Source of the DNA: Chitinophaga pinensis
GTDB taxonomy: Bacteria > Bacteroidota > Bacteroidia > NS11-12g > UBA955
DNA: 45,516 nucleotides
Direction: 5' to 3'
NCBI GenBank assembly: GCA_945877575.1
Contig: CAMDUE010000017.1
Coordinates: forward strand, 1 to 45,516
Below, one piece after another: positions 1 through 45,516 of this stretch. The notes beneath the pieces were generated by a model, which made no database searches, was not told where the DNA came from, and was given only the letters and a program-made list of their open reading frames with translations. The translations under genes and the position numbers were made by a program. Position 1 is the first letter of the stretch. Each line of letters starts with the position of its first letter.

Positions 1-383
1 GTGATGCTGGTGTATCCCAATGGCTTGATTGACTTTAATTTTTTATTGAACTCTTTGTGATTGTAGGGCCCAAAAGGCACTTCCAATTTAGTATCGTTAC
101 AATCCCTGAGTTCGTTTGGTTTATTGTGCCCAAAAACGCGAAGTCCCATTTCAAGATCGGGAACGGTTCTGAGGGAGTCAATCATTCTCGACATCAACGT
201 GATGGCGATTGACCATCTGTTGGATGTTTCCATGGGCTCTAGCATAGACCCGCTTCCGTCAAGGAGAAAGAGAATGCGCGTTTTACGGCCTGGGAAGGCA
301 TTTTGAATTTGCGCATTCAGAGGAATACACCCGAGAGCGCATCCCCAGAAAAGCAAAGTCCAAATGATCTTCCTTAAATTCAT
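1..383 (-). CDS. VWA-domain secreted protein, N-terminal part (cut by window edge)
   Basis: The reverse strand is open from an ATG at 383 to the window edge, giving about 127 residues. A hydrophobic signal peptide (roughly residues 1-25, ending near LNAQ) is followed by a von Willebrand factor A start. The segment RILFLLDGSGSM carries the DxSxS metal-adhesion (MIDAS) motif at about residues 37-48. VWA domains bind ligands or partner proteins through a metal ion. The protein should be periplasmic or on the cell surface. It starts 6 bases after the transketolase stop codon, so the two are probably co-transcribed. The C-terminal half lies outside the window, so any further domain is unknown. Confidence 0.75.
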   Translation of the reverse strand, partial: MNLRKIIWTLLFWGCALGCIPLNAQIQNAFPGRKTRILFLLDGSGSMLEPMETSNRWSIAITLMSRMIDSLRTVPDLEMGLRVFGHNKPNELRDCNDTKLEVPFGPYNHKEFNKKLKSIKPLGYTSI

Positions 384-389
384 TAAATA

Positions 390-1238
390 TTAATAATCAC
401 CTAGTTCAGTAACGGGCAATTGCGCAAGAGCTTTCTCTAATTGTTCATCGCTAGGGGCTTTACCGTGCCAAGCATGGCTACCCATCATAAAGTCAACGCC
501 TTGTCCCATTTCGGTTTTCATGATAATCACAATAGGCTTACCAGCACCCAATTGCGATTGAGCTTGAGGCACTACAGTATGAATGCTGTCGTAGTTATTA
601 CCATCCATTTCCAGGACCGTCCAACCAAAAGCTTCAAACTTTGATTTTAGCTCGGTGATACCCATAACATCGCCGGTAGAACCATCAATTTGTTGTTGAT
701 TGAAGTCAACAGCTACAATCATATTGTCAATTTTATTGTGGGCCGAGAACATAACGGCTTCCCAAATTTGACCTTCCTGAAGTTCACCGTCACCGGTTAG
801 AACCCAAACAGTAGATGAATCTTTATCTAATTTCTTTTGTAGCGCAAATCCTACAGCTACTGAAAGACCTTGTCCTAAAGAACCTGTCGCAACGCGCACG
901 CCGGGAAGTCCTTCATGAGTAGTAGGATGTCCCTGCAAGCGGGTATTCAACTTTCTAAAAGTAGCTAATTCTGAAACGTTAAAGTAGCCGGAGCGGGCCA
1001 ACACTGAGTAAAACACGGGCGAAATGTGCCCGTTGCTCATGATGAATACATCTTCGCCTTTTCCTGATGGATCGAATTTCTGGGGATTGTGATTCATGTA
1101 TTGAAAATACAACGCGGTCAGATAATCTGCACAGCCCAAAGAACCACCTGGGTGACCGCTATTCACAGCGTGTACCATACGGAGGATATCGCGACGAACT
1201 TGACGCGAAACCACGGAAAGAGGGAGGTTATTGCTCAT
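390..1238 (-). CDS. tkt: Transketolase, N-terminal (thiamine diphosphate-binding) subunit
   Basis: This is the ThDP-binding half of a split transketolase, which moves two-carbon units in the pentose phosphate pathway. Visible motifs are GHPGGSLG near the start, GSLGQGLSVAVG in the middle, the ThDP/metal motif GDGELQEGQ and the terminal AWHGKAPS found at the end of N-terminal subunits. I chose the ATG at 1238 (282 residues). A GTG at 1280 would add 14 residues, but these overlap a -7-like TAACTTTG at 1247-1254. The C-terminal subunit (pyrimidine-binding half) usually lies next to this gene. Here the neighbours are a VWA protein downstream and divergent bamD upstream. Confidence 0.9.
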   Translation of the reverse strand: MSNNLPLSVVSRQVRRDILRMVHAVNSGHPGGSLGCADYLTALYFQYMNHNPQKFDPSGKGEDVFIMSNGHISPVFYSVLARSGYFNVSELATFRKLNTRLQGHPTTHEGLPGVRVATGSLGQGLSVAVGFALQKKLDKDSSTVWVLTGDGELQEGQIWEAVMFSAHNKIDNMIVAVDFNQQQIDGSTGDVMGITELKSKFEAFGWTVLEMDGNNYDSIHTVVPQAQSQLGAGKPIVIIMKTEMGQGVDFMMGSHAWHGKAPSDEQLEKALAQLPVTELGDY

Positions 1239-1316
1239 AAAGGATACAAAGTTAACCGATAATTGGCTGCTAATATTCACAAGTTATTCGTTATATTTGC
1301 GGGTTAATTGTAAACT

Positions 1317-2126
1317 ATGCGCACAAAAATCTTGGTTTGGGCATTGAGCACCTTTGTTTTACTTGCTTCTTGCGGGGAATATCAAAAGGTGTACAAGAGC
1401 AAAGATACTTCCTTGAAGTACCAAAAGGCCATGTCTCTGTACCAAGATAAAAAGTATGCTAAATCTGCTCAATTGTTAGAGCAATTGAGAGACATGTATC
1501 GTCGCACAGATAGTTTGGAAGTGGTATACTACCGCTTAGCGATGTGTTATTACAACTTAAAAGATTATCCGTTTGCTTCTTTGTTTTTCAAAGACTTCAC
1601 CGATAATTTTTCTTCAAGTCCTAGAGCTGTGGAATGCGCCTACATGGCACTTTATTGCGATTTCTTAGGAATAGGCTCACACGACCTAGACCAATCTGAA
1701 ACGCGTAACGTTTTAGAGGCACTGCAAAATTTCACCAATTTCCATCCTGATTCCGAATACACCGAAAAGTGCAACCAGCACATCGATGTACTCAGAAACA
1801 AGTTGCAAAAGAAAGAATACGACATGGTCATGCAGTACTACAACATGACCGAGTATAAGTCGGCAGTTACCGCAAGTAAAAATACGGTTAAGCTTTACCC
1901 CGATATTCCTGAAAGAGAAGAATTGGAATACATTGCGGTAAAAGCGCAATACTTGTATGCCAAAAACAGCATTGAATCTAAACGAAAAGAACGCTACCAA
2001 TTGGTAGTTGAGAATTTCGAAGACTATAAATACAACAACCCTCCAAGCAGCAAACACTACGAAGAATGTAAAAACTTCGCAGAAACCAGCAAAAAGGAGA
2101 TTAAAAAAATGGAAGAACTTTTATGA
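1317..2126 (+). CDS. bamD: Outer membrane assembly lipoprotein BamD
   Basis: The 269-residue protein begins with a lipoprotein signal whose lipobox is LLASC, with Cys19 as the lipidated residue. Tetratricopeptide-like helices follow, including repeated YYRLAMCYYNLKDY-type segments. Length and layout match BamD, the periplasmic lipoprotein that works with BamA to insert beta-barrels into the outer membrane. A -7-like TATATTTG lies at 1292-1299, only about 18 bases before the start, so the leader would be very short. The gene overlaps rpoZ by ATGA. It opens a run of overlapping plus-strand genes through aroA. Confidence 0.88.
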   Translation: MRTKILVWALSTFVLLASCGEYQKVYKSKDTSLKYQKAMSLYQDKKYAKSAQLLEQLRDMYRRTDSLEVVYYRLAMCYYNLKDYPFASLFFKDFTDNFSSSPRAVECAYMALYCDFLGIGSHDLDQSETRNVLEALQNFTNFHPDSEYTEKCNQHIDVLRNKLQKKEYDMVMQYYNMTEYKSAVTASKNTVKLYPDIPEREELEYIAVKAQYLYAKNSIESKRKERYQLVVENFEDYKYNNPPSSKHYEECKNFAETSKKEIKKMEELL

Positions 2127-2449
2127 ACATAAAAAGTAAAAATCAAGCAGAGACCCGTGATTTGAAAATCATGGAAGAACAAACCCAAAGTGTTTATTTA
2201 ACCACCGCTATCATTTCGCGCAGAGCTGACCAAATTGCTGAAAAGCAAAAAGAAGAATTGCGCAATCGTTTGGAACCCTTCGCGCACGACTCTGACAACC
2301 TTGAGGAAGTTCAAGAAAATCGTGAACAAATTGAAATTAGTTTGATGTACGAGCGTATGCCAAAGCCTACTCTTTTGGCTACTCACGAGTACATTGACGG
2401 AAAAACCTACTGGAGAATGCCTGAAGCTCCAGCCAATGATCCAAAATAA
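2123..2449 (+). CDS. rpoZ: DNA-directed RNA polymerase omega subunit
   Basis: The 108-residue protein matches the Bacteroidota form of omega, which helps assemble RNA polymerase by chaperoning beta'. The segment VYLTTAIISRRADQIAEKQK is the expected conserved helix (residues about 24-43). A linker and a terminal section ending TYWRMPEAP follow. It starts inside the bamD stop (ATGA overlap) and its 3' end overlaps coaBC by 14 bases, so translational coupling is likely. The order bamD-rpoZ-coaBC is the usual Bacteroidota arrangement and supports the call. Confidence 0.88.
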   Translation: MNIKSKNQAETRDLKIMEEQTQSVYLTTAIISRRADQIAEKQKEELRNRLEPFAHDSDNLEEVQENREQIEISLMYERMPKPTLLATHEYIDGKTYWRMPEAPANDPK

Positions 2450-3671
2450 AAACATATTAATAGGAATTACAGGCGGCATTGCCGCCTATAAAATTCCGCT
2501 TTTAGTAAGGTTACTCAAACAAGCCGGTGCCCATGTACAAGTAATTTGTACTGAATCTGCATTGCAGTTTGTAACCGCTCAAACCCTATCCGTCTTATCG
2601 GAGAATAAGGTTCATTCAGAATTTTTTGACCCCGAAACCCATCTTTGGAATCACCACGTGAATCTAGGGCTTTGGGCAGATGCCTTCATCATCGCTCCAG
2701 CAGGTTCAAATACCCTGGCAAAAATGGTGCAAGGCCAATGCGACAATCTACTCCTCACCACCTATCTGTCTGCTCGTTGTCCAGTTTGGGTTGCTCCAGC
2801 TATGGACTTAGACATGTACGAACAACCGGGAGTCAAATTGAATCTTGAAATTTTGAATTCTAGAGGAGTTCATGTCATTGATGCAGAGGAAGGTCCACTA
2901 GCCAGCGGTTTATCTGGAAAAGGCCGAATGGCCGAGCCAGTAACCTTATTTCAAGCATTGACTGATTTTTTTGCCCCTCCCGTTACCGAATGGTTAGGTA
3001 AAAAAGTCTTAGTAACTGCGGGTCCAACGTATGAAGCCATTGATCCTGTTCGATTTATTGGCAATCACAGCACGGGCAAAATGGGTATATGCATTGCCGA
3101 AGCACTGGCAAACTTGGGAGCCCATGTAGAACTTGTTTTAGGTCCTACACACTTATCCGTATCTGAAAATAGATATGCGGGTAACATCAAAACTACTAGG
3201 GTCAAATCAGCAAAAGAAATGCTTCAGGCTTGCAAAGACTTGTATGTGCATTGCGATGGACTGATCATGTCAGCGGCGGTAGCTGATTACACTCCAGAGG
3301 TTGTTGCCCCTGAAAAAATAAAGAAATCAGACGAACGCATATCATTGAATTTGGTCAAAAACCCAGATATATTGTTTGAACTTTCAACTCATCGAGAACA
3401 ACATCAATTTTCAGTGGGATTTGCCTTAGAAACACAAAACGGTGAAGAAAATGCCTTACAAAAACTTCATAAAAAACGTTTGGATGCCATAGTATTGAAC
3501 ATGGTCAATGAAAATACAGGATTTCAAAGTGAAACCAATAAAATTGTCATATTAGATAATTCAGGTAAAAAAATTGAGTCTGATTTAAAATCTAAATCAG
3601 ATATTGCTGTTTACCTATTAGAACATTTAAATTTGATTTTATTCAACCATGAGAATGAAAACCGTCACTAA
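2436..3671 (+). CDS. coaBC: Bifunctional phosphopantothenoylcysteine decarboxylase / phosphopantothenate-cysteine ligase
   Basis: CoaBC carries out two steps of coenzyme A synthesis: ligation of cysteine to phosphopantothenate, then FMN-dependent decarboxylation. The start at 2436 gives 411 residues beginning with the flavoprotein motif ILIGITGGIAAYK; a longer open frame from 2394 lies inside rpoZ. The decarboxylase half shows HHVNLG with the catalytic-type His (about residues 72-77), PAMDLDMY and ASGLSGKGRM. The ligase half begins near residue 190 with KVLVTAGPTYE and has HSTGKMG. Where E. coli Dfp has a Cys in the flap (ACGxxGxGRM), this protein has Ser. Confidence 0.92.
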   Translation: MIQNKNILIGITGGIAAYKIPLLVRLLKQAGAHVQVICTESALQFVTAQTLSVLSENKVHSEFFDPETHLWNHHVNLGLWADAFIIAPAGSNTLAKMVQGQCDNLLLTTYLSARCPVWVAPAMDLDMYEQPGVKLNLEILNSRGVHVIDAEEGPLASGLSGKGRMAEPVTLFQALTDFFAPPVTEWLGKKVLVTAGPTYEAIDPVRFIGNHSTGKMGICIAEALANLGAHVELVLGPTHLSVSENRYAGNIKTTRVKSAKEMLQACKDLYVHCDGLIMSAAVADYTPEVVAPEKIKKSDERISLNLVKNPDILFELSTHREQHQFSVGFALETQNGEENALQKLHKKRLDAIVLNMVNENTGFQSETNKIVILDNSGKKIESDLKSKSDIAVYLLEHLNLILFNHENENRH

Positions 3672-4569
3672 TTATAGTTTCAAAATACTTTTTTCCTTTA
3701 CTGCTGCTCTTTTCTCCATTCATCTTTTAGATGCTCAAGAGATCAATGCCTCTGTTCAAGTGGTAGCTCCTAGAGTTCAGCAATCTGATAAAAACATCCT
3801 CCAAACTCTTCAAAACAGCATTCAGCAATTCATCAATAACCGAAAGTGGACAGAGGAAAAGGTTGAGATGGTTGAGAGAATTGATGTTTCCTTGTTTATG
3901 GAAATCACTTCTTTCGAAAACAACAACTTCTCAGGAACGGTACAATTGCAAGTCATAAGACCCGTTTATAATTCTACCTATAAAACAACGGTATTGCAGT
4001 TTAACGATGATGACGTTTCATTTAGTTATCGCGAGTTTGAGAATTTAGATTATCAGGAAAATATGAACATGAATGATCTAACTACCTTATTGGCTTATTA
4101 CGTATATATTGCCCTAGGAGTTGATCACGATAGTTTTGGCGAATTGGCAGGCAGCGAGCACCTCACTAAAGCACAAAGCATTGTCAATCTAATGTCAAAT
4201 AAACCCGGTTGGAATCAAGGCGACGGTAAAGGATTTAGAAATCGTTTTTACCTGGCTGAAAACTTGACAAGTCCAAGATTCAAGGAATTTAGGGAGTTGA
4301 GCTACCGATATCACCGTTTGGGATTGGACCAATTTCATGAAAATCCTGAAAAAGGCAGAAAAATAATCACTGAAACTCTACAAAAAATTCAAGAGGCCTC
4401 ACAAAACAATCGAAACTCTTTGATGCAAAAATTGTTCTTCACTACAAAATGGCCTGAACTTGTTGAAATATACAAAGGAGCGACAGCGGCTGAGAAAGCC
4501 AACATCACCAAACTCCTCATGGATATAGACCCCACTAACAGTAAGCGCTACGAAAACATAAAAGCATGA
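3649..4569 (+). CDS. DUF4835 family secreted protein
   Basis: This 306-residue protein has a signal peptide (about residues 1-29, ending LLDAQ). It matches the DUF4835 family, which is conserved in Bacteroidota beside coaBC. Recognisable segments include VQVVAPRVQQSDK, FSGTVQLQVIRPVYNSTY and WNQGDGKGFRNRFYLAENL. Its molecular role is unknown. An exported, periplasmic location is inferred. The start at 3649 overlaps coaBC by 23 bases; an ATG at 3655 is also possible. Its end overlaps aroB by ATGA. In many relatives recN follows; here aroB does. Confidence 0.82.
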   Translation: MRMKTVTNYSFKILFSFTAALFSIHLLDAQEINASVQVVAPRVQQSDKNILQTLQNSIQQFINNRKWTEEKVEMVERIDVSLFMEITSFENNNFSGTVQLQVIRPVYNSTYKTTVLQFNDDDVSFSYREFENLDYQENMNMNDLTTLLAYYVYIALGVDHDSFGELAGSEHLTKAQSIVNLMSNKPGWNQGDGKGFRNRFYLAENLTSPRFKEFRELSYRYHRLGLDQFHENPEKGRKIITETLQKIQEASQNNRNSLMQKLFFTTKWPELVEIYKGATAAEKANITKLLMDIDPTNSKRYENIKA

Positions 4570-5642
4570 TTGTACGTACCGAAACCATCGACTCTCGCAT
4601 AGAAACTTGGTTAGACGAGAACCAACCCGATAAAATTGTGGTAGTTGTATCTCAAACCAGCAAGTTATTGTGTTTGCCAAAACTCCAGATACATTTAAAA
4701 CTAGACAATATCATTTACGAAGTACCTGATGGAGATGATTCAAAAACCATGGGTTATTGCCAAGATTTATGGGAAGTCATGCTTCGTAACGACGTTAGCC
4801 GTAATTCTCTTGTGATCGCAGTTGGCGGTGGTGCAGTACTTGATTTTGCTGGTTTCTGCGCCTCGGTTTACATGCGCGGAATCCCTTGCATGTACGTACC
4901 TACTACCCTTCTTTCTATGGTAGACGGTTCAGAAGGCGGCAAAACGGGAATCAATTTCTATGGAACGAAAAACATCATAGGAACCTTTACTGAACCGGTT
5001 AAAATTCTAAGAAACGTTGATTTTTTGCCCACCCTACCGCAATTTGAGGTGTTGGCAGGATGGGCTGAAATCATTAAACACGCCATAATCAATAACGGCG
5101 CTTTGTGGAATCACATTCAAAACGGCATTCCCTCCCTAGACAACACCGAACTTTGGATGGATATAATTCGCGAAAACATCACCTTCAAGAAAGGTATAGT
5201 TGAAAATGATTTTAGAGAAAAAGGTGAACGTAAATTATTAAACCTTGGACATACCATTGGTCACGGATTAGAAGCTCTCCATTTCGAGAATCCCGAAGTA
5301 ACTCATGGAATATGTGTTGCAAATGGAATCTATTGGGAAACATTGCTAGCCATTGACGCAGGCTTGGCTGACCCTTCCTTGCTCGAAACCATTGAGAATT
5401 TAATTTTCCCATTGTATCCCAAAATCTACTGGTCAACTGACGAAGTAGAGCCTTTGGTTTCTTTGCTGATGCATGATAAGAAAAACAGAAACGGTAAAAT
5501 TCAATTCACCTTGCCGCTTTCAATTGGAAATTGCAAATACGATGTGGAAATCAGCGACGCCAACCTACGATATTTCTTGAATAAACACGAATCTGCTGAA
5601 TTAGCCAATGAATCTGACACAGTTTCATCTGCCGAGTTCTAA
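4566..5642 (+). CDS. aroB: 3-dehydroquinate synthase
   Basis: AroB converts DAHP to 3-dehydroquinate, the second step of the shikimate pathway, using NAD and a divalent metal. The 358-residue protein has the NAD-binding GGGAVLDFAGF (about residues 88-98), VPTTLLSMVDGSEGGKTGIN, the metal ligand region AGWAEIIKHAI and NLGHTIGHGLE with its two metal-type His residues. Length is normal. The 5' end overlaps DUF4835 by ATGA and the 3' end overlaps aroA by 35 bases, which points to coupled translation of consecutive pathway enzymes. Confidence 0.93.
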   Translation: MIVRTETIDSRIETWLDENQPDKIVVVVSQTSKLLCLPKLQIHLKLDNIIYEVPDGDDSKTMGYCQDLWEVMLRNDVSRNSLVIAVGGGAVLDFAGFCASVYMRGIPCMYVPTTLLSMVDGSEGGKTGINFYGTKNIIGTFTEPVKILRNVDFLPTLPQFEVLAGWAEIIKHAIINNGALWNHIQNGIPSLDNTELWMDIIRENITFKKGIVENDFREKGERKLLNLGHTIGHGLEALHFENPEVTHGICVANGIYWETLLAIDAGLADPSLLETIENLIFPLYPKIYWSTDEVEPLVSLLMHDKKNRNGKIQFTLPLSIGNCKYDVEISDANLRYFLNKHESAELANESDTVSSAEF

Positions 5643-6879
5643 AAGCGAATCTCACCGGGTTCTTGCGCTACTTTATCTATCGAAACTTGATCTAAAGGGG
5701 GTGAAGAACCCATCTCATTCTCGAGATACCCAACTCTTTATCCATAATCTTCAAAGTAAAGAAAGCTGCATTGATTTTCACGATGCAGGAACTCCTGCAC
5801 GCATTGCATTGGCCTTATTTGCTTTCGAAGGACGAAAAGTCACGCTAACCGGCAACCAGAGTCTTCAAAAACGACCCATAAAAGCTCTAGTTGATGGGCT
5901 TAATTCTCTCGGCGCAAAAATTAAATACTTAGAAAACGACGGATTTTTTCCCTGCACCATTGAAGGACAGATAATTTCTGAATCTCTTAGAGATAATCCT
6001 AACATTGTTCTGGATCGAACTGAAAGTAGTCAGTTCGCCACTGCCATGATGCTGATTTGCAGTCAAATGTTTGACCTCCCAAAAATTCAAATTTCATTAA
6101 TCGGTAAGGAACATTCCAATTCCTATATTGAAATGACCGCAAAAACCTTGAATCAATTTCAAATTCCTTGCATTTTCAATCAAGAAGACGATCTAATCGA
6201 AATCAATCCTCAAAAACCCTTTATACCATCTGAAATTTACGTAGAAGCCGATTGGTCAGCCGCTCTTTATGGATTTCAATATCTGCTTGCCCTCCGTTGG
6301 ACAAAAAACCAGAATTACGAGTGGTGTTTCCCTCAACTGAAACTGCCCTCTCTCCAAGGAGACTCCCAGACATTGCCCATATTTGTGTCCCTCGGTTTGA
6401 ATGCAGATATTCAAGAAAACGGCATCGTTTGTACGACTCAAAATAACACTCCATTAGAAAATACGTTTCAAAAATTCAAATCCATTGATTGCCGAAACTT
6501 CCCTGATGCGGTACCTACATTGGTTAGTACTTTTGCCTTGGCCTGGTTCTTAAAAGTTGATAAAAAACATGATTATAACATCGTTTTCCAAGGTATATCC
6601 AACTTAATAACCAAGGAAAGCAACCGTATTGAAGCCTTGAATGTCAATTTGTTACATTTTGGCTTTGAACTAACAAAAGTCAATGAAGAAGATTATCAAC
6701 TCACTCAATTGACTTACTCTGCAGACGTCCATGAAATCTTAACCATCAAAACCTTCCACGATCATAGAATCGCCATGAGCTTTGCCCCTTGGAAACTGAT
6801 ATTTCCTCAACTACAATTCGATGATACCGCTTGTGTAGTAAAAAGCTTTCCTGATTTTTGGAATCAAATCAACCCTTAA
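5608..6879 (+). CDS. aroA: 3-phosphoshikimate 1-carboxyvinyltransferase (EPSP synthase)
   Basis: AroA joins phosphoenolpyruvate to shikimate-3-phosphate. The 423-residue protein is a divergent member but keeps the landmarks. These are PSSKSESHRVL at the start, HDAGTPAR (usually NAGTxMR), LTGNQSLQKRP, ESSQF, DWSAALY, RNFPDAVPTL, ITKESNRIEAL and TFHDHRIAMSFA. The start at 5608 lies inside the aroB end. The 3' end overlaps convergent mazG by 11 bases. With aroB upstream and aroC 0.8 kb away on the other strand, three late shikimate enzymes lie close together. Confidence 0.92.
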   Translation: MNLTQFHLPSSKSESHRVLALLYLSKLDLKGVKNPSHSRDTQLFIHNLQSKESCIDFHDAGTPARIALALFAFEGRKVTLTGNQSLQKRPIKALVDGLNSLGAKIKYLENDGFFPCTIEGQIISESLRDNPNIVLDRTESSQFATAMMLICSQMFDLPKIQISLIGKEHSNSYIEMTAKTLNQFQIPCIFNQEDDLIEINPQKPFIPSEIYVEADWSAALYGFQYLLALRWTKNQNYEWCFPQLKLPSLQGDSQTLPIFVSLGLNADIQENGIVCTTQNNTPLENTFQKFKSIDCRNFPDAVPTLVSTFALAWFLKVDKKHDYNIVFQGISNLITKESNRIEALNVNLLHFGFELTKVNEEDYQLTQLTYSADVHEILTIKTFHDHRIAMSFAPWKLIFPQLQFDDTACVVKSFPDFWNQINP

Positions 6880-7642
6880 TTTTGGCGTTTTGCCAAAGGG
6901 CTTCCATCTCATCCAACGACATATCATTCAGTCCCTTGCCCAAATTTTCTGCTTGCGATTCCATGCTTTGGAAGCGAGTCTTGAATTTAATATTACAACG
7001 TTCAAGAGCGGTATCGGGATTGATTCCTTTCAACCGGGCATAATTGATCAATGCAAACAAATAATCTCCAAATTCCTCTTCTTGATGCTCGGGCGTGGTA
7101 GCTTCTTGAAACTCTATCCACTCCTCTTCCACTTTCTCATAAGCAAGATCAGCTGAATCCCAGTCGAAGCCAACTTGCGAAGCTTTTTCCTGCATTCTGA
7201 AGGCTTTTACAACGCTATTTAGCCCCTTGGGGACGCCGTCTAAAACTCCGTTTTTCTTTTGCCCTTTCTCTTGTAGCTTTATCTGCTCCCAATTCTTCAG
7301 CACCGTTTCTGAATCGTTTGCTTCCACATCACCATAAATATGAGGATGCCTGCGAATCAACTTTTGAATCAAGGAATCACATACCTCTCCCACATCAAAA
7401 TGCCCATTTTCGGTAGCGATTCTTGAGTAAAATACAATGTGCAATAACAAATCACCGAGCTCTTTTTTTACTTCTTCGGGATTGTTTTCCAAAATGGCAT
7501 CGCTCAATTCATGAACCTCTTCAATGCTCAATGGACGTATACTCTCCCAAGTCTGTTTCATGTCCCAGGGACATTTCTCTCGGAGGTCGTTCATGACGTC
7601 TAGAAGACGTGAAAATTGATCAAGTATTTCTGGGCGGGTCAT
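6869..7642 (-). CDS. mazG: MazG nucleoside triphosphate pyrophosphohydrolase
   Basis: MazG hydrolyses (d)NTPs to monophosphates and pyrophosphate and is thought to clean the nucleotide pool. The 257-residue protein shows two MazG folds. The first has the metal-binding EEVHELSDAI plus KKELGDLLLHIVFYSRI (about residues 40-73). The second has a weaker EEEWIEFQEA and EEEFGDYLFALINYAR. The N-terminal CPWDMKQTW is the usual signature. It lies downstream of aroC on the same strand with 29 bases between them, a spacer filled by heptanucleotide repeats. It converges on aroA. Confidence 0.92.
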   Translation of the reverse strand: MTRPEILDQFSRLLDVMNDLREKCPWDMKQTWESIRPLSIEEVHELSDAILENNPEEVKKELGDLLLHIVFYSRIATENGHFDVGEVCDSLIQKLIRRHPHIYGDVEANDSETVLKNWEQIKLQEKGQKKNGVLDGVPKGLNSVVKAFRMQEKASQVGFDWDSADLAYEKVEEEWIEFQEATTPEHQEEEFGDYLFALINYARLKGINPDTALERCNIKFKTRFQSMESQAENLGKGLNDMSLDEMEALWQNAKIKG

Positions 7643-7646
7643 TGTT

Positions 7647-7680
7647 TAGTTTAGAGTTTAGGGTTGAGAGTTTAGAGTTT
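7647..7680. repeat. Degenerate heptanucleotide tandem repeat (TTTAGAG type)
   Basis: Read on the plus strand, units of the form TTTAGAG, TTTAGGG and TTGAGAG follow one another. The array fills the short space between the mazG start and the aroC stop. The aroC stop codon (7672-7674) lies inside the last unit. Confidence 0.7.
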
Positions 7681-8754
7681 GGCGGGGGATTCGAGCCAGA
7701 GATCCATTATAGCTAGGTAGCAAAGGGCTTCGACGATGGGAACGGCTCTGGGCAAAACACAGGGATCGTGACGGCCTTTGGCTTGTAGTTTGACTTCCTC
7801 TAAGGAAGCGTTAACAGTGATTTGTTCTTTGGCTATAGTAGAAGTGGGCTTGAAGGCAATTTCCATCTTGACGGGCTCGCCCGTACTCATTCCGCCAACA
7901 ATTCCACCGCTGTGGTTGGTGCGGGTGCCAATCCGGCCGAGATCTTCGCGAAAAATCCATTCATCGTTGTGGTTGCTTCCGCTGAGTTCAGCAGCATCAA
8001 ATCCGTCGCCAAATGAGATGCCTTTCACGGCGTTTAGATTTAATATGTATTGACCTAGAATGGCGTTCAACTTTCCGAAAACGGGTTCACCCAAACCTTG
8101 TGGAAGTCCCTCGATAAGACAAGTAATTTTACCACCCAAGCTGTCTCCGTTTACTTTTGCTTCTTCAATTAAGGCAATCATCTGGTTTGAAGATTCAAGA
8201 TGTGGACAACGAACGACGGATGATTCAATATCATCGCGTGTAACTGCAACTATGGAAGGAGCCTTAATTGTGGCAATCTGGCTGACCCAAGCGTTGATTT
8301 TGACCGAAGATTGGTGATTAATCCATTGTTTGGCTAGAGCGCCGGCTGCAACCCAAGCGGCTGTAATTCTCGCGCTGCTTCTACCGCCTCCTCTCCAATC
8401 TCGGTGCCCGTATTTTACATCGTAAAGTAAATCTGCATGACCGGGACGATAAACATCTTTTAAATGCAAATAATCGTCACTTCGAACATCTTGATTGGCG
8501 ATGAGTATAGCAATGGGAGTACCTAAGGTTTTCCCTTCGAATACGCCAGATATGATTTGAATTTCGTCGGTTTCTGAGCGTTGAGTAGTTAGGGCGGATT
8601 GACCTGGCCTTCTGCGGTTCATTTCCACCTGCAAATCCTCACTGCTGATAGACAGTCCAGCAGGAAAACCGTCAATTACTGCACCTACAAAGGAGCCGTG
8701 GCTTTCACCAAAACTGGTAATGACTAGGTTTTTGCCAATGCTGTTTCGACTCAT
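7672..8754 (-). CDS. aroC: Chorismate synthase
   Basis: AroC makes chorismate from EPSP using reduced FMN and is the last common step to aromatic amino acids and folate. The 360-residue protein has the three family signatures: FGESHG near the start, GHADLLYDVKYGHRDWRGG with RSSARITA near residue 125, and GRHDPCVLPRAVPIVEA near the end. The ATG at 8754 is preceded by TAACTTTG at 8762-8769, matching the -7 consensus, so the leader is extremely short. The final codons and the stop fall in a heptanucleotide repeat. Confidence 0.95.
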   Translation of the reverse strand: MSRNSIGKNLVITSFGESHGSFVGAVIDGFPAGLSISSEDLQVEMNRRRPGQSALTTQRSETDEIQIISGVFEGKTLGTPIAILIANQDVRSDDYLHLKDVYRPGHADLLYDVKYGHRDWRGGGRSSARITAAWVAAGALAKQWINHQSSVKINAWVSQIATIKAPSIVAVTRDDIESSVVRCPHLESSNQMIALIEEAKVNGDSLGGKITCLIEGLPQGLGEPVFGKLNAILGQYILNLNAVKGISFGDGFDAAELSGSNHNDEWIFREDLGRIGTRTNHSGGIVGGMSTGEPVKMEIAFKPTSTIAKEQITVNASLEEVKLQAKGRHDPCVLPRAVPIVEALCYLAIMDLWLESPAKL

Positions 8755-8776
8755 TCTGGTGCAAAGTTACAACGCA

Positions 8777-10738
8777 CTATTTGACCCACACCATTCCTGA
8801 GAATTTATAAGGCAAAAATCTTTTGCATTTTTCGCTGTATTTAAGCTCCAAATAGTGAACAGCAAGAATGCTATTTTTCCCTTGAATGATCATGCCTTCA
8901 TCACCCCAGTTGTATCTGGTGTCTTTATTGATCTTTATGTTCTCGAAATTCGGGAACTTCTTTTGCAGTGTACTGTAAAAGGCATATTTATCATTCAATC
9001 CAGGACCTTGTATTTGCAAAGAGTCAAAAGAACCATCATAATCTAGAGAATTACCATCAGCTATCCTTGTAAAAAGACCGTCGCAATCGTCCCCATTTCC
9101 GTAAAACATTGTTTCGTCTTTGTCGGGATTGATTAAAACCAAGCGTTTCCAATTTCCTGCAGGTATGTTTAGATTGGTTCGGGCAGATGAAGCACTTCCA
9201 GAGATAGTGAGAATATGTTCTGGAACTTCTACTGCGCTATCTACTACTGTAGCTGGGACTTCGACTTCAGTTGCTTCAGCTATAGTATTGTATCTGTCAT
9301 ATTCATCTCGTACTCCGTAAACTTTCAGCGTATCAGACAACCATGATTTTACTTCCCAAGTACTGATTCGATTGGTTTTTACCAATTTCCCTGTATCGTT
9401 GGCAATCATTTCTGGCAACACCAGTGCGGGTTCTAAACCAGTAATATTGTGCTGATCAAACATATACATTACGTCTTCATGCAATCTATCAGAGGCACTA
9501 TCGCTCAGAATAACTCCCTGCTTGAGTTGTTTTCCGTCAAATATTCCCGCTTTTTTGAATTCCTCTTGGATGCGCTGGGTTTGATCTCTTTTGGATACTG
9601 ACCATGCGTTGATTCCAGGCACAAAAAATACCAAAAACGCGGTCACCGCTAAGCTAAACGGTATCATTCCAATGTACTTGTTCTTAGTCAGAATCATGAA
9701 AATGGAAATGGCGGTCAACCAAATAGCCAAAGCCAATAAACTGTATCTCAATACCGTAAATCCGTATTCATCAATCCTAATTCCTGCCGCTACAAAAAGT
9801 AAAATCAACAAAGGCAGAAGCGCAATGTAATATCCACGTGAATAGTGGTGAATCCAACGATCATTCGTCCCAAAGGGATATAACAAAAGCAAGGCCAACA
9901 TTCCTGCTACAGCAAACGATAATATCATGTTCGAAACCCATCCAACGGGGAGTTTCCACTGAACCAATATTTGGCCTGCGTAGGCGTATAAAATTAACAG
10001 ATAAATGAGAACGAGCGGCAGCAAAACATATTGAGCGAATACCTTGAGCGGCTTGGGAAAGTTTTGGTTGTCATCTTGAACCTGCACACCATTTGGAATA
10101 CCCGAAACGAAAATCAAGGTAGATACCAATCCCAACATGATAAACATCAAATAGGCATAGTAATGGCCCTTAATTTCGAGTCCAAACAACTGGTCTAGAG
10201 CCAACATTGCGCCCGCTAGACCCGTGTACAAAACTCCACAGTACAAAGCCGTGGTGAATGTTCTTAAAAATAGGGTTTGATTGTATTGCCAAACGGCGTT
10301 TGAATTCTTTTTGTTCACCACCGGCAAAATGGCCGCCAATAAATGGAATACCACGGAATAACTCCAATATCTCAGCCATATCCGCTCTTCAACATTGATG
10401 CTCTGCTGATAGGAACTCAGATCAAAGTAAACGAAAATCAATATCCCAAACAACAGATTGATCAATCCCAATCGGAATATTCTGTTTCTGTTCAGGTTGT
10501 TCTCTAAAAGCAAGTGCACCGTAAAAGATAAGGGTAAAGACAGAGAAGCGGTCATACCTACTCTAAGTAAAAAACTCAGAAATTCATCTTGATACTGTTT
10601 TTCTGCAACTCCAATACGCACAGCCCATATCCCTACAGCTGTCAAAATTAAACCGCTAAATATGGTGAATGGAAAACGCTTGACCGAATTCAGGGCCAAT
10701 TGCAGCAAAACTTGGGGAGATTTAAACCAATTGGCCAT
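8777..10738 (-). CDS. DUF4153 polytopic membrane protein
   Basis: The first 370 or so residues of this 653-residue protein are about a dozen hydrophobic segments, for example FTIFSGLILTAVGIWAV and LGLINLLFGILIFVYF. A soluble C-terminal part of about 270 residues follows. The membrane part fits the DUF4153 family, whose role is not known. The C-terminal part contains GNWKRLVLINPDKDETMFYG and probably lies outside the cytoplasm. The gene starts 7 bases after the M13 peptidase stop, so the two probably form an operon. It is followed 22 bases later by aroC. Confidence 0.75.
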   Translation of the reverse strand: MANWFKSPQVLLQLALNSVKRFPFTIFSGLILTAVGIWAVRIGVAEKQYQDEFLSFLLRVGMTASLSLPLSFTVHLLLENNLNRNRIFRLGLINLLFGILIFVYFDLSSYQQSINVEERIWLRYWSYSVVFHLLAAILPVVNKKNSNAVWQYNQTLFLRTFTTALYCGVLYTGLAGAMLALDQLFGLEIKGHYYAYLMFIMLGLVSTLIFVSGIPNGVQVQDDNQNFPKPLKVFAQYVLLPLVLIYLLILYAYAGQILVQWKLPVGWVSNMILSFAVAGMLALLLLYPFGTNDRWIHHYSRGYYIALLPLLILLFVAAGIRIDEYGFTVLRYSLLALAIWLTAISIFMILTKNKYIGMIPFSLAVTAFLVFFVPGINAWSVSKRDQTQRIQEEFKKAGIFDGKQLKQGVILSDSASDRLHEDVMYMFDQHNITGLEPALVLPEMIANDTGKLVKTNRISTWEVKSWLSDTLKVYGVRDEYDRYNTIAEATEVEVPATVVDSAVEVPEHILTISGSASSARTNLNIPAGNWKRLVLINPDKDETMFYGNGDDCDGLFTRIADGNSLDYDGSFDSLQIQGPGLNDKYAFYSTLQKKFPNFENIKINKDTRYNWGDEGMIIQGKNSILAVHYLELKYSEKCKRFLPYKFSGMVWVK

Positions 10739-10745
10739 GATTCAA

Positions 10746-12782
10746 TTACCAGATTTTAACGCGGTCTTGATCGGCTTTATACATTTTATGTCCTTCTTTG
10801 ACACCAAAAGCTTCATAGAAACCAGGGTGATTTTGCAAAGGACCAATAGCTCTATAATAACCAGGCGAATGAGGGTCAGTAACCAATCTCATGCTCAATT
10901 CTTCGTCGCGAATTTTACTTCTCCAAATAGTTGCCCAACTTAGGAAGAATCGTTGTTGTTGAGTGAATCCATCCAATTTTTCGGTAATAGGTTCGCGCTT
11001 CAAATGAATCATCAATCCATCGTATCCGGCAGCGACACCGCCTAAATCACCAATATTTTCACCCAAGGTAAACTCTCCATTCACGAATTTTCCGGGCAAT
11101 GCTTCGTAACCGCTGTATTGTTCAGCCAATTTCTTTCCTCTTTCCTTGAATTGCTTCAAATCTTGCTCTGTCCACCAATTTTGAAGGTTTCCGTCTGCAT
11201 CAAACTGAGCACCCGCATCGTCAAATCCGTGAGAGATTTCATGTCCAATAACCGCTCCAATTCCCCCGAAATTCACCGCAGGATCGTTTCTAAAATCAAA
11301 GAAAGGAGGCTGTAAAATAGCTGCAGGGAATACAATCTCATTGTTCACTGGGTTGTAATAGGCATTCACCGTTTGAGGCGACATACCCCACTGGGTTTTA
11401 TCAACGGGTTTGCCAAATTCTGCCATATTTTTAGCGGTACCCCACTTGGCTGCATTCAACATGTTTTGGAAATAACTTCCGCCTTGAGCGTAGGTCTTAA
11501 CATTCAATTGGCTGTAGTCTTCCCACTTGTCAGGGTAACCAATTTTCACCATCATTTTATCCAATTTCCCGTTGGCTTTTTTCTTGGTTTCAGCACTCAT
11601 CCAATCCAAATTATTGATTCGAACGCGGTATGCTGCAATCACGTCGTCTACCATGGCTTTAGCCACTTTTTTCGCTTCCTCGGGGAAGTATTTCTCTACG
11701 TACAACTTGCCCAACGCTTCGCCCAAAGTTCCGTTCACCACGGCCAATGCTCTTTCTTCTTGGGGACGTTGAGCCGGTGTACCTCTCAAGGTTTTTCCGT
11801 AAAATTCGAAGCGTAATTTTTCCATGTCCTCGCTCAAATTCTCCATCGCTCCGCGCATATCGCTCCATAAAAGCAAAGCTTTTAAATCTTCCACATCTCT
11901 CTCCTGAAACAATTTAGCGGTTGCTTCCATGTTCTTCACATCGCCCAAAATCACTTTGTCAGGACTCACACCCAAAGCCTTCAACATACCGTCTACGTCC
12001 ATGCCCTTGACCATTTTTTTGAATTGCTTCAAGGTTCGGGGATTGTATCTCTTCGCAGGATCACGCATTTCCACACGAGACATTTTATTCTCTGCCAAGT
12101 ATTTTTCCATACTATAAATGGTTTCAGCAATGTTCTCTGGATTTCCCTTCCAATCGTATGCTTTAAACACATCTACAATAAACTTCTTATAGGCCACTTG
12201 CAATTTCACCGACTTCTCATCGGTCTTCAAATAATAATCTCTGTCAGGCAATCCCAATCCAGGTCCATAAGTATACATGACGTTCTGGTTGGAATTTTTC
12301 ACATCCGCACCGACATAAAATCCCAAGAAAAAGCTACCCCCGTAAGGAGCGTATTTCACCATGTAATTAGCCACCTCTTTCTTGTTCTTCAGCATGGCAA
12401 TTTCCATCAAATAAGGAACCACGGGCTTCACGCCTTGCTTGTTTCTATTTTGGATATCCATCACCGATGCATACAACGCAATAGCCTTACCTTGATCAGT
12501 TTCTGGCCCGTACTCTCCGGACTTCGCCGCTGTTTTCAACACCGACAGCGCCATAGAATCGGCCATTTTACCGAGTGCATCAAAAGACCCCCAACGACCT
12601 CTATCGCTAGGAATTTCGGCTTGCTTCATCCATTTCCCGTTCACGAAAGAATAGAAATCATCACCGGGTTTCACGCTAGAATCTAGATAATTCAAATTCA
12701 GGGCTCTGTAATCACCACCCGCTACAAAAGCGGTCAAAAAAGCAGCCGTTGCTGCTGAAAATATGAGTTGTTTGAGGTTCAT
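10746..12782 (-). CDS. M13 family zinc metallopeptidase (neprilysin-like, PepO type)
   Basis: The 678-residue protein has a signal peptide (about residues 1-22, no lipobox Cys) and the M13 layout. An N-terminal helical domain starts at KPGDDFYSFVNGKWM. The catalytic domain has NAYYNPVNNEIVFPAAILQPP, the zinc motif HEISH in VIGHEISHGFDDAG and the third ligand in ENIGDLGG. It should cleave oligopeptides in the periplasm. The C terminus ends DRVKIW, where family members usually end in CxxW. Heptanucleotide repeats lie 20 bases upstream of the start, so they are probably in the leader or promoter region. Confidence 0.93.
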   Translation of the reverse strand: MNLKQLIFSAATAAFLTAFVAGGDYRALNLNYLDSSVKPGDDFYSFVNGKWMKQAEIPSDRGRWGSFDALGKMADSMALSVLKTAAKSGEYGPETDQGKAIALYASVMDIQNRNKQGVKPVVPYLMEIAMLKNKKEVANYMVKYAPYGGSFFLGFYVGADVKNSNQNVMYTYGPGLGLPDRDYYLKTDEKSVKLQVAYKKFIVDVFKAYDWKGNPENIAETIYSMEKYLAENKMSRVEMRDPAKRYNPRTLKQFKKMVKGMDVDGMLKALGVSPDKVILGDVKNMEATAKLFQERDVEDLKALLLWSDMRGAMENLSEDMEKLRFEFYGKTLRGTPAQRPQEERALAVVNGTLGEALGKLYVEKYFPEEAKKVAKAMVDDVIAAYRVRINNLDWMSAETKKKANGKLDKMMVKIGYPDKWEDYSQLNVKTYAQGGSYFQNMLNAAKWGTAKNMAEFGKPVDKTQWGMSPQTVNAYYNPVNNEIVFPAAILQPPFFDFRNDPAVNFGGIGAVIGHEISHGFDDAGAQFDADGNLQNWWTEQDLKQFKERGKKLAEQYSGYEALPGKFVNGEFTLGENIGDLGGVAAGYDGLMIHLKREPITEKLDGFTQQQRFFLSWATIWRSKIRDEELSMRLVTDPHSPGYYRAIGPLQNHPGFYEAFGVKEGHKMYKADQDRVKIW

Positions 12783-12801
12783 TTTGGGAGTTGGGGGTTG
12801 G

Positions 12802-12850
12802 TCTTTGGTCCTTGGTCTTTGGTCTTTGGTCTTTGGTCTTTGGTCCTTGG
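12802..12850. repeat. Heptanucleotide tandem repeat, TCTTTGG/TCCTTGG, 7 units
   Basis: Seven perfect-phase units (five TCTTTGG, two TCCTTGG) lie upstream of the M13 peptidase start. The same unit returns at 13299-13375, on the other side of the four-helix-bundle gene. Confidence 0.95.
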
Positions 12851-12853
12851 GGG

Positions 12854-12872
12854 ATTTGTAATAATTACAAAT
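12854..12872. promoter_or_regulatory. 19-bp perfect palindrome next to the repeat array
   Basis: Two arms, ATTTGTAAT and ATTACAAAT, flank a single central A. The site lies between divergent genes, next to a TATATTTG (minus strand, 12868-12875) that fits the -7 consensus. It could be an operator, or a weak hairpin. I cannot tell which from the sequence. Confidence 0.4.
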
Positions 12873-12945
12873 ATAATAAATTAGTTGACCATTGAGTTGC
12901 GAATATCGCCAAGGAATCCGACAAAAGCGGGCCGAAATTCGCTGT

Positions 12946-13290
12946 ATGAGAAACTACAGAAATTTAAATGTTTGGAACCAATCAATTGAATTGAACAAAA
13001 TGGTATTTTCAATCTTTAACGCTTTACCTAAATCGGATGTTTATGAATTGCAAAGTCAGTGCCGAAGATCTGCCATTTCAATTTCTTCTAACATAGCCGA
13101 GGGCGCTGGTAGAGATTCAGAAAAAGACTTTGTTCGATTCCTACACATAGCCTTGGGTTCATCGTTTGAACTTGAATGTCAATTGATTATTCTAAAAAAT
13201 GTTTTTGGAACTGAACATCCAGAACTCATGAAAGAGTTAGAATCGGTACAAAAACAACTAAATGGGTTGATTAAGGCTTTGACGAAGTAG
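12946..13290 (+). CDS. Four-helix-bundle protein (S23/IVP, Avd-like family)
   Basis: From the ATG at 12946 the protein has 114 residues and is all-helical. It carries the family marks LNVWNQSIEL near the N terminus and the central RRSAISISSNIAEGAGR. Such proteins are encoded in 23S rRNA intervening sequences and beside diversity-generating retroelements, but also as orphan genes. Their role as orphans is unclear. No rRNA or reverse transcriptase is seen here. The open frame extends upstream to 12892 without a better start. Heptanucleotide arrays bracket the gene on both sides. A truncated relative is at 25976-26149. Confidence 0.85.
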   Translation: MRNYRNLNVWNQSIELNKMVFSIFNALPKSDVYELQSQCRRSAISISSNIAEGAGRDSEKDFVRFLHIALGSSFELECQLIILKNVFGTEHPELMKELESVQKQLNGLIKALTK

Positions 13291-13298
13291 TCCGATAG

Positions 13299-13375
13299 TC
13301 TTTGGTCTTTGGTCTTTGGTCTTTGGTCCTTGATCCTTGGTCCTTGGTCCTTGGTCCTTGGAGGTTGGTCTTTAG
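13299..13375. repeat. Heptanucleotide tandem repeat, TCTTTGG/TCCTTGG, 11 units
   Basis: Four TCTTTGG units are followed by TCCTTGA, four TCCTTGG, AGGTTGG and TCTTTAG. A short inverted run of the same word (CCAAAGACCAAAGAC, 13402-13416) follows and forms the 3' end of the GH3 fusion gene. Confidence 0.95.
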
Positions 13376-13415
13376 CTATTAATCTTTGAGTGGGGCTTTA
13401 GCCAAAGACCAAAGA

Positions 13416-16313
13416 CTAAAGTCCAAGGACTGTACTCAATAATCTCCCCCTCCACCCTTTCTTGGCTAAAATGTTTTGTTGATCGTTGGGATAGGTGCGG
13501 TTGGATAGGAAGACGAAGACGGTTTGTGATTCGGGGTCAGCCCAGAGCCATGTGCCAGTGAAACCGGAATGTCCGAATAAACTGGTGGGCGCGCCGGGGT
13601 AAACGTTGTTTCCGTGGGGTTTGTCAAAGCCTAGTCCACGGTGGTTGGCGGTGGTGATTCGTTCGGTGTGGTAGACTTCGGTGAATTTTTGAACGGTTTC
13701 GGGTTTGAATAGTTTGAATCCATCGTAATCATGTCGAGATGAGTTCAACAAGGCTTGCATGAATTTGGCCAAGTCAACCGAGTTGCTGAACAGACCTGCG
13801 TTGCCCGAAAGTCCCCCAAGAAAAAAAGCAGAGGGGTCATGAACCTCCCCGCGGATTAATTTGCGCCAAGAAGAATCGTAGGCCGTGGGAGCCACATGAG
13901 CGGCCAAACCGAATTGATTGGGCTTATATCGGGTCATTTTCATCTGAGCGGGTTGAAATACTTTTTTGTATAGAAACTCATCCAACGTGAGATCAGAAAG
14001 GTGTTCTACAAATTTGCCTAAAATGATGGCGTTTAAATCGCTGTAAAGATATTCAGCATTGAATCCGCCTCGAGGTTGGGTTTTGCAAATCCAACGCCAA
14101 ACCGAATCGCGCAAACGATCAGGCAAAGAATCAAACAACAAGGTATCGGGGTGGTTAGAAATACGCTGATAGAGCGGCAAAAATGCCGGAAGTCCGGTTC
14201 TGTGTGTAAGAAAACTAGATATGGGGAGGTGGCTCCAAGGATATTTACGAACTTCCTTCCAATAGCGGCCAATGGGATCATCTAACCGGTATTCACGCTC
14301 TTCGAAAAGCTCCATCATGGCAGCCGTCATGCCTACAATTTTAGTGATGCTGGCAATGTCATAGACAGTGTACTCATTCACGGGAAGCAGGGTGTCGCCA
14401 TCAGAAAAATGCGCTAAGTATGATCCGCGAGAGATGTTATATTTTAATTGGCCATCTTTGAGAACCAAAAGCTGAGCAGAAGTTGACGCTCCGCTGCTGA
14501 TGACAGAGTCCATGAGGTCGTTCAACTGCTTGAACTTCCCGCAAGAATCTTCCTGGTTGAATTCAGGATGCATGGGAAAACTCGCTTCCCAATCGTAATC
14601 ACGACCAATGACTACATTGTGGTTCAAAGGTTCACTAGACAGCTTAACGGGTGGCTTTCCCAAGATATTACGTCTACCAAAAAGAGCATCTATACAGGCC
14701 GATTGAAATTCTTCGCCGGTCTCATAGCCCACCATGACGGGAATTTTCCGGGTTAAATCGCGTAAAGCATAGATGTTTCCGGTGTGTATCAATACAGGGC
14801 TGCTCTTGGTAGATTCTACAAACTGAACCAAGTTTTTCGGCAATTTCCGGGGACTGTTACTCCACATCCGTTGGTTTCCGTTGAAAATCACCCAACGTTC
14901 ATCTTTCAAAGAATCAGACAATGCAATCAACGCTTGGGTAGAATCGAATTTCTTTGCCCAAATGAGTTGCACATTGGCATACCATTCCATCCTGCGGATA
15001 AGTGTTCTCGATATTCCATCCCCAAAAACCAATAAAAGAACCGTGTCTTTTTGAAACGGCAAAAGATGTCCTAATTTTAGAGGATTGTTATCATCGTCTG
15101 AAGAGCCGTTGATCAACGTAATTACCTTGTCGATGGGTTCGTTTTGCTGGTAAACGGTGTAATTCTCAGATATGCGCTGATCAATGGTTTCGGCGTTGAC
15201 TTCAAATTTGTCAAAAAGCCCTAATTGATGCTTAGAGAACAAAATGCGTTTTACTTTTTGGGCAATTTCAGCACTGTCTATCCAGCCCGAATCTTTTAGT
15301 CGAAGGGCTTCGGTGATGATTCCAGGCACATCCTCCGGAAAACAAATAATATCATTGCCTGCCTTCAATGCTCGAATTCCTGCATCCACGGCACCAAAAT
15401 GATTGGCGATGCCTTTCATATTGAGTGCATCAGTGATGATTAATCCCTCAAAATTCAACTCTTTCCGAAGCAAATCAGTGACCACGCTCCTACTCAATGA
15501 AGTAGGCATACTGTCTAATAATGGAACCTTTAAATGACCTACCATCACTGATTTCACTCCCTTTTTCAACATCAAATCAAAAGGCAAAAGCTCGTTTTGA
15601 AGGCTTGAAGGAGTATGATCAACTACAGGAAGCTCTTTATGAGAATCGGCAATAGTGTTGCCATGTCCTGGGAAATGCTTGGCGCAGCCCCAAACACCTT
15701 CGCTTTCCATTCCTCTGTTGTATGCGGCTGCCAAAGAGGCCGTCAGCAAAGGATTTTCGCCAAAACTTCGGAAACCAATGATGGGATTGTTGGGATTGAC
15801 GTTCAGGTCAACCACGGGTGCGTAATTCAGTTGAATTCCCAGCATCCGAAGTTCACGTCCTATGTACTTCCCCACCCTAAAGGCCCACTGAGTGTCTCTT
15901 GCGGCACCCAAAGTTAACGGATAAGGAAACTTATGAATGTGATCTAAGCGCATGGCTGCGCCCCATTCGGCATCCATGCTGATCAACAACGGAATTTTTG
16001 ATTCTTGCTGATAAAAGTTCAACGCCATGCTCTGATTGACGGCCGTGCCTTGGAAAAATATGATTCCGCCCACTTCCCAATCTCTGATTTGCGATAACAC
16101 CACAGGGTCAATTTCGGCGTTGCGCGTCCATGCCGGAACCATCATGGTTTGTCCCAACATTTGCTTGAAAGTTAAGGTCTTTAATAAGGAATCTGCCCAA
16201 ATTTCACTTTTTTCTTTCGGGGGATATGTATACGTTTCAGCACCCAAAACGGACTGCGAAAACACACTTAAAACATTAAATATCAAATATATAAATACAA
16301 ATACCCTCCTCAT
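13416..16313 (-). CDS. GH3 beta-N-acetylhexosaminidase fused to a serine hydrolase (beta-lactamase fold)
   Basis: From the ATG at 16313 the protein has 965 residues; a longer frame from 16340 would start upstream of a -7-like TAACTTTG. A signal peptide (about 1-22) leads to a GH3 domain with the NagZ-type catalytic loop AKHFPGHGNTIADSH and the downstream Asp in IITDALNMKG. A linker region of about 200 residues follows. The C-terminal domain has the SxxK motif in ASITK, a YSDLN YxN-like motif and HSGFTGT. Both halves suggest work on peptidoglycan or muropeptides in the periplasm: release of GlcNAc, and a peptidase or esterase step. The last three codons are heptanucleotide repeat. Confidence 0.9.
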   Translation of the reverse strand: MRRVFVFIYLIFNVLSVFSQSVLGAETYTYPPKEKSEIWADSLLKTLTFKQMLGQTMMVPAWTRNAEIDPVVLSQIRDWEVGGIIFFQGTAVNQSMALNFYQQESKIPLLISMDAEWGAAMRLDHIHKFPYPLTLGAARDTQWAFRVGKYIGRELRMLGIQLNYAPVVDLNVNPNNPIIGFRSFGENPLLTASLAAAYNRGMESEGVWGCAKHFPGHGNTIADSHKELPVVDHTPSSLQNELLPFDLMLKKGVKSVMVGHLKVPLLDSMPTSLSRSVVTDLLRKELNFEGLIITDALNMKGIANHFGAVDAGIRALKAGNDIICFPEDVPGIITEALRLKDSGWIDSAEIAQKVKRILFSKHQLGLFDKFEVNAETIDQRISENYTVYQQNEPIDKVITLINGSSDDDNNPLKLGHLLPFQKDTVLLLVFGDGISRTLIRRMEWYANVQLIWAKKFDSTQALIALSDSLKDERWVIFNGNQRMWSNSPRKLPKNLVQFVESTKSSPVLIHTGNIYALRDLTRKIPVMVGYETGEEFQSACIDALFGRRNILGKPPVKLSSEPLNHNVVIGRDYDWEASFPMHPEFNQEDSCGKFKQLNDLMDSVISSGASTSAQLLVLKDGQLKYNISRGSYLAHFSDGDTLLPVNEYTVYDIASITKIVGMTAAMMELFEEREYRLDDPIGRYWKEVRKYPWSHLPISSFLTHRTGLPAFLPLYQRISNHPDTLLFDSLPDRLRDSVWRWICKTQPRGGFNAEYLYSDLNAIILGKFVEHLSDLTLDEFLYKKVFQPAQMKMTRYKPNQFGLAAHVAPTAYDSSWRKLIRGEVHDPSAFFLGGLSGNAGLFSNSVDLAKFMQALLNSSRHDYDGFKLFKPETVQKFTEVYHTERITTANHRGLGFDKPHGNNVYPGAPTSLFGHSGFTGTWLWADPESQTVFVFLSNRTYPNDQQNILAKKGWRGRLLSTVLGL

Positions 16314-16473
16314 GAATTGCGCAAAGTTACGAAGAACCAACGCTTAAATAAGATTTGTTCGTTTCAGGGATTTTAAGTTTTTTCGAAATATTGACTTGCC
16401 CAGGCCACGTTTTACGAACAAAATGTGTCTATGGAATTGCTGTTGCAATGATGGCAAGCTATGAACCCTGCAA

Positions 16474-17013
16474 ATGACAGACAAAGAAATCGTGGAAGGC
16501 TGCATTCGGGAAGACCGAAAATGTCAGAAGTTTCTGTGGGAAAAACACTCCCGGAAACTCATGTCCCTTTGTCTGCGGTACTGTCAAAATCAGGAAGAAG
16601 CTGAAGACGCCCTTATGGAAGCCTACGTAAAAATATACGACAATATGAAATCATTTCGGTACCAAAGTTCTTTGGAAACCTGGATGCGTCGTATCTGCGT
16701 AAACATATCCATCAATAAAATAAGAGCCCGCAAATTCAACTGGCAAGACATTTCCGAAAACGAATACCAAATTGGTTACGATGATCACGCATTCGATCAA
16801 GTGAACGTTGACCAAATAATGAAATTCATTGGCAAATTACCAGACGGTTACCGCACCATATTTAATATGTTTGCCATAGAAGGATATTCACACAAAGAAA
16901 TATCCGAAACTCTAGGCATTGACGAAGGCACCAGCCGTTCCCAATTAGCCAAGGCTCGCAAAGTACTTCAATCTATGTTACACCAACTTAATCCCAATCC
17001 ACATGAACAATAA
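16474..17013 (+). CDS. ECF-type RNA polymerase sigma factor
   Basis: The 179-residue protein has region 2 (CLRYCQNQEEAEDALMEAYV, then SLETWMRRICVNISINKIR) and region 4 with a helix-turn-helix (GYSHKEISETLGIDEGTSRS). There is no region 1 or 3, as in ECF sigma factors. It redirects RNA polymerase to a small regulon. The gene overlaps the next one by 11 bases; that product has a cytoplasmic N terminus and one membrane span, as expected for its anti-sigma factor. The target promoters are not visible. Confidence 0.93.
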   Translation: MTDKEIVEGCIREDRKCQKFLWEKHSRKLMSLCLRYCQNQEEAEDALMEAYVKIYDNMKSFRYQSSLETWMRRICVNISINKIRARKFNWQDISENEYQIGYDDHAFDQVNVDQIMKFIGKLPDGYRTIFNMFAIEGYSHKEISETLGIDEGTSRSQLAKARKVLQSMLHQLNPNPHEQ

Positions 17014-18307
17014 TCAACCTCAGTGGATCAAGGATTTACAAGATTTGGAGACAACCTACAGTCCCCAAACCAACTTCGATGAAGTGATGAATCGCCGCAA
17101 GAAAAAGCGCCGCGGCTTCATTTGGTGGACCACCCGCAGCAGCGTGCTTCTCTTAATCGGTTTTGGCTCGGCATACGCCTACTTCAGTACTCCCGCTCAA
17201 AATACGACTACCAAAATCAAATCGAGCGTCACTAAAATATCTTCCACATCAGCAACTTCAAAATCAGCATCATCAGATAAAGCATCGACATCTTTAAACT
17301 CAATTACTTCTTCACCAGCAAAGGTTGAATCCATCGAAAAATCGAAGACGCTGGGCTTAACATCCATATCACAATCTCCAAAATCTTCTTCATTGCGCGT
17401 TCAAACAAAAAATCGCACTAGAAATCAACGTGCAACTCAACCTCAAACAATCGAATTAACTCCTTCAACCAGTCAAGAAATCGAATCAAATACCGCGGAG
17501 AAATCAACGTCCATCCCAATTGAAACGCTCCAAGAAGTACAACAGCGCATAGCTCAAATCTTCAACGGTAAAAATCGATTATCCAGAACGAATATCGCCT
17601 CTTGGAAGACCATTCCTTCTGACATTGATTGGATAGATCTGGATTTGAAAGAACCCGAAATCAAACTTCGTCCAGGCAAATTGCCTTGGTTTGTTGAATT
17701 CTCTGCCATCACCGGGTCAAATACCCAAATCGACTTTGACAATCAGCAGAACCTCAGCATTTTAGGAACCCAATATATTGCTCAATACCAAGGCAGTCTG
17801 TTGCGCGAATTCCAAAATTCCACTATGTGGGGACTGGGAATCAGCTACACCGAATGGGTGGGTAACGGACAATGGCGCAACATCGAAGAAACCATCACCA
17901 AAACCTTTGACTCTACTGTAATGGACAGTGTGTTGACATCCAAATTCAACACCACCACCGGCATGATCAACTACCGAATTGATAAGATCTCTTTACCCAT
18001 TCAATTCAGATTCCACACCCAAATCTTAAAACTTCCCATCAGATTAGGAGCACAATTAGCACCAGGTATCACCACCCTAACCGAAGGCAACTATTTCACC
18101 GAAACCAGTTTTGCTCCCATCAATCGTCAGCGTAACTTCAGCTTTGATGGAAAACTCACCATCGGCCCTATGATACCGATCACTGACCAATTCACCATCA
18201 TCATTGAGCCCTCCTTGGTATTCCAAAGTTTCCGCGGGCCCAACAACCAGTGGAACGCAAAATCATTCACCGGATTGGGTATTGGGATGATGTGGTCCAT
18301 TAACTAA
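17003..18307 (+). CDS. Probable anti-sigma factor with inner-membrane span and C-terminal beta-barrel-like domain
   Basis: The 434-residue protein has four parts. A charged N terminus (1-38) ends in RRKKKRR. One hydrophobic span follows (about 39-60, IWWTTRSSVLLLIGFGSAYAY). A Ser/Thr/Lys-rich linker runs from about 61 to 180. The C-terminal half has alternating polar/hydrophobic strands and ends GLGIGMMWSIN, like an outer-membrane beta-barrel. Overlap with the sigma gene suggests it is the anti-sigma factor. The layout resembles the dual membrane-spanning anti-sigma factors reported in Bacteroides, in which one chain crosses both membranes. That topology is inferred from the sequence. Confidence 0.65.
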   Translation: MNNNQPQWIKDLQDLETTYSPQTNFDEVMNRRKKKRRGFIWWTTRSSVLLLIGFGSAYAYFSTPAQNTTTKIKSSVTKISSTSATSKSASSDKASTSLNSITSSPAKVESIEKSKTLGLTSISQSPKSSSLRVQTKNRTRNQRATQPQTIELTPSTSQEIESNTAEKSTSIPIETLQEVQQRIAQIFNGKNRLSRTNIASWKTIPSDIDWIDLDLKEPEIKLRPGKLPWFVEFSAITGSNTQIDFDNQQNLSILGTQYIAQYQGSLLREFQNSTMWGLGISYTEWVGNGQWRNIEETITKTFDSTVMDSVLTSKFNTTTGMINYRIDKISLPIQFRFHTQILKLPIRLGAQLAPGITTLTEGNYFTETSFAPINRQRNFSFDGKLTIGPMIPITDQFTIIIEPSLVFQSFRGPNNQWNAKSFTGLGIGMMWSIN

Positions 18308-18321
18308 TTTAACGGCTTAGC

Positions 18322-18339
18322 AACGGGCTAATGCCCGTT
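18322..18339 (+). terminator. Hairpin downstream of the sigma/anti-sigma pair
   Basis: AACGGGC and GCCCGTT pair perfectly around a TAAT loop, 15 bases after the stop codon. Only three T residues follow directly, so it is a weak intrinsic terminator at best. Confidence 0.5.
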
Positions 18340-18500
18340 TGAGACTTTGTGACTATCTGCTTTTTGGGTTTTATAGCAAAAATCAAAGAAAGTGATTCTT
18401 TATTCCGCCAAAATCATTTTTAAGATTAAATAAGCAAAGTGTTTGATTTCTAGTTACAATTAACTACATATTATGGTTTTTTAATTGCTATGTTCGCATC

Positions 18501-18809
18501 ATGAACAATCCAAATGAAATAACCCTAGCAGAGGCAGTAATAATGACGCATGCCTTTCAAAACGATTCCACTTTTGCTGGAATGACCATTTCTGGGAAAA
18601 TGCCGAATGCAGCATATCAGGATATCATGTCCCAGCCAGGATGCGTTGATGTAAGAACCTATTTTGCAAAAAACTCTAATGGAGATTTAACATTTGTCGT
18701 AATAGGTGTAGATTCAAATGGGAATGACATGATTGCTGGTGCAGTTATGAATAAAGTTTTTCCATGTCCTTCAAATTGTCCTCATAATTCTCCTTTGATG
18801 ATTTATTAA
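18501..18809 (+). CDS. Small Cys-containing protein of unknown function
   Basis: The 102-residue protein has no signal peptide and no membrane span. It contains the segments QPGCVDVRTYFAKNSNGDL, FVVIGVDSNGNDM and a C-terminal CPSNCPHNSPL with a CxxxC pair. I recall short Bacteroidota proteins with the same pattern (PGC, VGVDxNGNDM, CPxxC), but know of no function. It stands first in a group with a membrane protein, a histidine kinase and a response regulator, with 8 bases to the next start. It could be a sensed ligand, a redox protein or a chaperone for the system. Confidence 0.7.
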   Translation: MNNPNEITLAEAVIMTHAFQNDSTFAGMTISGKMPNAAYQDIMSQPGCVDVRTYFAKNSNGDLTFVVIGVDSNGNDMIAGAVMNKVFPCPSNCPHNSPLMIY

Positions 18810-18817
18810 TTTTTTCA

Positions 18818-19405
18818 TTGATATTCCATTGGCCATACCTCATTTTATTGTTTTCAGCCAATATTGCTGTTGCAATTATTATTATTAAAAATTATTCTTC
18901 AATAAATCTTTTATCTTGTATAAATTATGTATTTACTGGTCTTATATTTGAAATAATATTTATTTATCAGAATTACAATTCAATTGTACCCACGACACTA
19001 TTTTTTGATATTATTTTCCCAATCTGTATGTCTGCTAGTGTTTTAATACGTTTTACCGATAAGTATTTAAAGCCCTTGTTCACCTATGTAATAACAATTA
19101 TTGTTTTATTATTAACATTAGATAATTATAATTTTTTGGCAGTAAACTATCTTACAGCAATAATCAGTTTATTAATTATCACTCTATTTAAAACATATAA
19201 AACCTCACCAAAATTTATAAATTTACTTGATATTGTTATATCTTTTAGTTTATATTTAATGTTTCTTTTAACGTTCATGTCAAACAAATATACACTGTGG
19301 GAATCGTCAACAATATTGAATATTTTTCATGCATGGTTCACATGGTATATGATCATAACACTAATATTAATCAATGTTAAATTCTGGAGACATATTACTA
19401 ACTAA
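18818..19405 (+). CDS. Polytopic membrane protein of a signalling module
   Basis: The 195-residue protein is almost entirely hydrophobic, with six or seven membrane spans, for example YLILLFSANIAVAIIII and LFTYVITIIVLLLTL. I do not recognise its family. No ATG is available: after an in-frame stop at 18785 the candidates are TTG at 18818 or ATT at 18809, so the start is uncertain. It overlaps the histidine kinase gene by 32 bases. It may be the sensing or transport part of the system, since the kinase itself has only one span. Base composition is strongly AT-rich. Confidence 0.65.
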   Translation: MIFHWPYLILLFSANIAVAIIIIKNYSSINLLSCINYVFTGLIFEIIFIYQNYNSIVPTTLFFDIIFPICMSASVLIRFTDKYLKPLFTYVITIIVLLLTLDNYNFLAVNYLTAIISLLIITLFKTYKTSPKFINLLDIVISFSLYLMFLLTFMSNKYTLWESSTILNIFHAWFTWYMIITLILINVKFWRHITN

Positions 19406-20138
19406 CTTATTTTTTTTACTACTGCCGGTCATTTCAATAATTATAACGGCATTTTTGATTACTTATTTCTACATCAAAAGATTCAGACGTGTGTTTTACA
19501 GATACAAAATACAGAAATTAGAAGAAGTTGAGAATGAAAGAAAAAGGATTGCAAATGATCTCCACGACTTTGCAGGTGGCAAGCTATTAAAAATCAAGCG
19601 TGAGCTTCAATTAAGCCTAAGTGCTACCAACAATTCTGTAATAAAAATCAATATCGCCGAGGGGCTAAATCAATTAGATCGATTTCATGATGACATTAGG
19701 CATTTGGTAGAATATATCTATCCTAAAGAATTATTAATTGGAAATATTCAGGCAAGCTTTATTAGCTTGGGCAATGAAATGAGTAATTCATTTTCTTCTG
19801 TTATTATGGATGTTGAATCTTTCCAACAATTGCCCATAGAAAAAGCTCATCATCTTTTCAGGCTTGTACAAGAAAAAGTTTCAAATATTATAGTATATCA
19901 GAAACCAAAAGAAATTTATATTGGCCTGTATGAAGACATGGAGGATAACCAAGTCGAACTTTCCATCTCCTTCTCAAAAAAGTTCTACAATCAAAATTTC
20001 GATACACACATTTCTAGGAAATACAAAGGAAGAGGAGAAACTATCATTTCTGAGCGATTAAAAATTTTAAATGCAAAGACTGCATTTAATGAAACCGAGA
20101 CCGAATACAAAGAAACAACAATATTTCCTATTATTTAA
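19374..20138 (+). CDS. Membrane sensor histidine kinase, HisKA_3 type, with degenerate ATPase
   Basis: The 254-residue protein has one membrane span (about residues 9-34), a short coiled-coil and a NarL-type H-box, ERKRIANDLHDFAGG, with His64 as phosphoacceptor. The ATPase part has an N-box-like LVQEKVSNII (Glu168, Asn172) and a G-box-like GRGETIISERL. I cannot find the DxGxG motif that normally lies between them. There is no separate extracytoplasmic sensor domain. It overlaps the upstream membrane protein and is followed 5 bases later by the response regulator. Reduced or lost kinase activity is possible. Confidence 0.8.
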   Translation: MLNSGDILLTNLFFLLLPVISIIITAFLITYFYIKRFRRVFYRYKIQKLEEVENERKRIANDLHDFAGGKLLKIKRELQLSLSATNNSVIKINIAEGLNQLDRFHDDIRHLVEYIYPKELLIGNIQASFISLGNEMSNSFSSVIMDVESFQQLPIEKAHHLFRLVQEKVSNIIVYQKPKEIYIGLYEDMEDNQVELSISFSKKFYNQNFDTHISRKYKGRGETIISERLKILNAKTAFNETETEYKETTIFPII

Positions 20139-20143
20139 ATTGT

Positions 20144-20761
20144 ATGAATCTACTTATTCTTGAAGATCACCCGAGTGTTTTTTTAGTGCTGCAATCATTG
20201 TTAACTGAATTATCACCTAGTATAAAACTGATTCATTTTATTGATTGCCAAAGCGCCCAAAAATCAATAGAACGTACTCCACCAGATTTTGTCATATCAG
20301 ATATTCAAATTGACCATATAAAACAACTTAATATTCCAACTTTATGCAATAAAATGGGTATCCCTTGCATGATTTTTTCAAATTATATTAATTTTACTAT
20401 ATTAGATTTGTGTAAAGAATTAAGAGTAAAGTGCATCGTTTCTAAGTCATCATCAATTAATGATTTAAAACAAGGATTAAATGCTTTAATATCAAAAGAT
20501 CAATTCTATTGTGCAGTTTGTTCCAATCTCAACAAATCGAGAACTTATAGATCAGATACAATTCCCCAAGTAATATTTACCTATGCTGAAGAATATGCAA
20601 TTAAGGCTCAAATAGAAGGTAAATCCACAGTTGACTTATCAAAGGAATCCAATAAATCCAAATTCACGATTAGAAATCAAAGAATGACTTTAATGGAAAA
20701 AAATCAATGCACCATGGAAGAAATTGCCCGTAGATACCTTTTTTGGCATACTAAAGGTTAA
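20144..20761 (+). CDS. Response regulator with receiver domain and divergent LuxR-like helix-turn-helix
   Basis: The 205-residue protein has the receiver residues expected for phosphorylation: Glu7-Asp8 in ILEDHP, Asp53 in FVISDIQ, Ser79 in MIFSNY and Lys101 in IVSKSSS. The C-terminal part (about 135-205) looks helical and contains STVDLSKESNKSKFTIRNQR, in the place of the LuxR-type helix-turn-helix, but is divergent. It presumably regulates genes on signal from the adjacent kinase. The convergent block of secreted proteins at 20.9-25.7 kb is an obvious but untested target. Confidence 0.8.
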   Translation: MNLLILEDHPSVFLVLQSLLTELSPSIKLIHFIDCQSAQKSIERTPPDFVISDIQIDHIKQLNIPTLCNKMGIPCMIFSNYINFTILDLCKELRVKCIVSKSSSINDLKQGLNALISKDQFYCAVCSNLNKSRTYRSDTIPQVIFTYAEEYAIKAQIEGKSTVDLSKESNKSKFTIRNQRMTLMEKNQCTMEEIARRYLFWHTKG

Positions 20762-20858
20762 TTTCTTAATTGAAGTTACTTGATTAAATTTTAAACTAGG
20801 AAATTTTTGATCAAGATTAATAAAACTCTGATTCTAACCTTGATGTTTACTAGAAAAA

Positions 20859-21956
20859 TCACTGAATTTTATTGAATTTCTGGGTATATCCTCCAATTTT
20901 AAAAACGTAGACTCCTGAAGATAATCTGGATACATCGATAGTTTCTGATAACAATCCTTCTTGAACTATCAGTCCGTTGTATTGGATTATTTTATATGTA
21001 TTGTTGGGGATTTGCCTAATTAATGGAGTGTATTCAATATTGAGTAAATCAGAACAAGGATTTGGATGAATATTCAGTTTTTCTTTGATTACTTCCTTAG
21101 TGCCATTTGCTGGGTCATATAATCGACCAAACCAGGAATAATCTAAATCACCAAGTATGAAAAAATCATCAACAGAGATGAAGTTATTCTTGGTGGATCC
21201 TGTAAAAATATTTTTTCCAAAAGCAATACTTCCTGAATATCCCAACTTTAATGGTAAAGCTGTTATTCCGCTATAATTAAAGGTATATTTCAAATTTATG
21301 AAAGTGTCAGAATTATGATTATCATACCTTATCCTAAAGTTGGAACTTTCAGGGTTAATATCAATCATAATCCAATACCATCCCAAGGGTTGTACTTTGA
21401 AATCATGCTTTATGAGTGAATTGTGTTTATTTAACAGTGAAAACCTTAATTTATTTACATTTGAATCTAAATTAGACTCTAATTCAACCAATATTCCATT
21501 TCCAGTGATGGAATCACCCAAACTAAATACAACTCCGTTAGACAAAGGGTTAATTTCTACCCAAAGAGACAAAATAATTCTTTCATTAAGTTTTGTATTA
21601 CTCGCAAAGGGAATTCCATCTATTATTCCAAATCCACCATTTAAATTGATAGCTGTACGCGTAACGCCTGTTGAATCCTGCCATTTAGGATTATAATATG
21701 AAGGGTAATAACGCAACTTTCTTCCATTGGTGAATTTTATAGAATCATTCATATAACCGTGGAATCTGTAATTTGAAATATCCTTTAATTGTTGATTATC
21801 AACAGATTCAAATGACCAATATCCAAAAGAATTGTTAATGGTTGTCTTGTCGTGAAAGGTTTCTGGGAATCGAGACTGAGCCTGTAAATTGATAAAACAT
21901 ATAGCAGACAACATCATCAATATACATTTTTGTGGTATAGGTTTCCTGAATCTCAT
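20859..21956 (-). CDS. Secreted LamG-like protein with T9SS sorting domain (paralogue 2)
   Basis: From the ATG at 21956 the protein has 365 residues. A signal peptide ends near NLQAQ. A concanavalin-like (LamG) region includes GYWSFESVDNQQLKDISN and INLNGGFGIIDG. The C terminus carries a T9SS sorting domain, starting at LNIHPNPCSDLLNIEY and ending with SSGVYVFKIGGYTQKF. The protein should be secreted or anchored on the cell surface. It resembles the next gene upstream in layout and in local phrases (DISN.xxHG, NLNGGF), so the two are tandem paralogues. The ligand is unknown. Confidence 0.8.
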   Translation of the reverse strand: MRFRKPIPQKCILMMLSAICFINLQAQSRFPETFHDKTTINNSFGYWSFESVDNQQLKDISNYRFHGYMNDSIKFTNGRKLRYYPSYYNPKWQDSTGVTRTAINLNGGFGIIDGIPFASNTKLNERIILSLWVEINPLSNGVVFSLGDSITGNGILVELESNLDSNVNKLRFSLLNKHNSLIKHDFKVQPLGWYWIMIDINPESSNFRIRYDNHNSDTFINLKYTFNYSGITALPLKLGYSGSIAFGKNIFTGSTKNNFISVDDFFILGDLDYSWFGRLYDPANGTKEVIKEKLNIHPNPCSDLLNIEYTPLIRQIPNNTYKIIQYNGLIVQEGLLSETIDVSRLSSGVYVFKIGGYTQKFNKIQ

Positions 21957-21981
21957 ATTAAGTACATTAATTATCAAACTT

Positions 21982-23073
21982 CTAAAAATTCTTCAATTTA
22001 ATTAGTTTTCGTTTTAAATTGATTGTTGATGTTTCATTACGAATAGTAAAAACATATATCCCTTCGCTGAGGTTTGTTAGGTTAATGGAAGGTTCTTCAT
22101 TGTTCAACTTTCCAGATAAAATCGTTTGCCCATTAGAATCAAATATTTCGTAAAAAAATATATCCGTTGCATTATTACCTAAATTCACGGTAATTAAATC
22201 ACAAGTAGGATTAGGGTAGATTTGTATTGGATCAACAAATTTCCTTTGAACATTTAAGCCATAATCTTGAAGGAGGTTCAAGTCAATAATCTGTCCCCAA
22301 AAACCAATATCATCAATAAAAAGGCCATTGTTATTTGCCATGCTGTCATACTTCCTTTTCCCTAAAATCATGGAACCAGCATAACCAAAATGAAAATTAT
22401 CTAATGAATTTAATATAGCTGGTTTAACAACATCAACGTAATTGCTACTTACTGTTCGGGAAAAATAAAGTTGTGAATTTTCTTCCTCGTATTGAACAGC
22501 ATATAAATTCCATTCATTTTCAGGAAAGAAAATCTGAAAATCAAATACAGTTTGATTATTATTAATTAAAGAAAAATGCATTGAGTCATTATTATCTGAA
22601 TATTTAAGTGAGTTATAAATAATCCATCGGTGATTTTCCTGATCGCTTCCAAAATCTAAGAGAATTCCATGAGAATCGGGGTCTCTTTTTGCCCAAAATG
22701 AAAATGTAAAATCATTGATATGAAAGCTATCTTTAAAAAAATCACAATCAAAGCAAATTCCACCTACTTTAACAAAGCCGCCATTTAAATTTAAACACAT
22801 TCGTTCTTCACCGGTAGTATCAATATGCGATTTCCAGTTTTGTTCGTCAATGATCAAACGACTTCTTCGCCCATTAACATGTTGACATCCAAAAATATTG
22901 CCGTGATTCAAATTTGGAGATACGTCAATCAAATGGGTATCATTAAAGTATTTACAAGTCCAAAATCCAACCGCTATATCTGACTTAATGTGCCCATATT
23001 CATAAACAGAATCCTGCTGAGCAAAGGTGAGTCGAATATTAAGTAATATGAGGATTAAAAATATCTTTTTCAT
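21982..23073 (-). CDS. Secreted LamG-like protein with T9SS sorting domain (paralogue 1)
   Basis: The 363-residue protein has a signal peptide (MKKIFLILILLNIRLTFAQ) and a LamG/concanavalin-like region with DVSPNLNHGNIFG, CLNLNGGFVKVGG and FTFSFWAKRDPDSHG. It ends in a T9SS sorting domain (IQIYPNPTCDLITVNLG, then LSEGIYVFTIRNE). It lies 25 bases upstream of its paralogue and 100 bases downstream of the GH16-like gene. A role in binding surface polysaccharide or protein is an inference from the fold. Confidence 0.8.
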   Translation of the reverse strand: MKKIFLILILLNIRLTFAQQDSVYEYGHIKSDIAVGFWTCKYFNDTHLIDVSPNLNHGNIFGCQHVNGRRSRLIIDEQNWKSHIDTTGEERMCLNLNGGFVKVGGICFDCDFFKDSFHINDFTFSFWAKRDPDSHGILLDFGSDQENHRWIIYNSLKYSDNNDSMHFSLINNNQTVFDFQIFFPENEWNLYAVQYEEENSQLYFSRTVSSNYVDVVKPAILNSLDNFHFGYAGSMILGKRKYDSMANNNGLFIDDIGFWGQIIDLNLLQDYGLNVQRKFVDPIQIYPNPTCDLITVNLGNNATDIFFYEIFDSNGQTILSGKLNNEEPSINLTNLSEGIYVFTIRNETSTINLKRKLIKLKNF

Positions 23074-23173
23074 TATTAAGTTTAATAATTTTATATGTTG
23101 TATTTGGTTTAAAGATTTTGAATATATTACATAATATTTTTCAAATATGTGATATTATTATGTCAGAGATCTT

Positions 23174-24550
23174 TTATTCATTATCCGTGAATGTATCTAT
23201 TATGTATATTTCTTGTCCATTGTCAATAAAAAAACCATCATTCAGTAATATGTACTCTGTCGCCCGAATAGTTGTGCTATTACTCCCACTTTTAAAACCA
23301 ACAGTATTAATATTGAATATACTACCTAAATTTATATTTTTATAAATTCTTTCATCATGCTGACTTAAATCGTAATTGGTGGCTATGAGTGAATTACTTG
23401 ACATTAATAAATTTGGGTCAAGTGAATAATAGCGAATATAGTCAACCTCATATTCTATTGGAAAAACTGTATTAACTAAAGGTGTATCTGCAGTTCTAAA
23501 ACCGCTTCCAGCTAAAGCCCCTATTTCGATGCTCATATGATCTGCCATTCGTGGCTTTGTATATTTATTATTTGGAAAATACTGGCCTGAATTTATCAAA
23601 TCTCCTGGTATATATACAAAATCAACTTGAATATCATCAACATAATATGCTATATACGATTTTGTTACTTCCATTCCATATTTATGAAAACCATTTTTTT
23701 GGAAAGTATCCATAGGTAATTGATTTTTTACATTAGAATATTCCACCCAATTTAAATCCCTAAAGTTAATATTATTAGCTTCATTTTGCTCAATATTTGT
23801 ATTATTCAAAGCATAATGTATATTGTCTGTAGATTTAAAATGTACATTGTGCGTAAATAGTTCATCTGTTCCTGAATATTCAAATAAATCAATTTCGCTA
23901 TGAATCAGGGTGTCAATATATCCAGGCGGTTGATGATCTTTTGTCAAAGCTCTATCACCATAATTAAAACAATTAAATTGGCTCCCTGAATGATTCTCTG
24001 AAGGAATTTTAACAGATATTTCTAAGAAAAAAGGTATTTTCGTAAACGAATTACATTCAATATTCGAAGTCGAATATTGAAAATCGCGAGTCAAGCTATC
24101 AGTAATAAATAGTTCAATATCTTTCCAATTATTCTTTGATAACCCAGCCCAGTCAACTTTATAGTAAGTCCGATTAATTCTATTCGGGTGTTTTTTAATA
24201 ATGAACTTTAATGCTCCCGTACTTGTTAATTTCAAATTTCCCGTATCATTTTTTAATGCAATATAATTAATAGTATCTCCAAATTTCAAAGAATCAATTT
24301 TGTAAAATTCATCATAAAGAGTGTATTTATTAATCCAACCAACAGGACTATGATAATTATTTTCTGATCCATTAAAATAAATCATTTGTGAGTCTAACGG
24401 AATATTTTTTCCTAAATTAAAATCAAACTCGTTACTTCTATCAAAATCTAATTTCCAATTTCGATTTGAATATGGAGTTTGACCGCTAGTCAAATTCACT
24501 AGAGCAATATTCCAAATTAACATCAACACATACCATTTTTTATTTTTCAT
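23174..24550 (-). CDS. GH16-like glycoside hydrolase, secreted
   Basis: The 458-residue protein has a signal peptide ending NLTSGQ. The GH16 catalytic signature ExDxxE appears as EIDLFE (Glu219, Asp221, Glu224). It is followed by FHKYGMEVTKSYIAYYVDD and EVDYIRYY, both usual in laminarinase/agarase-type GH16 enzymes. The C terminus (about 400-458) has ATEYILLNDGFFIDNGQE, resembling the short beta-stack domain found before Bacteroidota sorting signals, but no full T9SS domain. It probably cleaves a beta-glucan or galactan outside the cell. It overlaps the S74 gene by 11 bases. Confidence 0.75.
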   Translation of the reverse strand: MKNKKWYVLMLIWNIALVNLTSGQTPYSNRNWKLDFDRSNEFDFNLGKNIPLDSQMIYFNGSENNYHSPVGWINKYTLYDEFYKIDSLKFGDTINYIALKNDTGNLKLTSTGALKFIIKKHPNRINRTYYKVDWAGLSKNNWKDIELFITDSLTRDFQYSTSNIECNSFTKIPFFLEISVKIPSENHSGSQFNCFNYGDRALTKDHQPPGYIDTLIHSEIDLFEYSGTDELFTHNVHFKSTDNIHYALNNTNIEQNEANNINFRDLNWVEYSNVKNQLPMDTFQKNGFHKYGMEVTKSYIAYYVDDIQVDFVYIPGDLINSGQYFPNNKYTKPRMADHMSIEIGALAGSGFRTADTPLVNTVFPIEYEVDYIRYYSLDPNLLMSSNSLIATNYDLSQHDERIYKNINLGSIFNINTVGFKSGSNSTTIRATEYILLNDGFFIDNGQEIYIIDTFTDNE

Positions 24551-25727
24551 GGAATATCTTTTTTGAGGTTATTATTCTATTATTATTTAACAATGTGAAA
24601 TAATACATTCCTTCTTGTAAAAATTCACCTTTTATTTCTATTACTTCATTCAAATTTTCAATCTTAATCTTAGAAATTGTCTTACCAGATAGATCAGAAA
24701 TAACTAATTTAACATCTTCATTTTCTGTCATTCCCATAATCGTAACAATCGTGGAATTTGTAAATGGATTTGGATTAATAGAAAAGTCCAATAAATCCTT
24801 TTTAATTAAAATTTTATCAGCATTTGGACTACCAAATGGTGTTGGTGGGCAACAAATATCTAAACGATTTTGTAGATCTGATAAAGAATTGCTTATTGTT
24901 TGAATTTGAACTTCGTGATTACTAATTAAAGTATTCAAATTAGCAATCAAACTACTTAATGAATCATTAGTATTTTTTAATTCCTTTATCCCTTCAACAA
25001 TTAATGCTGTTATATGGCCGTAATTTACGTAATATGAACTATCATCGTTGTTGTAGCATACTACCTCAGGCAATATATTTATTAAGTCTTGGGCTATAAA
25101 TCCTATATATCGATTATTCAATGAACTATCCGATTGAATAATAGTACTATCCGGTTTTAGTTTATAATTATATCCACTGAGTTGCGTTAATTTGTCAAGC
25201 GCTTCAGAGATAGGTAATATATCCATTTTTTTGGATGAATCACTGAGAAACCAATTTGCAACCCTTGTAAAAACATTCGGCCCTTTAATTGCCTTAGTAC
25301 TTTTTATCACTCCGTTTGAGGTAAAACTTTTACCTACAAACAAATCAGCAGATATATTCACGTTACCCAACACATCCATCCCATTATTAGCTTTTATAAC
25401 ATTATCCGCAATCAACCCATCCTTACAATATATTTGACCTTTTCCCAAAACAAAAAATGTATGACTGGTATCATATCCAACAATATAACATTTTGTTAAT
25501 GCACGATTTACACTAGAAATCATACTCCATTGATAATCATGATTATGATTATTAACTAAACTTAATGCACAATAATTTGACCCATTTATTTCAGCTTTGT
25601 AGACAGAGTCGATATTGTTAGAACCTATGGCAACTCGACCACTTTTCATTATTTTAACTTGAGAAGTTACTTTAATTGGAATACAGAAAGTTAGAACAAT
25701 CGTGCTGAGAATAATTATTTTTTTCAT
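24540..25727 (-). CDS. Secreted protein with S74 intramolecular chaperone and T9SS sorting domain
   Basis: The 395-residue protein has a signal peptide, then a beta-rich stalk-like region (GLIADNVIKANNGMDVLGNV). A peptidase S74 domain follows (KMDILPISEALDKLTQLSGY, YIGFIAQDLINILPEVV, then ALIVEGIKEL). After a coiled coil (about 245-290) comes a C-terminal T9SS sorting domain (INPNPFTNSTIVTI). S74 domains help trimeric phage-tail-spike-like fibres fold and then cut themselves off. In Bacteroidota they occur in surface proteins. It is the first gene of the minus-strand block of four secreted proteins. Confidence 0.8.
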   Translation of the reverse strand: MKKIIILSTIVLTFCIPIKVTSQVKIMKSGRVAIGSNNIDSVYKAEINGSNYCALSLVNNHNHDYQWSMISSVNRALTKCYIVGYDTSHTFFVLGKGQIYCKDGLIADNVIKANNGMDVLGNVNISADLFVGKSFTSNGVIKSTKAIKGPNVFTRVANWFLSDSSKKMDILPISEALDKLTQLSGYNYKLKPDSTIIQSDSSLNNRYIGFIAQDLINILPEVVCYNNDDSSYYVNYGHITALIVEGIKELKNTNDSLSSLIANLNTLISNHEVQIQTISNSLSDLQNRLDICCPPTPFGSPNADKILIKKDLLDFSINPNPFTNSTIVTIMGMTENEDVKLVISDLSGKTISKIKIENLNEVIEIKGEFLQEGMYYFTLLNNNRIITSKKIFHEK

Positions 25728-25975
25728 TTTTCAAAAATGATACTTATATCAAACGTTTTTGTAGTTACATATAACTAAAAATTTAAACGTTTTTAATTCA
25801 TTCTATTTATTCCCCCAATATTTTATTCATGATGGAAATTAATTTCACTATTAAAATTTATCTAAATACAAACAAATTTTGCGTTAGCACTATGAAGTCA
25901 ATTAAACAATTACTCAATCGCAGCCAAATTATTAATTAAAAACTAACTAAATATGAAGTGTAAAATATTAAGATA

Positions 25976-26149
25976 TTATCCTCTCAAGCCAACTTCCGCA
26001 ATATTAGACGAAATAGACACTGATGCTCTTTTACATTGATCCTGAAGTGAGTAAAGTTCTGATTTGGGTAACTCTTTCATCAATTCAATTAATTTCATAT
26101 TAAAATCAATCGCCCGCTGCCAAACCTCTAATTCTTTGAATTTTGTCAT
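25976..26149 (-). pseudogene. Truncated four-helix-bundle (S23/IVP-like) gene
   Basis: From the ATG at 26149 only 57 residues are encoded. They match the first half of the intact relative at 12946 (ELEVWQRAIDF; then KRASVSISSNIAE) and end in an unrelated VGLRG before a stop. The family is normally about 115 residues, so two of the four helices are missing. I saw no recognisable continuation in the other frames downstream. A 17-bp tandem repeat lies about 100 bases upstream. Confidence 0.75.
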
Positions 26150-26253
26150 ACTCCACAAAGTTGAACCAACCTAAATTCAAAACCTTGGCAAAAATCGCAA
26201 ATGTTCAATTTGTAATTCTCACTTATTACTAAAATCCACCCATAGTCCCACAG

Positions 26254-26338
26254 TCCCCGTGAAGCGCAAGTCCTAGCGAAGCGCAAGTCCCCGCAATGCA
26301 AAAGTCCCCGCGAAGCGTGAGTCCTAGCGAAGCGTGAG
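26254..26338. repeat. 17-bp tandem repeat, five units
   Basis: Five consecutive units share the form TCCYMGCGAAGCGYRAG (example TCCTAGCGAAGCGCAAG) and start at 26254, 26271, 26288, 26305 and 26322. The third is the most divergent. The last unit supplies the final codons and the stop of mpl. Confidence 0.95.
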
Positions 26339-27619
26339 TCCCATAAAAACCCCACTCGACATCAACAATAACACCGTTGGTTGGGAATCTTCTGACAACC
26401 AATCTGATAAGGCTGATTCGATGGCGGCCAAGGTGGAGATGGCTGTGCCGGGAGCGACTTGGAGGCGGGATTCGATGGTGGATGCGCTGGGAATGTCCAT
26501 TTTCTTGAGTTCGAAGACGTGAGGATCGTAGACGACTTTGAGGAGGTCTGCACCTTCAAAACAGCCTGCGTACTGGGCCATGAATTCGGGCATGAGACTC
26601 GAAAACGTGTGGAGTTCGAAAAGGGCAATGAAACGGTGGTGGGGATATTGCTCGCGTACCGCTGAAACCGTGGCTTTTACCTTGGAGGGAGCGTGCGCAA
26701 AGTCGCGGTAAACTACGAGATTTTCGGTTTCTTTGATTTTTTCCAAGCGTTTGGCGGTACCAGGGAACGTGGTGAGCGCATCCCAAGCATCTGATGAAGA
26801 AATGCCCAGCGATTCGGCGATAGAAACCACTCCGGCTGCGTTTTGGAGGTTGTGCTGTCCGAAGAAGGGAAAAGTCCGTCGTTCGTGGTTGGAAGGGGCA
26901 TCGTAGGTGGTCCAATGGGCCGATGAGGTGCTCAAATTGAGTTGCTGAGCATCTATCCCCCGAAAAAGAAATCCGCGCTCCAAAACGGTGTCGGAGAAGA
27001 GTTGAAACTGATGCACATATTCGTCAAAGGTGGGAAAAACATTGATGTGATCCCAAGCAATGCCCGTAATCATGGCCAAATGGGGGTGGTAATGCAGAAA
27101 TTTGGGACGGCGATCTAGGGGCGAAGTCAAATATTCGTCACCTTCTATGATGATCAGCGGGGCATCAGAGAGTTTTACCATGCGGTCATAACCGTCAATC
27201 AAAGAGCCCACCAGGTAGTCAAAATCTAGATTGTTGCATTTGAGAATGTGCATGAGCATGGCCGTGGAGGTGGTTTTTCCGTGGCTGCCCGCTATCGCGA
27301 CGCGCTTTTTATTGCGCGAATGTTCGTAAATAAATTCTGGGAACGAATAAATTTTCAGGCCCAGTTCTTTGGCCTTGATGAGTTCGGGGTTGTCAGCGCG
27401 GGCGTGCATTCCGAGGATGATGGCGTTGATTTCGGGGGATATTTTCTCGGGAAACCAACCCAATTCCGATGGAAAAATACCCGCATTTTGCAGGCGAGTT
27501 CGGGCAGGATCAAAGATTTCATCGTCGCTGCCAGTGACCTTGTTTCCAAGGGCTGAAAGTTCCAAAGCAAGGTTGTGCATCACGGCTCCGCCGATGGCAA
27601 TGAAATGATAAAAACTCAT
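26324..27619 (-). CDS. mpl: UDP-N-acetylmuramate:L-alanyl-gamma-D-glutamyl-meso-diaminopimelate ligase
   Basis: Mpl reattaches recovered murein tripeptide to UDP-MurNAc during cell-wall recycling in the cytoplasm. The 431-residue protein has an N-terminal Rossmann region (FIAIGGAVMHNLALELS), the Mur ligase P-loop AGSHGKTTSTAM (about residue 110), IIEGDEYLTS, ITGIAWDHINVFPT, HNLQNAAGVVSIAESLG and YRDFAHAPSKV. These fit Mpl rather than MurC. The C-terminal end (GLTLR plus stop) is encoded by the 17-bp repeat, so the native terminus may have been replaced. It is divergent from etfB. Confidence 0.92.
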   Translation of the reverse strand: MSFYHFIAIGGAVMHNLALELSALGNKVTGSDDEIFDPARTRLQNAGIFPSELGWFPEKISPEINAIILGMHARADNPELIKAKELGLKIYSFPEFIYEHSRNKKRVAIAGSHGKTTSTAMLMHILKCNNLDFDYLVGSLIDGYDRMVKLSDAPLIIIEGDEYLTSPLDRRPKFLHYHPHLAMITGIAWDHINVFPTFDEYVHQFQLFSDTVLERGFLFRGIDAQQLNLSTSSAHWTTYDAPSNHERRTFPFFGQHNLQNAAGVVSIAESLGISSSDAWDALTTFPGTAKRLEKIKETENLVVYRDFAHAPSKVKATVSAVREQYPHHRFIALFELHTFSSLMPEFMAQYAGCFEGADLLKVVYDPHVFELKKMDIPSASTIESRLQVAPGTAISTLAAIESALSDWLSEDSQPTVLLLMSSGVFMGLTLR

Positions 27620-27646
27620 GGCTTCAAATTTGCCTTATTTTTTTTG

Positions 27647-27654
27647 TATTTTTG
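27647..27654 (+). promoter_or_regulatory. -7 element of the etfB operon promoter
   Basis: TATTTTTG fits the Bacteroidota -7 consensus TAnnTTTG and lies 18 bases before the etfB start. A TTTG at 27629-27632 is too close (14 bases) for a good -33 element, so only half of the promoter is clear. Confidence 0.45.
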
Positions 27655-27672
27655 CGGTAAATTCATTTCGAA

Positions 27673-28404
27673 ATGAAAGTTTTAGTCTGCATGAGTGTTG
27701 TCCCAGACACCACTACAAAAATCACGTTCACCGACAATAACACCGCCTTCAACACTGCTGGCGTGCAATACATCATTAATCCTTACGATGAATTGGCCAT
27801 CACCCGCGGACTTGAATTGGCGGAAGCCAATAACGGCACCGTAACGGTGGTTCACGTAGGTACCGCTGAAAACGAACCCAGCATTCGTAAAGCCCTCAGT
27901 ATGGGTGTGAACGAAGCCATTCGTATTGATAGCCAAGCCTTTGATGCACAATTTGTTGCAGAACAAGTAGCGAACATCGCTCAAGGCTATGACTTGATAT
28001 TGACCGGCCGCGAAAGTATTGATTATAACGGTGGTGCAGTTTGCGGACTTTTGGGCGCTTTGTTGAACATTCCATCGGTAAATGTAGTAACTAAGATTGA
28101 TTTTGAAGGAGGTGTTTTCAAATTTGTGAGAGACATCGACGGAGGAAGAGAATCTCTAGAAACAGCAGGTCCAGTGGTGGCATCAGCACAAAAAGACCTT
28201 TGCGAACCTCGCATTCCCAACATGAGAGGAATCATGGCCGCTAGAACCAAGCCTTTGACCGTTTTAGCTCCCAAAGACGCTGCAAGCAGCACCCATTACA
28301 ACCAATACGAAACTCCAGCAGCTAAAAGCGGCGTGAAACTTATTGAAGCCAATAACGCAGCAGAATTGATCAACATTTTACGCAACGACCTTAAAATCAT
28401 ATAA
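27673..28404 (+). CDS. etfB: Electron transfer flavoprotein, beta subunit
   Basis: EtfB with EtfA passes electrons from acyl-CoA dehydrogenases and similar enzymes to the membrane quinone pool. The 243-residue protein shows the family start KVLVCMSVVPDTTTKI, the conserved INPYDELAITRGLELAE, DLILTGRESIDYNGG (AMP-binding region) and the C-terminal signature EPRIPNMRGIMAARTKPL. The etfA gene follows after 2 bases. Two more genes continue the run. Confidence 0.95.
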   Translation: MKVLVCMSVVPDTTTKITFTDNNTAFNTAGVQYIINPYDELAITRGLELAEANNGTVTVVHVGTAENEPSIRKALSMGVNEAIRIDSQAFDAQFVAEQVANIAQGYDLILTGRESIDYNGGAVCGLLGALLNIPSVNVVTKIDFEGGVFKFVRDIDGGRESLETAGPVVASAQKDLCEPRIPNMRGIMAARTKPLTVLAPKDAASSTHYNQYETPAAKSGVKLIEANNAAELINILRNDLKII

Positions 28405-28406
28405 TT

Positions 28407-29348
28407 ATGGCAGTAGTAGTTTTCGCAGAAATCGACAACCAACAGTATAAAAAAGCCTCATTAGAAGCTATCGGTTACGGTAAAAAAGTAGCTGCTCAAT
28501 TGGGTACCGAGTGCATTGCATTGACTTTGCAAACCTTATCTAACAGCGGTGACTTAGGGACATACGGCGCTGACAAAGTGGTTTCATTGAACCTTTCGGA
28601 TGCATTTGTAGCAGACAGCTGCAGCTCAGCTGTGAGCCAGGCATGTCAACAATTGAACGCTCAAGTAGTGGTGATTTCCAACTCGTATGTTGGTAAATCA
28701 TTGGCTCCTCGCGTAGCGGTTTCGTTGGGCGCTTCTTTGGCCACCAACGTCATTTCTTTGCCTGAAACCGCAAACGGATTTCAAGTGAAGAGAGGCGTTT
28801 TCTCCGGAAAAGCTTTCGCTTACACCGAACTTAAAAACAATACCAAAGTGTTGGCATTAACCCCCAACTCTTTTGATTTGACTACCGACGGATCTGCTTG
28901 CGCAGTAGATTCTTTGTCTGTAAACGCTTCAACGTCCCCCGTAAAAATCACCGCATCTGACAAAGTGACGGGCAAAATTCCGCTCACCGAAGCTGAGATT
29001 GTGGTTTCTGCTGGACGCGGAATGAAAGGTCCAGAACACTGGAACATGGTGGAAGAATTGGCAGACCTTATGGGCGCCGCAACCGCTTGTTCTAAGCCTG
29101 TGAGCGACATGGGATGGAGACCGCATTCTGAGCACGTTGGACAAACGGGTATCACCATCAAACCCAATTTGTATGTAGCCATCGGAATTTCTGGGGCCAT
29201 TCAACATTTGGCGGGCGTAAGCTCAAGTAAAACCATCGTAGCCATCAATAAAGATCCCGAAGCGCCTTTCTTCAAAGCCGCTGATTACGGTATTGTGGGA
29301 GACGCTTTTGAAGTGTTGCCACAATTAATTTCTGCCCTTAAAAACTAA
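28407..29348 (+). CDS. etfA: Electron transfer flavoprotein, alpha subunit
   Basis: The 313-residue EtfA binds FAD in its C-terminal half, seen as VVSAGRGMKGPEHW, GWRPHSEHVGQTGITIKPNLY and ISGAIQHLAGVSSSKTIVAIN. The extreme C terminus FFKAADYGIVGDAFEVLPQL is typical. It forms the heterodimer with EtfB. It lies 2 bases after etfB and 3 bases before the bifunctional nuclease gene. Confidence 0.95.
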   Translation: MAVVVFAEIDNQQYKKASLEAIGYGKKVAAQLGTECIALTLQTLSNSGDLGTYGADKVVSLNLSDAFVADSCSSAVSQACQQLNAQVVVISNSYVGKSLAPRVAVSLGASLATNVISLPETANGFQVKRGVFSGKAFAYTELKNNTKVLALTPNSFDLTTDGSACAVDSLSVNASTSPVKITASDKVTGKIPLTEAEIVVSAGRGMKGPEHWNMVEELADLMGAATACSKPVSDMGWRPHSEHVGQTGITIKPNLYVAIGISGAIQHLAGVSSSKTIVAINKDPEAPFFKAADYGIVGDAFEVLPQLISALKN

Positions 29349-29351
29349 TTC

Positions 29352-29951
29352 ATGCGCAAGGTAGAGGTCTTCATCAAAAACATCCTTCCTGCGCACTCTC
29401 ATGGAGCCTATACCCTTGTTCTGCACAATCCGAGCTTACAAGTTCAACTTCCGGTGCTTATTGGCGCCCTAGAGGCCCAATCTATTGCCATGGAAATGGA
29501 GAACATTCAGTCGAGCAGACCGCTCACACACGACTTGTTTTCCAGCACCTTACGTCAATACGAAATAGGCATCAACGAAGTGTGCATTGAGCGTTTGGAG
29601 GAAGGCATCTACTACTCTACCATTTATTTTGTGAGAGACGGTGAACAAATGGCCATAGATTCGCGCACATCTGATGCCATTGCCATGGCCATGAAATTCA
29701 AATCGCCCATTTTTGTGCTTCAAACCATCATTGATGAGGCTGGATATTCAGATGACGAACCCCTCACCGATGAGCCATCTCCATCGCGCAGCGACAATGA
29801 ACCCAGCATACCCAAGTCGCACAGCAGCAGCGACAATCCTTTCGCCAACATTGACTTAGAAGAACTGGAAATCATGCTCGAAGAGGCCATCAACAACGAA
29901 GACTACATCAAAGCGGCCCGCATCAGAGACGAAATTGCCCGCAGAAAATAA
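29352..29951 (+). CDS. Bifunctional nuclease (BFN, DUF151) family protein with UVR-like C terminus
   Basis: The 199-residue protein has the BFN domain (about 1-130), with LPVLIGALEAQSIAMEME, RPLTHDLF and IDSRTSDAIAMAMKFKSPIF. An acidic Ser-rich linker follows, then a UVR-type helical hairpin, LEEAINNEDYIKAARIRDEI. BFN proteins have reported RNase/DNase activity in plants; the bacterial role is uncertain. It lies in the etf operon with 3- and 6-base gaps, an arrangement I regard as usual for Bacteroidota. Confidence 0.88.
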   Translation: MRKVEVFIKNILPAHSHGAYTLVLHNPSLQVQLPVLIGALEAQSIAMEMENIQSSRPLTHDLFSSTLRQYEIGINEVCIERLEEGIYYSTIYFVRDGEQMAIDSRTSDAIAMAMKFKSPIFVLQTIIDEAGYSDDEPLTDEPSPSRSDNEPSIPKSHSSSDNPFANIDLEELEIMLEEAINNEDYIKAARIRDEIARRK

Positions 29952-29957
29952 CCTAAT

Positions 29958-30770
29958 ATGATTGGACATTTTCTCATCGACGGCGAATTGCCCAAGGAAG
30001 GACTCGATTGGTCTTCGCGTTTATTCAAATACGGCGACGGCTTCTTTGAAACCATGCGTTTTTTCGGGGGACGTTTGCAGCATGCTTACCTACACCAACA
30101 GCGTACCGAAAAGTCGCTCAGGCTCCTCAAAATGCCCGATCCCGAAGTTTCTTTCGAAACCTTAGAACATACCATCACCAAATATTGCATGATGAAAGGC
30201 ATTTCTTCAGCCCGAATTCGCTTGGGATTTTACCGCGAAGCAGACGGTTTCTACCGTCCCAAGAATCCCATCACGCGCAGCATTTGTGAAATTTACGAGT
30301 TGGATTACGAAGGATATCCGCTCAACACCGAAGGACTCACTTTGGGAAGTTTCAAGGAGCTCACCAAAAACTCCAATTATACCAGCTTTTTAAAAACCAC
30401 TTCCGCCCTCATTTACGTGATGGCCGGACTCCACGCCAAAGAAACCGACGTAGATGACGTAATCATCTTCAACGACTCCAGCCGTGTCAGCGAAACCATG
30501 TCGAGCAACCTATTCGCAGTCATTGGCGATTTCATCATCACTCCTCCCCTAGACGAATTCTGCGTTGACGGGGTGATGCGCAAAATCGTTTTACAACTGG
30601 CCCGCGACTACGGCTACGAAGTGGCTGAACGCCCCTTATTAGAAATAGACTTGAACGGCGCCGACGAAATCTTCTTGACCAACGCCGCCTACGGCATCCA
30701 GTGGGTAGGCCATTTCCAAGGCAAATCATACCGCAACGTGGTATCGAGGGTGTTGGCGGGGAAGTTGTGA
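29958..30770 (+). CDS. Class IV aminotransferase (aminodeoxychorismate lyase or branched-chain aminotransferase type)
   Basis: The 270-residue PLP enzyme has FKYGDGFFETMRFFGGRLQH near the start, the PLP Lys in FLKTTSALIYVMAG (about residue 146), the cofactor-binding SETMSSNLFAV and DGVMRKIVLQLA. These fit fold-type IV enzymes. Lyase (PabC) and transaminase activities cannot be separated by eye. Nearby shikimate genes do not settle it because they are 20 kb away. The stop codon starts a heptanucleotide repeat region. Confidence 0.82.
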   Translation: MIGHFLIDGELPKEGLDWSSRLFKYGDGFFETMRFFGGRLQHAYLHQQRTEKSLRLLKMPDPEVSFETLEHTITKYCMMKGISSARIRLGFYREADGFYRPKNPITRSICEIYELDYEGYPLNTEGLTLGSFKELTKNSNYTSFLKTTSALIYVMAGLHAKETDVDDVIIFNDSSRVSETMSSNLFAVIGDFIITPPLDEFCVDGVMRKIVLQLARDYGYEVAERPLLEIDLNGADEIFLTNAAYGIQWVGHFQGKSYRNVVSRVLAGKL

Positions 30771-30957
30771 TCAGCTTTCAGCGGACAGCTTTCAGCTCTC
30801 AGCGGACAGCTTTCAGCTCTCAGCTCTCAGCGGACAGCGGGGAGCGGTGATCAGCGGGCAGCCAATTGCTAATAGCCAATTGCTAATAGCCAACAGCTAA
30901 AGACCAAAGACCAAAGACCAAAAACCAAAGACCAAAAACCAAAGACCAAGGACCAAG
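30768..30957. repeat. Composite tandem-repeat region: CAGCNNN and AAAGACC heptamers plus a 14-15-bp repeat
   Basis: About a dozen heptamers of the form CAGCTTT, CAGCGGA and CAGCTCT run from the aminotransferase stop. They are followed by two copies of AGCCAATTGCTAAT and then about eight AAAGACC/AAAAACC/AAGGACC heptamers. The last group is the reverse complement of the TTTGGTC word seen near 12.8 and 13.3 kb. No gene is visible within it. Confidence 0.92.
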
Positions 30958-30962
30958 TACCC

Positions 30963-31691
30963 ATGCCCCCAGATAAAATATACGCATTCATCACATCAGC
31001 ATTTGTTGCTGAAATTTTAGGTACCGTGGGCGGCTTCGGGTCTTCCCTGTTTTTTGTGCCTATTGCAGCTTATTTTTTGGATTTTCATTCGGTTTTGGGA
31101 ATCACTGCCCTGTTTCATGTTAGCAGTAATTTGACCAAAATTGCTCTGTTTAGGCATGGTTTTGATAAGAACATCATTTTGTGGGTAGGCATTCCTGCCG
31201 TGGTTTTTGTAGTCATTGGCGCCTACCTCAGCCAATTTGCAAATACCGATATTTTAGAGAAAATTCTTGGCGTATTTTTAATAGTTATAAGCGTTTTTTT
31301 CTTCCTCAACCGAAACATGAAGATTGAACCCTCTCGAAGAAACTCTCTTTTGGGTGGGGTTTTCTCTGGACTTGCAGCCGGACTTTTGGGTACCGGTGGC
31401 GCCATTCGGGGATTGACTTTGGCATCGTATCAACTTCGTATTGAGGTGTTTATTGCCACATCGGCCATCATTGATTTGGCCATCGATGCTTCTCGCGCGG
31501 TGGTTTACACATCCAACGGATACGTTCACAAGCACGACCTCTACTTAATTCCTTTGTTGTTGGTTGTAAGCATTTTAGGCACGCTAATTGGAAAGAAAAT
31601 CTTATCTAAAATATCCGAAGACAAATTCAAAATGATTGTCTTGGGCATGATATTTCTAACGGGTATTTTCTCCTTACTGAACCTCAACTAA
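30963..31691 (+). CDS. TauE/SafE family sulfite/anion exporter-like membrane protein
   Basis: The 242-residue protein has about eight hydrophobic segments and the TauE/SafE pattern of two repeated halves, each with a Gly-rich first span: FVAEILGTVGGFGSSLFFVP and LLGGVFSGLAAGLLGTGGAI. The family moves sulfite, organosulfonates or similar anions across the inner membrane. The substrate here is unknown. The start lies 5 bases after the AAAGACC array. The 3' end converges on the pentapeptide gene with 4 bases between them. Confidence 0.85.
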   Translation: MPPDKIYAFITSAFVAEILGTVGGFGSSLFFVPIAAYFLDFHSVLGITALFHVSSNLTKIALFRHGFDKNIILWVGIPAVVFVVIGAYLSQFANTDILEKILGVFLIVISVFFFLNRNMKIEPSRRNSLLGGVFSGLAAGLLGTGGAIRGLTLASYQLRIEVFIATSAIIDLAIDASRAVVYTSNGYVHKHDLYLIPLLLVVSILGTLIGKKILSKISEDKFKMIVLGMIFLTGIFSLLNLN

Positions 31692-31695
31692 GACC

Positions 31696-32265
31696 TCAGG
31701 ATACCTCAATTTGGTATTTCTGCAGCAATCCCGCGAGTCCGTATTGGGAGAATTTGGCCTTTTTAATCCTATTTTGATCAGGGTCTAGCGCAACGTTCAC
31801 GGCGTTTCGGAAGTCGGCCTTTTCCAGGTTGCAGTCCACAAAAGTAGCGCCGAGCAAATCACATCCCTCGAAAGAAGCCTCGGTAAGTTCAGCGAAGGTA
31901 AAATCCACCTCTCTCAGGTTGCATTGCAGAAACTGCATTTTTTTGAGGGACATCTTTGGAAAGGCAGACAGCTGTAAATTGCAGTTTTCGAATTGAGCTT
32001 GAAAAAGTTTGTCGTTGTGCAGGGTAAACTGCACGCCCATCAATTTACAATCGGAGAATCGGGCATCTCGAAATGCAGCCCCATTGACTTTCGCACCGCT
32101 TAAATTACACTTAAAAAACTCACAATCAGTAAATTGAGCGCCATACAGATTGAGATTCACAAAGTCGCAATTTTCGAAGACGCAGGCTTCATATTCCCCA
32201 ATTTCAAATGACTGCGCATTGAATTCAACATTCTGAAAGGTTTGATTGTAAGCAACGGGATTCAT
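31696..32265 (-). CDS. Pentapeptide repeat protein
   Basis: I place the start at the ATG at 32265, giving 189 residues. An open frame continues upstream to 32850, but there it runs antisense through the tRNA gene and repeats. From about residue 20 the protein shows the A(D/N)LxF-type pattern, for example FENCDFVNLNLYGAQFTDC and FEGCDLLGATFVDCNLEKAD. This forms a right-handed quadrilateral beta-helix. Some relatives mimic DNA and bind gyrase, but most have no known role. There is no signal peptide. Confidence 0.85.
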   Translation of the reverse strand: MNPVAYNQTFQNVEFNAQSFEIGEYEACVFENCDFVNLNLYGAQFTDCEFFKCNLSGAKVNGAAFRDARFSDCKLMGVQFTLHNDKLFQAQFENCNLQLSAFPKMSLKKMQFLQCNLREVDFTFAELTEASFEGCDLLGATFVDCNLEKADFRNAVNVALDPDQNRIKKAKFSQYGLAGLLQKYQIEVS

Positions 32266-32279
32266 GTTGGGGCAAAGAT

Positions 32280-32430
32280 AATTATCGGTTTTCTGATTTC
32301 GGTGGTCGGTTTTCAACTGGCGGCTGTCAGCTAACAGTGTTCGGCTGGCGGTGGTCGGTGGTCGGTTTTCAGCTTTCGGCTGATGGCTGCCGGCTGTATG
32401 CTGTGTGCTGACGGTTGAGAGCTGATATCT
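32280..32430. repeat. Degenerate heptanucleotide repeats (CGGTGGT / CGGTTTT / CAGCTTT / CGGCTGA)
   Basis: The space between the pentapeptide gene start and the tRNA promoter is built of loosely conserved 7-base units. In the clearest stretch (about 32340-32400) CGGTGGT, CGGTGGT, CGGTTTT, CAGCTTT, CGGCTGA, TGGCTGC and CGGCTGT follow in phase. Confidence 0.75.
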
Positions 32431-32455
32431 GTTTTTGAATATTTTTGAATTATTA

Positions 32456-32487
32456 TTTGCAAAAGGTAGAAAAGGATTGTATTTTTG
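32456..32487 (+). promoter_or_regulatory. Promoter of tRNA-Ser
   Basis: TTTG at 32456-32459 and TATTTTTG at 32480-32487 are separated by 20 bases. This fits the Bacteroidota sigma-A consensus (-33 TTTG, -7 TAnnTTTG). The tRNA begins 18 bases further on. Confidence 0.8.
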
Positions 32488-32505
32488 CAGTCCTTTTGAA
32501 GGAAA

Positions 32506-32590
32506 GGAGAGATGGCAGAGCGGTCGAATGCGGCGGTCTTGAAAACCGTTGACTGTTAAAGGTCCGGGGGTTCGAATCCCTCTCTCTCCG
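32506..32590 (+). tRNA. tRNA-Ser (anticodon UGA)
   Basis: The acceptor arms GGAGAGA and TCTCTCC pair fully, with G as discriminator base. The anticodon loop is CTTGAAA (32538-32544) with anticodon TGA. A long variable arm, typical of serine tRNAs, precedes the T-arm GGTTCGAATCC. CCA is not encoded. The 3' end is the likely integration site of the island that follows. Confidence 0.97.
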
Positions 32591-32597
32591 CTGAGTA

Positions 32598-32610
32598 CAG
32601 TTCGCAACTG
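32598..32610. other. Small inverted repeat next to the tRNA 3' end (possible recombinase core site)
   Basis: CAGTT and AACTG flank CGC, 8 bases past the tRNA. Tyrosine recombinases often bind such short inverted arms at attL. Proof would need the matching tRNA end at the far side of the island, which lies outside the window. Confidence 0.3.
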
Positions 32611-32614
32611 TTCG

Positions 32615-32651
32615 AAAAGTGTGTAAGTCGTTGATTTACACACTTTTTTTT
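32615..32651 (+). terminator. Intrinsic terminator after tRNA-Ser
   Basis: AAAAGTGTGTAA (32615-32626) pairs with TTACACACTTTT (32636-32647), a 12-bp stem with a 9-base loop, and a run of eight T residues follows. It would end the tRNA transcript before the integrase. Confidence 0.85.
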
Positions 32652-32790
32652 GTTCTTTACTTTCCGAAAATGTTCGCGTTTGTACGTCGATTAGGTTTCC
32701 TACTCGTGACCCTTTTTTAAAAACGCAAAAGGGGTCACACGCAAACGAACAGATACGAACATAATAGGACTGAAAATCAACAAGATAAGC

Positions 32791-32821
32791 TTGATTTAGC
32801 CGAGGGGTAAACGTAGTTTTG
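32791..32821 (+). promoter_or_regulatory. Promoter of the integrase gene
   Basis: TTG at 32791-32793 and TAGTTTTG at 32814-32821 are 20 bases apart, matching the Bacteroidota -33/-7 pattern. The integrase ATG is 40 bases downstream. Several short GTTCG/CGAAC words in 32600-32760 could be arm-type recombinase sites. Confidence 0.65.
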
Positions 32822-32861
32822 TAATCAAAATGGGGGGCACAATTAAACACAATTGCGCCTT

Positions 32862-34100
32862 ATGTCGTCAAAATCAACATTCAGTCTGGTGTTCTACATC
32901 AACCGGACAAAAGCAAAGAAGAACGGGGAATGCCCCGTGATGCTCCGTATTACCATCAATGGTGATGCTGTGGCACTGAGATTAAAACGCTTCATTGAAC
33001 CCGATCAATGGGATCCAGTGAGGTATCAAATGAAAGGCCGTACTACCGTGGCCAAGGTCTTTAATGACTACCTGGAAGCGGTTCGCGTTCGTGCCCATCA
33101 GAAGTACAACGACCTCCTGATGCAAAAGGAGGAAGTCCTGTCTACCGACCTTCGGGATGCCATCCTGGGCATCAACAATGCCAAGGTCAAAATGATTATC
33201 GAGGTCTGGGATGATTATATCGCTAGCTTGAAATCACTGATTGGTAAGGAGACTACCTATTCAACCTACCAAAAGAACACCACAGCTCGTAACCACTTCC
33301 AGAGTTTCCTCATCAAGAACTACCGGTCAGATGATGTATCCCTCAAAGCCGTGGATCATTATATGATTACCCAGTTTGCACTCTACTTGAAAACTGAGAA
33401 AGGTTGTAACCACAATACCTCCAACAAATTCTTGCAGAACGTTAAGAAGGTTACCACCATGGCCATCAGGCACGGCTGGTTGTTGAAGGATCCCTTCTCC
33501 GGAATCAGTTTGGGCATGAAGGAAGTAGTTCGACCCTATTTGACCGAGGATGAATTGAAAAGTCTAATGGAATTCAACTCCCCTTTCGAGCGATTGATCC
33601 GTGTGCGTGATTTCTTTGTGTTCTCATGCTTCACTGGGTTAGCCTACATCGATGTAAAACAACTCCGCAAATGCGAGATTGAGTATCACGAGGAGAAGTA
33701 TTGGATTCGCACGCGCCGTCAAAAGACCGGAGGTAGAGCTAACATCCCTTTGTTGAATGTCCCCATGGAAATCATTCGGAAGTATTGCAACCTGGAAGCT
33801 TTGAATCCTGAGGATACGGTTATTCCGATTCTGACCAATCAGAAGATCAATGCGTACCTGAAAGAACTAGCCGACCTGTGCGGAATCTCCAAGACCTTAT
33901 CCTTCCACGTGGCACGGCACACCTTTGCTACAACCGTAACCATGATGAATGGCGTACCCATTGAGACAGTGAGTAAGATGCTTGGACATAAAAACATCAA
34001 CAGTACCCAGCACTATGCCCGAATCGTCGACCAAAAGGTTGGCGAGGACATGGAGCTGCTCTCGCGAAGATTAGGAACCAGATTAGCACTAGCGAATTAA
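32862..34100 (+). CDS. Tyrosine recombinase (integrase) of a tRNA-Ser island
   Basis: From the ATG at 32862 the protein has 412 residues. An N-terminal arm-binding domain (FSLVFYINRTKAKKNGECPV) leads to a SAM-like core-binding domain (about 105-215). The catalytic domain has Lys in RRQKTGGRANIPL, HVARHTFA (HxxR, about residue 348), LGHKNINSTQHYAR with the His and the nucleophile Tyr. The first catalytic Arg, normally in TGLR, is replaced: the sequence is CFTGLAYIDV. CTnDOT-type recombinases also lack this Arg. Position next to tRNA-Ser indicates it integrated this island. Confidence 0.93.
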   Translation: MSSKSTFSLVFYINRTKAKKNGECPVMLRITINGDAVALRLKRFIEPDQWDPVRYQMKGRTTVAKVFNDYLEAVRVRAHQKYNDLLMQKEEVLSTDLRDAILGINNAKVKMIIEVWDDYIASLKSLIGKETTYSTYQKNTTARNHFQSFLIKNYRSDDVSLKAVDHYMITQFALYLKTEKGCNHNTSNKFLQNVKKVTTMAIRHGWLLKDPFSGISLGMKEVVRPYLTEDELKSLMEFNSPFERLIRVRDFFVFSCFTGLAYIDVKQLRKCEIEYHEEKYWIRTRRQKTGGRANIPLLNVPMEIIRKYCNLEALNPEDTVIPILTNQKINAYLKELADLCGISKTLSFHVARHTFATTVTMMNGVPIETVSKMLGHKNINSTQHYARIVDQKVGEDMELLSRRLGTRLALAN

Positions 34101-34105
34101 AACGA

Positions 34106-34131
34106 AGCCCCGGGATGACCGGGGCTTTTTT
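34106..34131 (+). terminator. Intrinsic terminator after the integrase
   Basis: AGCCCCGG and CCGGGGCT form a perfect 8-bp stem around GATGA, followed by six T residues. It starts 5 bases past the integrase stop. Confidence 0.93.
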
Positions 34132-34156
34132 GTGAACACTTACGAACAAAAATGAA

Positions 34157-34378
34157 ATGGAAAAAGAATTTGTAATTCGATCATACAGCTACTGTGAGCT
34201 TGCAATGCTCTACTTTCCCAACAGCACAAAGAAAAGTGCTAGTGCGCAGTTGGGTAGATGGATTCGGGGGAATGAGAAACTTAAAAGTCAATTGACGAAA
34301 ATGGGATTTAAGCCTAAAAAGAAACTATTAACGCCGAACCAAGTGAAATTGATTATTGAAGTTTTTGGAGAACCTTAA
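34157..34378 (+). CDS. DUF4248 family small protein
   Basis: The 73-residue protein matches DUF4248, a small family found on Bacteroidota mobile elements. The marks are IRSYSYCELAMLYFPNSTKK, LGRWIRGNEKLKSQL and LTPNQVKLIIEVFGEP. The pattern suggests a helical, possibly DNA-binding protein, but no function is established. It follows the integrase terminator on the same strand and converges on the TIR-like gene. I take it as part of the original island backbone. Confidence 0.8.
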   Translation: MEKEFVIRSYSYCELAMLYFPNSTKKSASAQLGRWIRGNEKLKSQLTKMGFKPKKKLLTPNQVKLIIEVFGEP

Positions 34379-34424
34379 TATTATACCGCACAACGAAATA
34401 GCCAATTACCACCTACCAATTTTA

Positions 34425-34847
34425 TCATAATGAATTCCTTCTAATTGCTGAAATAATGGAACTTGTATTCCATCTTACAAGTTCGTTTGCGGCATTCTGT
34501 ATTGCAACTGGAATATTTTGCTGACCCCATGGATAGATGCCAACTATTGGTTTTTTTAGGTCTTGCGCAAGTTTTATTTCTTTAATTATCCATTCACTAT
34601 ATGCTGCATACATGCCACCAAGTATAATAACACAATTAGCAGGTCTAACTTGTCTGTTCAACAGCTCGGTTAGTTTTGTTTTTCCTGTAGGTGTACTTGG
34701 ATCAATGAGTGGATCGTGCATTGGAACGCTATAGTTTCTCCACTTAAATAATGGAGCTTCTTTTAACATTTTTTCTAATCGATAGTAGTCGTCATTATAG
34801 CGCCATGCGTGGCTAAGGAACAAATCGTATGTTTTTAATTCTGGCAT
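34425..34847 (-). CDS. TIR-like (ThsB/DUF1863-type) protein
   Basis: From the ATG at 34847 the protein has 140 residues (a TTG at 34856 would add three). The start YDLFLSHAWRYNDDYYRLEK and the later NCVIILGGMYAAYSEWIIKE fit the TIR-like fold of Thoeris ThsB. In Thoeris, ThsB senses phage and makes a nucleotide signal from NAD that activates ThsA. No ThsA lies here. The partner is a SLATT membrane protein 5 bases upstream. A SLATT effector gated by a TIR product is the inferred arrangement. Confidence 0.8.
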   Translation of the reverse strand: MPELKTYDLFLSHAWRYNDDYYRLEKMLKEAPLFKWRNYSVPMHDPLIDPSTPTGKTKLTELLNRQVRPANCVIILGGMYAAYSEWIIKEIKLAQDLKKPIVGIYPWGQQNIPVAIQNAANELVRWNTSSIISAIRRNSL

Positions 34848-34852
34848 GGTTG

Positions 34853-35275
34853 TCAAATTTGTTTATTGATATATTGGCTCCAAGCGGAGTGTTCTTTACT
34901 TACCAAGTTCTCTGTACGGGTTACTAATAGTTTAAAAGGCTCTTGATCTTCACTGTAAGGACCAGTTTTAGTTTGAAAGAGAATTTTCTCGTGTTTTAAT
35001 GTTTCTGAAGTTGTCCTATACTCCGTCCATTTTTCTTGAAACTTTAAAAGACCTGATAAACCAGATAAAATAGCTATTAATGAACCAAGTATTCCAAGCG
35101 TAATGTTTTTAACTTCAGAACAAAATTCAAGCCCAGCTACTAAAGGAATTGTTGCAGAAAACACAATTATTAACCCCTTAGTCCAATGGTTCAATAATTT
35201 ATTGGTTGTGGCCTTGTTACTATACCAAGTAATTTGGTCATCAATTCTTGTTTTTATATAATCTTGCTCTGTCAT
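34853..35275 (-). CDS. SLATT-domain (DUF4231-type) two-span membrane protein
   Basis: The 140-residue protein starts with DYIKTRIDDQITWYSNKA. It has two adjacent hydrophobic spans (about 32-50 and 58-77: IIVFSATIPLVAGLEF and LGILGSLIAILSGLSGLL) followed by a helical tail with FQEKWTEYRTTSETLKHEK. This is the SLATT layout. SLATT proteins are predicted pore-forming effectors of nucleotide-triggered defence systems. It is the first gene of a pair with the TIR-like protein and lies directly beside an attC-like repeat. Confidence 0.8.
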   Translation of the reverse strand: MTEQDYIKTRIDDQITWYSNKATTNKLLNHWTKGLIIVFSATIPLVAGLEFCSEVKNITLGILGSLIAILSGLSGLLKFQEKWTEYRTTSETLKHEKILFQTKTGPYSEDQEPFKLLVTRTENLVSKEHSAWSQYINKQI

Positions 35276-35300
35276 TGTATTTTGTTATTACGAGTGTGTT

Positions 35301-35433
35301 TATAGATTTCGAGCTTAGCCTTCGGGCGGGTTTCGGAGCACAAAACTGTCAATCTGCACAAAACTTGAATTAAAGCACAAAGCTCCATGTTTGCACATCA
35401 ACCCGCCTGAAGCAAAAACCATGTTAGGTGCAG
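35301..35433. repeat. attC-like imperfect palindrome, copy A
   Basis: Outer arms CCTTCGGGCGGGTT (35319-35332) and AACCCGCCTGAAGC (35400-35413) are near-complementary, around a core with GGAGCACAAAAC and CACAAAGCTCCATGTTTGC. The right end is GTTAGGTGC (35423-35431), fitting the integron R' consensus GTTRRRY; the left end has decayed. The stop codon of the next gene begins 3 bases beyond it. The same sequence returns as copies B and C. Confidence 0.7.
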
Positions 35434-35949
35434 TTATTTTATCTTTTCCCATCTGTCGATTAGGTCTGATTCAATAAGGTTTTTTACAGCAAGCCTGTCT
35501 ATTCTTTGTATTGAATTTTCGCAACCCTGTATTGAACAACTGTCTCCCAGAAATCTAATTGGTGTATCACCATGTTTAGTACAGAATGCTGTCAAGTCCG
35601 AAATAAATGGAGTTTCATAGTCAAAGAATACACTCCATTTAAATAGAATACCAGTATTTGGGTCAGTTGTCTTGTTTAATGAGCGAAGTTTTTGTTGTTT
35701 TGAAGAGTAGTACGCTTTTTCCTTTTTAATTAGTTTTCTGTACGCAAATTTTAAAACCCAATAAGCGACAAGTGCAAGAACAACGTAAATAACTTCAATT
35801 TTTATTTCAAGTATTTTATTAAAGGCCTCTCTATACGTTACTTTTTCTGTTACGCTAACAAATTTTGTATAGCCAAGGGTCAGCAAACCAATAATGCCTA
35901 CTGAAATAACTTTACTCCAGACCGGGTCTGTCCATATTTTCTTTACCAT
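35434..35949 (-). CDS. Two-span membrane protein of unknown function (cassette gene)
   Basis: The 171-residue protein has two hydrophobic spans (about 13-26 and 52-67: VISVGIIGLLTLGY and EVIYVVLALVAYWVLKF) and a cytoplasmic C-terminal half. That half includes FKWSVFFDYETPFISDLTAF and three Cys (AFCTKH, SCSIQGC), which might bind metal. I do not recognise a family. The gene lies 21 bases downstream of the octapeptide-repeat gene on the same strand. Its stop abuts the attC-like copy A, as in integron cassettes. Confidence 0.7.
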   Translation of the reverse strand: MVKKIWTDPVWSKVISVGIIGLLTLGYTKFVSVTEKVTYREAFNKILEIKIEVIYVVLALVAYWVLKFAYRKLIKKEKAYYSSKQQKLRSLNKTTDPNTGILFKWSVFFDYETPFISDLTAFCTKHGDTPIRFLGDSCSIQGCENSIQRIDRLAVKNLIESDLIDRWEKIK

Positions 35950-35970
35950 TTTTAATCTGTCCTTGGAAGG

Positions 35971-36387
35971 TTAGCAATTATCTAAAAAGCCGTGTCTTAA
36001 CATATATTCAACGATGTCGTGCATTCTTCTTTTTTGTAGTTCTGCAATTAATACTCTTGGTGGTGGCCAATTACTCATAAATGGATTTGCGTCTGCACCA
36101 GTGTAAAGACCACCGCTAACACCTTTATAAAGTCCACCTCCAACACCTGTGTAAAGTCCGCCACCAACGCCGGTATAAAGTCCTCCACCTGCACCTGTGT
36201 ATAGTCCACCGCCAACACCTGTATATAATCCACCACCTACACCAGTGTACATTCCACCACCAACGCCTGTATACATTCCACCACCAACACCGGTATAAGC
36301 CCCGCCTCCAATACCAGTATAAAGTCCTCCGCCAACTCCTGTGTATAGTCCTCCATGGACACCTGTATATCTATTTCTTGGCCACAT
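35971..36387 (-). CDS. Octapeptide-repeat protein, 12 x (x)YTGVGGG, with helical C-terminal tail
   Basis: Residues 6-101 of this 138-residue protein are twelve 8-residue units of the form LYTGVGGG; the first residue varies (Leu, Met, Ala, Arg) and the fifth is Val, Ile or Ala. A C-terminal tail of about 35 residues contains NPFMSNWPPPRVLIAELQKR and ends HGFLDNC. I recall similar YTGxGGG proteins in other Bacteroidota, some called beta-flower-like, but no function. Third codon positions differ between units, so the repeat is kept at protein level. It is probably co-transcribed with the 2TM gene. Confidence 0.8.
   Translation of the reverse strand: MWPRNRYTGVHGGLYTGVGGGLYTGIGGGAYTGVGGGMYTGVGGGMYTGVGGGLYTGVGGGLYTGAGGGLYTGVGGGLYTGVGGGLYKGVSGGLYTGADANPFMSNWPPPRVLIAELQKRRMHDIVEYMLRHGFLDNC
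36085..36372. repeat. 24-bp coding minisatellite, 12 units
   Basis: Each unit encodes one octapeptide of the repeat protein. The units agree in first and second codon positions and vary in the third, for example GGA/GGT/GGC for Gly. Confidence 0.9.
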
Positions 36388-36441
36388 ATATTTTTATCTT
36401 TTAGTTTGTTTATTTATATATATTAGTTTGTCCGCTATAAT

Positions 36442-36570
36442 TGCACCTAACGTTTTCGGGCTTTGCGTTCGGGTGGGTTTCGGAGCACAAAACGGTCAAC
36501 CTAAACAGAACTTGAATAGAACCACAAAGCTCCATGTTTGCCATCACCCCGCCAAACCCGTATTGGGCAT
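36442..36570. repeat. attC-like imperfect palindrome, copy B
   Basis: It begins with TGCACCTAAC (36442-36451), fitting the integron R'' consensus RYYYAAC, and continues with the core shared with copy A (GGTTTCGGAGCACAAAAC; CACAAAGCTCCATGTTTGC). It ends CCGCCAAACCCGTATTGGGC, where the R' site seems decayed. The orientation is the same as in copy A. It separates the octapeptide/2TM pair from the ATPase pair. Confidence 0.7.
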
Positions 36571-36587
36571 TTGTTCCTTTCATTCTG

Positions 36588-37034
36588 TCAAGTGTTTTTC
36601 TTTTCGGTTATCCAAAACCTATGGTCTTTGTCAAGAAACACAACATAAAATACATTGTCTTCAAAATATCCTATTACACACTCTTTTCCTTGAATGTGCA
36701 TAGAACACCACGCAATGTCTTCTGGAATATGTTTTGGGTGATAAAAATCTGATTTATCAGGAAATGTTCCTTTAGGATATTCTTTGATAATTTGTTGTCG
36801 GGTTGCTTCAATTCTGGTTAGTCCACAAACACCCTGAATTTTTCTAATAGCTAATGCAAGTAAATTTTCTCCTTCCCAAAGCTCAAACGATTGACCTTGA
36901 TTACTATCAAAATCTTTGAAACTTATGACAATAAATCGTTCTCTATGACCTAGACGTAAATCAATGCTTTTAACTTCTCTTTTGTAGGAAGCAGCATTCC
37001 TTTCATTAAACTTGTTCTGCTTCCCTCTTGCCAT
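36588..37034 (-). CDS. Small partner of the AAA ATPase, uncharacterised
   Basis: The 148-residue protein starts basic (MARGKQNKFNERN). It has a central GENLLALAIRKIQGVCGLTR and a C-terminal IPEDIAWCSMHIQGKECVIG then FYVVFLDKDHRFW. The end recalls RelE-type or HEPN-free toxin folds that finish with a G..xDN.F.xxxxD.DH pattern, but this is a weak resemblance. RloA-type ATPases usually pair with RloB (about 200 residues, TOPRIM-like); this protein is not RloB. It overlaps the ATPase gene by 29 bases, which indicates coupled expression. Confidence 0.6.
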   Translation of the reverse strand: MARGKQNKFNERNAASYKREVKSIDLRLGHRERFIVISFKDFDSNQGQSFELWEGENLLALAIRKIQGVCGLTRIEATRQQIIKEYPKGTFPDKSDFYHPKHIPEDIAWCSMHIQGKECVIGYFEDNVFYVVFLDKDHRFWITEKKNT

Positions 37035-38343
37035 AGAGTAAATCGTTTAATTTTTCATCAATGTCAAAGTATGGAATTGCTCCGTATTTGCCTTCAAAGT
37101 AATTTTTGTCAAATGCGGATTTGTTTCTGACTTTATCTGTTTTAAAGTCAGCTAAAGAAAATAACTCGGAAGCTCCGAACTGATTTTTTTCTACAAACCA
37201 AATTTGATCTCTTCTAAATGTCTCTTTGTTTAGCAAGGAAATGTCATGAACAGCACAAATTAACTGGGCTTTACTCTTGTTAAACTTGTGAAAGAAGTCA
37301 AGAAGTCGCATGGTTAAATGACTATGTAATCTAGAGTCAAGCTCGTCTATGATTAATACTTTTCCGTTTTGAAGTGTATCATACCAAGGACCGAGTAAGT
37401 ATAGAAGTTTTTTAGTTCCTTCGGATTCCTGCTTATCAAAGTTGAATGGAACAGTATCAACTAAAATATTGTTCTCATCGTATTTTCTATGAAAAGTAAT
37501 GAGTTGGTCTCTTTTGGGTTGCTTTGACTGTATTTTCTGAATACTAGTAAGAAGATTTATTATTTCTTCGTCTTTCTCTTTATCTCTTAACGTTTCAAGG
37601 TCTATTTCGTTAACATCTTCTTCCGTTGTTGAAAGATTGGATATCTCTAAGTATTTGACGAAATGTAGAACCCAATTAAAAAACTGTTTATCTGATTTTA
37701 ATTTGTCAATAGTGTATCTTTTGTGTCCACGATCATGAATACCATTCACGAAATTGAATTTTTTGAACCAGTCCACAATATTTGTAGAAGTCTCTTTGCC
37801 TAAAGTGGCTAAAAGGGAAAGAAATAAAACATTCTCTTTTACATCTTCTTCTTTTCCCAGTCCTTCTTTAAAAGCGGATTTATTTATCTCAATCTTTTGT
37901 TGGTCTCTTTTGAATAGATAGACTTCTTTGCTAGTTGTATGAAAAAGCCATTCGGATACTATTTTGTCGTAGTCAATTTCAAATCCGTATCGATACTTAG
38001 TTTCTTTTTGAATAAAAGAAATTTCAAAAAAGCTGGTTTCTTTTTCTGTCTTTGTGTTAAGTGCAAATTTTTCCAATGGGAATTTTCTTTCGCTATTCTC
38101 CATTAACGCATCTCTGAAAGAGTTCAAAACAGTTTGCTTCATGAAACCCATAGCTTCAAGAAAGTTACTCTTACCGCTTGCATTGTTACCGTAAACCACT
38201 GCAGATTTTAAGAGATTGAGATTGCTTCCTGTCTCAATAATATGGGTTTCTGGATGTTCCTTAAAAGACTTGGCAGCCACCATTGAAAGTGTTGTTAGGT
38301 CTTTAAATGAAAGAAAATTCTCTATGCTGAATTCTATTAACAT
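37006..38343 (-). CDS. RloA/AbiLi-like AAA (AAA_15) ATPase
   Basis: The 445-residue protein starts with FSIENFLSFKDLTTLSMVA. It carries Walker A VVYGNNASGKSNFLEAM (about 50-66), a signature-like ESEGTKKLLYLLG, Walker B KVLIIDELDSRLH and the switch His in ICAVHD. This is the SMC/OLD-like ATPase type found in abortive-infection and anti-phage systems. It normally controls a toxic partner, here presumably the overlapping downstream protein. A well-formed promoter precedes it. Confidence 0.85.
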   Translation of the reverse strand: MLIEFSIENFLSFKDLTTLSMVAAKSFKEHPETHIIETGSNLNLLKSAVVYGNNASGKSNFLEAMGFMKQTVLNSFRDALMENSERKFPLEKFALNTKTEKETSFFEISFIQKETKYRYGFEIDYDKIVSEWLFHTTSKEVYLFKRDQQKIEINKSAFKEGLGKEEDVKENVLFLSLLATLGKETSTNIVDWFKKFNFVNGIHDRGHKRYTIDKLKSDKQFFNWVLHFVKYLEISNLSTTEEDVNEIDLETLRDKEKDEEIINLLTSIQKIQSKQPKRDQLITFHRKYDENNILVDTVPFNFDKQESEGTKKLLYLLGPWYDTLQNGKVLIIDELDSRLHSHLTMRLLDFFHKFNKSKAQLICAVHDISLLNKETFRRDQIWFVEKNQFGASELFSLADFKTDKVRNKSAFDKNYFEGKYGAIPYFDIDEKLNDLLYGKREAEQV

Positions 38344-38372
38344 GTCTTTTATTGTCTTTTTGAATTGGACTG

Positions 38373-38402
38373 CAAAGATACATCACAATTTGAATTTTGC
38401 AA
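38373..38402 (-). promoter_or_regulatory. Promoter of the AAA ATPase operon
   Basis: On the minus strand TTG (38402-38400) and TATCTTTG (38380-38373) are 19 bases apart, matching the Bacteroidota -33/-7 consensus. The ATG is 29 bases downstream of the -7 element. Confidence 0.7.
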
Positions 38403-38481
38403 CTTTATTTCAAATTTTCGTTTTTGTTTGGCTGTTTTGTCCGTTTGTGGGGTGTTCTAGAATGACGTCCAACTACAATAT

Positions 38482-38634
38482 ATGCAAGAGGATAAGGCGC
38501 TTATTAGGTTAAGTGCGGTCTTTAAGCGAAACAATATTTCACTTATAATCGCCAAAAAAATAATCAAAAAAAGGGAAATATTTACTTTGGTTGACAACGG
38601 GCCACTTCAATTTACAACCGCCAACTCCCTCTAA
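38482..38634 (+). CDS. Small basic protein (50 residues), unknown
   Basis: An ATG at 38482 opens a 50-residue frame starting MQEDKALIRLSAVF, with a basic middle (IIAKKIIKKREIF) and the end FTTANSL. It lies 40 bases before the next plus-strand gene in the same direction and fills an otherwise empty stretch. I do not recognise it. It may be a leftover of the mobile backbone or a spurious frame, and there is no clear ribosome binding site. Confidence 0.4.
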   Translation: MQEDKALIRLSAVFKRNNISLIIAKKIIKKREIFTLVDNGPLQFTTANSL

Positions 38635-38674
38635 ATTTTAATACGGAATCTTGTCTGGTCAAAAGGCAAGATTA

Positions 38675-38914
38675 ATGAATAACTCACTAGATACTGGAGC
38701 TGTAACGACTGTCTCAGGAATGATTGGCGGTATTGTGAAAGCTGTTTCCGTGAAGCCCGTGATGATGGCGATCACTTTTGGATCATTAGCAAATGTGATG
38801 ATCTATGCCGCTGCCTCTGCCGGGGTCGGCTACGTGGTAAAAAAGGTTCTCGACAAACTATCCGCTAAGATTAGCGATAAGTGCGCCCAATACAAATCAC
38901 AGGACGATGAATAA
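38675..38914 (+). CDS. Small protein with one membrane span (mobile-element backbone)
   Basis: From the ATG at 38675 the protein has 79 residues with a hydrophobic middle (PVMMAITFGSLANVMIYAAA) and a charged C terminus (KKVLDKLSAKISDK). No family is recognised. Its end overlaps the next gene by 8 bases. Direction and tight packing set it in a plus-strand run with the three following genes, against the minus-strand defence genes around them. Small membrane proteins like this are common in small phages and integrative elements. Confidence 0.6.
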   Translation: MNNSLDTGAVTTVSGMIGGIVKAVSVKPVMMAITFGSLANVMIYAAASAGVGYVVKKVLDKLSAKISDKCAQYKSQDDE

Positions 38915-39407
38915 GGTTGTAGGAGTTGCTTTAGCCGGTGTGGCTCTTTATGGGCTTATCAGACTTCTGAAAATGCAGAGTGTCTCTGACTTGGCATCGC
39001 TTACTCTCGTCAACCCCCGTGTTCATAATGTTTCTCTAGCAGGAATGTCGCTTCGAACCGAAGTGGCCGTGAATAATGCTTCCCGAGACAGTGTAAAGGT
39101 TACAAAACCGGTCGTAGTACTCACCTCAAACGGCAGGTTCCTTACTCAATCCATGGCCGAAAATAAGGTCATTGAAATACGCCCCTTGACCATAACCAAT
39201 ATTGACACCATTGAAATAGTGCTGAATTGGTCGATACTGGGCTCCCTTGTTACCAACCTCATTAAGAAAATACCTCTGGTGATTGCCTCTTTCAAACAGG
39301 GCAACAGCAAGAACCTGATTTCCCAGTTGGGAATTCCTATGGAAATGTACTTCACCACCTATGTGAATGGCCTGTTTTATCAATCTGAACCTGAAAAGCT
39401 CATCTGA
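38907..39407 (+). CDS. Secreted or membrane-anchored LEA-like beta protein (mobile-element backbone)
   Basis: The 166-residue protein starts with a hydrophobic anchor (VVGVALAGVALYGLIRLL). A beta-rich domain follows, with LTLVNPRVHNVSLAGMSL and TEVAVNNASRDSVKVTKP, resembling the LEA14/water-stress type fold seen in small Bacteroidota phage-like elements. The function there is unknown; a virion or envelope role is possible. The stop overlaps the next ATG by one base. Confidence 0.55.
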   Translation: MNKVVGVALAGVALYGLIRLLKMQSVSDLASLTLVNPRVHNVSLAGMSLRTEVAVNNASRDSVKVTKPVVVLTSNGRFLTQSMAENKVIEIRPLTITNIDTIEIVLNWSILGSLVTNLIKKIPLVIASFKQGNSKNLISQLGIPMEMYFTTYVNGLFYQSEPEKLI

Positions 39408-39772
39408 TGAAAAGGCTCGTTGACACATACCATCCCGAAACCATTGTTAGTGGCAAGCGCACGATCCGTGATGGTAGCCGCTTCAATCCATATTTCCCAC
39501 CTCCGGATGAGAGAGATCGTGTCATCATACAGGATGGTGAAGTCACCGATACCGTGGAGTTAATGGAGAAAGTCGTTTGGAAATACCTTGACGACACCAA
39601 GCGAATCGCTCCATTACTCAGGCGGTCTTCCACCCTTGATACTTGTAAAGCCATTTGGGAATTCATGTACTCCTATATCCAGTACAAATTGGATAAACGT
39701 GGTTTCGAACAACTCAGAAGACCAAGCAGGTCTTGCGAGCGAGCAATGCAGTATGATTTTTTAACCGAATGA
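39407..39772 (+). pseudogene. Transglutaminase-like protein, truncated before the catalytic part
   Basis: The 121-residue frame begins LVDTYHPETIVSGKRTIRDG. It contains CKAIWEFMYSYIQYKLDKRG and then LEQLRRPSRS-type sequence (here EQLRRPSRSCERAM). In relatives I recall, this section leads straight to a catalytic GxDCDC-like motif and about 100 more residues. Here the frame ends in 18 unrelated residues. A deletion seems to have fused it to the neighbourhood of the following ATPase. I call it a pseudogene, with moderate certainty. Confidence 0.55.
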
Positions 39773-39825
39773 AAAAGGCAGTTGAATAATGTAAAATCAA
39801 GCGCAATGATAAGTATGCCGATAAG

Positions 39826-40512
39826 TTGAATGAAGCCGACCAAACCCTTAAAAGCTACATTGTCGGAGATTCTGTGATGTTGAATATCAATAAAGCGCAG
39901 CTCAACGGATTGATTGGGCTTATGGGTGAAAATTTATTTGGTCAAAAAAAAAGTCTAAACGGACACGAAGAAGATAATGGAATGATTGTGAGCTCGGGCG
40001 AATTGCACGCCATGGACTTTCAAACGAGCGGACAGCAAGGTAAGTATAGAGAATTAATTGGTGATCCATGCGTTGGATTTACAGCCATGGTTTATGGACT
40101 TCCCAAGTCGGGTAAGTCAACCATGTGTTTGGACTTTGCCAACTACCTGGCATCCCTCCATGGTAAAGTTCTTTACTGTGCCATTGAAGAGGGTTTTGGC
40201 TATACGCTAAAAGAAAAGGTTGAACGATTGAAGGCGCACCACTCAAACCTCTATATCACTGACCGTGTTCCTGAAAACCAGAATGATTTTCAATTCGTAT
40301 TTATTGACAGCGTTTCTAAGGCCGGGATGGATGTGAATGCCATTGATCAACTTCGCAAAATGCACCCTGATACATCGTTTATTTTTATCTACCACACCAC
40401 CAAAGAAGGCCACTTCAAAGGGGTGAATGAGCACGCTCACGAAGTGGATGTGATAATTCAGGTTGAGAAGGGTCAAGCAATTTCCACAGGCAGGTTTAAT
40501 GCTGGGGGGTAA
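39826..40512 (+). pseudogene. RecA-like ATPase, N-terminally truncated
   Basis: The 228-residue frame has a Walker A GLPKSGKST (about residue 89), VLYCAIEEGFGYTLKEK, Walker B QFVFIDSVSKAG and IYHTTKEGHFKG, as in DnaB/RecA-type motors of mobile elements. No ATG exists in frame at the start: the frame is open back to 39790 and offers only TTG at 39826. It ends NAGG at a run of six G; with one G fewer it would read on to NAGGNGDLVV. With the preceding truncated gene it suggests a decayed region. Confidence 0.6.
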
Positions 40513-40519
40513 TGGAGAT

Positions 40520-40981
40520 TTAGTCGTCTAGTAAATTTAAAACAAGAAGTAAAGCAGCAGTTCCTAAAACAAAATTTAATGCTTTCGTGTCATTTTGCTT
40601 CTTTAATTGGTATTTGTAAATCTCTTCGTTTAAAACATCAATAGCTTGCTCAGGTTTTTTTCTATTAAATGACACGTATTTAAATTTGAATTTATCACTA
40701 ACTTTAACCGTGTTTTCGACCAATAGAATGGCTGGGACTTTCCCGATTTGAGCTCTTCGCCATTCTTGCATTATTCTCTTTTGTTCATAACCTGTTCCTG
40801 TAATAATCCCAATGAACAAATCTGATTTTGAAATGTTTATTTTTGTAAGTGAAGAAATTTCATCCTTTTGAAAGTCTACGCTTTGACTTATCTCAAAGCC
40901 CTTTTTAACCAATTCACTGGACAATAGAGTTAAGATAAACTGGTCTTTATCATTGATTGAATATGATATGAATACTTTCAT
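40520..40981 (-). CDS. TIR-domain protein with C-terminal membrane anchor
   Basis: The 153-residue protein begins KVFISYSINDKDQFILTLLS, the TIR box 1 pattern. It continues with DLFIGIITGTGYEQKRIMQEW and PAILLVE, as in TIR-like domains. A single C-terminal hydrophobic segment (ALNFVLGTAALLLVLNLL, about 133-150) would anchor it in the membrane. TIR domains in defence cleave NAD or make nucleotide signals. The gene follows an Mrr-like nuclease gene by 3 bases and converges on the ATPase remnant. Confidence 0.75.
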   Translation of the reverse strand: MKVFISYSINDKDQFILTLLSSELVKKGFEISQSVDFQKDEISSLTKINISKSDLFIGIITGTGYEQKRIMQEWRRAQIGKVPAILLVENTVKVSDKFKFKYVSFNRKKPEQAIDVLNEEIYKYQLKKQNDTKALNFVLGTAALLLVLNLLDD

Positions 40982-40984
40982 TGA

Positions 40985-41482
40985 TTATCTTCGTTTATTT
41001 TCAATAAATTGGTGATATGCAGGAAAGAAATGTCTATGTAAATTCTCAGTTACACTTAATTTACTTTTGAAAACTTCGCCTGTCCAACATTCGTAATGAT
41101 ATTTGAATTTGCATTCGTCATTTAATCTCTCAAAAAGTTCAGTTGTTCCAGAGGTTGGGTTACTCTTGCAAATTAACAAATATCCTGATGCTCTATATGA
41201 ATGAATTAATGAAGGTATGTTAATAGAGTTGATATGAAGAGTTGAAATATTTGATTCATGAAATTTACATTGAACAACCCATATTCTTTTAAAATCCACC
41301 ACTTCATCGTACAGATCAAATTCAACTAAGATATCTCTACCTCCATCTGTTCCAACGCCGCTTTGTTTTATTCTGACGTTTGATATATTGCTTTTTTTAC
41401 CTTTTTTTAGTTCTTTAAAATATGCGGCTACTAAATCCTCAAAATGAGTTCCGTCTCTAATTTCGTCAAAATTTAAATTCAT
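40985..41482 (-). CDS. Mrr-like restriction endonuclease domain protein
   Basis: The 165-residue protein has the PD-(D/E)xK arrangement of the Mrr family. FEDLVAAYFKEL precedes GVGTDGGRDILVEF (Asp50) and IWVVQCKFHE (Gln71, Lys73). Only the catalytic domain is present, without a winged-helix DNA-reading domain. It probably cuts DNA, perhaps when directed by its partner. It is coupled to the TIR-TM gene. About 75 bases of AT-rich sequence separate it from the SIR2-HerA group. Confidence 0.82.
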   Translation of the reverse strand: MNLNFDEIRDGTHFEDLVAAYFKELKKGKKSNISNVRIKQSGVGTDGGRDILVEFDLYDEVVDFKRIWVVQCKFHESNISTLHINSINIPSLIHSYRASGYLLICKSNPTSGTTELFERLNDECKFKYHYECWTGEVFKSKLSVTENLHRHFFPAYHQFIENKRR

Positions 41483-41557
41483 TTTTTCAATAGTTGTATT
41501 TAAATATAATTTCGCAAATTCTCTATTAATAAACTTAATATAATTTTATAATTCAAT

Positions 41558-42421
41558 TTAAATTTTTAGTAACAATTGAGCACCTGTTAAATCTCTAAAA
41601 TTTCTCATGAGTAAGTGACTATGAAATAGTTTATAATCTTCAATTTTCTCATATTGTTCATTTAGTTTTTTAAATGCCATTGAATAAAATTGATTTTCAG
41701 ATAAAACAGCAATAATTTTATTACTAAAATTAATTATAGTATTTTGATTGCTTTCATCTTTAATGTAATTATCATTATTAATTGAATTGATAGCTGTAAT
41801 TAAATCAAAGTTGTCAATTTTTTCAGATTCACTGCAAGCAATTGAAAATGAACCTGATTTAATATAGGTATTTCTATGATGATTGTGCAATTCTGATGCT
41901 TTGCGAAAATTAGAAATATTTATTATTTGTCTACTTAGATGAGCAGTAATGAGGTCGTTAATATCATATAAAGCAGGTGATGCATAAACAATGAAAACTC
42001 TAGTCCCAAATTCATTATCAATGTGCATTAATAGGTCTTGTTGATCTTTATAAATATCATAGCGATAATAAGGTTCATTCCAATACTTCCACTCTTTACC
42101 AATTGAAGTTGTTATAATCGACGGTTTTTTATATTGGAACAATAGATTTGTTTTTATATTTGGTATATTATTTAAAGTTACATCCAAATAATGTTCCATT
42201 TCGTCAGCGATTAATCTCAAGTCCAAACCAGCAAAAGATGGATAGAACCAAATTGGATGCCCTAATCTGCTCCACAGTCTTCTATTGGAAGAAAGAGCTG
42301 AGCTATCAAAGCCTAAACTGCCTTCTTGAACTTGACCAAGTGGGAAATACACATCAGTTTGTCGAGCTAATTCAGAGTTGAAATAGTTCTCGTATGTTTT
42401 TTCTTCAAATCTTGCTCGCAT
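41558..42421 (-). CDS. Third gene of the SIR2-HerA operon, possible nuclease, uncharacterised
   Basis: The 287-residue protein is not one I can name. The N-terminal third has YFPLGQVQEGSLGFDSSAL and, about 55 residues on, TNLLFQYKKPSI. The order E..GxD..QxK recalls PD-(D/E)xK nucleases (Glu33, Asp39, Gln96, Lys98), but this is inference. The rest is helical, with HNHHRNTYIKSGSFSIACSE and a C-terminal MRNFRDLTGAQLLLK. It starts 7 bases after the HerA stop, so it is very probably part of the same system. Confidence 0.6.
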   Translation of the reverse strand: MRARFEEKTYENYFNSELARQTDVYFPLGQVQEGSLGFDSSALSSNRRLWSRLGHPIWFYPSFAGLDLRLIADEMEHYLDVTLNNIPNIKTNLLFQYKKPSIITTSIGKEWKYWNEPYYRYDIYKDQQDLLMHIDNEFGTRVFIVYASPALYDINDLITAHLSRQIINISNFRKASELHNHHRNTYIKSGSFSIACSESEKIDNFDLITAINSINNDNYIKDESNQNTIINFSNKIIAVLSENQFYSMAFKKLNEQYEKIEDYKLFHSHLLMRNFRDLTGAQLLLKI

Positions 42422-42428
42422 AATTCTT

Positions 42429-44177
42429 TCACGATTTTGATTGTTTTCTTAGTCCACTTACCGCTGTCGCAATATCTTGTTTCGAAGTTTCAGTACTCCA
42501 TTCTTTCCAAAATTTTACTGTTGCACTTTCTGGTTTAATATTTGGTTCATCAATTATTATTCTTGTAGGAAGTAAAGATGCGTCACCAACAACCAAAGCT
42601 TCTCCAATGTCTAAAATTGGAAGTACGTCTGTCAATCCAGATAAATTGTCAGGAAGCAAACGTTTAATTACAGCTTGGTCTTCTGCGTTTGATAGTCTCA
42701 ATGCAATAAAGTTATTACATTGGCTTAAAACCGTTCTGTTTACTTCTGCTGGTCTTTGACTTATTACAGTCAAACTTACGCCATATTTTCTTCCTTCTTT
42801 TGCAATTCTTTCAAAACTTTTTAAACCCAATTCAGCAGCTGCATCTTGATTTGTTCTTTCGGGGATATAAAGATGAGCTTCATCACAAAGCAAAGCAATC
42901 GGATGTTGGTTTTCCCTAATTGTCCATTGTTGAACTGTAAAAACAAGCCTTGCTACTAATCCAATAACTAATGGAAGGACATCAGATGGAACTTCAGAAA
43001 AATCAATAATTTTCACACCTGCTTTCTTTGGATTTGAAGTGGTTCCCAGCATTAATCGCTCACATAGTTTATTCAACCAATTAATGTCCAATTCGTCATC
43101 AGAAATTTGGAAAAGGAAACCAAGTCGTTTGTCCTGCTTTTTAGCTTCAAGTCTTTGAATAAATCTTGACAACTTTCCATTAAAATCACCATTTCTACCA
43201 GCAGCAGTTGCACCGGCCACTCGTTCATTATCCAATCTTTTCAATTCATTTAAAACGGCTTCCAGATTATATGGAATTGGACTATCAATTGTTATGTTCT
43301 CTTTAAATTGACTATCACCGATCCTTTCCAAGAATTCCAATTTTTCACTAAAAACAGTTCTTGAGAAAACCATTGCTTGATTTGGTGCATTGCTATCGCT
43401 TCTGTCAAGAAGCATTGTAAGCATTTCTTCATATGTAAGAAGCCAATAGGGCAGCATTAATACATCATTCTCTAAATTTCTAGTCTTTCCTAAATCAGAT
43501 GGATTAGCTACACGTAAGTGTTGCAAACCGTCCATATTGAATTCCATACCACTATACTCTCCATGAATGTCAAAAAGAATACAGTTTGCCATTGGAAGCT
43601 GAGCTATTTGTTCAATTAATTTTGCAACACACCATGATTTTCCTGAACCTGTACTTCCAACTATTACTGCATGTCTTTGAAATAATTTATCGCCATCTAA
43701 AAATGCTTGCGCTTGTTCATCGATTGAGTATTTCCCAATGGTCAAAGGGACTTTATAATTGTCATGACTTGATATAGTAGTCATGAATTTTGTGATATTT
43801 TCGCCATCAATCGGAAAACACTGTGCTTCAATTTCAGGAACTGTATCAAGATTGCGTTTAAATACGTTTTCATTACGTCCATGTCGGTCAAGTAAAGTAC
43901 CAATAAGATTTACTTTGAGGATATTCTCCGTAAAAAGAAATCCACTTAATCCTAAATCATTTTCAACTGGGTTTTCTTCATCTGAAGCCTTACGGGTTAT
44001 TCTGTTAATCAACCCAATTAAATGTTGCCCAGCTTTTGCACTTTTAATTGCTACAAGTTGGTTTACATGAAGTTTCCTAAGTTTCTCCAACTCTTGAACT
44101 TTGATAACTACTGTTGCGGTATCAACACTAAAAACTGTTCCGATTGCCTGACTATCGTCAAAATTAAATATTGCCAT
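42429..44177 (-). CDS. HerA-like hexameric ATPase/helicase of a SIR2-HerA defence system
   Basis: The 582-residue protein starts with a HAS-barrel (QAIGTVFSVDTATVVIKVQE). Walker A VGSTGSGKSWCVAKL (about 173-187), Walker B ALLCDEAHLYIPE and SLTVISQRPAEVNRTVLSQ follow. These are the HerA/FtsK-type translocase marks, including the Gln-Arg-Pro segment. In SIR2-HerA systems HerA forms a ring that binds and activates SIR2. It is placed 1 base after the SIR2 stop. Confidence 0.88.
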   Translation of the reverse strand: MAIFNFDDSQAIGTVFSVDTATVVIKVQELEKLRKLHVNQLVAIKSAKAGQHLIGLINRITRKASDEENPVENDLGLSGFLFTENILKVNLIGTLLDRHGRNENVFKRNLDTVPEIEAQCFPIDGENITKFMTTISSHDNYKVPLTIGKYSIDEQAQAFLDGDKLFQRHAVIVGSTGSGKSWCVAKLIEQIAQLPMANCILFDIHGEYSGMEFNMDGLQHLRVANPSDLGKTRNLENDVLMLPYWLLTYEEMLTMLLDRSDSNAPNQAMVFSRTVFSEKLEFLERIGDSQFKENITIDSPIPYNLEAVLNELKRLDNERVAGATAAGRNGDFNGKLSRFIQRLEAKKQDKRLGFLFQISDDELDINWLNKLCERLMLGTTSNPKKAGVKIIDFSEVPSDVLPLVIGLVARLVFTVQQWTIRENQHPIALLCDEAHLYIPERTNQDAAAELGLKSFERIAKEGRKYGVSLTVISQRPAEVNRTVLSQCNNFIALRLSNAEDQAVIKRLLPDNLSGLTDVLPILDIGEALVVGDASLLPTRIIIDEPNIKPESATVKFWKEWSTETSKQDIATAVSGLRKQSKS

Positions 44178-44178
44178 T

Positions 44179-45207
44179 TTAGTTTTTTATTAGTTTGAGG
44201 TATTCAGAAAGTGCCCAATAATTCACCTCCGGAATTATTAATTCTCCCGTAAATGAAGATGAGTAAATCCGAGTGTCATTGCCGTTTGCTTCTTCTATCA
44301 AGATGTACTGTTTACAGCCGGTATCAATTATTGACTGCTTTGTTTTTTGTGTTAGTTTTTTTGTAATTACAATTATTGGTTTTCCACTTTTTATTTGTGC
44401 AATTAATTTAGGTTGAACATGAATGTCATTAAAACCGTAGCCGATGCAGAGAAAAGAAGAAGCCTTTTCAATTTCATTATCAGCTTCAGTAAAAATTGTC
44501 CTGAATGGCTCCAATTGCGTTTCATAATATTTGGAAAGTCCAGGTGTTACAATTAATGGTTTATAATTTGCTGGAATTGTTGACCTGTGAGGTAATTGTT
44601 TGTCAGTTTCTTCATTGGACTTGAACCAATCCAAAGAACCATGAACCTTCCAGATATTCACTTGCCCTTTAAAACCATTTATTCTGGTTAAGTCTTGTTG
44701 ATGTATGCTCTTGGAAAAATGTCCAACAAAATTTTGAGTAAATCCAGTACAGATAAAAGCATTAGAAAAGCTTGCAGCATATTCTGCAAGTCGGTCGTAA
44801 TTAGTTGTAACAATTGACACTTTTCTTTGAGCCGCATTTAAAAGATGAGTTGTCAATTCTGCCAATGGGAAATCTGTGTCTCCTTGGAGTAAATTTTCAA
44901 ACGCTTCAATGTCATACTTATTAACCAGTGACCAAGTTTCGAATATCACTTTTTCTGAGACTGTTGGTCTTAATTGTACTTGATGTAATGTTGTTTCTAA
45001 ATCATTTCCTTTTTCAAGCATTGATTTGAAATCTTCGAATTGGGAAATGTCTTCAGGATCTGAAAATGATATATTGTTTTTTAGATGTTCTCCGAGTGAC
45101 TGCATAGAAGGCAGTTGAAAAGGCACAGATGCTCCACTTCCGAGAATGATTATAGGAACTCGGTTTGTCCAATCTTGTATTAATTTTAGTAATGTATCAT
45201 TGTCCAT
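44179..45207 (-). CDS. SIR2-family NADase of a SIR2-HerA defence system
   Basis: The 342-residue protein has the SIR2 features ILGSGASVPF (NAD-binding, about 21-30), SIVTTNYDRLAEY, the catalytic His in IWKVHGSLDWF and CIGYGFNDIHVQP. SIR2 proteins of this sort deplete NAD on phage infection. With HerA immediately downstream this matches the known SIR2-HerA pair. The upstream 30 bases show no good -33/-7 promoter; attC-like copy C begins just beyond. Confidence 0.88.
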   Translation of the reverse strand: MDNDTLLKLIQDWTNRVPIIILGSGASVPFQLPSMQSLGEHLKNNISFSDPEDISQFEDFKSMLEKGNDLETTLHQVQLRPTVSEKVIFETWSLVNKYDIEAFENLLQGDTDFPLAELTTHLLNAAQRKVSIVTTNYDRLAEYAASFSNAFICTGFTQNFVGHFSKSIHQQDLTRINGFKGQVNIWKVHGSLDWFKSNEETDKQLPHRSTIPANYKPLIVTPGLSKYYETQLEPFRTIFTEADNEIEKASSFLCIGYGFNDIHVQPKLIAQIKSGKPIIVITKKLTQKTKQSIIDTGCKQYILIEEANGNDTRIYSSSFTGELIIPEVNYWALSEYLKLIKN

Positions 45208-45240
45208 TCTTGTTGTTTTTTGTGTCGGTGTCTTTTTATT

Positions 45241-45378
45241 ATAATTAACAAGGTATGCGCAAACCCGAAACTGGCTATTTCTAGCTACTTTACTTTATCC
45301 AAGCACTAAATTTGATTGAAGTACAAAGCTTCAAATAAACATTGTACCGCCATTTTTTTAGGTTCGTATAGGTGAAGT
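45241..45378. repeat. attC-like imperfect palindrome, copy C (degenerate)
   Basis: It aligns with copies A and B over the core, for example GTACAAAGCTTCAAATAAAC against GCACAAAGCTCCATGTTTGC, and has TGTACCGCC where A has CAACCCGCC. The right end GTATAGGTGAAG (45366-45377) matches the end of A with one inserted base. The orientation is the same. It lies upstream of the SIR2 gene. Confidence 0.55.
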
Positions 45379-45437
45379 ATTTGATAAAAAAAATTTACTA
45401 TTTGGCTTTTTTAAATAGCTTATGCTATATCTTGTTA

Positions 45438-45516
45438 TTAATTAAAAGTACCAATTTTAATATTTTCAATATTATGAGCAAAACTTCCTATTAATTTCAA
45501 CAATTGGATATAATTA
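45438..45516 (-). CDS. C-terminal end of a gene running off the right edge
   Basis: On the minus strand one frame is open from the edge to a TAA at 45438-45440, encoding NYIQLLKLIGSFAHNIENIK and four further residues. It would place another gene just upstream of attC-like copy C, as expected for a cassette. With only 25 residues visible it may be chance. Confidence 0.3.
   Translation of the reverse strand, partial: NYIQLLKLIGSFAHNIENIKIGTFN

Follow-up and report, generated by a model that had tools for sequence, protein, structure and literature searches.

Putative attC-type sites of a Bacteroidota integron system beside defence genes in Chitinophaga pinensis

Integrases that target tRNA genes move whole genomic islands, not single-gene cassettes, Xer recombinases act on dif-like sites, and clusters of attC sites that lack an integrase are termed CALIN, following the usage of IntegronFinder. 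In the integrons themselves, the additional domain has been described as defining for the integrase IntI (PMC9668308), and known attC sites are described as carrying extrahelical bases on the R''-L'' arm (PMC2727003). Both the Bacteroidota (PMC8618304) and the Bacteroidetes/Chlorobi group (PMC2426708) are already listed with integrons. We found no integron class whose integrase lacks the additional domain in the open-access literature on integrons of Bacteroidota, and an earlier report may exist elsewhere.

We propose, with a probability of roughly 0.93, that two elements of the Chitinophaga pinensis window (the whole stretch of 45,516 nt analysed here), designated A and B, are attC-type sites of a Bacteroidota integron that uses an Xer/IntI-like tyrosine integrase, and that they belong to a stranded, partly decayed array. 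The relevant features are the following, R2 being a covariance model of the site with 132 positions:

35298..35433, minus strand: attC-type site A, R'' box and stem intact, R' box decayed (R2 match 35298-35429, 122 bits)
36442..36570, minus strand: attC-type site B, R' box intact and reading GTTAGGTGCA (R2 match 36445-36568, 102 bits)
45277..45348, minus strand: remnant C, the middle of a putative attC site with its boxes lost (partial R2 match)
35303..36451, minus strand: cassette B to A, about 1.15 kb, from the GTT of B to site A, its start complementary to the R'' of A
35971..36387, minus strand: cassette gene 1, an open reading frame for a 138-aa protein, encoded by 24-bp repeats
35434..35949, minus strand: cassette gene 2, an open reading frame for a 171-aa protein, its stop one base before the R'' of A

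The core that the original prediction had described as shared by A and B is present, with 88 nt at 86% identity, in the same orientation and 1,147 bp apart. On the minus strand the R'' of A is TGCACCTAAC; that of B is a variant, CCCAAT, and the left stem of B shows a gap of 7 nt. In forward-strand letters, TGCACCTAAC occupies 36442-36451 and GTTAGGTGCA occupies 35423-35432. The predicted nearness to stop codons is also found, the TAA of the open reading frame at 35434-35949 lying one base from the R'' of A, and the end of another at 36588 lying 18 bases from that of B. The R2 scores, with E values inside the window of 3.1e-25 for A and 8.2e-21 for B, are high by construction, since both sites were in the training set. 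Independent support for the A/B element comes from plain BLAST with B, which recovered a third copy in the same genome (C15:61033-61139; 80%; E value 4.2e-21) and, at E 0.001, matched a further 17 members of the family, which makes 18 of 70 genomes with the window's own, in 9 of 14 genera. Remnant C, which was outside the R2 training set, matches only model positions 28-100 (E value 5.6e-4), so that both R boxes and both L stems fall outside the match, and it is absent from the whole-genome BLAST matches of B. We regard C as a decayed remnant consisting of the middle part only; of the three shared copies with R''/R' ends that had been predicted, A and B stand, and C is weaker than claimed.

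The sites had further been called imperfect palindromes. As single-stranded DNA, A and B fold no better than shuffled sequences (z -0.58 and +1.12), the corresponding values for two intact sites of relatives being -1.86 and -5.34. Support for the stem comes instead from covariation across 22 relatives (pair covariation 0.236, with 0.124 for shuffled and at most 0.088 for slid alignments), although the number of further pair types, as a measure of covariation, did not exceed that of shuffles (118 of 500). We defined the stem manually from its arms, after RNAalifold on a MAFFT alignment had returned no structure and hence a sequence-only model. Alignment A2 omitted L004 as a chance match, together with the elements of L005, L010, L011, L012, L015, L017, L023, and L024, which have insertions or ragged ends, are cut or contain N. 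On the sequence evidence, we regard A and B as real recombination sites.

The interval between them had been read as a cassette of the integron type, and its edges agree with this. Its first ten bases, GTTAGGTGCA, are the exact complement of the R'' of A, TGCACCTAAC; position 11 is a conserved mismatch, and position 12 pairs again. The end of the cassette inside A is approximate because the R' box of A has decayed. Judged by this complementarity, B and A enclose a genuine cassette. Neither of its genes has a match in Pfam or PADLOC. The same genome holds a second intact cassette, on contig C2. The window's cassette, a putatively mobile unit, has no second copy in 68 other genomes of the family. 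The original prediction saw no IntI-type integrase in view, and none is present in the whole genome either; none of its four recombinase matches shares more than 32% identity with the cassette integrase of relatives, nor does any reach E 1e-70 with the profile of that integrase. With the cassette integrase missing, the two sites, 1.1 kb from each other, would represent, together with the cassette they enclose, a stranded, partly decayed array, i.e., a CALIN.

Complete integrons of this kind are found in relatives, and they were studied at the loci of the best 80 of at least 573 relatives. They begin with a tyrosine integrase gene, followed by a promoter-like motif and, about 100 nt downstream, by an attI, after which come co-oriented cassettes. 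All 108 R2 matches around these 80 genes are on the integrase strand and 107 are downstream, while R2 matches nothing at 10 of the 37 loci that have 2 kb or more of downstream sequence. In 50 of 72 loci the attI core TATAWANNAGTT is found at a fixed distance, where shuffled sequence gave 0.26, with 26 of these 72 being the loci from which the motif was read. The first cassette starts 93-112 nt past the last codon of the integrase in 23 of 32 loci tested. After the integrase stop, the motif TAnnTTTG, which we take to be the Bacteroidota -7 motif, is present in 29 of 42 of the 80 loci (shuffled, 1.0), in 16 cases at 11 nt. Among 43 cassettes at these loci the median length is 824 bp, and the longest open reading frame points toward the attC in 37 and against it in 3, with no frame of 50 aa in the remaining 3. 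Some cassettes carry restriction- or defence-like genes, as seen among 10 that were hand-picked, not drawn at random, from 37 co-oriented ones. The predicted alternation of the site with unrelated genes, mostly single ones, in units bounded by GTT is thus present in relatives, and the core idea of a cassette-capture system of Bacteroidota with attC-like sites is strongly supported. Neither of the outcomes named in advance as counting against it, merely dispersed copies or a lack of R and L box pairing, is what the relatives display.

The same 80 loci provide the evidence on cassette edges. The start of a cassette matches its own R'' perfectly at six variable positions in 43 of 61 cassettes, where 5,000 shuffles gave a mean of 1.8 and a maximum of 8, and within single sites the same complementarity is found in 5 of 101. 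At loci of the window's family the match is perfect in 11 of 19 (shuffle mean 0.7, maximum 5), and within one site in 0 of 43; this count leaves aside weaker R2 matches, C among them. Neighbouring pairs at least 1,800 bp apart were excluded, as was the L160 match, which is cut by a contig end, and 5 of the 107 matches used have no AAC or GTT. Missed or decayed sites likely explain the imperfect pairs (18 of 61 and 8 of 19). Since the start of a cassette pairs with its own R'', only a free circular cassette has a complete R stem. In Flavobacterium paronense, one cassette is present at attI and twice in the array, with identity bounded by GTT, which we interpret from the sequence as the footprint of cassette movement. 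The sites thus have the R''/R' boxes and the cassette edges at GTT that mark an attC, and a cut between the G and TT of GTT is consistent with these edges.

These observations bear on two other readings of the sites. Some copies are the sole listed match on their contig and C is a lone remnant, as would be expected of dispersed MITE- or REP-like palindromes that insert alone beside genes. We consider this very improbable, since the complementarity spans two different sites across a gene and not the ends of one element, what moves in F. paronense is a segment together with one site, and arrays begin at a fixed place beside one integrase; for the arrays, the first two of these points rule it out. 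That the sites lie close behind stop codons would also suit transcription terminators or structured 3' RNA elements, a reading to which we give hardly any credence: Rfam has no match to the sites, and their R'' varies with a cassette start hundreds of bases upstream, a covariation that an RNA hairpin does not predict and that rules this reading out.

A third alternative is a classical integron or CALIN, in which a canonical IntI elsewhere in these bacteria acts on ordinary attC sites. The R box conforms to the usual pattern RYYYAAC / GTTRRRY, and canonical IntI exceeds its cut-off in 105 of 395 genomes of a phylum sample. Within the window's class, however, IntI does so in 1 of 295 genomes, whereas R2 matches occur in 198 of 295 (and in 49 of 70 genomes of the window's family) and the cassette integrase in 60 of 295. 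R2 matched nothing in 165 kb of sequence from E. coli and from loci around canonical IntI genes, the latter in 7 genomes, and the integrase adjoining the arrays has no additional domain. We consider this alternative improbable and largely refuted.

The absence of the additional domain is plain from the alignment of the cassette integrase. The distance from KGxKDR to the HxLRH box is 69-70 aa in 42 of 42 rows of the main family, and 69 in six and 75 in one of 7 divergent rows; it is 111 in 11 of 11 IntI rows (two of which are one gene) and 77 in 11 of 12 XerC/D-type rows, the motif being missing in the other. Alignment A5 dropped L113, which has a stop codon, and also L109, L137, L143, and L164, which were left unchecked. 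With TIGR02249 the cassette integrase scores 209 bits, below the cut-off of 265, and aligned to 2A3V it is missing about 42 residues, while it exceeds the cut-off of NF040815, described by NCBI as 'site-specific tyrosine recombinase/integron integrase'. Its best match is the archaeal XerA (5HXY), both in sequence (1.9e-43) and by Foldseek (2.4e-17); the AlphaFold model has a mean pLDDT of 82 and a pTM of only 0.50, so that the Foldseek ranks are taken as no more than supportive. In a tree, the cassette integrases fall beside IntI and apart from XerC/D, the tree containing no XerA-type rows and having drawn a program warning of long branches.

The surroundings of the sites include the following features:

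32506..34378, plus strand: tRNA-Ser(TGA) gene, phage-type tyrosine integrase (32853-34100), and DUF4248 protein
34425..35275, minus strand: ThsB-like TIR protein and SLATT/DUF4231 protein, downstream of A
36588..38343, minus strand: 148-aa open reading frame and AbiLi-like AAA ATPase (PADLOC AbiLi, 5.3e-89)
40520..45207, minus strand: defence block between B and C, with a weak TIR match, an Mrr-like protein, a matchless 287-aa open reading frame, HerA, and SIR2

The original prediction had three sites dividing a defence island. This division was not borne out, C having lost its boxes and the genes from B to A having no Pfam or PADLOC match. As for a system carrying defence genes at this place, recognisable defence genes do adjoin the sites, but the sole intact cassette of the window lacks any. 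The AbiLi-like pair, which ends 18 nt before the R'' of B, a spacing inside the range of proven cassettes, is possibly B's own cassette. A search for the start of the cassette ending in B (minus strand, 36.5-45.5 kb) gave four one-mismatch hits, none convincing; one of them, at 45262, falls on the R' edge of C, and a single huge old cassette from there to B was set aside, a one-mismatch hit being too weak for such a claim. There is about an even chance that the defence genes form one genomic island, brought to the tRNA-Ser gene by its own phage-type integrase, in which the attC sites are passengers that never moved them. The tRNA-Ser(TGA) gene (32506-32591) is followed by the integrase, with Arm-DNA-bind_5, SAM_5, and Phage_integrase domains, and by the adjoining DUF4248 gene, and 32506..34378 is the probable left end of such an island, its recombinase differing in family from the cassette integrase. 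A direct repeat of the 3' part of the tRNA is absent from the window, and an 88% copy is at the start of another contig, C27; 0.9 kb beyond it is another recombinase with an open frame of the same length, 417 aa. Against this, the island leaves unexplained the cassette B to A and the intact cassette of contig C2, and its right end is outside the view, the contig stopping at 45516.

Returning to the integron reading of A and B, the Xer/IntI-like integrase encoded beside the arrays of relatives would recombine the R' box (GTT) of an attC with one of two partners, either the R box of an attI situated about 100 nt beyond the integrase gene or another attC. The cassettes moved would be of about 0.8 kb, mostly a single gene followed by its attC, and oriented so as to be read from the promoter-like site that separates integrase and attI. 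A single folded strand probably serves as the substrate, as in integrons, and the spacer asymmetry, typically 1 vs 5 nt, may replace the extrahelical bases in strand choice; the chemistry and the exact cut, like the single-stranded substrate, we infer. We lean towards the view that this is a separate integron class, common across the Bacteroidia, which would have been overlooked because detection requires the IntI additional domain. Folded sites would be recombined without the I2 helix, most of them having no extrahelical bases on the usual arm, and strand choice would come from the fixed 4-nt spacer excess together with a fixed R-stem mismatch; the class would be either a living relative of a pre-I2 state or an independent solution. 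Gene-cassette capture in this class of bacteria, including restriction- or defence-like cassettes, has probably been overlooked. Escudero et al. (PMC4792948) present the origin of the additional domain and of the sites as a chicken-and-egg paradox. As the domain binds the extrahelical bases of attC, a family without the domain and largely without these bases would make this question testable with living enzymes.

Compared with genomic islands at tRNA genes, the island of the window is alike in having a tyrosine integrase beside tRNA-Ser, and over the matched part this enzyme shares only 24% identity with the cassette integrase. The likeness to the Xer system lies in archaeal XerA as closest relative in sequence and fold; unlike Xer genes, the cassette integrase gene adjoins attI and cassette arrays, and XerC/D-type rows from the same genome family fall outside its clade. 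With integrons the system shares mostly one-gene cassettes with a palindromic site, R''/R' boxes with GTT, a start complementary to its own R'', an attI beside the integrase, co-oriented genes, and a duplicated cassette. In contrast to integrons, the Bacteroidota integrase lacks the additional domain and has an extra N-terminal region of about 65-75 residues, the pairing at R extends beyond the 7-nt boxes and includes a fixed mismatch (position 11), and array and integrase run in the same direction in the main clade. Moreover, in a comparison of the first 26 nt of the arm in 105 of 113 candidate sites (7 without AAC or GTT and 1 of low score being dropped), 94 have no L-stem bulge on the R''-L'' arm (80 at the laxest gap cost). 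A bulge is present on this arm in 11, 15, and 25 sites, and on neither arm in 78, 70, and 50, at gap costs of 4, 3, and 2, respectively, while the spacer is 4 nt longer on the R' arm in 94-95 of the 105, whatever the gap cost.

The attC-like palindromes of the window belong, with high confidence, to an integron-type system. Three such palindromes had been proposed in the window, some of them with decayed ends. Palindromes A and B share 86% identity over 88 nt and lie 1,147 bp apart. The features of the window discussed here are as follows.

32506-34378, tRNA-Ser(TGA), a phage-type tyrosine integrase with Arm-DNA-bind_5, and a DUF4248 gene
35298-35433, palindrome A
36442-36570, palindrome B
36588-38343, AbiLi-like ATPase pair

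The results from BLAST analyses with B revealed a third copy in the window's genome (C15:61033-61139) and matches in 18 of 70 family genomes, the window's own counted (9 of 14 genera). Palindrome C was missed by BLAST of B against the window's genome, and R2, the covariance model of the site from whose training C was absent, matched its central 72 nt only (E value 5.6e-4). The window thus contains two good sites and one remnant. All three show decay: A has lost R', in B the R'' box is a variant and the stem is interrupted by a 7-nt gap, and C has lost both boxes. In the whole genome of the window, R2 has six matches at E 0.01.

R2 is based on 22 elements from the window's family, A and B included. 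RNAalifold did not find a structure on this alignment, and the stem was therefore written from the two arms. In this hand-set stem, 82% of cells are paired (75% shuffled; 28-48% slid), 41 cells are changed on both sides (17 shuffled; 6-18 slid), and the covariation score is 0.236 (0.124 shuffled; at most 0.088 slid); by the count of further pair types, the stem did no better than shuffles (118/500). When the covariance-model search suggested with the original prediction was run, R2 matched 49 of 70 family genomes and 13 of 14 genera at E 0.01, the training elements coming from the same family, and at least 198 of 295 class genomes and at least 116 of 156 genera at E 0.001, the class counts being lower bounds because the filters were strict. 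In GTDB terms this class is probably Bacteroidia, as one of its genomes, G408, carries the integrase at coordinates identical to those of L118 (Flavobacterium limicola). There was no match even at E 1 in 165 kb comprising 50 kb of E. coli K-12 and the canonical intI loci of seven genomes.

The IntI family TIGR02249 exceeded its cut-off in none of the 70 family genomes, which extends the earlier observation that no IntI-type integrase is in view. The best sub-threshold matches in the family were open frames mostly of 320-395 aa, several of them beside R2 sites. In the new integrases, i.e., the Xer/IntI-like tyrosine integrases beside site arrays in relatives, R204, K229, H294, R297, H320, and Y329 (first-row numbering) are invariant; we take these to be the catalytic residues of tyrosine recombinases. 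One genome per species was scanned with nine such proteins, and the best 80 of at least 573 loci were analyzed. Their hosts include many Flavobacterium, as well as Pelobium, Chitinophagaceae, Saprospiraceae, and other Bacteroidota, while the labels Ignavibacteria and Azoarcus appear on one record each. Around these 80 loci R2 has 108 matches at E 0.01. All share the strand of the integrase, and 107 lie downstream of it, L123:8633-8758 being the only one that does not. At least one match occurs in 34 of the 80 loci, and in 27 of the 37 with at least 2 kb downstream. Contigs of 21 loci (e.g., L105 and L120) stop within 500 nt past the integrase, as if the repetition of the arrays broke the assemblies. 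Among solved structures, XerA is the nearest to the new integrases. A 49-row tree, built without XerA-type rows and with a long-branch warning, separates the 20 rows of the new integrases (support 95/97) and a divergent set from XerC/D and places them with IntI. In four genomes with a divergent integrase and a site on one contig (G024:C45, G027:C21, G046:C15, and G069:C55), the sites lie upstream of the integrase and on the other strand, a layout like the divergent one of classical integrons.

An integron cassette regains its own R' box once it is a free circle. The first bases of a cassette should thus complement the R'' of its own attC, and not the R' that follows that attC. For pairs of adjacent sites separated by less than 1,800 bp in the 80 integrase loci, the six variable bases past GTT match their own R'' perfectly in 43 of 61 cassettes, with a mean match of 5.2/6 against 2.7 shuffled (sd 0.15; 1.8 perfect pairs per shuffle, at most 8). 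The two boxes within a single site match perfectly in 5 of 101 (mean 2.8). Among the window's family loci, window counted, the corresponding values are 11 of 19 cassettes and 0 of 43 sites. Across the 61 cassettes, stem position 10 is matched in 46%, position 11 in none, and position 12 in 75%. The predicted two-gene cassette between A and B follows the same pattern, its start complementing the R'' of A (GTTAGGTGCAAT vs GTTAGGTGCAGT); neither gene has a Pfam or PADLOC match. The window's genome holds another intact cassette on contig C2 (L201, G000:C2:14000-22000; positions 3273-4411; GTTACCACC), with one 399-aa ORF that by eye looks like a serine hydrolase of beta-lactamase fold. A self-contained mobile palindrome was ruled out, since the cassette start complements its own R'' across a gene. 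This complementarity is the central evidence for integron-type cassettes.

Flavobacterium paronense CECT 8460 (L127) carries three copies of a cassette of about 440 bp.

11147, copy in first place after the integrase
17276, array copy
18894, array copy

The copies are near-identical from GTT to ...GGAACGTTA, past which all three differ; on the left, the attI-borne copy is unlike the array copies right up to GTT. This pattern is the footprint that would be expected of attI capture and duplication. The first cassette starts 93-112 nt past the last codon of the integrase in 23 of 32 loci; two further loci have it at 71 and 135 nt. For the remaining seven, the best start is more distant, probably because an earlier attC went undetected. 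The core TATAWANNAGTT, a motif derived from 26 of the counted loci, precedes the first cassette in 50 of 72 loci, compared with 0.26 and at most 2 after shuffling, and lies at 93-118 nt in 49 of these 50. In those 26 loci there is a dyad with a mean inverted-repeat score of 10.0 against 5.9 shuffled. Of 42 loci, 29 have TAnnTTTG, presumably the Bacteroidota -7 promoter motif, between stop codon and attI (1.0 after shuffling, never more than 4); it stands 11 nt past the integrase stop in 16 of the 29.

The size of 43 cassettes ranges from 390 to 1,912 bp (median 824). Their longest ORF points toward attC in 37 and opposite in three, and three have no ORF of 50 aa. A median of 14 nt separates the stop codon from the AAC of R''. 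Ten hand-picked cassette genes include a GmrSD-like gene (PADLOC HEC-05; 6.6e-52), an HNH nuclease weakly matching PtuB, a methyltransferase matching Mads, and a DUF3800 protein whose candidate-defence match is very weak; the others encode hydrolases, repeats, DUFs or unknown proteins.

The new integrase was not found in the window's genome (99.9% complete, 30 contigs), where the best match has 32% identity and the profile gave none at E 1e-70. Given this absence and the decay of A, B, and C, the set appears stranded and decaying. Of the proposed division of the defence island into cassettes by three sites, only the B-to-A unit is supported. The AbiLi-like pair ends 18 nt before the R'' of B, a spacing within the cassette-gene range, and a cassette start for this pair was sought and not found. 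The ThsB/SLATT pair, the Mrr and TIR genes, and SIR2-HerA adjoin sites without proven edges. The tRNA-Ser(TGA), integrase and DUF4248 gene are the probable left end of a genomic island carrying the defence genes. At the start of contig C27 is a second copy (88%) of the 3' part of tRNA-Ser, followed 0.9 kb on by another recombinase in a 417-aa open frame (G000:C27:91-1577; loci L208 and L187). This stretch may mark either the far edge of the island or an island in tandem. From the tRNA-Ser, the integrase and the C27 copy, the defence genes may have arrived together on an island that carried the cassette along as a passenger. Tandem repeats of 24 bp (36069-36394) in the 138-aa cassette gene of the window correspond to 8-residue protein repeats. 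The window also contains 7-bp unit repeats of TTGGTCT type (12783-12850, 13298-13380, and, in opposite orientation, 30864-30978) and 17-bp tandem repeats with GCGAAGCG-type units (26239-26340).

PMC9668308 describes the IntI additional domain as defining, and IntegronFinder as requiring it. Between KGxKDR and HxLRH, IntI has 111 residues in 11 of 11 rows (two being one gene), whereas the new integrase, in which this domain is absent, has 69-70 in 42 of 42 main-family rows; divergent rows have 69 in six of seven and 75 in one, and XerC/D-type rows 77 in 11 of 12, all spans being one residue longer in the underlying alignment. About 42 residues are skipped there in the profile alignment to V. 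cholerae IntI (2A3V). PMC2727003 gives known attC two or three extrahelical bases on the R''-L'' arm, which according to PMC4792948 are recognised by the I2 domain. Of 113 sites examined here, 105 were alignable. In contrast to known attC, that arm has a bulge in 11, 15 or 25 of the 105, depending on gap cost, and in 95 the R-to-L spacer of the R' arm exceeds that of the other arm by exactly 4 nt (1 vs 5 in 67). Both partners of the I2-extrahelical contact are thus missing or mostly missing, a coherent pattern from which we infer a functional link. A putative folded-strand mechanism is proposed with moderate confidence. Canonical IntI exceeds its cut-off in 105 of 395 phylum genomes against 1 of 295 in the window's class, where the new integrase is present at E 1e-110 in 60 of 295. 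No earlier report of an integron class lacking the additional domain was found in the open-access literature. Because a test for the defining domain showed it to be absent, this is by strict definition not an IntI integron; otherwise, the integron features testable by sequence, extrahelical bases excepted, appear to be present.
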